Source: a bacterium (GTDB lineage Bacteria; Patescibacteriota; Minisyncoccia; UBA6257; JAGOQP01). Taken from it: DNA of 45,740 bases. The notes beneath the pieces are model-generated. The model was not told where the DNA came from. It was given only the letters and a program-made list of their open reading frames with translations, and made no database searches. Below are positions 1 through 45,740 of this stretch, piece by piece. A program made the position numbers and the translations under genes. The stretch covers positions 1 to 45,740 of the forward strand of contig JAJYXK010000013.1 of NCBI GenBank assembly GCA_021801825.1. The letters run 5' to 3'. Position 1 is the first letter of the stretch; each line of letters opens with the position of its first letter.

Positions 1-102
1 GTGGGTTGGTTATTTTAAATCGCCTTATTAGACTTAGGTGGTTATTAATTAGAAAGATGTGACCCTCATATCTCTGTGCATAACTTATACAACATACCTT
101 AA

Positions 103-127
103 AAAACAGCCAATGGGGCTGTTTTTG
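103..127 (+). terminator. Rho-independent terminator of an upstream gene
   Basis: AACAGCC and GGCTGTT form a 7-bp stem with a 5-nt loop, followed by a T-run. It lies upstream of the first promoter and probably ends a gene outside the window. Confidence 0.6.
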
Positions 128-156
128 GGGGTTGGAAATGCCCTTGACAGATGGGG

Positions 157-185
157 TTGCTTATTTTTGAGATATGGTGTATAAT
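157..185 (+). promoter_or_regulatory. Sigma-70 type promoter for the T9SS-tail protein gene
   Basis: TTGCTT and a perfect TATAAT are separated by 17 nt, about 70 nt before the ATG at 260. A better TTGACA at 144-149 sits 30 nt from the -10 box, too far to be its partner. The gene also has a strong Shine-Dalgarno sequence (GGAGGTG). Confidence 0.55.
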
Positions 186-259
186 ATAGGCAGCTTTTTG
201 AGAAAAAGAAAATAATAAAAATAAATATATAAACCAAAAACAACGCACGGAGGTGCATT

Positions 260-1168
260 ATGAAACGCAATATCTTTTATTTCGTTATCCTCCTGCTTGT
301 TATGTGTATTCTTCCTGCAGGAGTTTTTAGTCAAACTGGATCCTTAATCCAGAACCTTACTGCCAAGTGGGTTAATAAAGTCCCTTGGCTGTCATATTCA
401 AATACTCCACAAGCTGAGTTTAAAACTTATGTTGATTCCTGTACTCAATTAAATTGTTATGTGAGGGTTTTTGAGCAAAAAGATCTCCCCATTATTACTG
501 ATGCGGCCTACTTCAATTGGATTGCGGATCCCGCAGAAACATTACAGGTCCCTGACTCTGTTAGGGTGATCGCAAAAGTTATTTCAACAGATCCTCAAAA
601 TCTTCCCATTGTTAGTTTGCAAGTTAAATTATTGCAAAAGAGTGTGGGTGGAGGATATTTCAGTGAGTATAAAGACATTAATTCCACGTGGAGCACGTAT
701 GTGTGGAAAACTACTGATACCTATCGCAAAGTTCCATCTTTCGAAGGGTTTGGTATTGGAGTTATTATTGGTCAGTCTCCAAATGCGATGAAAGCAACTA
801 TTGCTGTAAAAGTTGTTGAGCTTTGGAAAAACGGCGTCTGTTACTATCAGTACCTGTTCAAACCCGACACCACTGTTTCTGTTGAGGATGCTCCAACTAT
901 TCCTACTAGTTTTGCGCTCTCTCAGAATTATCCCAACCCGTTTAATCCGAGTACTCGCATAAAAGTGACTATTCCTGAGGCAGGAACTTACGAGTTAGCG
1001 GTATATAATAGCATTGGACAGAAAGTTTCGGTTATCATTTCCGAGCAGCTTTCTATCGGCATATATGAATTCACTTTTAGTGCCGGAAAACTCTCATCGG
1101 GGGTATATATCTATCGTTTAATTGGTAGAAATACCTCTCTTTCTAAGAAAATGTTATTAGTTAAATAA
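260..1168 (+). CDS. Secreted protein with C-terminal T9SS type A sorting domain
   Basis: The 302-residue protein starts with a signal peptide (KRN, then a hydrophobic run to about residue 24). A middle region of about 190 residues is unrecognised. The last ~85 residues match the type IX secretion sorting tail: QNYPNPFNPSTRI, then a beta-rich segment with YNSIGQKV and SSGVYIYRL, ending KKMLLVK. In Bacteroidota and relatives this tail directs export through the type IX system and is removed at the surface. No type IX secretion gene is visible in this window, and the tail is unexpected in a Patescibacterium. The gene stands alone between terminators. The start is well fixed by GGAGGTG five bases upstream. 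Its function beyond export and surface display is unknown; acquisition from an FCB-group bacterium is inferred. Confidence 0.8.
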   Translation: MKRNIFYFVILLLVMCILPAGVFSQTGSLIQNLTAKWVNKVPWLSYSNTPQAEFKTYVDSCTQLNCYVRVFEQKDLPIITDAAYFNWIADPAETLQVPDSVRVIAKVISTDPQNLPIVSLQVKLLQKSVGGGYFSEYKDINSTWSTYVWKTTDTYRKVPSFEGFGIGVIIGQSPNAMKATIAVKVVELWKNGVCYYQYLFKPDTTVSVEDAPTIPTSFALSQNYPNPFNPSTRIKVTIPEAGTYELAVYNSIGQKVSVIISEQLSIGIYEFTFSAGKLSSGVYIYRLIGRNTSLSKKMLLVK

Positions 1169-1203
1169 TTATTTAATTTTTCTTTTATTGTTCATTAACA
1201 AGA

Positions 1204-1235
1204 GGGCACTCGTCTCACGGCGAGTGCTTTTTTGT
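1204..1235 (+). terminator. Terminator after the T9SS-tail gene
   Basis: GCACTCG pairs with CGAGTGC around an 8-nt loop, followed by seven T. It lies inside the long ORF beginning at 1188, which argues that the next gene really starts at 1293. Confidence 0.8.
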
Positions 1236-1263
1236 TTATCCACTCCTTTTGAGTTTTATTTTA

Positions 1264-1272
1264 TGCTATACT
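1264..1272 (+). promoter_or_regulatory. Extended -10 promoter for the PKD protein gene
   Basis: TGCTATACT is an extended -10 element (TGnTATACT) placing transcription start near 1279, about 14 nt before the ATG at 1293. No clear -35 box is present. Confidence 0.5.
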
Positions 1273-1292
1273 ATGGTCAAATAAAAAATTAT

Positions 1293-4200
1293 ATGTACAA
1301 ACGCATCTTATTATCATTACTTTTAATCGTCGGAGTTTTTGGAACCACCTCGTTAACACACGCATTGCCTGTGGAGAGTGTGGGAGTTACCCCTAGTCAA
1401 CAAACGTTGTCTTATGCAACGGTTCCGGTATATCAAAATGGAGTGCAAACAGGAACCACTAAGGCGTATACTGGATCTATTCTTGTATCCGTAACAAATC
1501 CCCAAAAAAAGAGTCTTTGCGTAACGGTTCCTTCAACGGTTTCTCTTGGGGGATACACCTTTCCTGTTGCGGGACGTGGTATCTCGGGGAGTGGGCAATG
1601 GGTTGGCGACAATCAAGTTTGTGGAAATGACAACTTTCAGGTTTCTGTTTCTATTAATGTGAAGTCAACAACTGGCGCAGCATTAGATGCTGGAACATAT
1701 TCATATCCAGTAACCTCAAATTCTTCTGGATATGAGAGTCTTTCCGCGAGTCTTATTATTTCGCGAGTTGCATATTCGGTAACCGGCGTTACACTCGCAC
1801 AGTATAATGCTAATGTGTATGATGCTACCAACTGTGATGTTTCTCAGGCGCAAGACCCCTACCAAGCAGGAGATTATAGAATGTGTAGAATTCTCCCTGT
1901 AAACAATAGAAACGGTTCAATCTTTGTAAATGGTGGTCCCGTGGGTCAAGTTGGGTCATTTATTACTGATGATCCCGGAACTACAGGAACATGGTCTCTT
2001 TATCTACCTAATTATAGAGCAACTATTCAAGGGGGAGTATTTTATGGTGGTACCGCATACAGAATATATACTGCGGCGCGGTTTGTGAATGGCGCTTGGC
2101 AAAAATCTTATGTGACCGAAATCGCTATAAATCCCGTTTCTGGACAGGGAGATTTCAGTAATGTGGATAGTATAAATATCTACACTCCTATGTCTCTTAG
2201 TTATAATTCTTTTACGCTTACCCCCGCGACTCAAACACAAACTACTACTCTTTCCGAATCATATTCACAATCGGGAACAATTTCTTTTAATGTTAGTGAC
2301 AGGGTTGGGGTTTCCTGCGGTGATGTTAATATGTCTGCCGTGGCAAAGGGCCCTCTGGCAAACTATGTGAGTGGTATTCAGGGAAATATCAATACCTCGT
2401 GCGCACCAACGATTTCATTTAATATAAAACCTTCATATGTTTCTAATCAGATAGTGTATAGATGTCCTATTGATGCTAATGGAGTCGATGAAGAGGGAAT
2501 TCCTCTCGCAGGTAAAATCGTGGCGAATGGATCGGTGAGTTGTGGAAGAGTTTCAACTATGGGAAACAAACTGGTATATCCATATGCCGATACTATCCCC
2601 ACTACGCATTATTTAAAAGACGACATTGTTGATAGTAGCGCTATTCAATTTGATGTTACGGGGAAAACATATGATGGATATATGACTATTGGAACTTCTC
2701 GTACCGTAAGCGCAACGGTTGTTCTTAAACCAACAGCTCCTACCAAGACTATCTCAATAAAATCAGGACAACCATCCGCCTCTTTTTCTGGGGATTCAAG
2801 GAATCAGACTGTTACTATTCCTGTAACCATAACTGCGACTGGATTTTCAAGTGAGAATGAAATTATTGCAAAGAGATCATATGGAGAACCTTTAAATAAG
2901 TTTCTTTCGATAGTTAGTTATTTTACTACTAATACTTCTTCATCAATTGTGAATGGGGCTACTACTCTCACAATCAATAAAAGTCTTACCATTGTTCGTA
3001 ACGGAGAAAATCCCACTTCTGATATAATTGGAGATATCCGACTCACTGCATTTAGTACTGATGGAACCGCTACTGCCACTCCAATAAATGTAAAAGTGAC
3101 TATTGATGGTCCCATTCTCCCCCCAGGAGATTTGCAACTACTTCCGCGATTACAATCAATGCATGTTGCAGAAAAAGATCTTCCCAAGACTGTTTTCTTT
3201 GATGTGACGGCAAGTACGACCGCTGACTGCAATTCAATTTCATACGTGAATGGATATCTTCCAGACATCACCCCAAGCTGGGTAACTCCCATGCGTGGAT
3301 TTGGGGGGAATAAATGTTTAACTAGATTTGCTGTTGCTTTACCCCCAGATGCTCTAAGTCACCTAAATCAATCTAATAACTCATTAATTGGAGTGACTGC
3401 GGGAACTGCGACTATAAATGGAACTACTACAACTGGGTTTGCGGGATTCTGGGTGACTGTTGATCCTTCTATTGTTGTTCCACCGACAACATTAACCGCA
3501 CATCTTGATTTGAGTAAATCTGGAGCAAAAGTTAATGAGGTTATAAATGCGACCACAACTTCAACAGGAGGAAGTGATCCTAAAACATATAAAATTAATT
3601 TCGGTGATGGCACAGGTGATCAACCAGGACAATTTCTCAGTCATGCGTATGCGGCTTCGGGATCATATACGGTGACGGGTACGGTGACCGATGCAAATGG
3701 CGTGGTAGCAACTGATTCAAAAGGAATTAATATCAATACGGTAGTTGTATCCGACTTGAAGGCTTTATTGTCGGTAAGTCCTACGCAAGTGGATGTGGGC
3801 GATCCTGTACAGGCGGCTCTCTCTGCTTCTGGAGGAACGGGACCATACTCTGCGTATAAAATTGATTTTGGTGATGGCACAATTTCAAACACTTCATCTG
3901 CGTCAAATTCATATGATTCTGCCGGCACGTATACCGTGACAGGAACTATTACTGATACAACGGGAGCTACCGCAAGTGTTAGTAAAACTATTTCGGTAAA
4001 TTATCCACGTATTCAAGCAGGAATCACTATTACTTCACCAACTCCTCAATCGCGTATTATTACTCCAGATAAAGTGATTGTGGCGGTATCAGCGAGCGGG
4101 GGACGAGGCGCGGGTACGTATAGATATTCCATAGATTTTGGTGATGGATCTTCTCCGATGGTGTATTCCAACGCAGGAGGTAGTGTTACCAATATTCAAC

Positions 4201-4667
4201 ACACCTATACAGCCGTTAGCTCGGTGACTAATTATCAGATTCAAGTAACCGTTACTGACATGGCGGGGCGCGCTCAAAGTGATAGCGCAAGTGTTACGCT
4301 TACTGCATATCCACCGCTTGCGTGTACCTTGAATATGAATAAGTCCATTGGACTTCCTCCATTTCATCCAACCTTTATCGTAAAGAGTAAAGGAGGGACT
4401 GAAAGTAAGTATCGTATTCTTATGAACGCCGATGGGGGAACAAAAGCGACCGATGAGGCATTTGTGAGCAATCCTGCTACTGCGTCTACTACCTTGAGTC
4501 AATACGTTTACTTAAGCTCAGGATCATATAGTCCAGTCGCTCGTGTGTTTGACCTAGATCTTATCGGAAGTGGATTTCTTGTGGGAACCAAGAATGCTTC
4601 TACTACCTGCGCTACTTCCACGACGGTTCTCTCAGGAAGTGGGGGAGAAACAACTCCAGGATTGTAG
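1293..4667 (+). CDS. Large secreted PKD-domain surface protein
   Basis: The 1124-residue protein begins with a signal peptide (YKRILLSLLLIVGVFG to about residue 24). I chose the ATG at 1293 over the ORF start at 1188 because a terminator and an extended -10 promoter lie between them and because the signal peptide begins here. The first ~700 residues are Thr/Ser-rich beta-type sequence without a recognised domain. Three PKD domains follow, with FGDG motifs near residues 769, 858 and 948 and the usual YTVTGTVTD strands. A weaker fourth repeat fills the C-terminus. There is no C-terminal membrane anchor or sorting tail, so the protein is secreted or held non-covalently. PKD domains commonly mediate adhesion or carbohydrate/protein contact; attachment to a host cell is an inference from CPR lifestyle. 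Confidence 0.8.
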   Translation: MYKRILLSLLLIVGVFGTTSLTHALPVESVGVTPSQQTLSYATVPVYQNGVQTGTTKAYTGSILVSVTNPQKKSLCVTVPSTVSLGGYTFPVAGRGISGSGQWVGDNQVCGNDNFQVSVSINVKSTTGAALDAGTYSYPVTSNSSGYESLSASLIISRVAYSVTGVTLAQYNANVYDATNCDVSQAQDPYQAGDYRMCRILPVNNRNGSIFVNGGPVGQVGSFITDDPGTTGTWSLYLPNYRATIQGGVFYGGTAYRIYTAARFVNGAWQKSYVTEIAINPVSGQGDFSNVDSINIYTPMSLSYNSFTLTPATQTQTTTLSESYSQSGTISFNVSDRVGVSCGDVNMSAVAKGPLANYVSGIQGNINTSCAPTISFNIKPSYVSNQIVYRCPIDANGVDEEGIPLAGKIVANGSVSCGRVSTMGNKLVYPYADTIPTTHYLKDDIVDSSAIQFDVTGKTYDGYMTIGTSRTVSATVVLKPTAPTKTISIKSGQPSASFSGDSRNQTVTIPVTITATGFSSENEIIAKRSYGEPLNKFLSIVSYFTTNTSSSIVNGATTLTINKSLTIVRNGENPTSDIIGDIRLTAFSTDGTATATPINVKVTIDGPILPPGDLQLLPRLQSMHVAEKDLPKTVFFDVTASTTADCNSISYVNGYLPDITPSWVTPMRGFGGNKCLTRFAVALPPDALSHLNQSNNSLIGVTAGTATINGTTTTGFAGFWVTVDPSIVVPPTTLTAHLDLSKSGAKVNEVINATTTSTGGSDPKTYKINFGDGTGDQPGQFLSHAYAASGSYTVTGTVTDANGVVATDSKGININTVVVSDLKALLSVSPTQVDVGDPVQAALSASGGTGPYSAYKIDFGDGTISNTSSASNSYDSAGTYTVTGTITDTTGATASVSKTISVNYPRIQAGITITSPTPQSRIITPDKVIVAVSASGGRGAGTYRYSIDFGDGSSPMVYSNAGGSVTNIQHTYTAVSSVTNYQIQVTVTDMAGRAQSDSASVTLTAYPPLACTLNMNKSIGLPPFHPTFIVKSKGGTESKYRILMNADGGTKATDEAFVSNPATASTTLSQYVYLSSGSYSPVARVFDLDLIGSGFLVGTKNASTTCATSTTVLSGSGGETTPGL

Positions 4668-4734
4668 AATAGTAAATATAGAAAATAAAATCCAAAACCC
4701 CCGAGAGGGGGTTTTGAGTTAAACCAAACTCTTT
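4639..4734 (+). repeat. Direct repeat copy 1: PKD gene 3' end plus terminator
   Basis: This segment covers the last codons of the PKD gene, its stop, the spacer GTAGAATAGTAAATATAG, the terminator and the A+T stretch down to AACTCTTT. It matches 10896-10988 nearly base for base, with a few substitutions and short indels. The two copies bracket the 4.7-10.9 kb island. Confidence 0.9.
4694..4715 (+). terminator. Terminator of the PKD gene (repeat copy 1)
   Basis: AAAACCCCC-GAGA-GGGGGTTTT is a perfect 9-bp hairpin with a tetraloop, ending in T. The same hairpin with the same flanks recurs at 10950-10971. Confidence 0.85.
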
Positions 4735-4814
4735 CAATCTTATCTATTGTGTATTTATATAAAATGTGGTTAAATAAACTTAGTATATTACAATAAAATA
4801 AAGGAGAAATAATT

Positions 4815-6128
4815 ATGTTGTATAAAACATTGGATTCGCCACTTTCTATTCACTTAGAGGTGAATACCTCTTGTAACCAGAAATGTATTCATTGTTATAA
4901 TTTTTGGAGAAAGGAAGATAAACCAGTCTTCATTAATCTAAAAAAAGAACTTGCTGAGCATATAGTGCAACAGCTGAAGAGGTTTGGGGTGTTTCACGTT
5001 GTTCTTAACGGAGGGGAGCCTCTTATGAATTTATCAACCCTTCTCTTTCTAATAGATGCTCTTTCAAGAAATCAAATTAGTTTTTCTCTTAATACTAATT
5101 TGACCCTTCTTACTGAGTCATCGGCGCAAAAATTAAAAGATGCTGGACTTGAAATTTTGCTTACGTCGTTACTTTCACACAATCCTGCGGTTCACAACTA
5201 TCTTGCTCAAGAAGAAAATTCTTTTGAAAACTTCTTAAACGGTTTCAAAATTGCTAAAAAAGTTGGCTTCAAGATTACTGTTAATATGGTTGTATCTAAA
5301 GTGAACAAGAGAGACATTTTGGGGGTCGGTCTATTAGCGAATTCATTAGGGGCTTCGTCATTTTCTGCAACGCGAGTTATGCCTCAACATCCTTACAATT
5401 CGGATTTTAATGAGTTACTCGCCTTAGACAATGGGGATGTTGATCATATAATTAAATCGCTTATGATTTTACATTCTGATAATATTTTTGTTGAATCTCT
5501 TATCCCATATCCAACGTGTTCTTTCAACAATAACGCTGAATTCCTTGTCCTTGGAAGAAAGTCTTGTTCTGCTGGGAAAACCTCGTGTGTTATAGGGGCC
5601 GATGGTCTAGTTAGGGCATGTCCTCATGATAGTAAAGTATATGGAGATATCAAAAATGAAAATCTTGGTTTAATATGGCAAAACATGTCTGAATGGAGAG
5701 ATGGAAGCCTTATTCCTCTTGAATGCAAAAAATGTCATTTCTTTTCACAATGTGGCGGTGGATGTCGCATGACATCAACACATGTGTTTGAAAAAGATAC
5801 GGCTATGAGAGAGAACCAAATGGAATCAAAACACAATATAGCTATATATCCAAGTATGAAATCTCTTGATGGAATTGCTCTGTTGAGAGTAAAGGAAACT
5901 TGTAGATTTAGAAAGGATGGAGAACTTTGTGTTATAAACACCGGAGGAATGAAGAATGTGTTCATAAATTCGGAAACGTTTGGTTTACTTTCTACACTTT
6001 ATTCTGAAAAATCAAAATTTACAGTGTCTGAGCTTATTACTAAGTATGATTTACATATGAATTTGGAAGAATGTTGTAATTTCTTCTCTCATCTTGTAAA
6101 CAGGGGTGTTATTGAGATATTGACCTAA
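4815..6128 (+). CDS. Radical SAM/SPASM peptide-modifying enzyme (RiPP maturase)
   Basis: The 437-residue protein has the radical SAM cluster motif CNQKCIHC (C20, C24, C27), binding the 4Fe-4S cluster that cleaves S-adenosylmethionine, and the GGEP motif near residue 74. A SPASM region follows from about residue 250 (CSAG..C, then CP) to about 318 (CKKCHFFSQCGGGC), which would hold auxiliary Fe-S clusters. The last ~75 residues (FRKDGELCVINTGG to the end) resemble a PqqD-like peptide-recognition winged helix, here at the C-terminus. This architecture is typical of enzymes that crosslink cysteine-rich precursor peptides (ranthipeptide/sactipeptide type). The gene has a good AAGGAG site nine bases before the ATG. 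A cysteine-rich peptide gene follows 68 bp downstream on the same strand, the likely substrate. The exact chemistry cannot be read from sequence. Confidence 0.85.
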   Translation: MLYKTLDSPLSIHLEVNTSCNQKCIHCYNFWRKEDKPVFINLKKELAEHIVQQLKRFGVFHVVLNGGEPLMNLSTLLFLIDALSRNQISFSLNTNLTLLTESSAQKLKDAGLEILLTSLLSHNPAVHNYLAQEENSFENFLNGFKIAKKVGFKITVNMVVSKVNKRDILGVGLLANSLGASSFSATRVMPQHPYNSDFNELLALDNGDVDHIIKSLMILHSDNIFVESLIPYPTCSFNNNAEFLVLGRKSCSAGKTSCVIGADGLVRACPHDSKVYGDIKNENLGLIWQNMSEWRDGSLIPLECKKCHFFSQCGGGCRMTSTHVFEKDTAMRENQMESKHNIAIYPSMKSLDGIALLRVKETCRFRKDGELCVINTGGMKNVFINSETFGLLSTLYSEKSKFTVSELITKYDLHMNLEECCNFFSHLVNRGVIEILT

Positions 6129-6196
6129 TCTTTTATCTATCCTACTATTAAGATGGTACACTAAGTACCTATTAGCTAATAAAGACGGAGTTTCCA

Positions 6197-6334
6197 ATGG
6201 AACTCAAATTTGTTTCTTTACTTAACCTCACAGATGATTGTAACAATCTATCCTGTTGTGAAAGTGGTAGTGGTGGATGTAACACGTGTCAATCAGGATG
6301 TGAGGGGGGGACAGAGGAGTGTGATGGAGAATAG
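6197..6334 (+). CDS. Cysteine-rich 45-residue putative RiPP precursor peptide
   Basis: This small ORF is absent from the supplied track. It encodes 45 residues with seven cysteines (C15, C20, C21, C28, C31, C35, C42), a short N-terminal stretch MELKFVSLLNLTDD usable as leader, and a Gly/Ser/Cys-rich core with spacing C-x2-C-x3-C-x6-C. ACGGAG lies about seven bases before the ATG and a strong terminator follows the stop, so it looks like a real gene. Position right after a SPASM enzyme with a C-terminal recognition-like domain makes it the probable substrate. Length and cysteine content recall SCIFF-type ranthipeptide precursors, but the sequence differs from the SCIFF consensus I know. A metal-binding role without modification is the main alternative. 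Confidence 0.75.
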   Translation: MELKFVSLLNLTDDCNNLSCCESGSGGCNTCQSGCEGGTEECDGE

Positions 6335-6365
6335 CTCTCCCGTCTCGTTTGTTCTCTAGTATTAG

Positions 6366-6400
6366 AGCCCGTGCTATTTTGGCACGGGTTTATTTTTTTT
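6366..6400 (+). terminator. Terminator after the peptide gene
   Basis: CCCGTGC pairs with GCACGGG around a 7-nt loop, followed by a long T-run. It ends the radical SAM/peptide transcription unit before the HExxH gene. Confidence 0.85.
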
Positions 6401-6424
6401 TAATTTCGTGTAGTATATATGCAT

Positions 6425-7129
6425 ATGAGTTATCCTCACGTTACATTTCAATACAATATAGATAAAGATATCTCCAATTTGAAAATTGGACTCGCTGTTG
6501 CGCACAATGGAAGAAATAACGACGGGGAAATATCTCATATTGTGCGAGTTTATGACGCCAATCCTACAGATGAACAGCTATACGCCTATGTCAATAAGTG
6601 GTGGGGCGGTAGGGAACATCTAAAACCTCTTATTTTAGAACCTCTACAATCGTATTGGAATTCCGTAGAACATAGTTTCTTTGAAACACTATATTCCAAC
6701 ATGCAGTTAGATTCATGGTATGAGGTAAAAACTATTGATTCATTTCTCAGCATCCGTTATGGGTGTGGGTATAATGAGAAGGAAAATTGGTTTGCAACTA
6801 GTGTCCACGCGAGCTCTTTTCGAAATACTGCGACCGCCATGCATGAAATTATGCATATTTTCTTCCATAAACAGTGGTGGAATTTTTGTGTATCACAAGG
6901 GATTGAAAGTTCATATATATGGGATATTAAGGAATCATTTACTACACTTCTTAATGTGTGGTTTGAGGATTTGCTAATTGATACAGATTTCGGATATCCC
7001 GAGCACCAGAATTTACGCACAAAAATACGTGAGTGGCATCAAGAGAAGGATGATTTCAAAACTATGTGTGAAAAGGCGTGTTTGTATATGAAAGAACATC
7101 CCGAAGAACACGCGAAATGGAAAGTTTAA
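6425..7129 (+). CDS. Putative HExxH zinc metallopeptidase-like protein
   Basis: The protein is about 234 residues with no signal peptide or membrane segment. A zincin-type motif HEIMH occurs near residue 140, in the helix context ATAMHEIMHIFFH. A candidate third ligand glutamate lies about 29 residues on (WDIKESFTTLLN), as in gluzincins. I chose the ATG at 6425 over 6419 because a TG-TAGTAT extended -10 at 6409-6416 would start transcription at about 6423. The gene has its own promoter after the peptide terminator, yet lies directly behind the RiPP precursor, so a role in leader cleavage or self-protection is plausible but unproven. No named family was recognised outside the motif. It could also be an unrelated peptidase carried on the island. 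Confidence 0.5.
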   Translation: MSYPHVTFQYNIDKDISNLKIGLAVAHNGRNNDGEISHIVRVYDANPTDEQLYAYVNKWWGGREHLKPLILEPLQSYWNSVEHSFFETLYSNMQLDSWYEVKTIDSFLSIRYGCGYNEKENWFATSVHASSFRNTATAMHEIMHIFFHKQWWNFCVSQGIESSYIWDIKESFTTLLNVWFEDLLIDTDFGYPEHQNLRTKIREWHQEKDDFKTMCEKACLYMKEHPEEHAKWKV

Positions 7130-7295
7130 GTTTGGGATTGTCTTTATATAAGAGAGGGTTCATTTTTCTTGTTCTTTGTGCTCTGGTTCTTGATCCAGAT
7201 GATGTGTCGCTTCTTGAGAAAATAGTCCCTCAATTTATCCTTAATCTCCATAGCAAGATGTCTCTTCAAAAAACTGTTTTATGATAGTTAATATA

Positions 7296-7841
7296 TTATA
7301 GGGCAGTTTTTTTGAACGTAAGATTATTTGGATCTAATCCTTCAGATTTTATTATCTCTGTGGCAGTCCCCTTGATGATTTGTGAATTCTTGATATTCAG
7401 AGATTTCAACAATGTGTTTACGTCTTTTTTGCTAGACGCTTCAATTTCCATATATGGATTCATATTTGGATAAGTGTCTAGTTCTATTTTCGTGTCTTTT
7501 AATTTATATTCTTCTCTTATTTTTTCTCTATTCCTAAAAATTTTAAATCCCATAAATTCTAGGATTTTCTTTGCCTGTTCAAAACTACTAACCTGTATTT
7601 CATACTCGTCTCGGATTTCAAAATTTTTGTCTTCTTTTTTTACTTTTATGGTTAGAAATGTTTTTTTCCCCTCTTTTCGTAATCTAAGGGAAGAATACGC
7701 GCGTTCTTTTTGGGCTGATTCAAAATACAACTCATGCATTAAGGTTGGTTTCATAATTAACTTTCCCCCAATTTTTCTTAAATCTCTGCGCACTCTTTTT
7801 ACGTCAATGTCTAATATTTTTATTTCTATTTCTCTTTTCAT
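7296..7841 (-). CDS. CYTH domain protein (CyaB / triphosphatase-like)
   Basis: The 181-residue protein begins with the CYTH signature EIEIK (ExExK), followed by SLRLRKEG, FLTIKVKK and ELDTYP..PYMEIEA, which supply the basic and acidic residues of the triphosphate tunnel. Family members hydrolyse inorganic triphosphate or thiamine triphosphate, or act as class IV adenylate cyclases; the substrate cannot be told here. It is the last gene of a five-gene minus-strand operon and starts seven bases after the nucleotidyltransferase stop. Like its neighbours it is clearly AT-rich (Lys, Ile, Asn), unlike the core genes from 11 kb on. The hairpin at its 3' end (AAAAAACTG/CAGTTTTTT, 7268-7316) may terminate both converging units. 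Confidence 0.8.
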   Translation of the reverse strand: MKREIEIKILDIDVKRVRRDLRKIGGKLIMKPTLMHELYFESAQKERAYSSLRLRKEGKKTFLTIKVKKEDKNFEIRDEYEIQVSSFEQAKKILEFMGFKIFRNREKIREEYKLKDTKIELDTYPNMNPYMEIEASSKKDVNTLLKSLNIKNSQIIKGTATEIIKSEGLDPNNLTFKKTAL

Positions 7842-7847
7842 ATTGGA

Positions 7848-8588
7848 TTATATAAATAACAATTTGGTTATATCATTAAATATTTTTACCGACAAATCTA
7901 TTTCCTCTCTTAGTTTCTCTTCTGATATTATTGTTACTTCTTTTTTCGCCCTCATTTCCTCATATTTTTTTAATTGCTTGATTATTCTTATTGGAAGACT
8001 TTTCTCTGCTAAATATATGACTTCTCTGTATGTTGAGGGTGCTAGTTGTGGCTCTGCCAAGCTTTGTTTTAATATTAGAAAAATAATTTTTATGTTCTTT
8101 TTTAGTAATTTCTGAAGACTCTTTTTATCCTTGGTATGTGTAAAGATATCGGCGTTTCTCCTTAAAAAATTTTTATCCTGATCTGCAAGGGTTGCCCAGA
8201 ATCCATAGATAAAATCTTGGTAACCCATCGCGGGGATTTTTATATTTTTCTTTATTAAAACCTTTGTTTTTCCGAGGAAAAATAAAAAATTTTTAATTTT
8301 CCCATGTAATTTTCTTGGCTCGGTGTGTTCTATGGTATATTTCGAAACAATCATGGTGTCTATCTCAATTTTTGCAAGAGATTCTAACTCTTGCTCACAT
8401 TTTTTTACAAGTCTTAGATTTAGCGAATCTATCTTGTTTAAAACCAATAGCACATCTATGTCACTCCACCCATGGACAAAATTTTTTCTTCCAACGCTTC
8501 CTCCGACGATAAGTAAATTAATGTTTTTTCCCAAGGTCTTCCTATATGTGAAATGAATGGTTTTTAATAATTTATTTATATCTACCAT
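7848..8588 (-). CDS. MNT-type nucleotidyltransferase
   Basis: The protein is about 246 residues. The motif GGSVGRKNFVHGWSDIDVLLV (GSxGR...DxD) is that of the Pol-beta superfamily, aminoglycoside/MNT nucleotidyltransferases, with a third acidic position in KIEIDTMIV. A helical C-terminal half follows. I chose the ATG at 8588 over 8618 because ATGGTAG forms a 7-nt overlap with the stop of the upstream cupin gene, a classic coupling arrangement. Such enzymes add a nucleotide to a small molecule or protein; MNT proteins also act as antitoxins for HEPN toxins, but no HEPN partner is adjacent here. Function within this operon is unknown. Confidence 0.7.
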   Translation of the reverse strand: MVDINKLLKTIHFTYRKTLGKNINLLIVGGSVGRKNFVHGWSDIDVLLVLNKIDSLNLRLVKKCEQELESLAKIEIDTMIVSKYTIEHTEPRKLHGKIKNFLFFLGKTKVLIKKNIKIPAMGYQDFIYGFWATLADQDKNFLRRNADIFTHTKDKKSLQKLLKKNIKIIFLILKQSLAEPQLAPSTYREVIYLAEKSLPIRIIKQLKKYEEMRAKKEVTIISEEKLREEIDLSVKIFNDITKLLFI

Positions 8589-9412
8589 AATAACATATTT
8601 AATTTTTTTGTTGACCAATTAAATTGGTGTATAGATCGATTTTTAATATAAGTTCCTGGGTTTAGTTTTATCACCTTTCTATTATCTTTGACTACAAGCG
8701 ATCCATGAAGAATAAACATATTTTCAAATATTTTTGTGTATTCTTGTAGTGTTTTATTCATCACGTTTTTCTTCGACGATATTATTAATTCTTCTATTTT
8801 TATCATTCTTTGCCCAACTCCGTTTTCTGGTATAAATTTTTTCCTTTTTATTATGTCTTTTCTGCAATCATTTTGTTCTAAGCATTGGTATTTTTGAATC
8901 CCTATTTTTTTTCTTAGTAATGTTTTGTTAAATTGAAGATATCCATCCCTCTCTCTTCCATAATCGTCCTGTATTCTTATGAGGTTATATTTATTTGGGG
9001 GAGATTCTAGCTCTAAAACCCTTGAATAAAATACTTTGTCTTTATTAATTGTCTTATGAGCAAGCCCTGCTTTAATGATTCTAAAATCACCAGGATGCAA
9101 TACATTTCTACTACTAAGCGTCTCTAAAATAATATCTCCCTGAATTACAATATTTAGTGTATCTTTCTGGGGATGACAATGTAGTGATGTGGAAGACGTT
9201 GGTTTTATGTGAAGTTCCCATATTTCTACTTTTTTATTTTTTCCACACAGATATTCGTATCCCCATGGTTTTTTCACTATAAAATTTTTAAAGTCAAAAG
9301 CGCCAGTTCTTTTTATCTTTCTAATAGATTTATTTCTGATGATACGCGCGTCTTTCTTTGTTGGGTTAATTACTTTTTGAGATTTTATAATATGTGGATA
9401 TTCTGTAATCAT
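8582..9412 (-). CDS. Cupin protein (phosphomannose isomerase-like)
   Basis: The 276-residue protein has a KPWGYE motif near residue 48, as in sugar-phosphate isomerase cupins, then a metal-binding cupin core with LHCHPQKD and a PGDFRIIKAGLAHKT second motif. The C-terminal half has a weaker second barrel (ILHGSLVV, LNPGTYI, SIHQF), so a double cupin is likely. The family includes type II phosphomannose isomerases and nucleotide-sugar enzymes; the substrate is not evident. It overlaps the DJ-1 gene stop by 4 nt upstream and the nucleotidyltransferase start downstream, so all are co-translated. Composition is strongly AT-rich. Confidence 0.7.
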   Translation of the reverse strand: MITEYPHIIKSQKVINPTKKDARIIRNKSIRKIKRTGAFDFKNFIVKKPWGYEYLCGKNKKVEIWELHIKPTSSTSLHCHPQKDTLNIVIQGDIILETLSSRNVLHPGDFRIIKAGLAHKTINKDKVFYSRVLELESPPNKYNLIRIQDDYGRERDGYLQFNKTLLRKKIGIQKYQCLEQNDCRKDIIKRKKFIPENGVGQRMIKIEELIISSKKNVMNKTLQEYTKIFENMFILHGSLVVKDNRKVIKLNPGTYIKNRSIHQFNWSTKKLNMLLW

Positions 9413-9936
9413 TTGTTTTTCAAAAAATCTATTATGGCCTTTACGAACGGTGCAAGATCTCGTGGGTGTCTGGATGTTATGATATTTTTATCTACTACCA
9501 CTGGTTCATCTTGATATATTGCCCCTGCATTTTGTAGGTCATCTATTATGGCGCGATAACACGTTGCGACTTTTCCTTTCATGATTTTTGCAGAAATAGG
9601 AATCCATACTCCGTGACAAATTGCTGCCACTAGCTTGTTTTTGTTGTACATATCCATAACAAAGTTTAAAACATCCCTGTTCATCCTAAGTCTATCTGGG
9701 CCCTCATTTCCTCCTGGGATAACAACACAGTCAAAATCATTTTCTTTGAGATCTTCTAGCTTTATGGTCCCTTGCATAGGAAATCCAAATTTCCCAAAAG
9801 CTGTCTTCTTCTGATCCGTTGCTATTTCGATTGAAATATTTTCTTCCTCTTGTAGCCTATAGAAAGGATAAATAGCTTCTTCGTCTCTGAAATCTGTTTC
9901 TAGTAAGATAACTATTCTTTTTGTTGTGTTGTTCAT
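9409..9936 (-). CDS. DJ-1/PfpI family protein
   Basis: The 175-residue protein carries the DJ-1/PfpI fold: VILLETDFRDEEAIYPFYRLQ at the N-terminus with the conserved glutamate, VIPGGNEGPDRLR, and the nucleophile elbow AAICHG with the catalytic cysteine. It ends TSRHPRDLAPFVKAIIDFL. Members act as deglycases/glyoxalases, amidotransferase-like enzymes or peptidases. It overlaps its upstream gene by 4 nt and its downstream gene by 4 nt. In this operon it could release ammonia or repair a reactive sugar or nucleotide, which is speculation. Confidence 0.85.
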   Translation of the reverse strand: MNNTTKRIVILLETDFRDEEAIYPFYRLQEEENISIEIATDQKKTAFGKFGFPMQGTIKLEDLKENDFDCVVIPGGNEGPDRLRMNRDVLNFVMDMYNKNKLVAAICHGVWIPISAKIMKGKVATCYRAIIDDLQNAGAIYQDEPVVVDKNIITSRHPRDLAPFVKAIIDFLKNK

Positions 9937-10778
9937 GTTTTTTGTTTTATTGTTGAATTATGTTTTGTAGTAATCCCATTTCTTTTCAAATATTTAATAC
10001 CGGCATTATCTCCATAAGGAAAAAGATAAGAGACTTTTTTAATTGAGGATTTGGCAATTGCTTTTGCGCACATCAAGCAGGGGGGTATTAAAATATGCAT
10101 AGTACATTTATCTAGATTTAATTTCTTCTTTCTAATTTCCTCTAGTAATAGAATTTCAGCATGTTCTTCGCTAGCTGAATTTTTTGACTCTGCAATAATT
10201 TTACCATCTTTGTCTTCCAGCACGGCTGTTATCTTTGAATGTAGCCCATTACTTAGAATTGTATTTTTAAGTAATCTTTTTGAAATTTCATCTTGCTTCT
10301 GTTTCGTGTTGATTGAGTATAGTTTTTGGCGATTAAGAAAATCAGACAAACGAAAAGGGGCGTATTTAATGTCTAATTTTTTGTACGTTTTTTTTATCTC
10401 TTCTCCAAGTTTTTTTCTGTAGGTTATATTATCATTTTGGAACGCGATTGTTTTTGGTTTTATTTTTTTTATACACTCGGTGTCGTGTGCCGTTTTATTT
10501 TCAATTAACACATAGTCTACAAAATTTAGTGATGAAATAATTTGAGCACGAGTACTATGTGTGGCCGAAAGTGGACTAGTAAAACCCCTTCTCTGTAAAA
10601 CCATCTTATCTCGCTGAACAATCACAATGAGTGGGCGTCCTTGTTTTGATGCCCACTTTAACAATCTAAAGTAGTATTCATTAAAAGGATCAAAAGATCC
10701 ACTAATTAGAGTTGCTGAATTCTGTTTTACCAGAGACGGAATCTCTTTTAGTGTGTAAATCTTATTTTTTTCACACAT
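9933..10778 (-). CDS. Fusion: degenerate cytidylyltransferase-like domain + CMP/dCMP deaminase-like domain
   Basis: The 281-residue protein has an N-terminal nucleotidyltransferase fold (residues ~15-130) starting SGSFDPF, but the usual HxGH catalytic signature is replaced by NEYY, so this half is probably not a normal transferase. Basic residues (VQRDKMVLQRRG) and the STRAQII..VDYV segment are kept. The C-terminal half (~185-275) is a zinc deaminase domain with EEHAE (HAE) and PPCLMCAKAI (PCxxC). It is the first gene of the operon, after a TGATATAAT promoter. Deamination of a nucleotide or modified base is likely; the dead transferase half may bind substrate. I know no standard gene with this exact pairing. 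Confidence 0.7.
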   Translation of the reverse strand: MCEKNKIYTLKEIPSLVKQNSATLISGSFDPFNEYYFRLLKWASKQGRPLIVIVQRDKMVLQRRGFTSPLSATHSTRAQIISSLNFVDYVLIENKTAHDTECIKKIKPKTIAFQNDNITYRKKLGEEIKKTYKKLDIKYAPFRLSDFLNRQKLYSINTKQKQDEISKRLLKNTILSNGLHSKITAVLEDKDGKIIAESKNSASEEHAEILLLEEIRKKKLNLDKCTMHILIPPCLMCAKAIAKSSIKKVSYLFPYGDNAGIKYLKRNGITTKHNSTIKQKT

Positions 10779-10803
10779 TTTTATCTTGTTTATCTTGCCG
10801 TGT

Positions 10804-10812
10804 ATTATATCA
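10804..10812 (-). promoter_or_regulatory. Extended -10 promoter of the minus-strand operon
   Basis: On the minus strand, TGATATAAT is a perfect extended -10 element, 25 nt upstream of the ATG at 10778. A -35 box is not obvious. Confidence 0.6.
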
Positions 10813-10895
10813 CGTTGCTAAGTTGATGAAAATGAACTCCTTAAAGCCATTGGGTTGTGTAGATATTAGTCATTTGTCTCTATATAAATGGTCTT

Positions 10896-10988
10896 GTGGG
10901 GGAGACAACTCCGGGATTGTAGAATAGTAAATATAGAAAATAGAAATTCAAAACCCCCGAGAGGGGGTTTTGTTAAATCAAACTCTTT
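10896..10988 (+). repeat. Direct repeat copy 2: decayed PKD gene 3' end plus terminator
   Basis: Near-identical to 4639-4734, including the last PKD codons and stop, but with a 2-nt deletion (GAGACAACTCC versus GAGAAACAACTCC) that breaks the frame. No PKD coding sequence precedes it, so it is a remnant rather than part of a gene. Confidence 0.9.
10950..10971 (+). terminator. Terminator hairpin (repeat copy 2)
   Basis: AAAACCCCC-GAGA-GGGGGTTTT, identical to 4694-4715. No plus-strand gene remains upstream for it to terminate. Confidence 0.8.
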
Positions 10989-11008
10989 AAACTTTTATCT
11001 TTATATTT

Positions 11009-11014
11009 TATACT
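11009..11014 (+). promoter_or_regulatory. -10 box for rpiB, implying a leaderless mRNA
   Basis: TATACT ends six bases before the ATG at 11021, so the predicted start of transcription coincides with the start codon. No Shine-Dalgarno sequence is present. Confidence 0.5.
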
Positions 11015-11020
11015 GATTGT

Positions 11021-11482
11021 ATGGTTATATATATTGGCTCAGATCATCGTGGTTTTACTTTAAAAGAGGGACTAGTGTCGTATCTTAAAGGTGTTGGATA
11101 TGAGGTTGTGGATTGTGGTAACACTGAACATAATGAACAAGATGATTATGTTGATTTTGCGAGCGCGGTAGCGCGTCATATCAGTAGAGATCCCAACCAA
11201 CGGGGGATTGTGTTGTGTGGATCGGGAGTTGGGGTTTCTATCGTGGCGAATAAATTTTCCAACGTGCGTTGTTCACTTTGTTTTTCTTCTGATCAGGCTA
11301 TCGCGGCGCGACATGATGATGATGCAAATGTAATCGCGATTCCTGCGGATTTTATTTTGGGAGACGCGGCGAAAAAAATGATTGCGGTGTGGTTGCAAAC
11401 GCCTTTTAACGGTGGGGATGCCTATGTGCGTCGTTTGCAGAAAATCAGCGAGGTGGAATATGAGGTAAAAGAAAAAATGTAA
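11021..11482 (+). CDS. rpiB: Ribose-5-phosphate isomerase B
   Basis: The 153-residue cytoplasmic enzyme interconverts ribose 5-phosphate and ribulose 5-phosphate in the non-oxidative pentose-phosphate pathway. RpiB/LacAB features are clear: IGSDHRGFTLKE at the N-terminus, the CGSGVGVSIVANK loop with the catalytic CGxG segment, and ARHDDDANVIAIPADFI in place of the usual RxHNDANVL. It heads a cluster with rpe, the transketolase halves and a PfkB kinase, so the cell probably runs the non-oxidative branch to make pentoses. It appears to be translated from a leaderless mRNA. Length is normal for the family. Confidence 0.9.
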   Translation: MVIYIGSDHRGFTLKEGLVSYLKGVGYEVVDCGNTEHNEQDDYVDFASAVARHISRDPNQRGIVLCGSGVGVSIVANKFSNVRCSLCFSSDQAIAARHDDDANVIAIPADFILGDAAKKMIAVWLQTPFNGGDAYVRRLQKISEVEYEVKEKM

Positions 11483-11496
11483 TTGTTCGTTTTGTT

Positions 11497-12081
11497 ATGC
11501 TCAATCATAAAGGGAAGAGGTTGTGTATTACGGGCATTCCAGCTTCAGGAAAATCTTATTTAGCAAAAAAACTCGCAGTTGATACTGGGGGAATCTTTGT
11601 ATCTTTTGATGATTTAAGAGAGGGTCTTACTCATGATTTTGTTTATGGGAAATGGGTAAATTTTTATTATAATATTAGTGATGAGAGGGAGTATTATTTA
11701 GAAACCCCTCCTGATGTTCTATGGAAAGATATTGTTAGTCAGTCTGAGGGGCTTTGGCCTGTTTTTCTTGAACATATTCATTCTTATGTTAATGAGCCAC
11801 GCCCCGTTATCTTTGAGTGTGTTAATCTTTTACCACATCTTGTGGTACCGGATTGTGGTTTTCCTGAGATAGTGCTACTTGGTTCTTCTCAAAAGGAAAT
11901 TTTAGAGAGAAACAAAAAAGATCCGCGTTGGGGGAAGACTACTTTTTTACAAGAAATTGAGGCTAAGAACTTTTTTCTTGTTGAACGTCCACGATACAAA
12001 GAAGAGGGAGAGCTCTTTGGCGTCTTTATTTCTGATAATTTTGACGACGCATATTGTTTTGGGTTATCTGTCTTGAAATAA
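11497..12081 (+). CDS. P-loop kinase-like NTPase
   Basis: The 194-residue protein has a Walker A motif at the N-terminus, GIPASGKSYLAK, followed by FVSFDDLREGL, as in small-molecule or nucleotide kinases of the AAA_33/zeta type. A lid-like region with RNKKDPRWG occurs near residue 145. The phosphate acceptor is unknown. It begins 14 bp after rpiB and is probably co-transcribed, which might suggest a sugar or nucleoside substrate, but nothing in the sequence proves it. Confidence 0.6.
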   Translation: MLNHKGKRLCITGIPASGKSYLAKKLAVDTGGIFVSFDDLREGLTHDFVYGKWVNFYYNISDEREYYLETPPDVLWKDIVSQSEGLWPVFLEHIHSYVNEPRPVIFECVNLLPHLVVPDCGFPEIVLLGSSQKEILERNKKDPRWGKTTFLQEIEAKNFFLVERPRYKEEGELFGVFISDNFDDAYCFGLSVLK

Positions 12082-12164
12082 TCAGAATTAATAAATATTA
12101 AGAAGGACCCCTGTATATAAAAGTGAATTTGATTCTAAACATTTCTACGCAACTCTTTTTGGTG

Positions 12165-12170
12165 TATACT
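12165..12170 (+). promoter_or_regulatory. -10 box for rpe, implying a leaderless mRNA
   Basis: TATACT lies seven bases before the ATG at 12178, with no Shine-Dalgarno sequence between them. Confidence 0.5.
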
Positions 12171-12177
12171 GTTATAT

Positions 12178-12822
12178 ATGGAAGTTATTCCGGTTGTTAA
12201 TAGAGAAACTGTTTCTGATGCAAAACAGTGTTTAAAGATTCTTGAAAATTTTTCTTCTCGCGTCTCGCGAGTTCATTTTGATGTGGGCGTTCCACCGGTG
12301 TCTACTATTCGCATTCCGTTGTTTCCACAAGTGTTTGAGGCCTACAAAGACACATTTTCTTTTGAATTACATTGTATGGTTCCCGAAACACTTTTTTTCT
12401 CTAGGGCTCATCGCGCTCCCGGAGTCGCGCGAGTGTATTATCACCTAGATGAGATTCATGATGCTGAAAGATTTGAACGACAACTGCTTTCGTGGAGAAA
12501 ACAGGGAATTGATGTAGGGGTAGTGGTGCGTAGCTCTGATCTTCTTAAGAATATAGTGCTACCCAAAAGTGTGCGTAGTGTATTGGTACTCTCGGTTGTT
12601 CCGGGTCGCGCGGGACAGAAATTTCATACTCGCGCATGGAAAGTGATTTCGTTTTTGAAAGAGAAATACCCGCGTGTTATACTTACTGTTGATGGAGGAA
12701 TCACTCCTCCGATTGTCAAAAAACTTGCAAAACTGGGTGTCTCACGGGTTACCTCTGCAACGTATATTTGGGAAAGTAAAAAACCGGAGGAAGCGTACCG
12801 CAAGTTAGTAGAGAGTGATTAG
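12178..12822 (+). CDS. rpe: Ribulose-phosphate 3-epimerase-like protein
   Basis: The 214-residue TIM-barrel protein matches ribulose-5-phosphate 3-epimerase. The metal/catalytic residues are recognisable: HFD near residue 34 (family HxDxMDG), ELHCMV (second histidine), VVPGRAGQKF (phosphate loop, normally NPGFGGQ) and VDGGI (catalytic aspartate). The first motif is divergent: DVGVPPVSTIRI replaces DVMDGHFVPN. The ligands survive, so activity is likely, but a different ketopentose-phosphate substrate is possible. Neighbouring rpiB and transketolase genes support the pathway call. Confidence 0.75.
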   Translation: MEVIPVVNRETVSDAKQCLKILENFSSRVSRVHFDVGVPPVSTIRIPLFPQVFEAYKDTFSFELHCMVPETLFFSRAHRAPGVARVYYHLDEIHDAERFERQLLSWRKQGIDVGVVVRSSDLLKNIVLPKSVRSVLVLSVVPGRAGQKFHTRAWKVISFLKEKYPRVILTVDGGITPPIVKKLAKLGVSRVTSATYIWESKKPEEAYRKLVESD

Positions 12823-12890
12823 TCGCGAGTATCTAGTAGAAATTTTTACTCAGCCCTAACCCCTAAACCCTATTTACTCATATATTTACC

Positions 12891-13748
12891 ATGTATCTTT
12901 CTCACAAACACATTAAACAGTTATACGGCATAGCAAATCATCTGAGAGAAGATGTCATCACTATGCTTGAAAAGGCGGGTTCAGGGCATAGCGCGGGGTC
13001 ATTGGGTATGGCTGATATTTTTGCGGGGTTGTATTTTGGTGTATTAAACCATAATCCCAAAAAGCCACTATGGAGCGATCGCGATAGAGTGGTGCTTTCT
13101 AATGGTCATATTTGTCCGGTTCAATATGCCGCCTTAGCTCGCGCCGGATATTTTCCACTCAAAGAATTAGAAACTTTGCGCGATTTTAAATCTCGCTTAC
13201 AAGGACACCCACATCGGGAATCATTGCCAGGAATTGAAACTACTTCGGGTCCTTTAGGAAGTGGTCTTTCTCAGGGGATTGGTATTGCGCTTGCGGGACG
13301 TATGGATCACAAAAAGTATCAAACCTACGTGATTTTATCTGATGGAGAACATGACGAAGGACAAACCTGGGAGGCGGTTCTTCTCGCGGGAAAACTTAAG
13401 CTAAATTCTCTTACTGCAATTATTGATAGGAATAATATTCAGATAGATGGATTTACCGAAGATGTTTTACCACTTGGGTCATTGCATGAAAAATATGAAG
13501 CATTTGGATGGCATGTTATAGATGTTGATGGGCATAATATAGAAGACTTTATAAACGCCACCTATGAAGCAAAAGCTGTTTATGAAAAGCCGACCGCAAT
13601 TATTGCGCATACTATCCCGGGGAAAGGAGTCTCTTTTATGGAGCGCTCATACGCGTGGCATGGCGCGCCGCCATCAAAAGAACAAGCTCGCGCCGCCTTG
13701 CGAGAATTGCGTACACTTGGAGGAAAAATTAGAGGAGAGAATGAGTAA
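12891..13748 (+). CDS. Transketolase, N-terminal (ThDP pyrophosphate-binding) subunit
   Basis: The 285-residue protein corresponds to the N-terminal half of transketolase: SAGSLGMADIFAGLYF, SNGHICPVQYA, HPHRESLPGIETTSGPLGSGLSQG, and the ThDP/Mg motif SDGEHDEGQTWEA...DRNNIQIDG. Split transketolases of this size are common in archaea and CPR bacteria; the C-terminal half lies at 14178. The two halves are separated by a small membrane-protein gene, an unusual interruption. It transfers two-carbon ketol units between sugar phosphates, linking pentose phosphates to glycolysis. Confidence 0.9.
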   Translation: MYLSHKHIKQLYGIANHLREDVITMLEKAGSGHSAGSLGMADIFAGLYFGVLNHNPKKPLWSDRDRVVLSNGHICPVQYAALARAGYFPLKELETLRDFKSRLQGHPHRESLPGIETTSGPLGSGLSQGIGIALAGRMDHKKYQTYVILSDGEHDEGQTWEAVLLAGKLKLNSLTAIIDRNNIQIDGFTEDVLPLGSLHEKYEAFGWHVIDVDGHNIEDFINATYEAKAVYEKPTAIIAHTIPGKGVSFMERSYAWHGAPPSKEQARAALRELRTLGGKIRGENE

Positions 13749-13826
13749 GTAAGTATTAAGTATTATGTAGGTAGTATGTATTAAGGAAAGAGAAGAACTA
13801 ATCATAAATCTAAATAAAATATAATT

Positions 13827-14150
13827 ATGGAATGGGTAAAAAAAGTTTATATATATTTGTTTTCTGCGGTGGGGTTGGTTTTGGTTGTTATTGGATCTGT
13901 GCAAATCATTAATGTTGCTCTCAAAACGTATGTGTTCACTCAGGCAGACATGGTGTACGTGTATCCGCAAATACAGCCAGTAAATCCTACTGATAAATTT
14001 ATCCAGCCGGATCCAAATGAACAGATTGCATATCAAGAAAAAACACGCACAAGTACTCGTCAACGAGATGTTGCGAATGCAATTGCTTTATTAATAGTTG
14101 GTACCCCACTGTTTCTTTTTCATTGGAAGCTTATTAGAAAGAACGGCTAA
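13827..14150 (+). CDS. Small membrane protein, two transmembrane segments
   Basis: The 107-residue protein has a membrane helix at about residues 8-32 (IYLFSAVGLVLVVIGSVQII) and another at about 83-102 (ANAIALLIVGTPLFLFHW). A polar loop of about 50 residues, rich in proline and charged residues, lies between them. I do not recognise a named family. It sits between the two transketolase halves and is probably co-transcribed with them, but its topology gives no reason to link it to their chemistry. The preceding spacer (13749-13790) is a low-complexity GTA/TAAG-rich stretch. Confidence 0.65.
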   Translation: MEWVKKVYIYLFSAVGLVLVVIGSVQIINVALKTYVFTQADMVYVYPQIQPVNPTDKFIQPDPNEQIAYQEKTRTSTRQRDVANAIALLIVGTPLFLFHWKLIRKNG

Positions 14151-14177
14151 TTTTATTAGATATTAGTTATTATTCAC

Positions 14178-15170
14178 ATGTTACACATTTCTCAAAATCT
14201 ATCTCATGACATTTTTTCAAAATCAGTTCCTACTGCGGCACTGCGCGATGGATATGGAGAAGGATTGCTTGAAGCAGGGCAAAATTCTCAGGTAGTTGTT
14301 CTTACCGCCGACGTTGAAGAATCAACTCGTACTCATACCTTTCATACATTATATCCTGATAGATTTATTGAGATGGGAGTGTCGGAACAAAATATGGCGA
14401 GTGTTGCCGCGGGACTTGCGGTTTCTGGGAAAATTCCCTATATCAATGCATATGCAGTGTTTTCTCCGGGAAGAAATTGGGAGCAAATTCGGACTACCAT
14501 TGCATATAATAACGCAAACGTAAAAATTGCAGGACATCATGCGGGTATTTCTACGGGTGCAGATGGCGCAACACATCAAGCAATTGAAGATGTGGCTTTG
14601 ATGCGTGCTATGCCGAATATGATGGTGCTTACACCCTGTGATGCGATTGAGGCGCGCAAGATGACGGTTCAGGCGGCGCTTATTAATAAACCTATATACA
14701 TACGATTACAACGCGAAAAAACTCCGATACTTACCACGAAAGAAACTCCTTGCACCATTGGAAAATCTGAAGTTTTTTGGATGCCTAAATCAAAGAAATA
14801 TTCAGTGGTTTTGTTTGCTATGGGTCCTATGGTGTATCAAGCATTGTTAGCTGCGCGAGAATTGGAAAAACTTAGTATTGCTGCAGTTGTGGTGCGTGTG
14901 GGAACCATTAAGCCGTTTGATGAAAAAACTACTATTGAATGGTTAAAGAAAGCGGGAGCAGCGGTTACTATTGAAGATCATACTATTTATGGAGGACTAG
15001 GTTCAGTTGTTTCTGAGGTTGCGGCGCGGTCATGTCCCACTCCTATTGAAATGGTTGGAGTCGCTGATGTTTTCGGACAATCGGGAACCGCACATCAGTT
15101 ATATAAAGCATATCACTTAGAGGTTGATGATATTGTACGAGCGGCAAAGAAAGCAATAAAACGTGTGTAA
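14178..15170 (+). CDS. Transketolase, C-terminal subunit
   Basis: The 330-residue protein holds the pyrimidine-binding and C-terminal domains of transketolase: ADVEESTRTHTF, EMGVSEQNMASVAAGLA (conserved glutamate that activates ThDP), HHAGISTGADGATHQAIEDVALMR, then the C-terminal domain with VVRVGTIKPFDEKT and TIEDHTIYGGLGSVVSE. It complements the N-terminal subunit at 12891-13748; together they would form the active enzyme. The sugar kinase begins 5 bp after its stop, so the two are translationally linked. Confidence 0.9.
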   Translation: MLHISQNLSHDIFSKSVPTAALRDGYGEGLLEAGQNSQVVVLTADVEESTRTHTFHTLYPDRFIEMGVSEQNMASVAAGLAVSGKIPYINAYAVFSPGRNWEQIRTTIAYNNANVKIAGHHAGISTGADGATHQAIEDVALMRAMPNMMVLTPCDAIEARKMTVQAALINKPIYIRLQREKTPILTTKETPCTIGKSEVFWMPKSKKYSVVLFAMGPMVYQALLAARELEKLSIAAVVVRVGTIKPFDEKTTIEWLKKAGAAVTIEDHTIYGGLGSVVSEVAARSCPTPIEMVGVADVFGQSGTAHQLYKAYHLEVDDIVRAAKKAIKRV

Positions 15171-15175
15171 TTACT

Positions 15176-16174
15176 ATGGACATTCTTACTATCGGAACAG
15201 CTCTTGTTGATTATATTATACCCGTCTCCGTGAAGAGCTCTGGAAAGAAACTTACTTTTGAAAAAGGAAAAAAATATGAAATTCATCCTCCGGTGATGCG
15301 CGCAGGAGGCGGCGCTTTGAATGTGGCAGTTACGTGCGCGCGTGCAGGTAAACAAGTAATGCTGGCATCCGAGTGGGGTTCTGATGCCGCGGGTTCATTT
15401 CTAGAACGAAGCATACGAACTGAGGGAATTGTTCCTCGGATCACCATTTCTCAAAAACAACCCACGGGAACTTCTTTTGTGTTGGTTTCTCCTGATGGCG
15501 AGCGAACGGTGTTGGTTTCTCGAGGGGCATTAAATTCGTTTTCTCTTTCTGATATTCCCGCGCGAGATCTTCAAAGAATTTCGTGGGCATATATTGTTAC
15601 TGGATCGTGGTCTATTTCTACGATTGAAAAATTACTACGCTTGTTATCTCGAGCTGGTATATCTACGGTGGTAAGCCCCTCAGGACAGTTACTTACGCAT
15701 GATAAAAAATCTCTTGCGCCTATTTTTTCTCTTAGTGATGTGGTGATTATGAATCGTAGCGAGGCGGCATTAGTGACTGGAATTCGCGCAACGCAAACAA
15801 AAACATTATTTAAAGAGCTTGATAGCATGGTTCGTGGTATTGTGGTTATGACCGATAGTAGCAAAGGAGTAATGGTTTCTGATGGGTCTCGTATGTTTAG
15901 CGCGCCCGCGTTTGATGCCCATGTCGTTGATGAAACAGGAGCGGGTGATGCATTCGGAGGAGCTTTTATGATGGGGCTTATAGAATCTGGCGCTCGTTGT
16001 GGTAAGGGGGTGTGTAGTGAGGAGGAGATGATTTATGCGCTTCGCCGAGGTTCCGCGAACGCCGCATCTGTTATAGAACACATGGGGGCTACGGAGGGGA
16101 TTCTTACTAAAAAACAATTTTTGACTCAAAAAAGATGGCGCACGTACCCTGTTAAAATTATTCATTTGAATTAA
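15176..16174 (+). CDS. PfkB-family sugar/nucleoside kinase
   Basis: The 332-residue protein has the PfkB (ribokinase) fold: TIGTALVDYIIPV at the N-terminus, the substrate motif RAGGGALNVAVTCARAG, and the C-terminal signature DETGAGDAFGGAFMMGL with the catalytic aspartate. Specificity (ribose, adenosine, fructose or tagatose phosphate) is not decided by these motifs. Its place immediately behind transketolase suggests a sugar or sugar phosphate feeding the pentose-phosphate genes. Confidence 0.85.
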   Translation: MDILTIGTALVDYIIPVSVKSSGKKLTFEKGKKYEIHPPVMRAGGGALNVAVTCARAGKQVMLASEWGSDAAGSFLERSIRTEGIVPRITISQKQPTGTSFVLVSPDGERTVLVSRGALNSFSLSDIPARDLQRISWAYIVTGSWSISTIEKLLRLLSRAGISTVVSPSGQLLTHDKKSLAPIFSLSDVVIMNRSEAALVTGIRATQTKTLFKELDSMVRGIVVMTDSSKGVMVSDGSRMFSAPAFDAHVVDETGAGDAFGGAFMMGLIESGARCGKGVCSEEEMIYALRRGSANAASVIEHMGATEGILTKKQFLTQKRWRTYPVKIIHLN

Positions 16175-16185
16175 CTTATATTTTT

Positions 16186-16713
16186 ATGATTGTAGTATTT
16201 ACCGGAAATGGAAAAGGAAAAACTACTTCATGTTTAGGGCACATGATTCGTGCGGCGGGGCAGGGGAAACGAACACTCATGCTCCAATTTATTAAGGGTC
16301 CATGGATTTCCGGCGAGCATATTTTTCTTGATACGCATCCCCAGGTCAGAGATCATCTAGAAATTGTTCGTGGAGGAAAGGGGTTTGTAGGAATTTTAAA
16401 TGATCAACTACCATTTGCGACGCACCAACAAGCGGCGCAAAAGACATTACAGCGGGCTTTGCGAGCCGTGCGAACAAAGAAGTATGACCTCATTGTTTTG
16501 GACGAAGTTAATGTTGCGGTTTCATTAAAACTCATAAAGCCCTCTGAAGTTTTATCACTTATAAAACAAGTTCCCGCTGATAAAGTTATTATTTTAAGTG
16601 GTCGCTATGCTCCTGCAAGTTTTATTCGTGCGGCTGATTTAGTCACCGAAATGAAAGAAATAAAACATCCTTTTTCTAAAGGTAAAAAAGCGCGGGTTGG
16701 TTTTGAATTTTAG
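16186..16713 (+). CDS. CobO/BtuR-like corrinoid adenosyltransferase family protein
   Basis: The 175-residue protein matches CobO/BtuR: P-loop VFTGNGKGKTTSCLGHMIRAAGQGKR, VLMLQFIKG-type strand, LIVLDEVNVAVSLKLI (Walker B) and LSGRYAPASFIRAADLVTEMKEIKHPFSKG at the C-terminus. The family transfers adenosine from ATP to cob(I)alamin. No cobalamin biosynthesis or B12-dependent enzyme is visible here, and CPR bacteria generally lack the pathway. It may therefore salvage corrinoids or have another ATP-dependent role. Confidence 0.8.
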   Translation: MIVVFTGNGKGKTTSCLGHMIRAAGQGKRTLMLQFIKGPWISGEHIFLDTHPQVRDHLEIVRGGKGFVGILNDQLPFATHQQAAQKTLQRALRAVRTKKYDLIVLDEVNVAVSLKLIKPSEVLSLIKQVPADKVIILSGRYAPASFIRAADLVTEMKEIKHPFSKGKKARVGFEF

Positions 16714-16751
16714 GGTATAACTAGAGACTAAATACTAACGGCAAAAGACAT

Positions 16752-18218
16752 ATGCGTTTGTCTCAGATTTCTTTTTGGTTTTTTATATTATCAATGGTGG
16801 GCATGGGTGGTGTTGCAATTGGGATACCTATTTTGTATATAGCAAGTGTGGCGATTCTTATGGGAATCGTTTTTTCTTTTATTGGATTTTTTACCGACAC
16901 GCATATATGGATATGGAGAGGAATTGTGTGTCTCTTTGTTTTATGTGGCGCTGTGTATGCGCTTTGGTATACATCTCTGATCACTCGTGGGCCATCAGTT
17001 AGTTATTATAATGAACAAAATATTTCAGGACGTGTGATCTCATATCCTCGTATGTCTGATGCTACACAATCATTTTTGTTGAAAGTTTCTGAGAGTGTTG
17101 TTTCTACGCGCATTTCTTCTACCTATCGTGTTCGTTATGGAGACGCTATTTCACTACGTGGAGCCATAGAGCCGTTATCAAGCTCCACACAATATTTGGC
17201 TCGTGATGGCGCCATTGGGACTCTTTCATTCGGAACACTCATATCTATTACTCCGCCCACCTCATTTTCCTTACTAAGAACGTTATATGCGGTCCGTGAT
17301 GTGGTGGTGGGTGTTTTTAATAAAGTTTTTTTGCGAGATCAATCGGCGCTTGCTTCGGGATTATTATTGGGTCAGCAAAGCGCTTCGTTTTCCGGTGAAT
17401 TAAAGAATGATATGAAGCAGAGTGGAACAACACATCTTGTTGCGCTTTCGGGATATAACATATCAATTATTATTCAGGTACTGTATGGCATTGTGGGATT
17501 TTGGGTGTCGCGCAATAAATCTTTTCTTATAATGATTGTGGGAATTATTTTATTTGTGTGTATGACGGGAGCGGAGGCGTCGGTAGTGCGCGCCGCTTTC
17601 ATGAGTTCTTTACTGCTAATCGCCGAACGACTTTCTCGTATATACGATTTTGCTCAAGCAATGGCGGTGACCGCATGGATTATGGTTATACTGAATCCAC
17701 TCACGGCGCCGTTTAACATTGGTTTTGTATTATCGTTTGCTTCTTTGTGGGGGATGTCATACCTTGGTCCAATCTTTTTATCGTACCTTAATCGTATCCC
17801 TGTTTTATACACAACTCACTCAAAAAAATTGTATACCGTTATTGTGCAAACACTTTCTCAAACATTGGGGGCGCAGATTGCTGTTGCTCCATTGTTGATG
17901 GTGTGGTTTGGTGGAATTTCCATTTCTGGGGTTATAACAAATGTGGTGCTTCTTCCTTTAGTTCCCTTGGTAATGGGGCTTTCATCTTTTGTTGCGCTTG
18001 CGGGTTTTTTGTTTTTACCATTCGGATGGCTGGCGTCTTTTGTGGTAAGTCCGCTCCTTTCGTTTTTCTTGTGGGTGATTCATGTGGGAGCGCAGTTTGG
18101 ATTTGTCACACATACGATTTCATGGTGGGTTGTGGCACTTTGTTATATGGTGTTGTGGTGGATTGTGATACGATATAAAAAAATGTCTGTTTCTACTAGT
18201 ATGGCGTGCGCAGTGTAA
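16752..18218 (+). CDS. comEC: ComEC/Rec2 competence channel, membrane part
   Basis: The 488-residue polytopic protein starts with hydrophobic segments and an OB-like extracellular region (ISGRVISYPRM..., residues ~95-175). The ComEC core follows: SGLLLGQQSASFSGELKNDMKQSGTTHLVALSGYNISII, the typical HLLALSGxNI motif, then about nine membrane helices. It forms the inner-membrane channel for single-stranded DNA uptake. The metallo-beta-lactamase domain usually fused at the C-terminus is encoded by the next ORF, 17 bp downstream, so ComEC is split. CPR bacteria are thought to depend on DNA uptake for nucleotides. Confidence 0.88.
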   Translation: MRLSQISFWFFILSMVGMGGVAIGIPILYIASVAILMGIVFSFIGFFTDTHIWIWRGIVCLFVLCGAVYALWYTSLITRGPSVSYYNEQNISGRVISYPRMSDATQSFLLKVSESVVSTRISSTYRVRYGDAISLRGAIEPLSSSTQYLARDGAIGTLSFGTLISITPPTSFSLLRTLYAVRDVVVGVFNKVFLRDQSALASGLLLGQQSASFSGELKNDMKQSGTTHLVALSGYNISIIIQVLYGIVGFWVSRNKSFLIMIVGIILFVCMTGAEASVVRAAFMSSLLLIAERLSRIYDFAQAMAVTAWIMVILNPLTAPFNIGFVLSFASLWGMSYLGPIFLSYLNRIPVLYTTHSKKLYTVIVQTLSQTLGAQIAVAPLLMVWFGGISISGVITNVVLLPLVPLVMGLSSFVALAGFLFLPFGWLASFVVSPLLSFFLWVIHVGAQFGFVTHTISWWVVALCYMVLWWIVIRYKKMSVSTSMACAV

Positions 18219-18235
18219 ATAAAATATTTTTTACT

Positions 18236-19084
18236 ATGTCTCGTTTTATCTGGATAACTTTATCTTTATGTATATGTGCCGCAGGCGCATTGTGGGGATA
18301 TATCATTTTTGTGTCCGCTCCGCATGGAACAGAATTATTTTTTCTACCCGTGGGGCAGGGTGATGCGCAACTAGTTCGTGTTGGGGGCATAAATGTTCTT
18401 ATTGATGGAGGTCCGAACCGAGGCATACTTTCTTCATTAGACACTATTTTGGGTGCGCGGGGCCATATTGATATTGTGTTCGTTTCTCATGGACAGACAG
18501 ATCATATACAAGGGTTGTTTGATGTTGTGTCCTCTCGTCCTGTTGGTGTTTTGTTGTATCAAGGGGCGACGACTCCGTTGCTTGAACAATTATTTGTACG
18601 CGCCCGTGAGTATTCTGTGCCCGTGGTACAAATAAAAACGGGATCTACACTTTTATACAAAGATGCTTTGTTTGAGGTGTTGTCGTTTGAGCCGTCTATT
18701 CATAAGTTTGACTCAAGTGGTATTAATGACGATTCATTAGTTCTTAAATTTACGACCCCTGGGGGATGCGCGTTGTTTACTGCTGATATTGGTTCTGATG
18801 CCGAACGACAACTGAGCTCTTATTATAAAAATAAATTAGATTGTGATGTTTTGAAAGTTGCTCATCATGGATCTAAAACTTCATCACTTCCCGAATTCTT
18901 GCGAGCTGTTTCTCCTGCGCTTTCTGTTATTGAAGTTGGGAAGAATTCATATGGACATCCTACGCCGGAGGTATTAACACGTCTTGCTGGTGTGGGGAGT
19001 AGGATACTCCGCACAGATCAAGATGGAATCGTACGGGTGTTATTACAACCAGACAAATTAATCATATCTTCTCTAAAAATGTAG
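18236..19084 (+). CDS. ComEC-type metallo-beta-lactamase domain protein
   Basis: The protein is about 282 residues, with one N-terminal membrane segment (ITLSLCICAAGALWGYIIFV) and then a metallo-beta-lactamase fold: PVGQGDAQLVRVGGINVLIDGG, SHGQTDHIQG (HxxxDH; first ligand motif slightly altered from HPHADH), LFTADIG and VAHHGSKTSS. It matches the C-terminal domain of ComEC, a nuclease-like part acting outside the membrane. I prefer the ATG at 18236 to the GTG at 18206, because the latter overlaps the membrane gene. It would act with the ComEC channel in DNA uptake. Confidence 0.85.
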   Translation: MSRFIWITLSLCICAAGALWGYIIFVSAPHGTELFFLPVGQGDAQLVRVGGINVLIDGGPNRGILSSLDTILGARGHIDIVFVSHGQTDHIQGLFDVVSSRPVGVLLYQGATTPLLEQLFVRAREYSVPVVQIKTGSTLLYKDALFEVLSFEPSIHKFDSSGINDDSLVLKFTTPGGCALFTADIGSDAERQLSSYYKNKLDCDVLKVAHHGSKTSSLPEFLRAVSPALSVIEVGKNSYGHPTPEVLTRLAGVGSRILRTDQDGIVRVLLQPDKLIISSLKM

Positions 19085-19138
19085 GAAAAATGGGCGTGGT
19101 GTTGTTTTTTTGCTCATTTTCTTATATTCTTGTTTCAT

Positions 19139-20530
19139 ATGAAACTTTGGATAAAAGATATTGTACATAAAGTTGATGAGACGGTACTTCTCGCAGGATG
19201 GGTTGCAAACCGTCGTGATCATGGAAAGCTTATTTTTATTGATTTGCGTGATCGAAGTGGGGTTTGTCAGGTGGTATTTGGTCCATGGTCTGGAGAAGAA
19301 ATTTACTCCCAAGCACAAAAATTGCGTAACGAATGGGTAATTCAGGTTGAGGGTTTGATAAAAAAACGACCCGATACCATGGTAAATCCTGATATTATAA
19401 CCGGAACTGTTGAGGTTGAGCCAAAAACTTTAGTAATTATGAATGAAGCAAAGACCCCACCGTTTCCGCTTGAGGGAGATGGGTATGATATTGATGAGGA
19501 TTTGCGTATGAAATATCGCTATCTTGATTTACGCCGCGAGCGTATGAAGAAGAATTTACTATTACGCAGTAAGGTATTGCAGCTCATTCGTGAGTTTATG
19601 ATACGTAATGATTTTGTAGAAGTTGAAACGCCAACACTCACCAAGTCTTCTCCAGAAGGCGCGCGTGATTTTCTTGTGCCATCACGATTGCAACCCGGAA
19701 AGTTCTACGCGCTTCCACAAGCTCCACAACAGTACAAACAACTACTTATGATTGCGGGGATAGAACGATATTTTCAGCTTGCGCACGCAATGCGCGATGA
19801 AGATCTTCGGGGAGATCGACAACTTGAGCATACACAAATAGATCTTGAAATGTCATTCACGACCGAGCAAGAGGTGCGTGATCTCGTAGAGAACCTTATG
19901 ACATATGTTGCAGAATCATGCGGGAAGAAAATCTTACAAAAACCATTTCCAGTTTTCACGCATGAGGAGGCGATGAAAAAATTCGGCGCGGATAAATTTG
20001 ATCTACGCGAACACAAAGATCCAAATATAATGGCGTTTGCATGGGTTATTGATTTTCCGCTCTTTGAGTGGGATGAAAATGCTAAGCGGTATACTTTTGC
20101 GCATAATCCGTTTTCTGCTCCAAAGCCCGAATGTGTGGAGCAGGTATTACGCAAAGAAGATATGGGTAATTTACGTGCTCAGCAATTTGATTTGGTATGT
20201 AATGGATATGAACTTGCCTCAGGAGGGGTCCGTATTTCAGATCCAGCAGTGCAAAGAAAGATTTTCGAGATCATGGGACTTTCAGAGGAGGAAACGGAAA
20301 AAAGATTTGGACATCTCATTCACGCGTATGAATATGGAGCACCTCCACACGCAGGAATGGGGCCTGGATTGGATAGATTTATTATGCTCTTAGCGGGTGA
20401 ACCAAATATTCGTGAGATAATTGCGTTCCCAGTTTCATCGAGTGGACAAACTTCCGTAATGGATGCCCCCTCAGAGATTGAAGAAAGGCAGCTAGAGGAG
20501 TTATATATTGAAATCCGTCACAAAAAATAG
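19139..20530 (+). CDS. aspS: Aspartyl-tRNA synthetase, short form without GAD domain
   Basis: This class II synthetase charges tRNA-Asp. The N-terminal OB anticodon-binding domain is clear (LAGWVANRRDHGKLIFIDLRDRSGVCQVV). Motif 2 is MRDEDLRGDRQLEHTQID and motif 3 is GPGLDRFIMLLAGEPNIREIIAFP. The protein has about 463 residues against ~590 for usual bacterial AspRS: KKFGADKFDLR is followed almost directly by AFAWVIDFPLFEW, so the GAD insertion is missing while bacterial features remain. I chose the ATG at 19139 over a TTG at 19130. TATATT at 19123-19128 gives a near-leaderless mRNA. Confidence 0.93.
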   Translation: MKLWIKDIVHKVDETVLLAGWVANRRDHGKLIFIDLRDRSGVCQVVFGPWSGEEIYSQAQKLRNEWVIQVEGLIKKRPDTMVNPDIITGTVEVEPKTLVIMNEAKTPPFPLEGDGYDIDEDLRMKYRYLDLRRERMKKNLLLRSKVLQLIREFMIRNDFVEVETPTLTKSSPEGARDFLVPSRLQPGKFYALPQAPQQYKQLLMIAGIERYFQLAHAMRDEDLRGDRQLEHTQIDLEMSFTTEQEVRDLVENLMTYVAESCGKKILQKPFPVFTHEEAMKKFGADKFDLREHKDPNIMAFAWVIDFPLFEWDENAKRYTFAHNPFSAPKPECVEQVLRKEDMGNLRAQQFDLVCNGYELASGGVRISDPAVQRKIFEIMGLSEEETEKRFGHLIHAYEYGAPPHAGMGPGLDRFIMLLAGEPNIREIIAFPVSSSGQTSVMDAPSEIEERQLEELYIEIRHKK

Positions 20531-20559
20531 TAGTGTTATAAGCATTATTTACTAATTAT

Positions 20560-20565
20560 TATAAT
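20560..20565 (+). promoter_or_regulatory. -10 box for the nucleotide-kinase gene, leaderless
   Basis: TATAAT ends six bases before the ATG at 20572, so +1 is expected at the A of the start codon. Confidence 0.5.
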
Positions 20566-20571
20566 CCATAT

Positions 20572-21648
20572 ATGAAAGGAGTATCTTTTCCTTTGTTCAA
20601 AACAAAACTTGAAAACGAATCAAAGAAATTTAACTTGGAGGATCCGATAGGACGCAAGGAATATTTTGTTACCAAAGCTCAACCAGATATTGAAAAAATT
20701 AAAGAATATTTAGATGGTGGAAACACCTTTTTAGCAATTCTGCTTGGAAAGAAAAATTCAGGTAAGGGAACGTATTCAAAACTATTTGCAGAGGCAGTTG
20801 GAAAGGAGCGTGTTTTACATATATCGGTGGGGGATATGGTGAGAGAGTTAGATACTATTGTGCATGACGAATCGCAACGAGCGGAACTTGAAGAATTTCT
20901 TAAAAAACACTACCGCTCTTCAATGCCACTGGATGAAGCGTTGGAAGCTATAAAGTCTCGCTCTACCCAATTTTTGTTGCCAACTGAGTTAATTCTTTCT
21001 CTCTTGCGTCGTAAGATTGAGAATGTAAAAGGAAAAGCAATTTTTATTGATGGATTTCCAAGAAATCTTGATCAGATTTCATATTCACTTTATTTCCGTC
21101 AGATTATGGGATTTAAAGATGACCCAGACTTTTTTGTGTTTATTGATGTTCCGGAAAATATTATTGATGAACGCATGAAATATAGAGTTATCTGTCCTAT
21201 TTGTCATGTACCACGCAATCCTCGTTTGTTAAAAACAAAGGACGTCGGATATGATGCTTCTACAAAAGAATTTTATTTAATGTGTGATGATCCTGCGTGT
21301 AATAAGTCCCGCATGGTTCCAAAAGAAGGAGATAGTCTTGGGATAGAAGCGATCCGAGAACGTATTGAGTTAGATGACACTATTATGCGTTCATTATTAG
21401 ATATGGATGGGGTGTCAAAAATATATCTTCGTAATGCATACCCTGTTTCTGAGGCTCCTACATATATTGCTGACTATGAAATAACCCCTGGATATTTCTA
21501 TTCGTGGGATGAGGCAAATCAAAAGGTAATTACCGAAGAAAAGCCATGGACAACGTTTGATGAGAATGGAGTTGAATCATACAGCCTTTTCCCTGCTCCT
21601 ATTGTTGTTTCTCTTTTGCATCAAATAGCAGAGAAGTTAAGCTCGTAG
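20572..21648 (+). CDS. Adenylate kinase-family nucleotide kinase, extended form
   Basis: The 358-residue protein contains an adenylate-kinase core from about residue 58: P-loop GKKNSGKGTYSKLF, HISVGDMVREL (NMP-binding), IFIDGFPRNLDQ (FDGFPR-type motif) and a zinc-binding lid with CPICHVP and CDDPACN. It is much longer than standard Adk (~214 residues), with an N-terminal extension of ~55 residues, an insertion after the NMP region (EEFLKKHYRSSMPLDEALEAIKSR) and a C-terminal tail. It probably phosphorylates AMP or another NMP; the extensions may alter substrate or partner choice. It lies between aspS and the structured RNA. Confidence 0.8.
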   Translation: MKGVSFPLFKTKLENESKKFNLEDPIGRKEYFVTKAQPDIEKIKEYLDGGNTFLAILLGKKNSGKGTYSKLFAEAVGKERVLHISVGDMVRELDTIVHDESQRAELEEFLKKHYRSSMPLDEALEAIKSRSTQFLLPTELILSLLRRKIENVKGKAIFIDGFPRNLDQISYSLYFRQIMGFKDDPDFFVFIDVPENIIDERMKYRVICPICHVPRNPRLLKTKDVGYDASTKEFYLMCDDPACNKSRMVPKEGDSLGIEAIRERIELDDTIMRSLLDMDGVSKIYLRNAYPVSEAPTYIADYEITPGYFYSWDEANQKVITEEKPWTTFDENGVESYSLFPAPIVVSLLHQIAEKLSS

Positions 21649-21677
21649 TTGACTTTTCTGCCTTTCGGGTGTATCTT
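21649..21677 (+). promoter_or_regulatory. Promoter of the structured RNA
   Basis: TTGACT and TATCTT are separated by exactly 17 nt. The predicted start (+1 near 21684) falls on the first base of the closing stem of the RNA fold, a coincidence that supports both calls. Confidence 0.6.
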
Positions 21678-21683
21678 TCGGCT

Positions 21684-21812
21684 AGAGTCCTACTAATATT
21701 TTTCCGAATCAAATATTAAGTTTAGGGAGGACGAATCTATGCATACCGAGGTATTCATATGAGTCCACCCACCTGACATATAGTCGGGAAAAACTTTCAG
21801 TAGGGCTCTTTT
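21684..21812 (+). ncRNA. Compact structured RNA upstream of rpmB (sRNA or cis-regulatory leader)
   Basis: A 10-bp closing stem joins GAGTCCTACT (21685-21694) to AGTAGGGCTC (21799-21808), with one G-U. Inside, without gaps, comes hairpin AATATTT/AAATATT (21695-21717). Next is a helix AAGTTT/AAACTT (21718-21723 with 21791-21796). That helix encloses a hairpin GGAC..TATG.ATAC/GTAT.CATA..GTCC (21729-21766) and a hairpin CCTGAC/GTCGGG (21772-21788). All five helices are mutually nested. TTTT follows the closing stem. The segment fits no RNA I recognise (not SRP, tmRNA, RNase P or 5S). It either ends at the U-run as a ~125-nt RNA or continues into rpmB as a leader. Confidence 0.6.
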
Positions 21813-21828
21813 AACTCGTTTATTTTTT

Positions 21829-22017
21829 ATGAAAACCTGTTCAATCTGCAATAAGGGATCGCAAATGGGTGGAACTCGCATAAAATTGCGTGGAAATTAT
21901 AATCCAACAAACTGGTCTCGCAAATATCCAAATTTACAGAAAACAAAAACCGCGAAAGGAGAGCGTGTGATTGCGTGTACCAAGTGTATTAAGAGAATGG
22001 CAAAGGACGCAAAATAA
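21829..22017 (+). CDS. rpmB: 50S ribosomal protein bL28, zinc-ribbon form
   Basis: The 62-residue protein matches bL28: MKTCSICNKGSQMGGT, then RIKLRGNYNPTNWSRKYPNLQKTK, ending with ACTKCIKRM. Two CxxC pairs (CSIC and CTKC) make it the zinc-binding version. It is a structural protein of the large subunit. The start codon lies 16 bases after the U-run of the structured RNA and there is no Shine-Dalgarno sequence, so expression may depend on the RNA upstream. A strong terminator follows. Confidence 0.93.
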   Translation: MKTCSICNKGSQMGGTRIKLRGNYNPTNWSRKYPNLQKTKTAKGERVIACTKCIKRMAKDAK

Positions 22018-22034
22018 TTTTTCAACTACTGTAA

Positions 22035-22063
22035 AAAAAGAACCTCAACAGAGGTTCTTTTTG
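22035..22063 (+). terminator. Terminator of rpmB
   Basis: AAAGAACCTC and GAGGTTCTTT form a 10-bp stem with loop AACA, followed by T. Confidence 0.9.
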
Positions 22064-22134
22064 TTTCAGGAAACTTTGTACTTTGGTGTGTGGGGTTGTT
22101 GGTGAGTTTTTGTTATGATTCTCAAAATTTGCTT

Positions 22135-22180
22135 GTCCAAGATTTTTGACGATCGTCAAAAATCTTGGACTTTTTGTTTT
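22135..22180 (+). terminator. Perfect 36-nt palindrome with T-run
   Basis: GTCCAAGATTTTTGAC pairs with its exact complement around a GATC centre (22135-22170), followed by TTTTTGTTTTT. It looks like a very strong terminator, but the rpmB terminator already lies 75 bp upstream, so it may be a second barrier or a remnant repeat. The stretch 22064-22288 otherwise holds no ORF. Confidence 0.6.
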
Positions 22181-22244
22181 TGTGGTATTTTGCGGTATCA
22201 TAGATTAGGTTATTATGTATAAGGATTATTATTAATTAACTATA

Positions 22245-22276
22245 ACCATGTATTGCGCGTATGCGCATAGCATGGT
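22245..22276 (+). promoter_or_regulatory. Hairpin upstream of the ATP-cone gene
   Basis: ACCATG...TGCGC-GTAT-GCGCA...CATGGT forms an imperfect hairpin ending 12 bases before the ATG at 22289. It could be an operator or an mRNA structure; it does not resemble the NrdR box. Confidence 0.35.
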
Positions 22277-22288
22277 TGATACATTGGA

Positions 22289-23119
22289 ATGAAACCACGT
22301 CTTGTAAAAGCATCGGGAGAAATAGAATCATTTAATGAGAAAAAACTTGCCGAATCATTACGTCGCGCAGGAGCCTCTCGCAAACTTATTTCTCATACAC
22401 TTGCCGTAGTTCGTCCGAGAGAAAATCAGAAAGTTACTACGCATGTTTTGTATAATAAAGTTTTTAATACTTTGTGGAAGCTAGATAAGGGAACCGCGCA
22501 GCGATATTCACTCAAGCGTGCAATTATGAATCTAGGTCCAGCGGGACACGTGTTTGAGTCATTTGTGGGCCGTATCTTCCAGGAGCATGGATATGAGGTT
22601 CGTGTAGCGCAGATAGTGCAGGGAAAATGTGTAGCTCATGAGGTTGATGTCTTGGCGCGTAAAGAAAATAAACACTACATGATTGAGTGCAAATATCATA
22701 ATCAGATGGGTGTTCGATCTGATGTGAAAGTAGCGCTGTATACCTATAGTAGATTTCTAGATATTAAGTCTGCGTGGGAAATGTCGGAAAAAGGAGGGGA
22801 TATTCACCAAGGATGGCTTATTACAAATACTCGTCCGACTTCAGAAGCGATTGCGTATGCGGAATGTGTGGGGGTTCGTATTATTGCGTGGCGGTATCCG
22901 CGGGGAGCTGGACTGGATTATTTCATAGAATCAAAACAGTTATATCCGGTAACTATTATCCCTTCATTTCCTACCTCTATGGCGGAAAAAGCTTCAAACG
23001 ATGGAATTTTATTGGTCCACGACATATTACAAAAACGTCCCGAAGAACTTGCTCATTTATTTATGATTGATATGCGTCAAGCGCAACGTATTTTAAATGA
23101 AGCAAGGGCGTTAGGGTAA
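22289..23119 (+). CDS. ATP-cone domain fused to a PD-(D/E)XK nuclease-like domain
   Basis: The 276-residue protein starts with an ATP-cone (residues ~1-85: VKASGEIESFNEKKLAESLRRAGAS, as in NrdR and ribonucleotide reductases), which binds ATP/dATP. It is followed by a restriction-endonuclease-like domain (residues ~88-195) with FESFVGRIFQEHGYEV, the acidic HEVDVLA and the ECKYH motif typical of Mrr-type PD-(D/E)XK enzymes. The C-terminal ~70 residues look like a helical DNA-binding tail. This architecture occurs in many bacteria, but its role is not established to my knowledge. Nucleotide-gated nuclease activity in repair or defence is inferred. Confidence 0.75.
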   Translation: MKPRLVKASGEIESFNEKKLAESLRRAGASRKLISHTLAVVRPRENQKVTTHVLYNKVFNTLWKLDKGTAQRYSLKRAIMNLGPAGHVFESFVGRIFQEHGYEVRVAQIVQGKCVAHEVDVLARKENKHYMIECKYHNQMGVRSDVKVALYTYSRFLDIKSAWEMSEKGGDIHQGWLITNTRPTSEAIAYAECVGVRIIAWRYPRGAGLDYFIESKQLYPVTIIPSFPTSMAEKASNDGILLVHDILQKRPEELAHLFMIDMRQAQRILNEARALG

Positions 23120-23161
23120 ATTTGTTTTTTCCCATTAAACAAGGTAATTTAATGAGACTAA

Positions 23162-23232
23162 CGGGCTGTAGTATAACGGCAGTATACACCCTTGGGGTGG
23201 GTGCGACCCGGGTTCAATTCCCGGCAGCCCGA
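23162..23232 (+). tRNA. tRNA-Pro (GGG anticodon)
   Basis: A full 71-nt cloverleaf: acceptor CGGGCTG/CAGCCCG with C1-G72 as in bacterial proline tRNAs, anticodon arm CACCC-TTGGGGT-GGGTG, T-arm CCGGG-TTCAATT-CCCGG and discriminator A. CCA is not encoded (CAG follows). Confidence 0.95.
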
Positions 23233-23373
23233 CAGAAAACAAAATATTTTCTTAGTTTTTATTAAAAATGGTTTGATTTGACTATTTTTAAGGTTTGGTT
23301 CATATTGAAACTCCTTTTACTCCCATTCGTTGTAATAGGTATAAAAACCCTATTTTTACCGCATTCTTAAGTA

Positions 23374-25194
23374 ATGTGGCTATATTTTATGCGTATTTCA
23401 CCATTTTTTTCATTTTTAAGACGGATTTATGCCTATATACGACCGTTTCGTTGGCATTTTTTGGCGTCCCTTGGTTTTGTGGCTTTTGCGCAGGGGGTGT
23501 CTATTATTACTCCGCTTATTTATGGGAAGATTGTTGATACGCTTTTTATTAATTCTTCTTTTGCTCAGGCGGCATGGTTGGTGGGAGCTTTGTTCGGCTT
23601 GTGGATTGTTAATTTAATTGTTGGTTATTTTAGAGATAAATATGAATTGAAACACCTTGATTTTTGGGTTGATAAACATACGGCGAAAGTTTCCTTTTCA
23701 AAATTTTTGTCTCTTTCTATTGGACAACACAACAATCATCACTCGGGAATCAAACAAAATATTATGGATCAGGGGAGACATTCTTTGTCTGCATTAACGT
23801 ATACGTTTTTGTACGACGTGTTTCCTGATCTCATTCGTTTAATTTTTATCTTAATTGCCATTACGTGGTCTGATCTTACTATTGGCGCAGTTGTGTGGGC
23901 GGGAGCAGTTCTGTTTTTGGTTGTTTCTCTCTTCTTAAATAATAAATTTCATCCTCGCGTGCGCGCGTTGAAAGATATGGCTGATGAAAATGGGAAAGTT
24001 GAATCTGAAATTCTTAGAAATGTTGAGTTGATTCAGGTAAATGCGCAAGAAGAAAAAGCGTTGGGAGAAATTGAAGCGAGTAATCAAAAAATGGGGGAAC
24101 ATGGCGCCACGACATGGTTGTGGTTTGCATTTGCGTCTCGTCTCCGTGACACCATCTCCATTGGAACTCGTGTTGTGGTCATGCTGTTGGGGGTATGGTA
24201 TGTATCGCGAGGGCTTTTCCTTCCTGGATATATCGTAGTGTTATTCTCTTGGTCAACAGACGCATTCAGTCGTCTTTCTGAGCTTGGATATATTCATCGT
24301 CGTTTGCTTGATATGGGTACTTCGGTCCAAAAGTTATTTGAATTTTTTGATGTTCCTCCGGCAGTTGTTTCTGTTGCTTCACCTGCAGCTTCTATTATCG
24401 GATCTGTTTCATTTGATCATGTCTCGTTTACCTATCCTCGGCGTAGATATATCACCAGTGATTCTGACAAAGATGATGACGTGGTAGTTGAATCGTCCTT
24501 AAAGCCGGCGTTACAAGATGTTTCTTTCACCATACCTGCGGGTTCACGAGTTGCTATCGTGGGACCTTCGGGGGCGGGTAAATCAACCATTGTACACTTG
24601 TTATTACGCGCCTATGATCCCGACCAAGGACATATTTTGGTGGATGGAACAGATATTAGGGGTTTGCATTTATCAACGTATCGTCGATCCATTGGGTTGG
24701 TTGAACAACAAGTGGCGCTGTTTGATAATACGCTACGATACAATCTTACCTTCGGAAGAAATATTTCTGATCCTGTTCTTTCTGATACCGAGTTACTTAC
24801 GATAGCGCGCATTTCCCGTGTTGATGGATTTATTCATAAGTTAGAAAAAGGATTTGATACTATTATTGGAGAAAAGGGAATAAAACTTTCTGGAGGAGAG
24901 CGGCAACGAGTGGGTATTGCACGTGCGCTCGCGAAAAATCCTCGTATATTAGTTTTTGATGAGGCTACGTCTAGTCTTGATACTGAGAATGAACATCTCA
25001 TTCAGGAATCTATGCGCGATGCTTCAAAAGGACGCACTACTATTGTAATTGCGCACAGACTTTCTACGGTGAAGGATTCCGATCAGATTATTGTTTTGGA
25101 AGAGGGGAGAGTAGTTGGTGTTGGGACACACAAAGAGCTTCTTAAATCGTGTTCTACGTATGAAACTTTAGTAAAACATCAATTGGAAAAATAA
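23374..25194 (+). CDS. ABC-type exporter (fused membrane and ATPase domains)
   Basis: The 606-residue half-transporter has six membrane helices in residues ~20-310 and a nucleotide-binding domain after ~345. Motifs are complete: Walker A GPSGAGKST, Q-loop VEQQVALF, signature LSGGERQRVGIARAL, Walker B ILVFDEATSSLD and switch histidine IVIAHRLST. It would function as a homodimer exporting lipids, peptides or drugs; substrate unknown. An acidic linker (SDSDKDDDVVVE) is inserted early in the ATPase domain. The start could also be the ATG at 23389. It stands alone between tRNA-Pro and ldh. Confidence 0.9.
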   Translation: MWLYFMRISPFFSFLRRIYAYIRPFRWHFLASLGFVAFAQGVSIITPLIYGKIVDTLFINSSFAQAAWLVGALFGLWIVNLIVGYFRDKYELKHLDFWVDKHTAKVSFSKFLSLSIGQHNNHHSGIKQNIMDQGRHSLSALTYTFLYDVFPDLIRLIFILIAITWSDLTIGAVVWAGAVLFLVVSLFLNNKFHPRVRALKDMADENGKVESEILRNVELIQVNAQEEKALGEIEASNQKMGEHGATTWLWFAFASRLRDTISIGTRVVVMLLGVWYVSRGLFLPGYIVVLFSWSTDAFSRLSELGYIHRRLLDMGTSVQKLFEFFDVPPAVVSVASPAASIIGSVSFDHVSFTYPRRRYITSDSDKDDDVVVESSLKPALQDVSFTIPAGSRVAIVGPSGAGKSTIVHLLLRAYDPDQGHILVDGTDIRGLHLSTYRRSIGLVEQQVALFDNTLRYNLTFGRNISDPVLSDTELLTIARISRVDGFIHKLEKGFDTIIGEKGIKLSGGERQRVGIARALAKNPRILVFDEATSSLDTENEHLIQESMRDASKGRTTIVIAHRLSTVKDSDQIIVLEEGRVVGVGTHKELLKSCSTYETLVKHQLEK

Positions 25195-25220
25195 CATTCT
25201 TTTTTTCTCGTTGGGTAATG

Positions 25221-25229
25221 TGTTATACT
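25221..25229 (+). promoter_or_regulatory. Extended -10 promoter for ldh
   Basis: TGTTATACT (TGnTATACT) ends eight bases before the ATG at 25238, giving an almost leaderless mRNA. Confidence 0.55.
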
Positions 25230-25237
25230 AATTTCAT

Positions 25238-26188
25238 ATGGAACAGAAATCTAATGCACTTGAAAGTACACGCGTAGTTATTATTGGAAGTGGTTTTGTA
25301 GGATCTACTGCGGCGTTTGCTATTTTGGCGCAAGGTATTTCCTCTGAAGTGGTTCTTATTGATGTTAATAAAGAAAAGTGTATAGGAGAGATTCTTGATT
25401 TAGAACAAGCGGCTTCTTTTGTGCCACGCGCAAAGATATGGGCGGGGGATTATTCTGATTGCGCAGATGCGGATATTATTGTTATTACCGCGGGCGTTGG
25501 TCAAAAGCCGGGCCAAACACGTATGGAAATAGCAGATGTTGATGCCAAGATTATGAAAGAGATTATCTCTAATATACGACCGTATGCAACAAATGCTATT
25601 ATCTTAGTTGTGAGTAATCCGCTTGATGTTATGACGTATGTGGCACTAAAAGAATCTGGCCTTCCTAAGCAAAAAGTTTTTGGTACGGGAACGACACTTG
25701 ATTCTGCTCGCCTCCGATACTATTTAGGTAACGAGTTTCATCTTGATCCTGAAAATATTGAAGCCTATATTTTAGGTGAACACGGAGACACCTCTGTTCC
25801 TATTATTTCTCATATGAATGTTATGGGTGAATCACTTACAAATTTTCCCGAATATTCTGAAGATAAAGTACAAAAAGCATTTTTTAATGCTCGAGACGCC
25901 GCGTATGAAATCATCAAACGAAAAGGAGCGACGTACTATGCTATCGCATTTGTTATCGCTCGTATGGTGCGTGCCATATTAGATGATGAGGGGCACGCGT
26001 TTCCTGTTTCTACTCTTTTGGAGGGAGAATTTGGATTGCATGATGTGTGTTTGTCAGTGCCCGCTTTAGTCGGAAGATCGGGGATACAAAAAATCATTCC
26101 CCTTACACTTTCGGAATTTGAGCAGGAGCAGTTACAGAAATCAGCGCAAGCTATTAAATCGGTGATTGATACCGTATTGCCAAAATAA
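25238..26188 (+). CDS. ldh: L-lactate dehydrogenase
   Basis: The 316-residue NAD-dependent enzyme reduces pyruvate to L-lactate, regenerating NAD+ in fermentation. Motifs are the Rossmann GSGFVGSTAAFAI, the mobile loop AGVGQKPGQTR (glutamine at the specificity position favours pyruvate over oxaloacetate; the arginine is catalytic), VVSNPLDVMTYV, GTTLDSARLR and the catalytic GEHGDTSVP. Length is normal. The gene has its own extended -10 promoter. LDH as an electron sink fits a fermentative CPR cell. Confidence 0.93.
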   Translation: MEQKSNALESTRVVIIGSGFVGSTAAFAILAQGISSEVVLIDVNKEKCIGEILDLEQAASFVPRAKIWAGDYSDCADADIIVITAGVGQKPGQTRMEIADVDAKIMKEIISNIRPYATNAIILVVSNPLDVMTYVALKESGLPKQKVFGTGTTLDSARLRYYLGNEFHLDPENIEAYILGEHGDTSVPIISHMNVMGESLTNFPEYSEDKVQKAFFNARDAAYEIIKRKGATYYAIAFVIARMVRAILDDEGHAFPVSTLLEGEFGLHDVCLSVPALVGRSGIQKIIPLTLSEFEQEQLQKSAQAIKSVIDTVLPK

Positions 26189-26196
26189 ATGTTTTG

Positions 26197-26267
26197 TCGG
26201 GGTGCCGAGAATTGAACTCGGTCTACACGCACCCGAAGCGTGCGTACTACCGGCATACGCCACCCCG
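26197..26267 (-). tRNA. tRNA-Pro (CGG anticodon)
   Basis: On the minus strand: acceptor CGGGGTG/CACCCCG, short D-arm GTAT/GTAC, anticodon arm CACGC-TTCGGGT-GCGTG (CGG), T-arm CCGAG-TTCAATT-CTCGG and discriminator A. It has 71 nt and CCA is not encoded. It is the second proline tRNA in the window. Confidence 0.93.
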
Positions 26268-26311
26268 TTACCAAAAAACATATCACGCTATTATAAAAAA
26301 GTGAAGCAATT

Positions 26312-26989
26312 ATGAAAAGAAAATCTTTTTCTCCTGATAATTTTGTTGAACCCAACATTGATGATGCGATGAAGAAAATGCATACCAATGAGTACATGGA
26401 CTATTTGGATCATTCCGAAAATGAGGAATGCCCCGATGATTTTGAGGCTGTATCTCTAATACAGAAGAATAATCTCCAATTGAAATATGAATCTTGCCCC
26501 GTACACGATCAAAAAATATTCGCTGAAATTGAACAAGGGTCGTTTGCTCACCTGAATGAACTTACGACACTTCCTGATTCTATCGCAGAGATTATTTCAC
26601 GAAAATTAAGCTTTCTAAATCTTGCAGGAATTATTGATTTAACCCTAGAAGCGGCTCATTTTCTAGGTAACCATAAGGGTAGGTTGTTTTTGTGTGGAGT
26701 TATTTCCTTCCAACCTGGGGTTGCTCAAGAATTAGGACATCACGAAGGATTTTTGGACTTAGCGCGACTTGCGACAATTTCTTATGAAGATGCGTGTGCA
26801 TTATCTCAACAGAAAGGAGATTTGCGACTTTCGGAATTGTGTTTGAATTTTGACGCCGATCATGCTGCAGAGTCAGAAAAAATACTTCGCGCCTTTGTTT
26901 ATCATGAAGGAGAAATATTATTTTCCCCAGATTTACAAAGTAAATTTGAGCTATATAAAGAAGAATCAAAATTTAAGAAAGTTATATAA
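26312..26989 (+). CDS. Hypothetical protein with short leucine/histidine-glycine repeats
   Basis: The 225-residue protein is soluble by composition. Its middle holds about four degenerate repeats of roughly 22 residues with the pattern Axx-L-xx-H-xGxLxLxxL (for example AHFLGNHKGRLFLCGV, AQELGHHEGFLDLARL, ACALSQQKGDLRLSEL). Comparable leucine-rich-like repeats occur in planctomycete and CPR proteins. The N-terminal 90 residues are acidic and unrecognised. A binding or scaffold role is possible; no catalytic motif is seen. The tRNA-binding protein starts immediately after its stop. Confidence 0.55.
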   Translation: MKRKSFSPDNFVEPNIDDAMKKMHTNEYMDYLDHSENEECPDDFEAVSLIQKNNLQLKYESCPVHDQKIFAEIEQGSFAHLNELTTLPDSIAEIISRKLSFLNLAGIIDLTLEAAHFLGNHKGRLFLCGVISFQPGVAQELGHHEGFLDLARLATISYEDACALSQQKGDLRLSELCLNFDADHAAESEKILRAFVYHEGEILFSPDLQSKFELYKEESKFKKVI

Positions 26990-26990
26990 T

Positions 26991-27332
26991 ATGATTACTT
27001 ACGAAGAATTTAAAAAGGTAGAACTACAAACGGTTGTTATAAAACATGCTGAGTGTGTAGAAGGATCGGAAAAGTTATTACGCTTGGAAGTTTGTGATGG
27101 AAAATTGGAAACAGGCGAAGATAGAATGAGACAGATTGTTGCTGGTGTGGGAACAGTATATCAACCAGAGACTCTTGTGGGAAAGACGATTGTTATTGTG
27201 GCTAATTTAGAGCCACGAAAACTTATGGGATTAGAAAGTCAGGGGATGCTCCTTGCGGCGAGTAATGAAAGTGAAGGGCCTATTCTTCTTACTACTATGA
27301 GCGACATCGTCCCGGGAAGCGAGATTAAATAA
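26991..27332 (+). CDS. EMAP/Trbp111-like tRNA-binding protein (MetG beta-type)
   Basis: The 113-residue protein matches the OB-fold tRNA-binding domain found at the C-terminus of methionyl-tRNA synthetase or as a separate beta subunit: EEFKKVELQTVVIKHAECVEGSEKLLRLEV, RQIVAGVGTVYQPETLVGKTIVIVANLEPRKLMGLESQGMLLAA. It probably acts as a dimer, binding tRNA and aiding MetRS. I chose the ATG at 26991, one base after the upstream stop, because it begins at the family start (MITYEEFKKVEL); the track ORF start at 26850 runs back into the previous gene. Confidence 0.88.
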   Translation: MITYEEFKKVELQTVVIKHAECVEGSEKLLRLEVCDGKLETGEDRMRQIVAGVGTVYQPETLVGKTIVIVANLEPRKLMGLESQGMLLAASNESEGPILLTTMSDIVPGSEIK

Positions 27333-27390
27333 CTATTTCATTTCTGTATAAATGATGCTATGCTTCATCTAGAACTAAACTGGAGTATAT

Positions 27391-27495
27391 ATGGGACTAG
27401 GGCATTATGTTGTCGGAGCGTTTTTCCTCGGATATTTTATTGTGCTCTTCTATATTGTGTTTTATAAGGAAAAAGAAAAAGGTGGCTCAAAATAA
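27391..27495 (+). CDS. 34-residue single-pass membrane peptide
   Basis: This ORF is too short for the track. It reads MGLGHYVVGAFFLGYFIVLF followed by YIVFYKEKEKGGSK: one hydrophobic helix and a basic tail, N-terminus out. TGGAG lies about six bases before the ATG, and a terminator-like hairpin begins in its last codons. Function is unknown; such peptides often act as small membrane subunits. Confidence 0.5.
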   Translation: MGLGHYVVGAFFLGYFIVLFYIVFYKEKEKGGSK

Positions 27496-27526
27496 TTGTG
27501 ATAATTATGAGGTGCCTTTTTTTGAT
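27476..27526 (+). terminator. Terminator after the small peptide
   Basis: AAAAAGG...CTCA pairs with TGAG...CCTTTTT, with an internal mismatch, ending in a seven-T run. It closes the core-genome block. Confidence 0.6.
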
Positions 27527-27529
27527 TTC

Positions 27530-27938
27530 TTATTATAAAAATAAAATAACTCTTAAAGAGTCGTTTCTATTCAGTGGGTCTTATCCCTATTGTGCATCGG
27601 GATGACCTCGTTATGATGTTTATTTTTGAGTGTGTGGACTTGGTACGAAACCAGTGGAACGAAATATTGCGAGAATTGGCCGAATGGAATCAGCTCAAGA
27701 TCGCTGAAGCACTGCTTGCTACCAGATAATGACAGTTTAGCCGATTTTTCCGAGTTTGTGAATGGAACTAACCGGACCCGAACTTAGCTCACCGATTTCT
27801 GCCCCGTGTTTGCCCCTTGGGCGAGCTTTGTACCAAGAGTAGACGTTTGATGCCATCCTTGACCGTAACCCACCGGTTTGACCAAAATCGAGAGCCTAAA
27901 AACGATTTGCTTAATTTAAGCAATTCACATCGAGTGTT
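27530..27938. other. Non-coding left end of the integrative element
   Basis: About 400 bp without a credible gene. It holds a small palindrome ACTCTTAAAGAGT (27549-27561), a hairpin ATCCC/GGGAT ending at the candidate att core TGACCTCGT (27603-27611), and the left copy of the boundary repeat (27808-27923). Composition changes here from core to element style. The ORF listed at 27817-28107 (+) is mostly a shadow of the ATPase gene. Confidence 0.5.
27808..27923 (+). repeat. Boundary repeat, left copy
   Basis: GTTTGCCCCTTGGGCGAGC (27808-27826) and CGATTTGCTTAA (27903-27914), the latter followed by its complement TTAAGCAA. The right copy at 35274-35399 has the same two blocks in the same order at almost the same spacing; the middle has diverged. 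Confidence 0.6.
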
Positions 27939-29867
27939 TTACTTAAACAATCGTAAACCATTTAAAATTACAAGGATCGCCACGCCAGTATCTGCGGCTA
28001 TTGCGATACCAAGATTCGATATGCCAAAGATTGCCAGGACGACAAAGGCTACTTTTGCGATAAGTGCCGCGGTTACGTTTTGTTTTACGACACGCAAAGA
28101 TTTGTGACCCAGTTCAACCACTTGGGGAATGTTTGAGATATTATCATTCATGAGAGCGATGTCGGCAGTCTCTATGGCGACATCTGAACCTTTAGTACCC
28201 ATAGCAATACCAACGTTTGAAAGCGCGAGCGATGGAGCATCATTCACACCGTCACCAACCATCGCAACCGAACCATATGTATCCCTAAGCATTTGAATTC
28301 TCTTAACCTTTTCATCAGGCAGAAGTGATCCGTATGCCTCCGATATGCCGAGTTCTTTTGCCACGTACGAAGCGGTGTGCTGGTTGTCGCCGGTTAGCAT
28401 TACTGTCTTTACGCCCAACTCACCTAATCGTTTGATCGTCTCTTTTGATCCGTCCCTAACTTTATCGGCGACAGCCAAAGCCCCCATGACCTGCTTTCCT
28501 TCACTTACCAAAATAAATGTTTTACCTTCTCGCTCCAGCATTTCTGTTTTTTCAATAATTTCTTCGGTAGATATTCCGTGAGCGTCCAATAGTTTCAGGT
28601 TTCCTACGCAATGATCAAGATCATCGCATACCATGCACGTCGCCCTGCCACCCTTACCTGCGATATTCGTATAGTTCTGCATGCTATGGGGATTGATACC
28701 TTTTTTTTTGGCAAAACTTAAAATGCTTTTGGCGAGGGGGTGCGATGAGAATTGTTCAAGACCGGCCGCATCCTCAAGTACCTGTTCTTCAGTAAAGCCG
28801 TTGAATGTGATCACGTTGGAAATATACGGTTCACCCAGCGTGAGCGTACCGGTCTTGTCAAAAGCGATTGCGCGTATTTTTTTCAATTCTTCCAGATGTT
28901 TACCGCCTTTGATAAGCACTCCTTTCTTCGACGCCCCACCGATTGCGGATGTTATGGTGACCGGTGTTGAAATGACCAGGGCACAAGGACAAGCAATAAC
29001 TAGGAGAGTAATGGCGCGTTCAAGCCAGACCAAAAACGGATCGCCAATCAAAATGGGCACGCCTGCTCCAATAATAACCGCAAGAAATACGATGGAGGGC
29101 GTGTAGTATTTTGCAAAACTATCTATAAACTCCTGTGTCGGGGCTTTGGCCTTTTGTGCCCGTTCGACGAGGGAGACTATTTTTGAAAAAGTCGAGTTTT
29201 TGCTTTCTTTGGTGACTTCGATTTCGAGATACCCGTTTTCGTTGAGTGTTCCGGCAAAGACACTGTCTCCCACACGCTTGTCTTTGGGTATCGACTCTCC
29301 GGTAATAGTCGCCTCGTTGACCGCAGAGAGGCCTTTAGTGACCTTTCCATCGAGCGGAATAAGTTCGCCTGGACGCACCGATACCACCTGTCCGACTTTT
29401 ACATCAGCGACCGGCAGATTTGTGCCGTTCAAAAGAGTCGCCGTCTGTGGAGATTTGCGCATTAAAGCTTGCAGTGCCCGGCGTGACCGATTAATCCCAT
29501 ATTCCTCGAATGCTTCGGCGAGAGAAAAGAAAAAGACGACCGCCGCCGCCTCAGGCAGTTCGTTTAAATAAATTGCGCCAGTGGAAGCAATAACAACCAG
29601 TGCGTCGATATTAAGAAATCTCTGTTTGGCAATGCCTCTCCATGCGCCTTTTACGACATAAATACCTCCGGAGAGGATGGCAAGGTAATAAATGGCATTT
29701 ATGATCGATGACGATATGGAAAAGAAACTCAAAATAAAGCCGAGGACAACACAAACCCCTGCCACCTTTGTAAGGACTTTTTTCCAATTGAATTGTGGCG
29801 TGACTATCGAGGTTGCATTCTCTCGATCGCAGTGATCACACGCATCGTTTTTTTCTTCTTTTTGCAT
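27939..29867 (-). CDS. Heavy-metal P1B-type ATPase (Zn/Cd/Pb-like exporter)
   Basis: The 642-residue membrane pump carries the CPCALVIS metal-site helix, phosphorylation motif DKTGTLT, GESIPK, the HP motif in SSHPLAKSI, and GDGVNDAPSLA. The last helix contains AADTGVAILVILNGLRL, where the aspartate resembles ZntA and argues for Zn/Cd/Pb over copper. The N-terminus has only a short CDHCD element in place of a full HMA domain. It is the last gene of a one-strand module with DsbA-like and cysteine-desulfurase-like proteins. Export of soft metals that attack thiols would fit these neighbours. Confidence 0.93.
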   Translation of the reverse strand: MQKEEKNDACDHCDRENATSIVTPQFNWKKVLTKVAGVCVVLGFILSFFSISSSIINAIYYLAILSGGIYVVKGAWRGIAKQRFLNIDALVVIASTGAIYLNELPEAAAVVFFFSLAEAFEEYGINRSRRALQALMRKSPQTATLLNGTNLPVADVKVGQVVSVRPGELIPLDGKVTKGLSAVNEATITGESIPKDKRVGDSVFAGTLNENGYLEIEVTKESKNSTFSKIVSLVERAQKAKAPTQEFIDSFAKYYTPSIVFLAVIIGAGVPILIGDPFLVWLERAITLLVIACPCALVISTPVTITSAIGGASKKGVLIKGGKHLEELKKIRAIAFDKTGTLTLGEPYISNVITFNGFTEEQVLEDAAGLEQFSSHPLAKSILSFAKKKGINPHSMQNYTNIAGKGGRATCMVCDDLDHCVGNLKLLDAHGISTEEIIEKTEMLEREGKTFILVSEGKQVMGALAVADKVRDGSKETIKRLGELGVKTVMLTGDNQHTASYVAKELGISEAYGSLLPDEKVKRIQMLRDTYGSVAMVGDGVNDAPSLALSNVGIAMGTKGSDVAIETADIALMNDNISNIPQVVELGHKSLRVVKQNVTAALIAKVAFVVLAIFGISNLGIAIAADTGVAILVILNGLRLFK

Positions 29868-29871
29868 ATAG

Positions 29872-30042
29872 TTATTGTTTTAATTCAGCTGTGTATGCCT
29901 GCCCTGATACGGTCTTGTCTTCGGTCTTCTGGTTATTTTCTTTCGCTTTGGACATATACCAGCCAAAGACAAGAAACAACGCAAACAAAACTACCGTGAT
30001 CGCAGCCTTCTTTGGTTCTATTTTATCAGAATGTTGATGCAT
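29872..30042 (-). CDS. 56-residue single-pass membrane protein
   Basis: This ORF is missing from the track. It encodes MHQHSDKIEPKKAAITVVLFALFLVFGWYM and then a charged, soluble tail (SKAKENNQKTEDKTVSGQ...). The N-terminal histidines and acidic residues could touch metal, followed by one membrane helix. It ends 4 bp before the P-type ATPase start and is surely co-transcribed, so an accessory role to the pump is plausible. Confidence 0.6.
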   Translation of the reverse strand: MHQHSDKIEPKKAAITVVLFALFLVFGWYMSKAKENNQKTEDKTVSGQAYTAELKQ

Positions 30043-30054
30043 ATGTTTTTAATA

Positions 30055-30750
30055 TCACACCCTTATTTCTTTAACATTATTATTCATAATCTTTGAAACC
30101 AGTCCTTGATAAATTATTTTTTTGATACCTTTCAGATTTGCGCCATGCTTGTTATAGAAGTCGTCGGGCGAATCAAAAATGCCGTAATCTTTTGCGATGC
30201 CCTCGCTCTGAATGAAAGTATCACATTCGTTCCACTTAATCTGCAGATTGTTAAAATCTTTCACATCAACACCGAATCCGCAAAAGGCCCCCTTGGCGTC
30301 TCTGAATTTTGACTTGAGACCTTTAAGATAACCAGCATCCAATATCAGTCCTTCCAGGCTGTACCATTTTTCATTGAAATAGACTTCAACCCAGCTGTGA
30401 ATGATTTCCTTCGGGGCAATGAAATAAGCAAGGCCGTTGATCAATCCTTTTTGCAGTCTTTTATGAATTGCAAATCCGTGGAACCTGCACGGAACTCCAA
30501 CAGCCCTTAGCAAGGCCATGAACAGCGTGCTCTTGGTATTACACTGGCCAAGTCCGTCTGCCAGTACATCTGAAGCTTTGATGTCGTCGGATTTATTGTA
30601 TCCGAACTGAACATCATTCTGTACATAATCATAAATCTTGGCGATCTTATTTTTTTGATCAAGGTTACGCCAGCCTTTCTGATCGATAAGATCAGAAATA
30701 GCCTTGCTCTCGAAATCAAGAATTTTTGTTTTCTGGATATACTTGTTCAT
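30055..30750 (-). CDS. Transglutaminase-like domain protein
   Basis: The 231-residue protein has the transglutaminase-like (papain-fold) core: cysteine in GLGQCNTKSTLFMALLRAVGVPCRFHGFAIH, histidine in IIHSWVEVYFNEKWYSLEG and aspartate in LDAGYLKG, making a Cys-His-Asp triad. No signal peptide is seen, so it is probably cytoplasmic. Bacterial members are usually proteases or amidases rather than crosslinkers. It is within the thiol/metal module, between a DsbA-like protein and the small membrane protein; substrate unknown. Confidence 0.8.
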   Translation of the reverse strand: MNKYIQKTKILDFESKAISDLIDQKGWRNLDQKNKIAKIYDYVQNDVQFGYNKSDDIKASDVLADGLGQCNTKSTLFMALLRAVGVPCRFHGFAIHKRLQKGLINGLAYFIAPKEIIHSWVEVYFNEKWYSLEGLILDAGYLKGLKSKFRDAKGAFCGFGVDVKDFNNLQIKWNECDTFIQSEGIAKDYGIFDSPDDFYNKHGANLKGIKKIIYQGLVSKIMNNNVKEIRV

Positions 30751-30777
30751 AATTTTGCAAACTACTTAAGTACTAAA

Positions 30778-31542
30778 TTAACGCGTAGTCGACTTAGGCG
30801 CCTTAGAAATCGCAGATTGTATCAATGTCTTAAAATCTTCATAGCCGCGCGGATTTTCGATCTTCTCGCCATTCAGAAAAAATGAGGGCGTGCCCTGAAG
30901 ATTGAGTTTTTGTCCTGACCCGCGATCTCGTTCTATGCGGTCTTTTAATTCTTGCGATGCAATATCCTTGCCATACTGATCCATACCAAGTCCGATTTGT
31001 CGGGCGTAGTTTTCAAAAATCTTGGGATCAGGCGCCTGCTTTTCACCCCAGTCTCTCTGGTTCTCAAAAACAATATTATGCATCTCCCAATATTTTCCCT
31101 GTCGACCGGCCGCTTCCACGGCAAGTGCCGAGGTCATACTGTTTTTATGGCCTGGCAAGGGGAAATATCTGTTGATAAATCGTACTTCGTTGCCGAATTC
31201 TTCAGCTAAACGCTTCACGACAGGATAATACGCACCGCAAGCTTCGCATTCAAAATCAAGATATTCCACAACGGTAACGGGCGCATTTTTGTTTCCTTTT
31301 GTCCAATCATCTGCGACAGCTGTGAGCAATTCGCTGGTTGGAACTACCGGTCTGCCCGAGACGTACCAGAATATTCCGCCAATTGATCCAGCAATAATAA
31401 GTATGATCGCGAACCGTTTCGTCCACTTCTTTACTGCTTTCGACCGCTCCCGCACCTGTTCTTCTTTAGCTTTCTCTTGCTGCCGTAATTCTTTCCGCTC
31501 TCGCTTGGTAAGTATCTGGTTGTTTTGCTCGTTTGGTTCCAT
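30778..31542 (-). CDS. Membrane-anchored DsbA-like thiol-disulfide oxidoreductase
   Basis: The 254-residue protein has a charged N-terminus with coiled-coil character (TKRERKELRQQEKAKEEQ), one membrane helix (FAIILIIAGSIGGIFWYV) and an exported thioredoxin-fold domain: VVEYLDFECEACGAYYPVVKRLAEEFG with active site CEAC, RYFPLPGHKNS, and the cis-proline loop LQGTPSFFLNGE. It probably forms disulfides in exported proteins. It is one of two DsbA-like proteins in this module. Confidence 0.88.
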   Translation of the reverse strand: MEPNEQNNQILTKRERKELRQQEKAKEEQVRERSKAVKKWTKRFAIILIIAGSIGGIFWYVSGRPVVPTSELLTAVADDWTKGNKNAPVTVVEYLDFECEACGAYYPVVKRLAEEFGNEVRFINRYFPLPGHKNSMTSALAVEAAGRQGKYWEMHNIVFENQRDWGEKQAPDPKIFENYARQIGLGMDQYGKDIASQELKDRIERDRGSGQKLNLQGTPSFFLNGEKIENPRGYEDFKTLIQSAISKAPKSTTR

Positions 31543-31564
31543 GATATATCAATTAATGCCAAAT

Positions 31565-32641
31565 TTATTTAATAAGTTTTTCCGGTCCGACTGCCCGGTC
31601 ATACCTTCTGCCGTCAAACATAATGGTGGGTATTTTTATCGTTTTTATCTTATCCTCTACGATCTCTTTTTGATTAGCCAAACTCAATCGTACTTCTTCC
31701 GAATTGGCCATTTGCCGTATCTTGTCCCGATCTTCTTTTGAATACCCGATGTCTGCCAACCACGAGAGAATCATATCCTCGGCCTCTGTCGAGGTGTAAA
31801 TCGTATTGAACTTGATTTGGTAAACAACATTATCAATATCTTTTCCGGTAAAGATTTTTTCCAGAATCTGCCAGTCTGCTGGCACGTTCGCCGAAGCCAA
31901 CGGAAAACGCTTTACCGCTTCTAAGTACGAAGCGACCATTTTTGAATGAGGAAAACGATATCCGTTTGCCTGTTTTGTATCGGGTATCGGGTATACCAAA
32001 TAGGTAAGGTTATATCTGTCGGCAAAGCCTGTGTCCTTGATGTTGCCGAACAGTTTGGCGCAAAATTTACAGCTTGGATCTACTATCTCAAGCGCAACAG
32101 TTTTACTAGAATCATAGGGTTTGTAGTAAGAATTTGATTCAGAGATAAATTCATTCGGATTCCATTCTTTGAATCGATTCGGAATCATTGTGATTGTTTC
32201 TCCAAGAGTAAGAACACCGTCTTTTGCCCAGGTGAATACTTGCCCTTCTTTCAGAGAAACCCAAAAGCTAGGTTTCCCAGAGTTTATTCCACACCCACCA
32301 CCGCCAAGTGAACATGATTCTGGGTTATTGGGGTTGCAAGTGTCATAAACTAAGAGATTGAGACCGCTGTTCAATACTATAAGAAGGCTCCACACGCTTA
32401 GAATTACAAAAACCGAAGCAAAAACCCCGATCCAGCGGTCGAGGAATCTGGCCAAACGCGGTTTGGTGATAATGAATCTTCTCAAAAGTTTGGCCTTGGC
32501 TTCTTCCTGAAAATTAATATCGCACGGCCTGAAGGTCATTTTTCGAAGCGTACACTTCCATGCTTTCTTCGCCAAAGACCGGTAGCTGGCCGAAAAGACG
32601 CCAAGGATTGCAAAAATGATAAATGCCGCAATGCAAAACAT
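31565..32641 (-). CDS. Membrane protein with an extracytoplasmic thioredoxin-like domain
   Basis: The 358-residue protein has hydrophobic helices at residues ~2-20 and ~72-95, a cysteine-rich loop (CNPNNPESCSLGGGGCG) and a thioredoxin-fold domain from about residue 180 with VALEIVDPSCKFCAKLFG (CKFC active site) and a cis-Pro-like IKIPTIMFDGRRYD. It resembles no named Dsb protein I know but is probably a thiol oxidoreductase working with the DsbA-like proteins. It directly follows the cysteine-desulfurase-like gene, 3 bp apart. Confidence 0.7.
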   Translation of the reverse strand: MFCIAAFIIFAILGVFSASYRSLAKKAWKCTLRKMTFRPCDINFQEEAKAKLLRRFIITKPRLARFLDRWIGVFASVFVILSVWSLLIVLNSGLNLLVYDTCNPNNPESCSLGGGGCGINSGKPSFWVSLKEGQVFTWAKDGVLTLGETITMIPNRFKEWNPNEFISESNSYYKPYDSSKTVALEIVDPSCKFCAKLFGNIKDTGFADRYNLTYLVYPIPDTKQANGYRFPHSKMVASYLEAVKRFPLASANVPADWQILEKIFTGKDIDNVVYQIKFNTIYTSTEAEDMILSWLADIGYSKEDRDKIRQMANSEEVRLSLANQKEIVEDKIKTIKIPTIMFDGRRYDRAVGPEKLIK

Positions 32642-32644
32642 GTT

Positions 32645-33841
32645 CTATGAGTTAGCTATGATTGTTTGTAGGGTTTTTACGAATGATTCGACCTGTTCTT
32701 TCGTGTTGTTGAGACCAAGGGAAACTCGCACCAGGGGTGGATATTTTTTTAGATTCTTCAGATAATAGTGACAGCAGAAATAACCACTCCTCACCATCAT
32801 TTTTTGTGCGGAGAGGAAAATGGCCAGCCTATGAGAGTCAATCTTCTCCGAGTAGAAACTTAAGATCAGACTTGGGGAATTGTTTATAAGTTTCAATGAT
32901 GGAATGCGAGACATTTCTTCGAATAGGAATTGTGCAAGCTCTTCTTGATGAACATACGCAGGCATACCTTCAGGCTTGTAGCTTTTAAGCCAATCCAAGG
33001 ATGCTCCTAAACCTATGATGCCCGCGAAATTCTGCAGACCAATTTCCAGCCGACTACTCAAGTCGTCCGGATCGGATATGAGCTGGAAACTTTCAGCTTC
33101 TACATCTTCCACCATGCCCCCGCCTATGAACCCGATGTCGAGCAAAGTCAGAAGGGATTTTTTGATAACAATTACTCCAATACTGGGACCGTACATCTTG
33201 TGGCCGGAAAAGAACAATGCGTCAAAATCGCTTTCACGTATTACTTTCTGGTCATGGCTCATGCTTTGAGCGGCATCAACAAGCACTATTCCGCCCGTTT
33301 TGTGGACATCAGAGGCGATTTCTTTCAGATTAGTCAGCTCACGTCCATCAATGTTGGACATGCTGTTTAGAACCACGATCGCACCCGCGACATCTTCTTT
33401 GTCATACGACAGCGATCCGTCGTCTCTACGCTCTAAGAGGACGCGTGGAATGTTCAGTCTTTTTGCGACGCTGATAGTCGGTAGAAAAACTGAATTGTGC
33501 TCGATGTCCGAAGTTATAATTTTCGTGAATTTCGGTGGCAACTGACCGAGTACCAAATTCAGGCCATATGTGGTGTTAAGCGTAAACGCCACCGCATATT
33601 CGGAAGCTGATTTACCTACGAAAGCGAGTACTTTCTTTCTCGTCTCTTTTATTTTTTCATCCAACTTTACGCCCCAGTCGTATTTTACCCGTCCTCCACA
33701 AGAATTGTATTCGTGGTAATACTCCGACATCGCATCTATTACTTGCTCCGGACGCAATGTTTGGCAAGCCGAATCAAGATAGACAGTCTTACTGTCCAGA
33801 TATGAGAAGTCGAATGGGTTTTTATTTACTGATGATTGCAT
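32645..33841 (-). CDS. Cysteine-desulfurase-like class V aminotransferase
   Basis: The 398-residue PLP enzyme has the SufS/CsdA-like pattern: YLDSACQTLRPEQVIDAM, IEHNSVFLP, VLVDAAQSMSHD, the PLP lysine in FFSGHKMYGPSIGVIV and the catalytic-loop cysteine in VRSGYFCCHYYL. It would release sulfur from cysteine as an enzyme persulfide. I chose the ATG at 33841, 2 bp after the upstream stop; the longer ORF start at 33949 would lie inside the DsbA gene. No scaffold or SufU-type partner is adjacent, so sulfur delivery to this thiol/metal module rather than general Fe-S assembly is a possibility. Confidence 0.85.
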   Translation of the reverse strand: MQSSVNKNPFDFSYLDSKTVYLDSACQTLRPEQVIDAMSEYYHEYNSCGGRVKYDWGVKLDEKIKETRKKVLAFVGKSASEYAVAFTLNTTYGLNLVLGQLPPKFTKIITSDIEHNSVFLPTISVAKRLNIPRVLLERRDDGSLSYDKEDVAGAIVVLNSMSNIDGRELTNLKEIASDVHKTGGIVLVDAAQSMSHDQKVIRESDFDALFFSGHKMYGPSIGVIVIKKSLLTLLDIGFIGGGMVEDVEAESFQLISDPDDLSSRLEIGLQNFAGIIGLGASLDWLKSYKPEGMPAYVHQEELAQFLFEEMSRIPSLKLINNSPSLILSFYSEKIDSHRLAIFLSAQKMMVRSGYFCCHYYLKNLKKYPPLVRVSLGLNNTKEQVESFVKTLQTIIANS

Positions 33842-33843
33842 AA

Positions 33844-34638
33844 TTATTTTTCCTGCAACGCTTGCTCGATGAGTGCTTTCACTGAAGCGTAAGGCTGAGC
33901 ACCGTTTAGAGGGTACTTCTTGCCATTCTTGGCGACCACGATACTCCATGGCGTGCCATTGCCTCCCGTCGCTTGCGCGTTTTGAGCATCCTGCTCAACA
34001 TGCTGGGCGTACTTTCCACTATTTAAACAGGTGTTAAATTTGTTCACGTTGAGACCGACATATTGGGCGATTTTTGGAAGCTCTGCCGAATCAAGGCCGT
34101 TATTGGATGGCGTGACTTCATAGAGCCGATCAGTATACGCCCAGAATTTCTCCGATCCGCCTAATTCATTGGCGCACTCCAAAGCCTCCGCTTCTTTGGA
34201 AGCCTTGGTGTGCAGTTGTACTAACGGGAACTGGCGGTAAACCCATGCCACCTTGCCGCTTTTGCCATACTCATCCATGACTTGCTTCATGGTGTCATGG
34301 AAGCGTTTGCAGAACGGGCACTCGGTGTCCGAGTATTCTACGATATTAACCGGCGCATCCGGATTGCCGCGGATATGATCTTTTGCCGAGATTGCGGCCA
34401 TTTGATCTAGCGATCCGATGTCTTCCTGCGGAATTTGCTGATTCGCAATCTTATTATTCGCATTGTTCCCCGATACAGTCGGGGTAGCAGAATTTTTCCC
34501 TGACGAGTAAATTACTGCGCCAGCGATCAGCGCTCCGGCCACGACAATAGCCAAAGGAACCATGTATTTACTTGTTTGCGAAGAGATGACTTTGAGTTGT
34601 GATGATTCCGCTTCGTGATGTTGATGTTCTTCAGTCAT
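33844..34638 (-). CDS. Membrane-anchored DsbA-like protein with CPFC site
   Basis: The 264-residue protein has a His-rich N-terminus (TEEHQHHEAESS), one membrane helix (MVPLAIVVAGALIAGAVIYSS), a flexible linker and a DsbA-type domain: NIVEYSDTECPFCKRFHDTMKQVMDEYG with the CPFC active site, YRQFPLVQLHTKA and the cis-proline loop GGNGTPWSIVV. It would oxidise thiols outside the membrane. The histidine-rich cytoplasmic end could bind metal. It shares the operon with the second DsbA-like protein. Confidence 0.9.
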   Translation of the reverse strand: MTEEHQHHEAESSQLKVISSQTSKYMVPLAIVVAGALIAGAVIYSSGKNSATPTVSGNNANNKIANQQIPQEDIGSLDQMAAISAKDHIRGNPDAPVNIVEYSDTECPFCKRFHDTMKQVMDEYGKSGKVAWVYRQFPLVQLHTKASKEAEALECANELGGSEKFWAYTDRLYEVTPSNNGLDSAELPKIAQYVGLNVNKFNTCLNSGKYAQHVEQDAQNAQATGGNGTPWSIVVAKNGKKYPLNGAQPYASVKALIEQALQEK

Positions 34639-34683
34639 ATTTATAGTATTTATGGATTATTAATGAAATACAAATAAAATAAA

Positions 34684-34730
34684 CCGGCATTGAGACCAAA
34701 CCCGTATGCCAAAATACGGATCAGTGCCGG
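34684..34730 (-). terminator. Two-tier hairpin between two module genes
   Basis: On the minus strand, CCGGCA...TGCCGG encloses a second hairpin CCGTAT/ATACGG, followed by TTTATTTTATTT. It could terminate or attenuate transcription between the 134-residue protein gene and the DsbA-like gene. Confidence 0.55.
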
Positions 34731-34742
34731 CTAAAAAATAGG

Positions 34743-35147
34743 TTAGTAAATTTTTGGGTTGAGAATTCCTTGCGCGAATGCAAGCTTCAGGTGATTGAAT
34801 AAAGAGAGTTCTGGATTTTGTATGTTATAAACATGTCCTATCGATGTGCCCTGAATATCAGATTTATTTCTTAAGCCCGACCCGAACACTACAACTAACA
34901 ACAATATGAATAGCAGAGAAATGACAGTAGAAACATTGGGTAAGGTTGTAGCAAGTATCTGCAGGGAACTTATATGTTCATAAACGGTTGGGCAACCTGT
35001 CTGTGCCTCGCTTATAGGACACTGGGTGGTTTGAGTCTTAAAATGATAGATCGTTTCTACCGATCCCCAGGAACAAGCAATACTAATAACGAAAGTTATT
35101 AGGACTAAAAAGAAAGCAAGTGATTTTATATGTTTGGCGATTCCCAT
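34743..35147 (-). CDS. Small membrane protein, first gene of the thiol/metal module
   Basis: The 134-residue protein has membrane helices at about residues 8-28 (LAFFLVLITFVISIACSW) and 70-92 (VSTVISLLFILLLVVVFG). The loop between them carries two cysteines (QCPISEAQTGCPT), and a ~40-residue tail follows. I do not recognise a family; it is too short for DsbB or VKOR. The exported cysteine pair suggests a redox or metal partner for the DsbA-like proteins downstream, which is inference. Confidence 0.6.
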   Translation of the reverse strand: MGIAKHIKSLAFFLVLITFVISIACSWGSVETIYHFKTQTTQCPISEAQTGCPTVYEHISSLQILATTLPNVSTVISLLFILLLVVVFGSGLRNKSDIQGTSIGHVYNIQNPELSLFNHLKLAFAQGILNPKIY

Positions 35148-35418
35148 AGATTCTAAAATTTTAGCATAATTTATGCCCTTTAGGAAATTATCTATTATTA
35201 TTAAAACTTGTAGCTAGTAGCTTGAGGGTACTGCTCGCTGAATACAAAGAAGAATAACCCAGATTTGCCATTTGTTTGCCCCTGGGGCGAGCGGTTGAGC
35301 CGAGGTGAGAGATTTGCACCGATCAGAAGCCCGAACCGAACGTAAACCATTTTTGCGACCGTAATGCGATTTGCTTAACTTTTCAAAAGTTAAGCAAATT
35401 ATCACGAGTCATATTTGC
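35148..35418. other. Non-coding spacer with inverted repeats
   Basis: No credible gene (the 63-residue minus ORF at 35214-35405 lies over repeat sequence). It contains the right boundary repeat and a perfect 15-bp inverted repeat, ATTTGCTTAACTTTT / AAAAGTTAAGCAAAT, at 35369-35399. A third ATTTGCTTAAC follows at the end of the HEPN gene. Confidence 0.5.
35274..35399 (+). repeat. Boundary repeat, right copy
   Basis: GTTTGCCCCTGGGGCGAGC (35274-35292) and CGATTTGCTTAA (35367-35378) followed by a palindrome. It matches the left copy at 27808-27923 in the same orientation; together they enclose the thiol/metal module. Confidence 0.6.
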
Positions 35419-35624
35419 TTAACCCTTTTCCTTTTTCGGCTCGGACATTAAATCAAAAATCTTTTTAGTCTCATTGATAATTTTTTCTCGCAATTTAATA
35501 TCTATAATCGCTCGCTCTAATACCTCCATAGCGTTTGATCCATCAATACCGTTTTGCTTGATTACTCTCGCAAGGTTAATATAGGCCACAAAGGCAAACC
35601 GCACGTACTCCTTATGCTTATATA
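35419..35624 (-). pseudogene. 3' fragment of the HEPN gene interrupted by the IS
   Basis: After the target-duplication codon TAT, this fragment encodes KHKEYVRFAFVAYINLARVIKQNG...KKEKG and a stop, 66 residues. If the IS and one TATATA copy are removed, it continues in frame from 36631-37501: ...DFDLLY then KHKEY. The track ORF MFIIQAAP... takes its first ~28 residues from IS sequence and is not a gene start. Confidence 0.85.
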
Positions 35625-35664
35625 CTATGAATAACGAAATGCATCTCGTAACATAATTTGATAA

Positions 35665-35698
35665 AATACAAGCGGCTCCTTTTGGAGCCGCTTGTATT
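35665..35698 (+). promoter_or_regulatory. 15-bp hairpin abutting the transposase start codon
   Basis: AATACAAGCGGCTCC-TTTT-GGAGCCGCTTGTATT is a perfect stem whose last base adjoins the ATG at 35699. In a read-through transcript it would block initiation or stop RNA polymerase, limiting transposase made from outside promoters. Confidence 0.65.
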
Positions 35699-36502
35699 AT
35701 GAACACCTTCTTAACAATCTACGACAAACTCAACACTATCGTATCACAGTTCTTCAAAACATTAAAATTCAAGGAGCGGGAACATTCCAAAGGTCGGAAA
35801 CCAATACTCAAAAATTCCGAAGCGGTCACGGCTGTCATTTTCTGGAGGAGACAGAACATCGGCAGTAAGAAGTCTCTATACGAAATTCTAGAACCTTCGA
35901 TGTCTTACAACCGCTTTGTTGTGGCCCTAAACAAAACGGCAAAATATCTGGCGACAATTATCACGGCTGTCATGAAATTTCTCCGCAAAAACGCTCATTT
36001 GGTTAAATTTACAGATTCAACCGAGCTTCCTGTCTGTCTCAATAAAAACGCAAAACAGCATAAGACTATGAGAGGACTGTCGGCTAAATCCAAAAGTTCC
36101 AAAGGTTGGTTCTATGGCTTAAAACTTCACCTTTCGGCTGACTGCCAAGGAAAAGTTTTGGCGATAAAGTTCACACCGGGCAATTCTAATGATAGGAGCA
36201 TATTCAAAAAAATGAACGACAAACAGAGAGGGTTATTCGTAGCCGACGCGGGCTATGTGTCTGAAGAGCTTGAGCGAGATTTTTTCATTGAACATGAACG
36301 ATTAGTCATTACTTGCCCGCGCAAGAATATGAAAAAACTTTCGGTTCCATGGCAAATCAGTCTCTTGAATTTGCGAATGAGAGTGGAGATTCACTTCCGC
36401 GTTCTCAAGGTTTGCTACGGACTGGTTACATCGCTTCCTCGTTCCATCGATGGTTACTTGACCCATTATATTGCCGCCATTGCTACCCATCTCATATCTT
36501 AA
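35699..36502 (+). CDS. IS982-like DDE transposase
   Basis: The 267-residue protein has an N-terminal helical DNA-binding part and an RNase H-like DDE core. Aspartate 106 lies in VKFTDSTELPVC, a second aspartate in FVADAGYVSEELE and a glutamate in RMRVEIHFRVLK, the usual DDE order. The DSTELPVC segment and the KGWFYGLKLHLSAD motif are typical of IS982 relatives. The frame is intact, so the element may be active. Its start codon directly follows a 15-bp hairpin. Confidence 0.88.
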   Translation: MNTFLTIYDKLNTIVSQFFKTLKFKEREHSKGRKPILKNSEAVTAVIFWRRQNIGSKKSLYEILEPSMSYNRFVVALNKTAKYLATIITAVMKFLRKNAHLVKFTDSTELPVCLNKNAKQHKTMRGLSAKSKSSKGWFYGLKLHLSADCQGKVLAIKFTPGNSNDRSIFKKMNDKQRGLFVADAGYVSEELERDFFIEHERLVITCPRKNMKKLSVPWQISLLNLRMRVEIHFRVLKVCYGLVTSLPRSIDGYLTHYIAAIATHLIS

Positions 36503-36630
36503 TTATTGAAAGTTTCGGTTTTCCTTGCTGTTTCTTCCTTGAATCTTTAGTTTGAGCTTGTTTTTTTCAAAACCACAGACGGCTGTGGCGAGTTTAAAGT
36601 GTATTTAAAAACGCATTTCGTTATTCACAG

Positions 36631-37501
36631 TATATAATAAGTCAAAGTCGGGAGTTGGAATGTTGTTGTATGCAGTGGGGCTTTCTTTTGCAATTTGTTC
36701 AAAAAATGAGCCATGTACGAATGCGCTTCTCGCTGAATATAATTCTTTTATGTCTTTTTCAACGTCGGGGAACCTCCAAGCAAGCAATGCGGCCATACGT
36801 TTACGTAAACGATACATAACTTCCTCATTACGAGCGTCACCGGCAGTAAAAAGAGCCTCAAGGATTGTCGCCATCTCTGCCGATTCTCTTTGCCAGCCAA
36901 ATGAACTTTTTGAATTCTCATAGTCTGACAATCCTGAATACAGGAAAGCGGCTACAAACAACCTCCAATCCTCTTTATTCCATGACTGAATACGATCTAA
37001 ATGCCAGCTACCATATTTTGATTGCTCATAAAGCGTCTTATAAAAATCTACAAAGTTTTTATTATTAAAGATTGAGTGGTTTTGATTGTGGAAGTAAATC
37101 ATAGGATCTTTACCGTGCGTCTGACGCATAATACCCATATCAGTTGCATGGAAAACGGGATAGAGAAAATTTGGAGAGTAAAGGTTTAGCAAAAATAACG
37201 TCTCGGCATAACTAAAACCGCCCTCTTCAAGGGTATTGGGAATAAGCAAACCCCATGAGCATTTTTCGTATTGCTTCTCAGTAATTCCAAATAAATCTTG
37301 TACATTATCCTCAATTTTGTAATTACGAAGTACATTATCATTTATCGGTGCTATTTTATTCTTTAATGCACCGACAAATTCATCTGTGGTAAATTTCTTG
37401 AGATTCCAAAGCTCATATCCATCTTTGAGCTCAAATAATTTAGTGTCCTCGTTTATGGGATTGCCAGTAAAGGCAAAAAACATTGTTGTTGCTCTAGCCA
37501 T
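36631..37501 (-). pseudogene. 5' part of a HEPN (ApeA-like) defence gene, interrupted by the IS
   Basis: The fragment encodes about 290 native residues, ending at ...PTPDFDLLY; the last eight of the ORF (TVNNEMRF) come from the IS end. Near residue 258, ELYSARSAFVHGS gives an Rx4H motif followed by glycine, as in ApeA-like HEPN domains that act as RNases. I chose the ATG at 37501: it overlaps the upstream stop in ATGGCTAG, indicating coupled translation, whereas the ORF start at 37600 lies deep inside the upstream gene. The intact ancestor would have had ~356 residues. The truncated protein still holds the HEPN motif and might keep some activity. Confidence 0.75.
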
Positions 37502-39311
37502 TTGGTTTATCGTTTTTTCTGATGACGGACAGGCAAAGTAGAATGTGGAATAGTCTGTTCGCAATTTGTTCATCAGCAAATGCGTTTTTATTAATGCCAT
37601 GCGCCAAGTTATTTCTTAAATTCCAACCAATGCGTGAAGTGAGCAGAACATGGAAATAATATTCAACGTCCTCGCCTTTAGTCCCAAAAATCTTTTTTAT
37701 AACACCCGATTTAATTAATTCATGTAATGACTTTTCATCATAACCGCCATCATCATTGGGTTTGATTGTTGAAACGCCACTAGTTTTGCAAAGATTTCTG
37801 ATAGCATCTTCAATAAGAGGAATTATAAGATTACTGAATGCAAGAAAATCTCTTGTCCAATACAAATTAAGTGTCTTCAAAATATAATTCTTATCTTCCG
37901 GACGAAATACGGGTGATAGGGATATCCCTTGATATAGGATATCTGGTGTGTAATATTTTATAAATTCATCAAAAGCCCACTTTAAAAAAGGCGATTGAAA
38001 ATGTAAATTCTGTGAGAAGTGTCGGAGTAAATGCTTGTCGTAGTCTTCGTTAATGGGGCCGAATTGTGCCGTGGGATAATTAAACTCCGATACAACTGTG
38101 TTAGTAACTAGATATTGAAAAACATATTTACTTGAAATATCTTTTAGTTGTTTATCGACATGATCTTTCTTCAGAATAAAAAATATTACCAATTTAGAAA
38201 TTACTTTATTTATATCATCGGTCGAATTTTCTGATCGCTTTTCTCCGAAAATTGAGTCGAGAAATTGTTTAATTTCCTCGTTTTTTATTGTAAATTCAGT
38301 TGATACTTCATGAGTAGCAAATTTCCCGCGCTCACCTATATTGCTAATTTCGGCTCTTATTCTTGTTGCGGCCTTTTTTGCAAACTCAAATTTAGAATAA
38401 CGTGAATAAATGTCTGAAATTTTTTCTAGGTAATTCAGTATTAACAAACCATCAGAATTCGCTTGTTTGCTGTCACGAAATGATTTTTCTAATTTAGAGA
38501 GCACTAATTGTAGTTTTTCTTCATTCTCGGTCAGAGCATAGTGTTCAGCAAGCAACACAACGGCACATTCGATATTCCAAGTGTTTGATTCTTCTGATTT
38601 TGATAAACGGTCCAACCTATTTTCTAAATCTAGCAATAAAGTATTTTTCTGCTCGGCGGTAATTTGATTAAAATTGGTATTTTCAAGAAGAAGCCACCTG
38701 AAAGCATAGCCCCAAAGTCCAGGCTTATCATCTTCGGCGAATTTGTTCTCTGTCTCGATGATTACCTGAACTAAGCTACTTAAACGCGAAGAATCATTAA
38801 TTTGCTTTGCTAAAGTGAGGGCGCGTTCTAGCTTGTCCTTACAACCGAGCCCATCATCAAGATTTTTTGCACAAATTTCCAACGTCGCATCTATAACTTT
38901 TTGAACCATTTTGAAATCAAACGATCCGTTTTTAATTTTCGGTTCAAAATCAACAACTAGGTCGGCATATCTACAAACGATTATTGGATGTTTAGAAGCG
39001 TTTGCACGTTCGCGCCAATAATTTAACATCGCCTCGTCAACCGATTTTATGCTAGGGAATTCAACCATCTGATTTTTATCGTTCGGCAAAACAAACATAG
39101 GGCCATAGTATGTGCCCCAACCAGTTTCTTTATTTCGATAATTTGCTAAAAATTGAAACGCTATATATTCGGCAAGTTCGTGTTTATCAGTAAGTTTTTC
39201 ATCTTTGACTTTAAGGATATCCCGAATTTTTTCGCCTATCTTAAATTCATCGATTGGCTCGATGTTATTATCAAGATCTTCGAGATATTGCTTTAATTCT
39301 TCCCTGATCAT
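37494..39311 (-). CDS. Large DUF4209-like protein with a HEPN-type RxxxxH motif
   Basis: The 605-residue protein is mostly helical. The C-terminal ~130 residues resemble DUF4209 (FSNLIIPLIEDAIRNL..., then SRIGWNLRNNLAHGINK), with R566-x4-H571, the pattern of HEPN ribonuclease active sites. The N-terminal ~450 residues are unrecognised helical repeats that could sense a trigger or partner. It is encoded directly behind a restriction endonuclease gene and is translationally coupled to a second HEPN protein. An abortive-infection or tRNA/mRNA-cleaving role in defence is inferred from motif and context only. Confidence 0.6.
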   Translation of the reverse strand: MIREELKQYLEDLDNNIEPIDEFKIGEKIRDILKVKDEKLTDKHELAEYIAFQFLANYRNKETGWGTYYGPMFVLPNDKNQMVEFPSIKSVDEAMLNYWRERANASKHPIIVCRYADLVVDFEPKIKNGSFDFKMVQKVIDATLEICAKNLDDGLGCKDKLERALTLAKQINDSSRLSSLVQVIIETENKFAEDDKPGLWGYAFRWLLLENTNFNQITAEQKNTLLLDLENRLDRLSKSEESNTWNIECAVVLLAEHYALTENEEKLQLVLSKLEKSFRDSKQANSDGLLILNYLEKISDIYSRYSKFEFAKKAATRIRAEISNIGERGKFATHEVSTEFTIKNEEIKQFLDSIFGEKRSENSTDDINKVISKLVIFFILKKDHVDKQLKDISSKYVFQYLVTNTVVSEFNYPTAQFGPINEDYDKHLLRHFSQNLHFQSPFLKWAFDEFIKYYTPDILYQGISLSPVFRPEDKNYILKTLNLYWTRDFLAFSNLIIPLIEDAIRNLCKTSGVSTIKPNDDGGYDEKSLHELIKSGVIKKIFGTKGEDVEYYFHVLLTSRIGWNLRNNLAHGINKNAFADEQIANRLFHILLCLSVIRKNDKPNG

Positions 39312-39339
39312 TTCTCATTAACTTAGATCTACGCTTCTC

Positions 39340-40137
39340 TTAAAGAATAACGGTCACTTTTTCATACAACATTGGCCAGCTATCCTGACGCATTCTAAAT
39401 TTGGTACCGTGATTATGACCACTGCGAGCATCGAAGTCGACGAGAATCTTTGCTTCTTCAATTGCTTTCAAAAATCCCTCAAAGCTGAACTTTTGAAGCA
39501 TCATAACCTTATTGTATTTGTAATATTCTTTTCCTCGGACTGTTTTGACTTCTGCCTGAACATAAAAACTATTCAAAAGTTTTGTACCGGCCTTATGTTC
39601 AAGATCATCAAAACCCCAATATGGCTGTGGATTAAGTTCGCCAAGTCCTACTCGTTCCTTTACCGCCTTAAGCCATTCGGCGTGTCGGATATCCACGCTC
39701 TTCGCATCAAAAGATATTAAGACTTTCTTTTCGGTCCGATCGATCTTTACCATAAAACCACGATCACTACGTGTAAGACCATGAATAGTCTGTCTAAAAC
39801 TCATCTCACCTTTTGGATATTTCTTTCCATCTTCCTGATGTGCCCAGCCATACTTTGGTAAAAGGACTTGTGGCACAAAACGAATAGCTCTAGGGGAGGG
39901 CTCAATGTGAAATAAAGTACAAAGAGAAGTTGAATTCAATCGTTGGGCTTTTAGTTCCCATTCGGCTGCATTTGGTATGGGTAAATTGTTTTCTTTGATT
40001 CCGAGTAAGTCCTCGAGAGTATTCCCGATACCGCCATGATTGCCCTTGCGAGCATTAGGAACCCACCCCATATTTGCAATCTCTTTTAATTTTTCAATGA
40101 GGGCCGGCTTTGTGTAAATTTTTGGTTTGTTTGGCAT
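39340..40137 (-). CDS. MvaI/BcnI-family type II restriction endonuclease
   Basis: The 265-residue protein matches the MvaI/BcnI family: GGIGNTLEDLLGIKENNLPIPNAAEWELKAQR, holding the catalytic E/D...ExK-like residues, and the C-terminal GHNHGTKFRMR block. Known members cut CCWGG or CCSGG as monomers that nick each strand. The cognate methyltransferase gene lies immediately upstream (stop at 40142, 4 bp gap). The recognition site cannot be predicted beyond a guess at a CCNGG-like sequence. Confidence 0.85.
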   Translation of the reverse strand: MPNKPKIYTKPALIEKLKEIANMGWVPNARKGNHGGIGNTLEDLLGIKENNLPIPNAAEWELKAQRLNSTSLCTLFHIEPSPRAIRFVPQVLLPKYGWAHQEDGKKYPKGEMSFRQTIHGLTRSDRGFMVKIDRTEKKVLISFDAKSVDIRHAEWLKAVKERVGLGELNPQPYWGFDDLEHKAGTKLLNSFYVQAEVKTVRGKEYYKYNKVMMLQKFSFEGFLKAIEEAKILVDFDARSGHNHGTKFRMRQDSWPMLYEKVTVIL

Positions 40138-40141
40138 ATGT

Positions 40142-40969
40142 TTATAAAAGTTTTTGTTGAGCTTTATGATTTTTAATTCTTTTCTTGGCCATCTCGCAAT
40201 ATTCCGGCGAAAGGTCGATACCGATATAATGCCGGTTAAAATTTATAGCAGAAAGTGCGGTAGTGCCTGAACCCATAAATGGGTCCAGAATAATTTTTGC
40301 ATTTGTAGACGACACAATACGATCTATAAGATTTACAGGGAAAGCGGCCGGATGTTCGTTATTCATCTCCTGGGTAAATTCCCATACGTCACCGTGGCCA
40401 CTTGCCTTAGGTGATAATTTAAACTTAGGTTTGGCGATAAGATAGATCACTTCGTATGTCGGCACGAAGTAACCAGGATTAAAATTAAAACCGCCCTTTC
40501 TTCTCCAAATTATTATCTGGCGCACAGGAAAGCCACTTACAATATCCTGCCGATCCTGCAAAACACCTCCTTGTACTCGCCACTTGTGATTATAAAAAAT
40601 TGCGCCATCTTCGGGGATAATTCTCATCATCTCCGTTAAGCATTCACGTTGCCATTTCACATACTCATCATGAGGCATGCAATCGTCGTGATGTGAATAT
40701 CCATTTTGAAGAGCCGCATTTGCCCACTTACCCTTACTACCATTTTTCATTCCGTTACCAGTAGAGTTTTTGAGATTATATGGAGGTGAGGTCACTATCA
40801 AATCAACCGAACCATCGGGTATTTTTTTCATAATATCAACCGCGTTACCGCAGATGATTTTATTTAAAAAGTGATTAGGGTATTCTAACTTCATAACTTT
40901 GGATTTAATAGGACTCGTTTTGGTTCTTGTTTTTACTTGAGTTTCCATATTATTTTGAATGCTTTTCAT
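40142..40969 (-). CDS. DNA methyltransferase of the restriction-modification pair (probably N4-cytosine)
   Basis: The 275-residue protein has the catalytic motif TSPPYN at residues 60-65, before the AdoMet motif DPFMGSGTTALSAI at ~229, so it is a beta-class amino-methyltransferase. SPPY rather than DPPY suggests N4-cytosine methylation, which also fits partners of MvaI/BcnI enzymes. It protects host DNA from the nuclease encoded next. Its start overlaps the HTH gene by 20 bp; an alternative ATG lies at 40948. Confidence 0.88.
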   Translation of the reverse strand: MKSIQNNMETQVKTRTKTSPIKSKVMKLEYPNHFLNKIICGNAVDIMKKIPDGSVDLIVTSPPYNLKNSTGNGMKNGSKGKWANAALQNGYSHHDDCMPHDEYVKWQRECLTEMMRIIPEDGAIFYNHKWRVQGGVLQDRQDIVSGFPVRQIIIWRRKGGFNFNPGYFVPTYEVIYLIAKPKFKLSPKASGHGDVWEFTQEMNNEHPAAFPVNLIDRIVSSTNAKIILDPFMGSGTTALSAINFNRHYIGIDLSPEYCEMAKKRIKNHKAQQKLL

Positions 40970-41153
40970 TTTTCTTTTTTACATTACTCGTCTCCTCAAG
41001 AAAGGCATTGAGATCGGATTGCTTGATCCGCCAAACGCCCAATTTAGACGCTTTTAACCTGCCGGACTCGATGTAGCGAGTAACTGTGCGAGTATGTACT
41101 CTCAAAATTTCGGCAATTTCCTCAATGGTGAAAAGTTTTTCTATTTCGTTCAT
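40950..41153 (-). CDS. Small helix-turn-helix (excisionase-like) DNA-binding protein
   Basis: The 67-residue protein is an HTH_17/MerR-like domain: LFTIEEIAEILRVHTRTVTRYIESGRLKASKLGVWRIKQSDLNAFLEE, with the typical wing GVWRIKQSDL. I chose the ATG at 41153 (MNEIEKLFT), just before the domain; the track start at 41207 adds an unlikely tail. It is first in the restriction-modification operon, so it may control R-M expression or serve as the element's excisionase. The dyads upstream of it are candidate operators. Confidence 0.75.
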   Translation of the reverse strand: MNEIEKLFTIEEIAEILRVHTRTVTRYIESGRLKASKLGVWRIKQSDLNAFLEETSNVKKKNEKHSK

Positions 41154-41207
41154 AAAAATAAAATTAGTCGTTGATGCCATTTTACCGCTTCCGTATTCCA
41201 TTGTCAA

Positions 41208-41417
41208 AATAGTCGTATTTTGTCATAATACACTTATAGCTAATCTGATAAAGTTTAGTGAATGGGAGATGCAAAATGGGTCCGATTCACTAAATTTTCC
41301 GATTTTGCATAGTTTACATACTGTACTATGCAAAAAAGGGACTTTTCGCATAGTACAGTATAGTAAAAAAGGAAAAGTGAACTGGAAGTAATGATTAGGA
41401 TTACATCCAGTTAAAAA
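41208..41417. promoter_or_regulatory. Divergent intergenic region with nested and interleaved dyads
   Basis: Four exact inverted repeats lie in about 160 bp: TTTAGTGAAT/ATTCACTAAA (41254-41294), interleaved with ATGCAAAAT/ATTTTGCAT (41269-41310), then ATACTGTACTATGC/GCATAGTACAGTAT (41318-41361), and a hairpin AACTGGA.GTAAT/ATTAC.TCCAGTT (41380-41412) just before the ATG at 41418. It separates the minus-strand R-M operon from the plus-strand gene and looks like a multi-operator switch. Confidence 0.65.
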
Positions 41418-42104
41418 ATGAGTATGAAAATGAAAAAGGTCGCCAAGACTACCAGCTACAAATTTAATATAAGGAAACCGGTAGATTTTATGTCAACTTA
41501 CCGATTATCTGTAGCCACCACTGAAAAGATTTTGCGATCATCGATGAAATCTTCTGGTATATCTGACGGCGACCAGATCATAAAGCGCAATCAACCAGCG
41601 ATTGGGCTTCTTACCAAAGAAATTATAGAAACCAAACTCGAGGTAAAAAGTATCCGGTCCCTCTTGGAACGCAGAACGAGCAAGTTTGAGGGACTGACTG
41701 AATACGACCAGCATTTTATAAACACATTTGCCAAAGTAGCCGCTATTTCTTTCGCTGAATATTTTTCTCAAGGCAAAATCAAACCTGTTGAATTAAACCA
41801 GACAATTCTCCACTTGTCGGCCGAAGCCGATCTGTACCGTGATCCAAAAAGTAAGTACTGCTACCCTATGGGTAAAGAACAGTCTCGCCATCAAATAATT
41901 AAATATCTGATCGGCAAAGGGTATCAGGCCACATCAGATATCCGCATGGCTACCAGTGCCAAAAGCGACTCATCCGTCCGTTCTGCGATCATGAAAATAA
42001 ATGCCAAAGCCAAGCACGACCTAGAAATAGAGGAGAAATTGATTGAGGGCCGTCGCACTGATGGTTATCGCATCAATCCAGAATATAGAATTTTCTTGAA
42101 GTGA
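41418..42104 (+). CDS. Unrecognised basic protein, possible DNA-binding regulator
   Basis: The 228-residue protein is basic at the N-terminus (MSMKMKKVAKTTSYKFNIRK). A helical middle follows (LLTKEIIETKLEVKSIRSLLERR) and a C-terminal part that may be winged-helix (HQIIKYLIGKGYQATSDIRMATSAKSDSSVRSAIMKINAKAKHDL). No family is recognised. It starts 6 bp after a 33-nt hairpin and is followed by a strong terminator, so it forms its own unit. Position between the dyad region and the replication operon suggests control of element maintenance; this is inference. Confidence 0.6.
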   Translation: MSMKMKKVAKTTSYKFNIRKPVDFMSTYRLSVATTEKILRSSMKSSGISDGDQIIKRNQPAIGLLTKEIIETKLEVKSIRSLLERRTSKFEGLTEYDQHFINTFAKVAAISFAEYFSQGKIKPVELNQTILHLSAEADLYRDPKSKYCYPMGKEQSRHQIIKYLIGKGYQATSDIRMATSAKSDSSVRSAIMKINAKAKHDLEIEEKLIEGRRTDGYRINPEYRIFLK

Positions 42105-42140
42105 CGCTCGTAGTCCCCAAGTAATGTTAATAACTTTCCC

Positions 42141-42168
42141 GAAACGCTCACAAAATGAGCGTTTTTTG
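42141..42168 (+). terminator. Terminator after the 228-residue protein gene
   Basis: AACGCTCA-CAAAA-TGAGCGTT forms an 8-bp stem followed by TTTT. Confidence 0.85.
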
Positions 42169-42206
42169 TTTGCCAAAATTTCTCTGTGGACTATTTAAGG
42201 CATAGC

Positions 42207-42272
42207 GGGTCGTTCGCTACGATAAACACATATGTTAAGCGTAGAGCGAGTCAAACAATTAGCGAACGACCC
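42207..42272 (+). promoter_or_regulatory. 13-bp inverted repeat flanking a start codon
   Basis: GGGTCGTTCGCTA (42207-42219) and its exact complement TAGCGAACGACCC (42260-42272) enclose the ATG at 42232. The left arm overlaps a possible -10 box (TACGAT, 42218-42223). It could be a looped operator pair for a repressor or an mRNA stem trapping the start region. Confidence 0.6.
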
Positions 42273-42447
42273 CACTCTCTCTGATAAACAAATCGAGGAA
42301 ATCAGAGACGGCTTTTATATGCTCTCGCAAGTGATTTTTGAACAGTGGCAAGCTGAAAGAAATAAAGCCAAAGAAGCCGAGCAAAAAGATAATAAGGAAA
42401 TTAATAACCAAAATGAATATGAAAAACCAATCGGACAACAGCAATAA
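42232..42447 (+). CDS. Small acidic/helical protein, first gene of the replication-recombination operon
   Basis: The 71-residue protein is helical and charged: LSVERVKQLANDPTLSDKQIEEIRDGFYMLSQVIFEQWQAERNKAKEAEQK, with a Gln/Asn-rich end. No family is recognised; proteins of this kind often precede recombinase genes in CPR mobile elements. TACGAT lies eight bases before the ATG, so the mRNA may be leaderless. The next gene overlaps its end. Confidence 0.55.
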   Translation: MLSVERVKQLANDPTLSDKQIEEIRDGFYMLSQVIFEQWQAERNKAKEAEQKDNKEINNQNEYEKPIGQQQ

Positions 42448-42679
42448 TTTTATCACCAGTGACTTCTATGTAGCCGCTTTCTTGCTTGCCAGCAAATATA
42501 AGCTTGTCGGCATAAACAAAACTGATGTTCGTCGGTTTCGTTTTGTTTTTGTTGATCAGCCGGGACGGGTTCAATTCGTGGAAGGATATTTTTTGGGCTT
42601 TGTCGACGTGAACGTTAAAGAGTTTGTCTCGGCGATCAAGGAACTTAAATCGCTGATGTATAACGACGCGATCGGTTGA
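42413..42679 (+). CDS. DUF5659-like small protein
   Basis: The protein is about 88 residues from the ATG at 42413 (42419 is also possible). NFITSDFYVAAFLLASKYKLVGINKTDVRRFRFVFVDQPGRVQFVEGYFLG matches the short DUF5659 pattern known from mobile elements. The track start at 42338 lies within the preceding gene and gives a lysine-rich tail of no likely use, so I rejected it. It overlaps the previous gene by 35 bp. Function is unknown. Confidence 0.6.
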   Translation: MNMKNQSDNSNNFITSDFYVAAFLLASKYKLVGINKTDVRRFRFVFVDQPGRVQFVEGYFLGFVDVNVKEFVSAIKELKSLMYNDAIG

Positions 42680-42698
42680 AAATAACTGAATATGAAAT

Positions 42699-43472
42699 AT
42701 GGAAAATCTGCCATTCGAAATAGATAACAATGATTACGTAAAGCTTCCCAGAAGCATCAAGACCGCCCTTGTGGACGGCTATTTGAGTTTTGAGGAATAC
42801 TCGGTCCTCGTCTGGTTGTGGATCAATGCCAATCCCCGGATTGGCAAAGCCCACGTAAGCTACGCCGGACTTTCCAAGGATTTCAAGGAAAAATATTCCA
42901 AAAATCATATCAATCGACTGATGTTGAACCTGAAGCGAAAGAAGTGGATATGGTTTCCGGTACAACAAGGTCGCAGAAGTTCGTTCCATGTTGATATCGC
43001 CAATTATCCTTTATCTAACGGCGGTTTTGTAGAGCTTGAGAAGCGTATCAAACAGAAGTCCGGCAGAAGTGAGAGCGATATTGATAAGCAATTACCAGCA
43101 GAAGTACCTACAGAAGTCAGTGACATTCGGCAGAAGTTGGAAAGCGACAGAAACACTTTAGTGGATAGGTTTTCTTTCGGTTCGGAAAGTTCGCTCGGCA
43201 GAAGTTCCAAGAACGACAACGAAAATGAAAATAAAAACAAACGATCGAATCGTGGTCGACCCGTAAGAGAGTTCACTCCCAAGTCTTACGAGGAACAGAA
43301 ATGCTGGGAGATTGCCCAAGATCTGGGAGAAAAAGATATGACATTCATCCTATCGGCTCTCAAGAAATACGGACTGACAATAATTGAGGAAGCTTACCGG
43401 TCCGTCATGGATCAGCCGGATAATAAAATCCGAAGTCGAGGTGCTTATTTTAATCGTTTAATGAATCTCTAA
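42699..43472 (+). CDS. Winged-helix replication-initiator-like protein
   Basis: The 257-residue protein has an N-terminal winged-helix domain (residues ~1-105: YVKLPRSIKTALVDGYLSFEEYSVLVWLWINANP...NHINRLMLNLKRKKWIWFP), a low-complexity charged linker (~110-190) and a C-terminal helical domain (FTPKSYEEQKCWEIAQDLGEKDMTFILSALKKYG...NKIRSRGAYFNRLMNL), an arrangement like DnaD or phage O-type initiators. Seven copies of CAGAAGT lie in the part encoding the end of the first domain and the linker. Lambda O is the known precedent for an initiator whose gene contains its own origin. The call as initiator is inference; a transcription factor is the alternative. Confidence 0.6.
   Translation: MENLPFEIDNNDYVKLPRSIKTALVDGYLSFEEYSVLVWLWINANPRIGKAHVSYAGLSKDFKEKYSKNHINRLMLNLKRKKWIWFPVQQGRRSSFHVDIANYPLSNGGFVELEKRIKQKSGRSESDIDKQLPAEVPTEVSDIRQKLESDRNTLVDRFSFGSESSLGRSSKNDNENENKNKRSNRGRPVREFTPKSYEEQKCWEIAQDLGEKDMTFILSALKKYGLTIIEEAYRSVMDQPDNKIRSRGAYFNRLMNL
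42974..43205 (+). repeat. Iteron-like array: seven copies of CAGAAGT
   Basis: Exact copies start at 42974, 43053, 43064, 43099, 43111, 43131 and 43199, often preceded by GG (consensus GGCAGAAGT). Relative to the reading frame they fall in all three phases (2,0,2,1,1,0,2), giving different amino acids each time, so protein repetition does not explain them. Confidence 0.75.
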
Positions 43473-43473
43473 C

Positions 43474-43971
43474 ATGCCTAAACTCACTTACTTAAGACCA
43501 AAACATAAACGAGCCATAGAAATGAAATGGCAGGGTTCTCAGTACAAAGAAATTGCCAACGAGGTTGGAGTCTCGATTGATACGGTTAAATTCTGGTTTA
43601 GAGCGAATGGGTTTTTGAGAGAATCCTATAACACATACAGAGGCGAGCAAATTCTAAACAGGGACGTTCAGGAAAAACAAGAAAGAATAAAAGCACTTAC
43701 TGGCAATGGTTTGCCACAAAGCGCAACGAATATCATAGATTCTCTAAGTCTGCCGATCCGCAAAATGTTCCAGAAGCTACCGGCGAAAGAAAAAGATGCG
43801 GTGATGGAACGATTTTATGAATTGACTCGGGAGTCCGAGGAGAGAATGAATAACTACACTAAACGGCACCAACTCACACCAAATGACACCAAAAATGAGA
43901 AAGAAATAAATACACTTAGACCAGATAATGCCCAAAATAAGCCACCGGACCGAGCAAAATCATGCGAATAA
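43474..43971 (+). CDS. Helix-turn-helix protein (terminase-small/transposase-HTH-like)
   Basis: The 165-residue protein begins with an HTH of the kind found in transposases and small terminases: KHKRAIEMKWQGSQYKEIANEVGVSIDTVKFWFRANGF. A charged helical region follows (LPIRKMFQKLPAKEKDAVMERFYEL) and then a disordered Asn/Lys-rich tail. It starts 1 bp after the initiator-like gene's stop, so they are coupled. Likely a DNA-binding accessory of the element; exact role unknown. The spacer to the recombinase (43972-44100) contains two TTAAATnCAAC direct repeats. Confidence 0.65.
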   Translation: MPKLTYLRPKHKRAIEMKWQGSQYKEIANEVGVSIDTVKFWFRANGFLRESYNTYRGEQILNRDVQEKQERIKALTGNGLPQSATNIIDSLSLPIRKMFQKLPAKEKDAVMERFYELTRESEERMNNYTKRHQLTPNDTKNEKEINTLRPDNAQNKPPDRAKSCE

Positions 43972-44100
43972 CTACACTTAAATGCAACAAAATGCAGTTA
44001 AATACAACGTTTGAGCAGAAAATCCGAGCTGTGGGCAACTCGAGCTTAGCTTGTTCCACAAAATAGCGTATGTTGTGTGTTGAGAAATCTCTGAGAAAAT

Positions 44101-45681
44101 ATGATGAAAGGAATTATTTACACAAGAGTATCAAGCGACGAACAGGTCAAAGGCACCTCGCTGGAACACCAAGAGGAACTTTGCCGGAAATACTGCAAGG
44201 ACAAAGGCATTGAAGTTGACGTGGTTTTCCGTGAGGAAGGCGAAAGTGCCAAAGACCTGAGCTTACAGAACCGCAAAAAGTTTCTGGAAGCTCTCGAATT
44301 CTGTCGCAAGAACAAAGACAAGGTCCAAGCCTTCGTCGTTTTGCGTGTAGATAGATTTGCCCGTAATGCCGATGACCATTTTGCTATCAGAAAAATCCTG
44401 GCGACATACGGCACAACATTGCATTCAGTCACCGAACCAATCGGAAACGAGCCGGTGGCTAAGCTCTTGGAAACATTTCTTGCTGGCATTGCTGAATTTG
44501 ATAACGCTATCAGAAAACAAAGATGCAGTGACGGCATGTTGGCCAGAATCAATCAAGGCATTTATCCGTGGAAACCGCCGATTGGCTATAAGTGCGTCAA
44601 CTTCAAAAAGCACGGCGAGAAAAAGACCCACGCCGATCCACCGCACGAGCAGATATTCCCGATCATTCAAAGAGGACTGAAAGAATTTGCCCAAGGTCTG
44701 CACTCGCAAAGCGAGCTGATGAGAAAACTGGACGAATGGGGTCTCAAGGATTTAACCGGAAAGAAAAGCACTCCTCAGCTCGTAAGCCGATTAGTAACCA
44801 ACTATCTGAAATTTTATGCCGGCATAATTACCAATCCGTGGACAGGCAAAGATATTGAGGGCCAGCATATTCCGATGATTACCAAGGACGAGATGTATCA
44901 AATCAAAATGATCCTGACCGGTAAAAAGAGACTGGTGGCAAAATACAACATCTTCAACCCAGACTTTCCGCTGAGACGAACCGTGACCTGTGCCGTTTGT
45001 GGACGACCACTGACCGGAAGCGCGCCTCGAGGTGGGATGGGAGGACGATATAACTATTATCACTGCGGAAATAAGAATTGCTGTGTGTTTGGCAAAAGCA
45101 CACCCAAACTGGAACTGGAAAAGATGTTTTTTGAATATTTAGAGAGAGTTACTCCAAAACAAGCGTTTCTCGATATCTTCAAGGAAAGCGTGATCGATAT
45201 TTGGAAAGAGAAAGGCCAGAGATTTGAAATGGAAGCCGAGAAGTGGAAAAAGAAACTGGAAACGCTCGAGGCAAAGAAAAAACGCATCTACGAAATGCGT
45301 GAGGACGGTTCTTATACCAAAGAGGAGTTTGTGGAACGAAAAGATGAAATTGAAAACGAAATATCGACTACCAGAATATTATCAAACGAAGCCCGGATCG
45401 AGCAGTTTGATATTGAAGGATCAATCATTTATGCGACCAAGTTCATAAGCAATCTCGGCCGGCAATGGTTTGATCTTGTGCCACACTTACAGCCCAAGTT
45501 CCAGAAACTGGTCTTCCCGGAAGGAATACCGTTTGAATGGAAAAAAGGATTTGGAACTGCCAAATTAGCAGTCATTTACGAGATGAATCGGGAATTCTCG
45601 ACTGAAAATTCTGCTTTGGTGGACCGTAGGAGATTCGAACTCCTGACCTCGTCATTGCAAATGACGCGCTCTACCAACTAA
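44101..45681 (+). CDS. Large serine recombinase (site-specific integrase)
   Basis: The 526-residue protein has a resolvase/invertase catalytic domain (residues ~1-150) with the nucleophile serine in YTRVSSDEQ and VVLRVDRFARN. It is followed by a recombinase domain (GIYPWKPPIGYKC...), a zinc ribbon (CAVCGRPLTGSAPRGG...YHCGNKNCC) and a coiled coil (~375-440). It would integrate and excise the element. The last ~20 codons (VDRRRFELLTSSLQMTRSTN) are read from the opposite strand of the tRNA-Ala gene, so the C-terminus was probably set by the insertion site. An ATG-ATG pair opens the gene. Confidence 0.93.
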   Translation: MMKGIIYTRVSSDEQVKGTSLEHQEELCRKYCKDKGIEVDVVFREEGESAKDLSLQNRKKFLEALEFCRKNKDKVQAFVVLRVDRFARNADDHFAIRKILATYGTTLHSVTEPIGNEPVAKLLETFLAGIAEFDNAIRKQRCSDGMLARINQGIYPWKPPIGYKCVNFKKHGEKKTHADPPHEQIFPIIQRGLKEFAQGLHSQSELMRKLDEWGLKDLTGKKSTPQLVSRLVTNYLKFYAGIITNPWTGKDIEGQHIPMITKDEMYQIKMILTGKKRLVAKYNIFNPDFPLRRTVTCAVCGRPLTGSAPRGGMGGRYNYYHCGNKNCCVFGKSTPKLELEKMFFEYLERVTPKQAFLDIFKESVIDIWKEKGQRFEMEAEKWKKKLETLEAKKKRIYEMREDGSYTKEEFVERKDEIENEISTTRILSNEARIEQFDIEGSIIYATKFISNLGRQWFDLVPHLQPKFQKLVFPEGIPFEWKKGFGTAKLAVIYEMNREFSTENSALVDRRRFELLTSSLQMTRSTN

Positions 45682-45692
45682 GCTAACGGCCC
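45617..45692 (-). tRNA. tRNA-Ala (TGC anticodon), encoded CCA
   Basis: On the minus strand: acceptor GGGCCGT/ACGGTCC (one G-U), D-arm with AGCTTAGTTGGTAGAGC, anticodon arm GTCAT-TTGCAAT-type loop reading TGC, T-arm AGGAG-TTCGAAT-CTCCT, discriminator A and an encoded CCA (45617-45619). The serine recombinase ORF overlaps most of it on the other strand; it is the probable integration target. Confidence 0.93.
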
Positions 45693-45740
45693 ATATTAAA
45701 TTTTGTAAAGATCATCGGTCTCGCCTCTCGTCGTGCCGTC

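Follow-up and report, generated by a model that had tools for sequence, protein, structure and literature searches.

A candidate replication origin of seven direct repeats embedded in the putative initiator gene of a Patescibacteria integrative element

In RepA_N plasmids of the pSK41 type, the initiator has a winged-helix N domain and a compact helical C domain of five helices that binds DnaG primase; four Rep boxes lie centrally in the rep gene, and the linker is encoded by the origin (PMC5703833). PLE, an integrating element, carries the initiator RepA together with a large serine recombinase, and its origin is non-coding (PMC7145576). In lambda, the iterons are 19-bp imperfect inverted repeats that lie mid-way in the O gene with A+T-rich DNA adjoining, and their count varies between relatives (PMC7466680). 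In phage SPP1, the initiator gp38 binds direct repeats inside its own gene (oriL), which has an AT-rich unwinding element; the phage has a second origin, oriR, elsewhere, and a helicase loader and helicase of its own (PMC6316719). Among open-licence literature, as represented by titles and the starts of abstracts, there was no paper on the Rep gene family described below or on an origin on such Patescibacteria elements.

We analysed a stretch of 45,740 nucleotides, referred to as the window, in which a protein of 257 amino acids is probably the initiator of an 18-kb integrative element, the seven CAGAAGT repeats in its gene are its iterons, and the origin is embedded in this rep gene. In order to place the locus among the described systems, we compared its features with theirs. 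As in RepA_N plasmids, the candidate origin is in the linker-coding part of rep and the protein has a helical C domain (the latter by prediction); however, there are seven plain, unevenly spaced 7-bp direct repeats compared to four boxes in pSK41, and four predicted helices in the C domain compared to five. A large serine recombinase accompanies such an initiator both here and in PLE, but the PLE origin is non-coding whereas the present candidate is within the gene. Iterons within the initiator gene, A+T-rich DNA alongside and an iteron count that changes between relatives are shared with the lambda origin, although widely and unevenly spaced 7-bp direct repeats take the place of 19-bp imperfect inverted ones. 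Direct repeats within the initiator's own gene are shared with SPP1, whereas no counterpart of oriR, the helicase loader or the helicase was seen here. The preliminary description of this DNA had likened the gene to lambda O. This analogy is fair, but RepA_N plasmids, with a linker-coding origin between a winged-helix N domain and a helical C domain, are closer in architecture. By analogy, the mechanism may work like that of RepA_N, SPP1 and lambda origins, while the protein belongs to the sequence family of none of them and the iteron form differs. The Pfam family RepA_N (PF06970) had no match in the genomes carrying the gene (0/3). For the lambda O family, neither Pfam nor PHROG gave a match to the window protein, and no P-like gene was recognised downstream. 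HTH_36 (PF13730) stayed below its curated cut-off, with weak matches in 3 of 15 members (best E 0.0022), and the window gene was not among the matches in G000.

The element and its principal genes are as follows.

27634-45624, no strand: complete integrative element between two GTGGAC cores 17,985 bp apart, at the tRNA-Ala 3' end (empty sites in G001 and G002; a second copy in G046 ends in the same way)
27634-27639, plus strand: left attachment core GTGGAC (homology to G046 begins exactly here; the flank to the left is like the G001 flank beside tRNA-Ala)
42422-42679, plus strand: DUF5659 gene, upstream of rep and usually linked to it
42699-43472, plus strand: rep, putative replication initiator, 257 aa, intact ORF
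43474-43971, plus strand: gene of a sigma-70-region-4-like HTH protein, downstream of rep
44101-45681, plus strand: large serine integrase (the ORF extends into tRNA-Ala)
45617-45692, minus strand: tRNA-Ala (TGC), integration target
45619-45624, plus strand: right attachment core GTGGAC, within tRNA-Ala

The integrase matched PF00239 over the cut-off (E 7e-27) and a PHROG integrase (E 2e-68), with PF13408 and PF07508 seen just under their cut-offs. Its reading frame extends beyond the attachment core into tRNA-Ala, so that the integrase encoded by the circular form must have another C-terminal end. Two empty sites in the same genus have tRNA-Ala approximately 1.5 kb (G001) and 4.8 kb (G002) past the chromosomal genes that, in the window, stop near 27.3 kb. 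A second copy in another family (G046) has 39341-41298, 41413-45642 and 27634-27923 in common with the window at about 90% identity, and is bounded by GTGGAC at positions 6831 and 19423 of its own stretch, 12,592 bp apart. The left end, 27634-27923 (about 290 bp), is 90% identical to the G046 left end and mostly lacks a convincing gene; it is probably attachment-site DNA or unrecognised element-end sequence. The integrase gene at one end, the tRNA 3'-end target, the short att core and the variable cargo (restriction-modification, P-type ATPase) are as in large-serine-integrase elements, for which a resolvase domain, an integrase family match, defined ends and an empty site were all found here; the difference is that relaxase, conjugation and phage structural genes were not recognised among the element genes scanned. 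The cargo includes a P-type ATPase, a transglutaminase-like protein, two DsbA-like proteins, an aminotransferase and an IS transposase. A cargo island at 37494-41207 carries a DUF4209 gene matching the candidate defence model PDC-S39, an MvaI/BcnI restriction enzyme with an N6/N4 methyltransferase, and an HTH_17 gene. Identity between this restriction enzyme and its G046 copy is 99.6%, which suggests recent transfer between families. The module of DUF5659, rep, HTH and serine integrase genes recurs with different integrases.

We then considered the predicted fold of Rep, whose parts are encoded as follows.

42741-43013, plus strand: N-terminal winged helix, residues 15-105 (AlphaFold2, pLDDT mostly 73-94 in the second model)
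42900-42938, plus strand: recognition helix, residues 68-80, assigned by position in the predicted fold; contains residue 69
43059-43253, plus strand: disordered linker, residues 121-185 (pLDDT <50 over 121-136 and 141-185)
43281-43469, plus strand: C-terminal helical domain, residues 195-257 (AlphaFold2, pLDDT about 77-90)

The arrangement of winged helix, linker and C-terminal helical domain, originally read from the sequence in the preliminary description, holds in AlphaFold2 models built from 19 and 25 aligned homologues. Four helices are predicted in the C-terminal domain, at 197-256, and this domain is the putative replisome-recruiting part. In a Foldseek comparison to predicted proteins of viruses, the model had 22 matches at E <=0.001, several of which bear the name replisome organizer or replication initiator A; a further match, at E 0.0011, is named lambda GpO N-terminal. 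The TM-scores are low; the model includes the long disordered linker. In the PDB, structure matches were generic winged helices with Z <8, with regulators and other winged-helix proteins outside replication at the top. Initiator entries among them were 4pql (Z 7.1, rmsd 2.7, 83 aligned), which we take to be a RepA_N entry, 4pt7 (7.0, 2.9, 83) and 5kbj (6.1), tied with many unrelated winged helices. Both 4pt7 and 5kbj are RepA_N entries (PMC7145576). A sequence search of the PDB with Rep gave no useful match, and searches of phage, plasmid and viral collections gave no relatives. These structure matches bear on the main rival explanation, in which Rep mainly regulates transcription and takes no part in replication; the repeats would then be operators inside the gene, at which Rep represses its own operon by roadblock or looping. 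A winged helix is by itself no proof of replication function, and the lead of regulators in the PDB matches speaks for such a role, but the viral matches are replisome organizers and replication initiators.

The seven repeats are located as follows, with their conservation in the close homologues described below.

42974-42980, plus strand: iteron 1, CAGAAGT, in the wing-coding part, phase 2; exact in 18/18 rows covering the site
43053-43059, plus strand: iteron 2, CAGAAGT, phase 0; exact in 17/18
43064-43070, plus strand: iteron 3, CAGAAGT, phase 2; exact in 18/18
43099-43105, plus strand: iteron 4, CAGAAGT, phase 1; exact in 12/18, with CAGAAGC in five and CAGAGGC in one
43111-43117, plus strand: iteron 5, CAGAAGT, phase 1; exact in 18/19
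43131-43137, plus strand: iteron 6, CAGAAGT, phase 0; exact in 18/19
43199-43205, plus strand: iteron 7, CAGAAGT, phase 2; exact in 19/19

All seven exact copies that had been reported at 42974-43205 in an initiator-like gene were found, on one strand and over 232 bp, and recomputing their gene phases gave the identical series 2,0,2,1,1,0,2, in which all three codon phases are used. The start-to-start spacing is 79/11/35/12/20/68 bp, and the repeats are direct, without inverted symmetry. Site 1 lies where the wing of the winged-helix domain is encoded, 276 bp into the gene, and sites 2-7 are within the linker-coding DNA, with site 2 at the linker edge (codons 119-121). On both strands of the whole window there are 10 copies of CAGAAGT compared to 4.6 expected (sd 1.9), and 7 of the 10 fall within these 232 bp. 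In 2000 synonymous-codon shuffles of the rep gene, CAGAAGT had a mean of 1.1 and a maximum of 4 copies, and the commonest 7-mer of any kind did not exceed 5. CAGAAGT was also the most repeated 7-base word of all 232-bp stretches in a scan across the window (29-bp steps); all other words had fewer than 6 copies, the second being poly-T with 5. Depending on phase, the word encodes xRS, QKx or AEV/TEV, so the protein does not explain the repeats. Upstream of rep, CAGAAGT was absent within 500 bp in 17 of 17 genes (the window and 16 loci). This placement, starting well inside the gene with no site ahead of it, argues against operators of the rep operon. Apart from the seven, AAGAAGT at 42939-42945, about 260 bp ahead of site 7, may be a degenerate extra site, as L018 carries CAGAAGT at this distance and L028 and L031 carry similar words.

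In order to assess the constraint on the repeats, we used a close set of 18 loci from a scan of genome contigs (67-94% protein identity, mostly Patescibacteria), which together with the window gene gave a codon alignment of 19 rows, one of which (L021) spans sites 5-7 only. CAGAAGT was exact at 120 of 129 site instances, window included. For pairs of codons encoding the same amino acid, the third base differed in 17 of 2513 comparisons (0.7%) inside the repeats and in 8531 of 28734 (29.7%) outside them, or 28.0% outside the sites but within their span; these figures are pairwise comparisons and not independent events. None of 256 circular shifts of the site mask was as low as observed (the lowest was 8.5%), and none of 20000 random codon sets was as low as the repeats. 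In L018, site 2 is lost and CAGAAGT is present instead 260 bp ahead of site 7. The preliminary description had proposed such a comparison of homologous genes. Phase-independent repeats are present at matching places in them, rather than missing or replaced by non-repeated DNA under the same protein, and the DNA is constrained far beyond the need of the protein. Selection therefore acts on the repeats at the sequence level, beyond the protein. An origin of the repeats by chance or as a repeated peptide, for which nothing was found in favour, is refuted by the use of three codon phases, the synonymous constraint and the shuffles, and we give it practically no weight. The synonymous constraint alone cannot separate RNA from DNA, and the repeats are on the same strand as the gene and co-transcribed with it, as they would be if they acted in the mRNA, by binding a regulatory RNA or an RNA-binding protein. 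However, Rfam had no match in the region, and the fixed spacing of short sites, the co-variation with the recognition helix presented below and a mobile element in need of an origin favour DNA; action in the mRNA appears very improbable. A separate observation in the same alignment is CGATCG at 43242-43247 on the plus strand, past the A-rich stretch that follows site 7, which is invariant in 19/19 close rows as the codons CGA and TCG and is also present in L043.

Profile and protein searches found the Rep family in 5 of 101, 10 of 379, 6 of 244, 9 of 383, 3 of 45, 3 of 16 and 9 of 379 genomes of draws that overlap one another. For more distant relatives we used 13 homologues with a readable linker and 20-54% identity, the broken, partial or weak relatives L005/L041, L032 and L046 being set aside. 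A template of the window offsets 0, 90, 125, 157 and 225 (sites 1, 3, 4, 6 and 7) was slid over each gene and scored for the likeness between words, whichever the word, with 500 synonymous shuffles per homologue as negative control. This template (spacing 90/35/32/68) beat at least 490 of 500 shuffles in 10 of the 13 homologues. The observed score was reached by no shuffle in L043, L003, L004, L044, L045 and L030, by 2 in L029 and L034, and by 10 in L028 and L031. It was unclear in the remaining three: L040 (19/500), L033 (45/500) and L049 (273/500). Over the four templates run in all, L049 fails each time and L033 and L040 are weak, while L003 is clear with templates 1-3-4-6-7 and 4-6-7 only. 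The in-register words of the distant homologues include CAGAAGT, CAGAGGT, CCGAGGT, CCGAAGT, CACAGGT and CGTAGGY, and in L003 and L004 site 5 is shifted by one base and hence lies in another codon phase. Between sites 3 and 7, the linker is 48 residues long in 11 of the 13 homologues. In the sisters L033 and L049, which have a 4-residue insertion, it is 52 residues long, and sites 6 and 7 are the main basis for their repeat words. The part between site 7 and the C domain has between 27 (window) and 48 residues among complete rows, and 16 in the truncated L030. The best explanation for a disordered segment of one length at 20-54% identity is a fixed DNA spacing. Seven sites in fixed asymmetrical spacing over such wide divergence are also more than a roadblock requires, and operator function without replication is, in our judgement, unlikely, while autoregulation and origin function are compatible and can coexist. 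Two contigs are unusual in other respects. On G420:C19, two divergent rep copies, L031 and L034, lie about 16.7 kb apart; their repeat words are partly unlike (CAGARGT and CAGAGGT/CACAGGT), and they may belong to two stacked elements or to a tandem. In L030/L035 (G271:C2), the rep gene is broken by stop codons and the repeats are still recognisable; this is either a decaying copy or an assembly error.

The change of words between homologues could be compared to the recognition helix. Of 33 rows, 30 have Asn as residue 69 of Rep, and the other three, L004, L029 and L033, have Asp. In codon register, nearly every recognisable site of the Asn rows has A as repeat base 2, with the exception of site 5 of L044 (CCGAAGT, C at base 2); in the Asp rows this base is C or G (G in L033). 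Among 171 gap-free columns, in a test that left out L032, column 69 is the sole one with a single letter per side. On a tree without L010, L021 and L030, the trait of residue 69 and base 2 switches twice, independently; with two switches and three Asp rows, an independent-pairs sign test cannot reach significance. Contacts between Asn and adenine are classical, and a pairing of Asn69 with A is chemically sensible. The correlation supports Rep as the reader of the CAGAAGT repeats, on the basis of the fold and of the co-variation between residue and base. Alternatively, the repeats could be an origin or another DNA site (for segregation, transfer or packaging) read by a different protein, such as a host factor or the adjacent sigma-70-region-4-like HTH protein, whose gene often adjoins rep. 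However, residue 69 in the recognition helix of Rep changes along with the repeat words, and in most loci that keep the repeats the HTH protein is 30-44% alike over a partial length, with no match in L012 and L022. A different reader is therefore quite improbable.

Returning to Rep as initiator, the serine integrase would excise the element, and the winged-helix domains would then bind the seven direct repeats in a fixed geometry, with Asn69 of the recognition helix contacting the A at repeat base 2. The assembled complex would distort the DNA and perhaps open the A-rich stretch past iteron 7, and the C-terminal helical domain could bring in a host helicase or primase for theta replication. 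Binding, DNA opening and recruitment as events, the theta mode and the host partners are inferred. The stretch in question is the following.

43206-43250, plus strand: A-rich stretch (69% A+T) past iteron 7, a candidate for the unwinding region

Stability of the region past site 7 was computed for 26 rows, leaving out L030, L031, L034, L033, L044 and L049; it was not clearly weaker than in codon-shuffled controls and was stronger in most close homologues. A stability-based unwinding element at this place is thus unsupported against synonymous shuffles, and the A+T richness reflects composition. No helicase-loader gene was recognised adjoining rep, and terminal overlap indicating a circular contig was found in 0 of 3 contigs. 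GC skew flips sign near 41-42 kb; it was set aside as origin evidence because gene orientation flips at the same place. The initiator of an excising element needs an origin, and the repeats are the best-supported candidate for it by their repetition, their one-strand layout, their absence upstream and a placement as in RepA_N, SPP1 and lambda. The repeat region is accordingly a putative replication origin.

We also lean, with some reserve, towards a wider interpretation in which the geometry of the iterons sets the linker length and its fixed residues, a change in the initiator goes with one in the repeat word (Asn69 with A, Asp69 with C or G), and such matched changes of protein and DNA give rise to origin types that are compatible or incompatible, in an undescribed family of replicating integrative elements across many Patescibacteria lineages. 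The natural pairs of initiator and word make such recognition rules testable. The locus would be an unusually clean case of two codes in one sequence, in which origin DNA dictates a protein linker. It offers a candidate replicon for Patescibacteria, a huge group of which few members are in culture, and an origin of this kind, if proven, could serve as a vector backbone.
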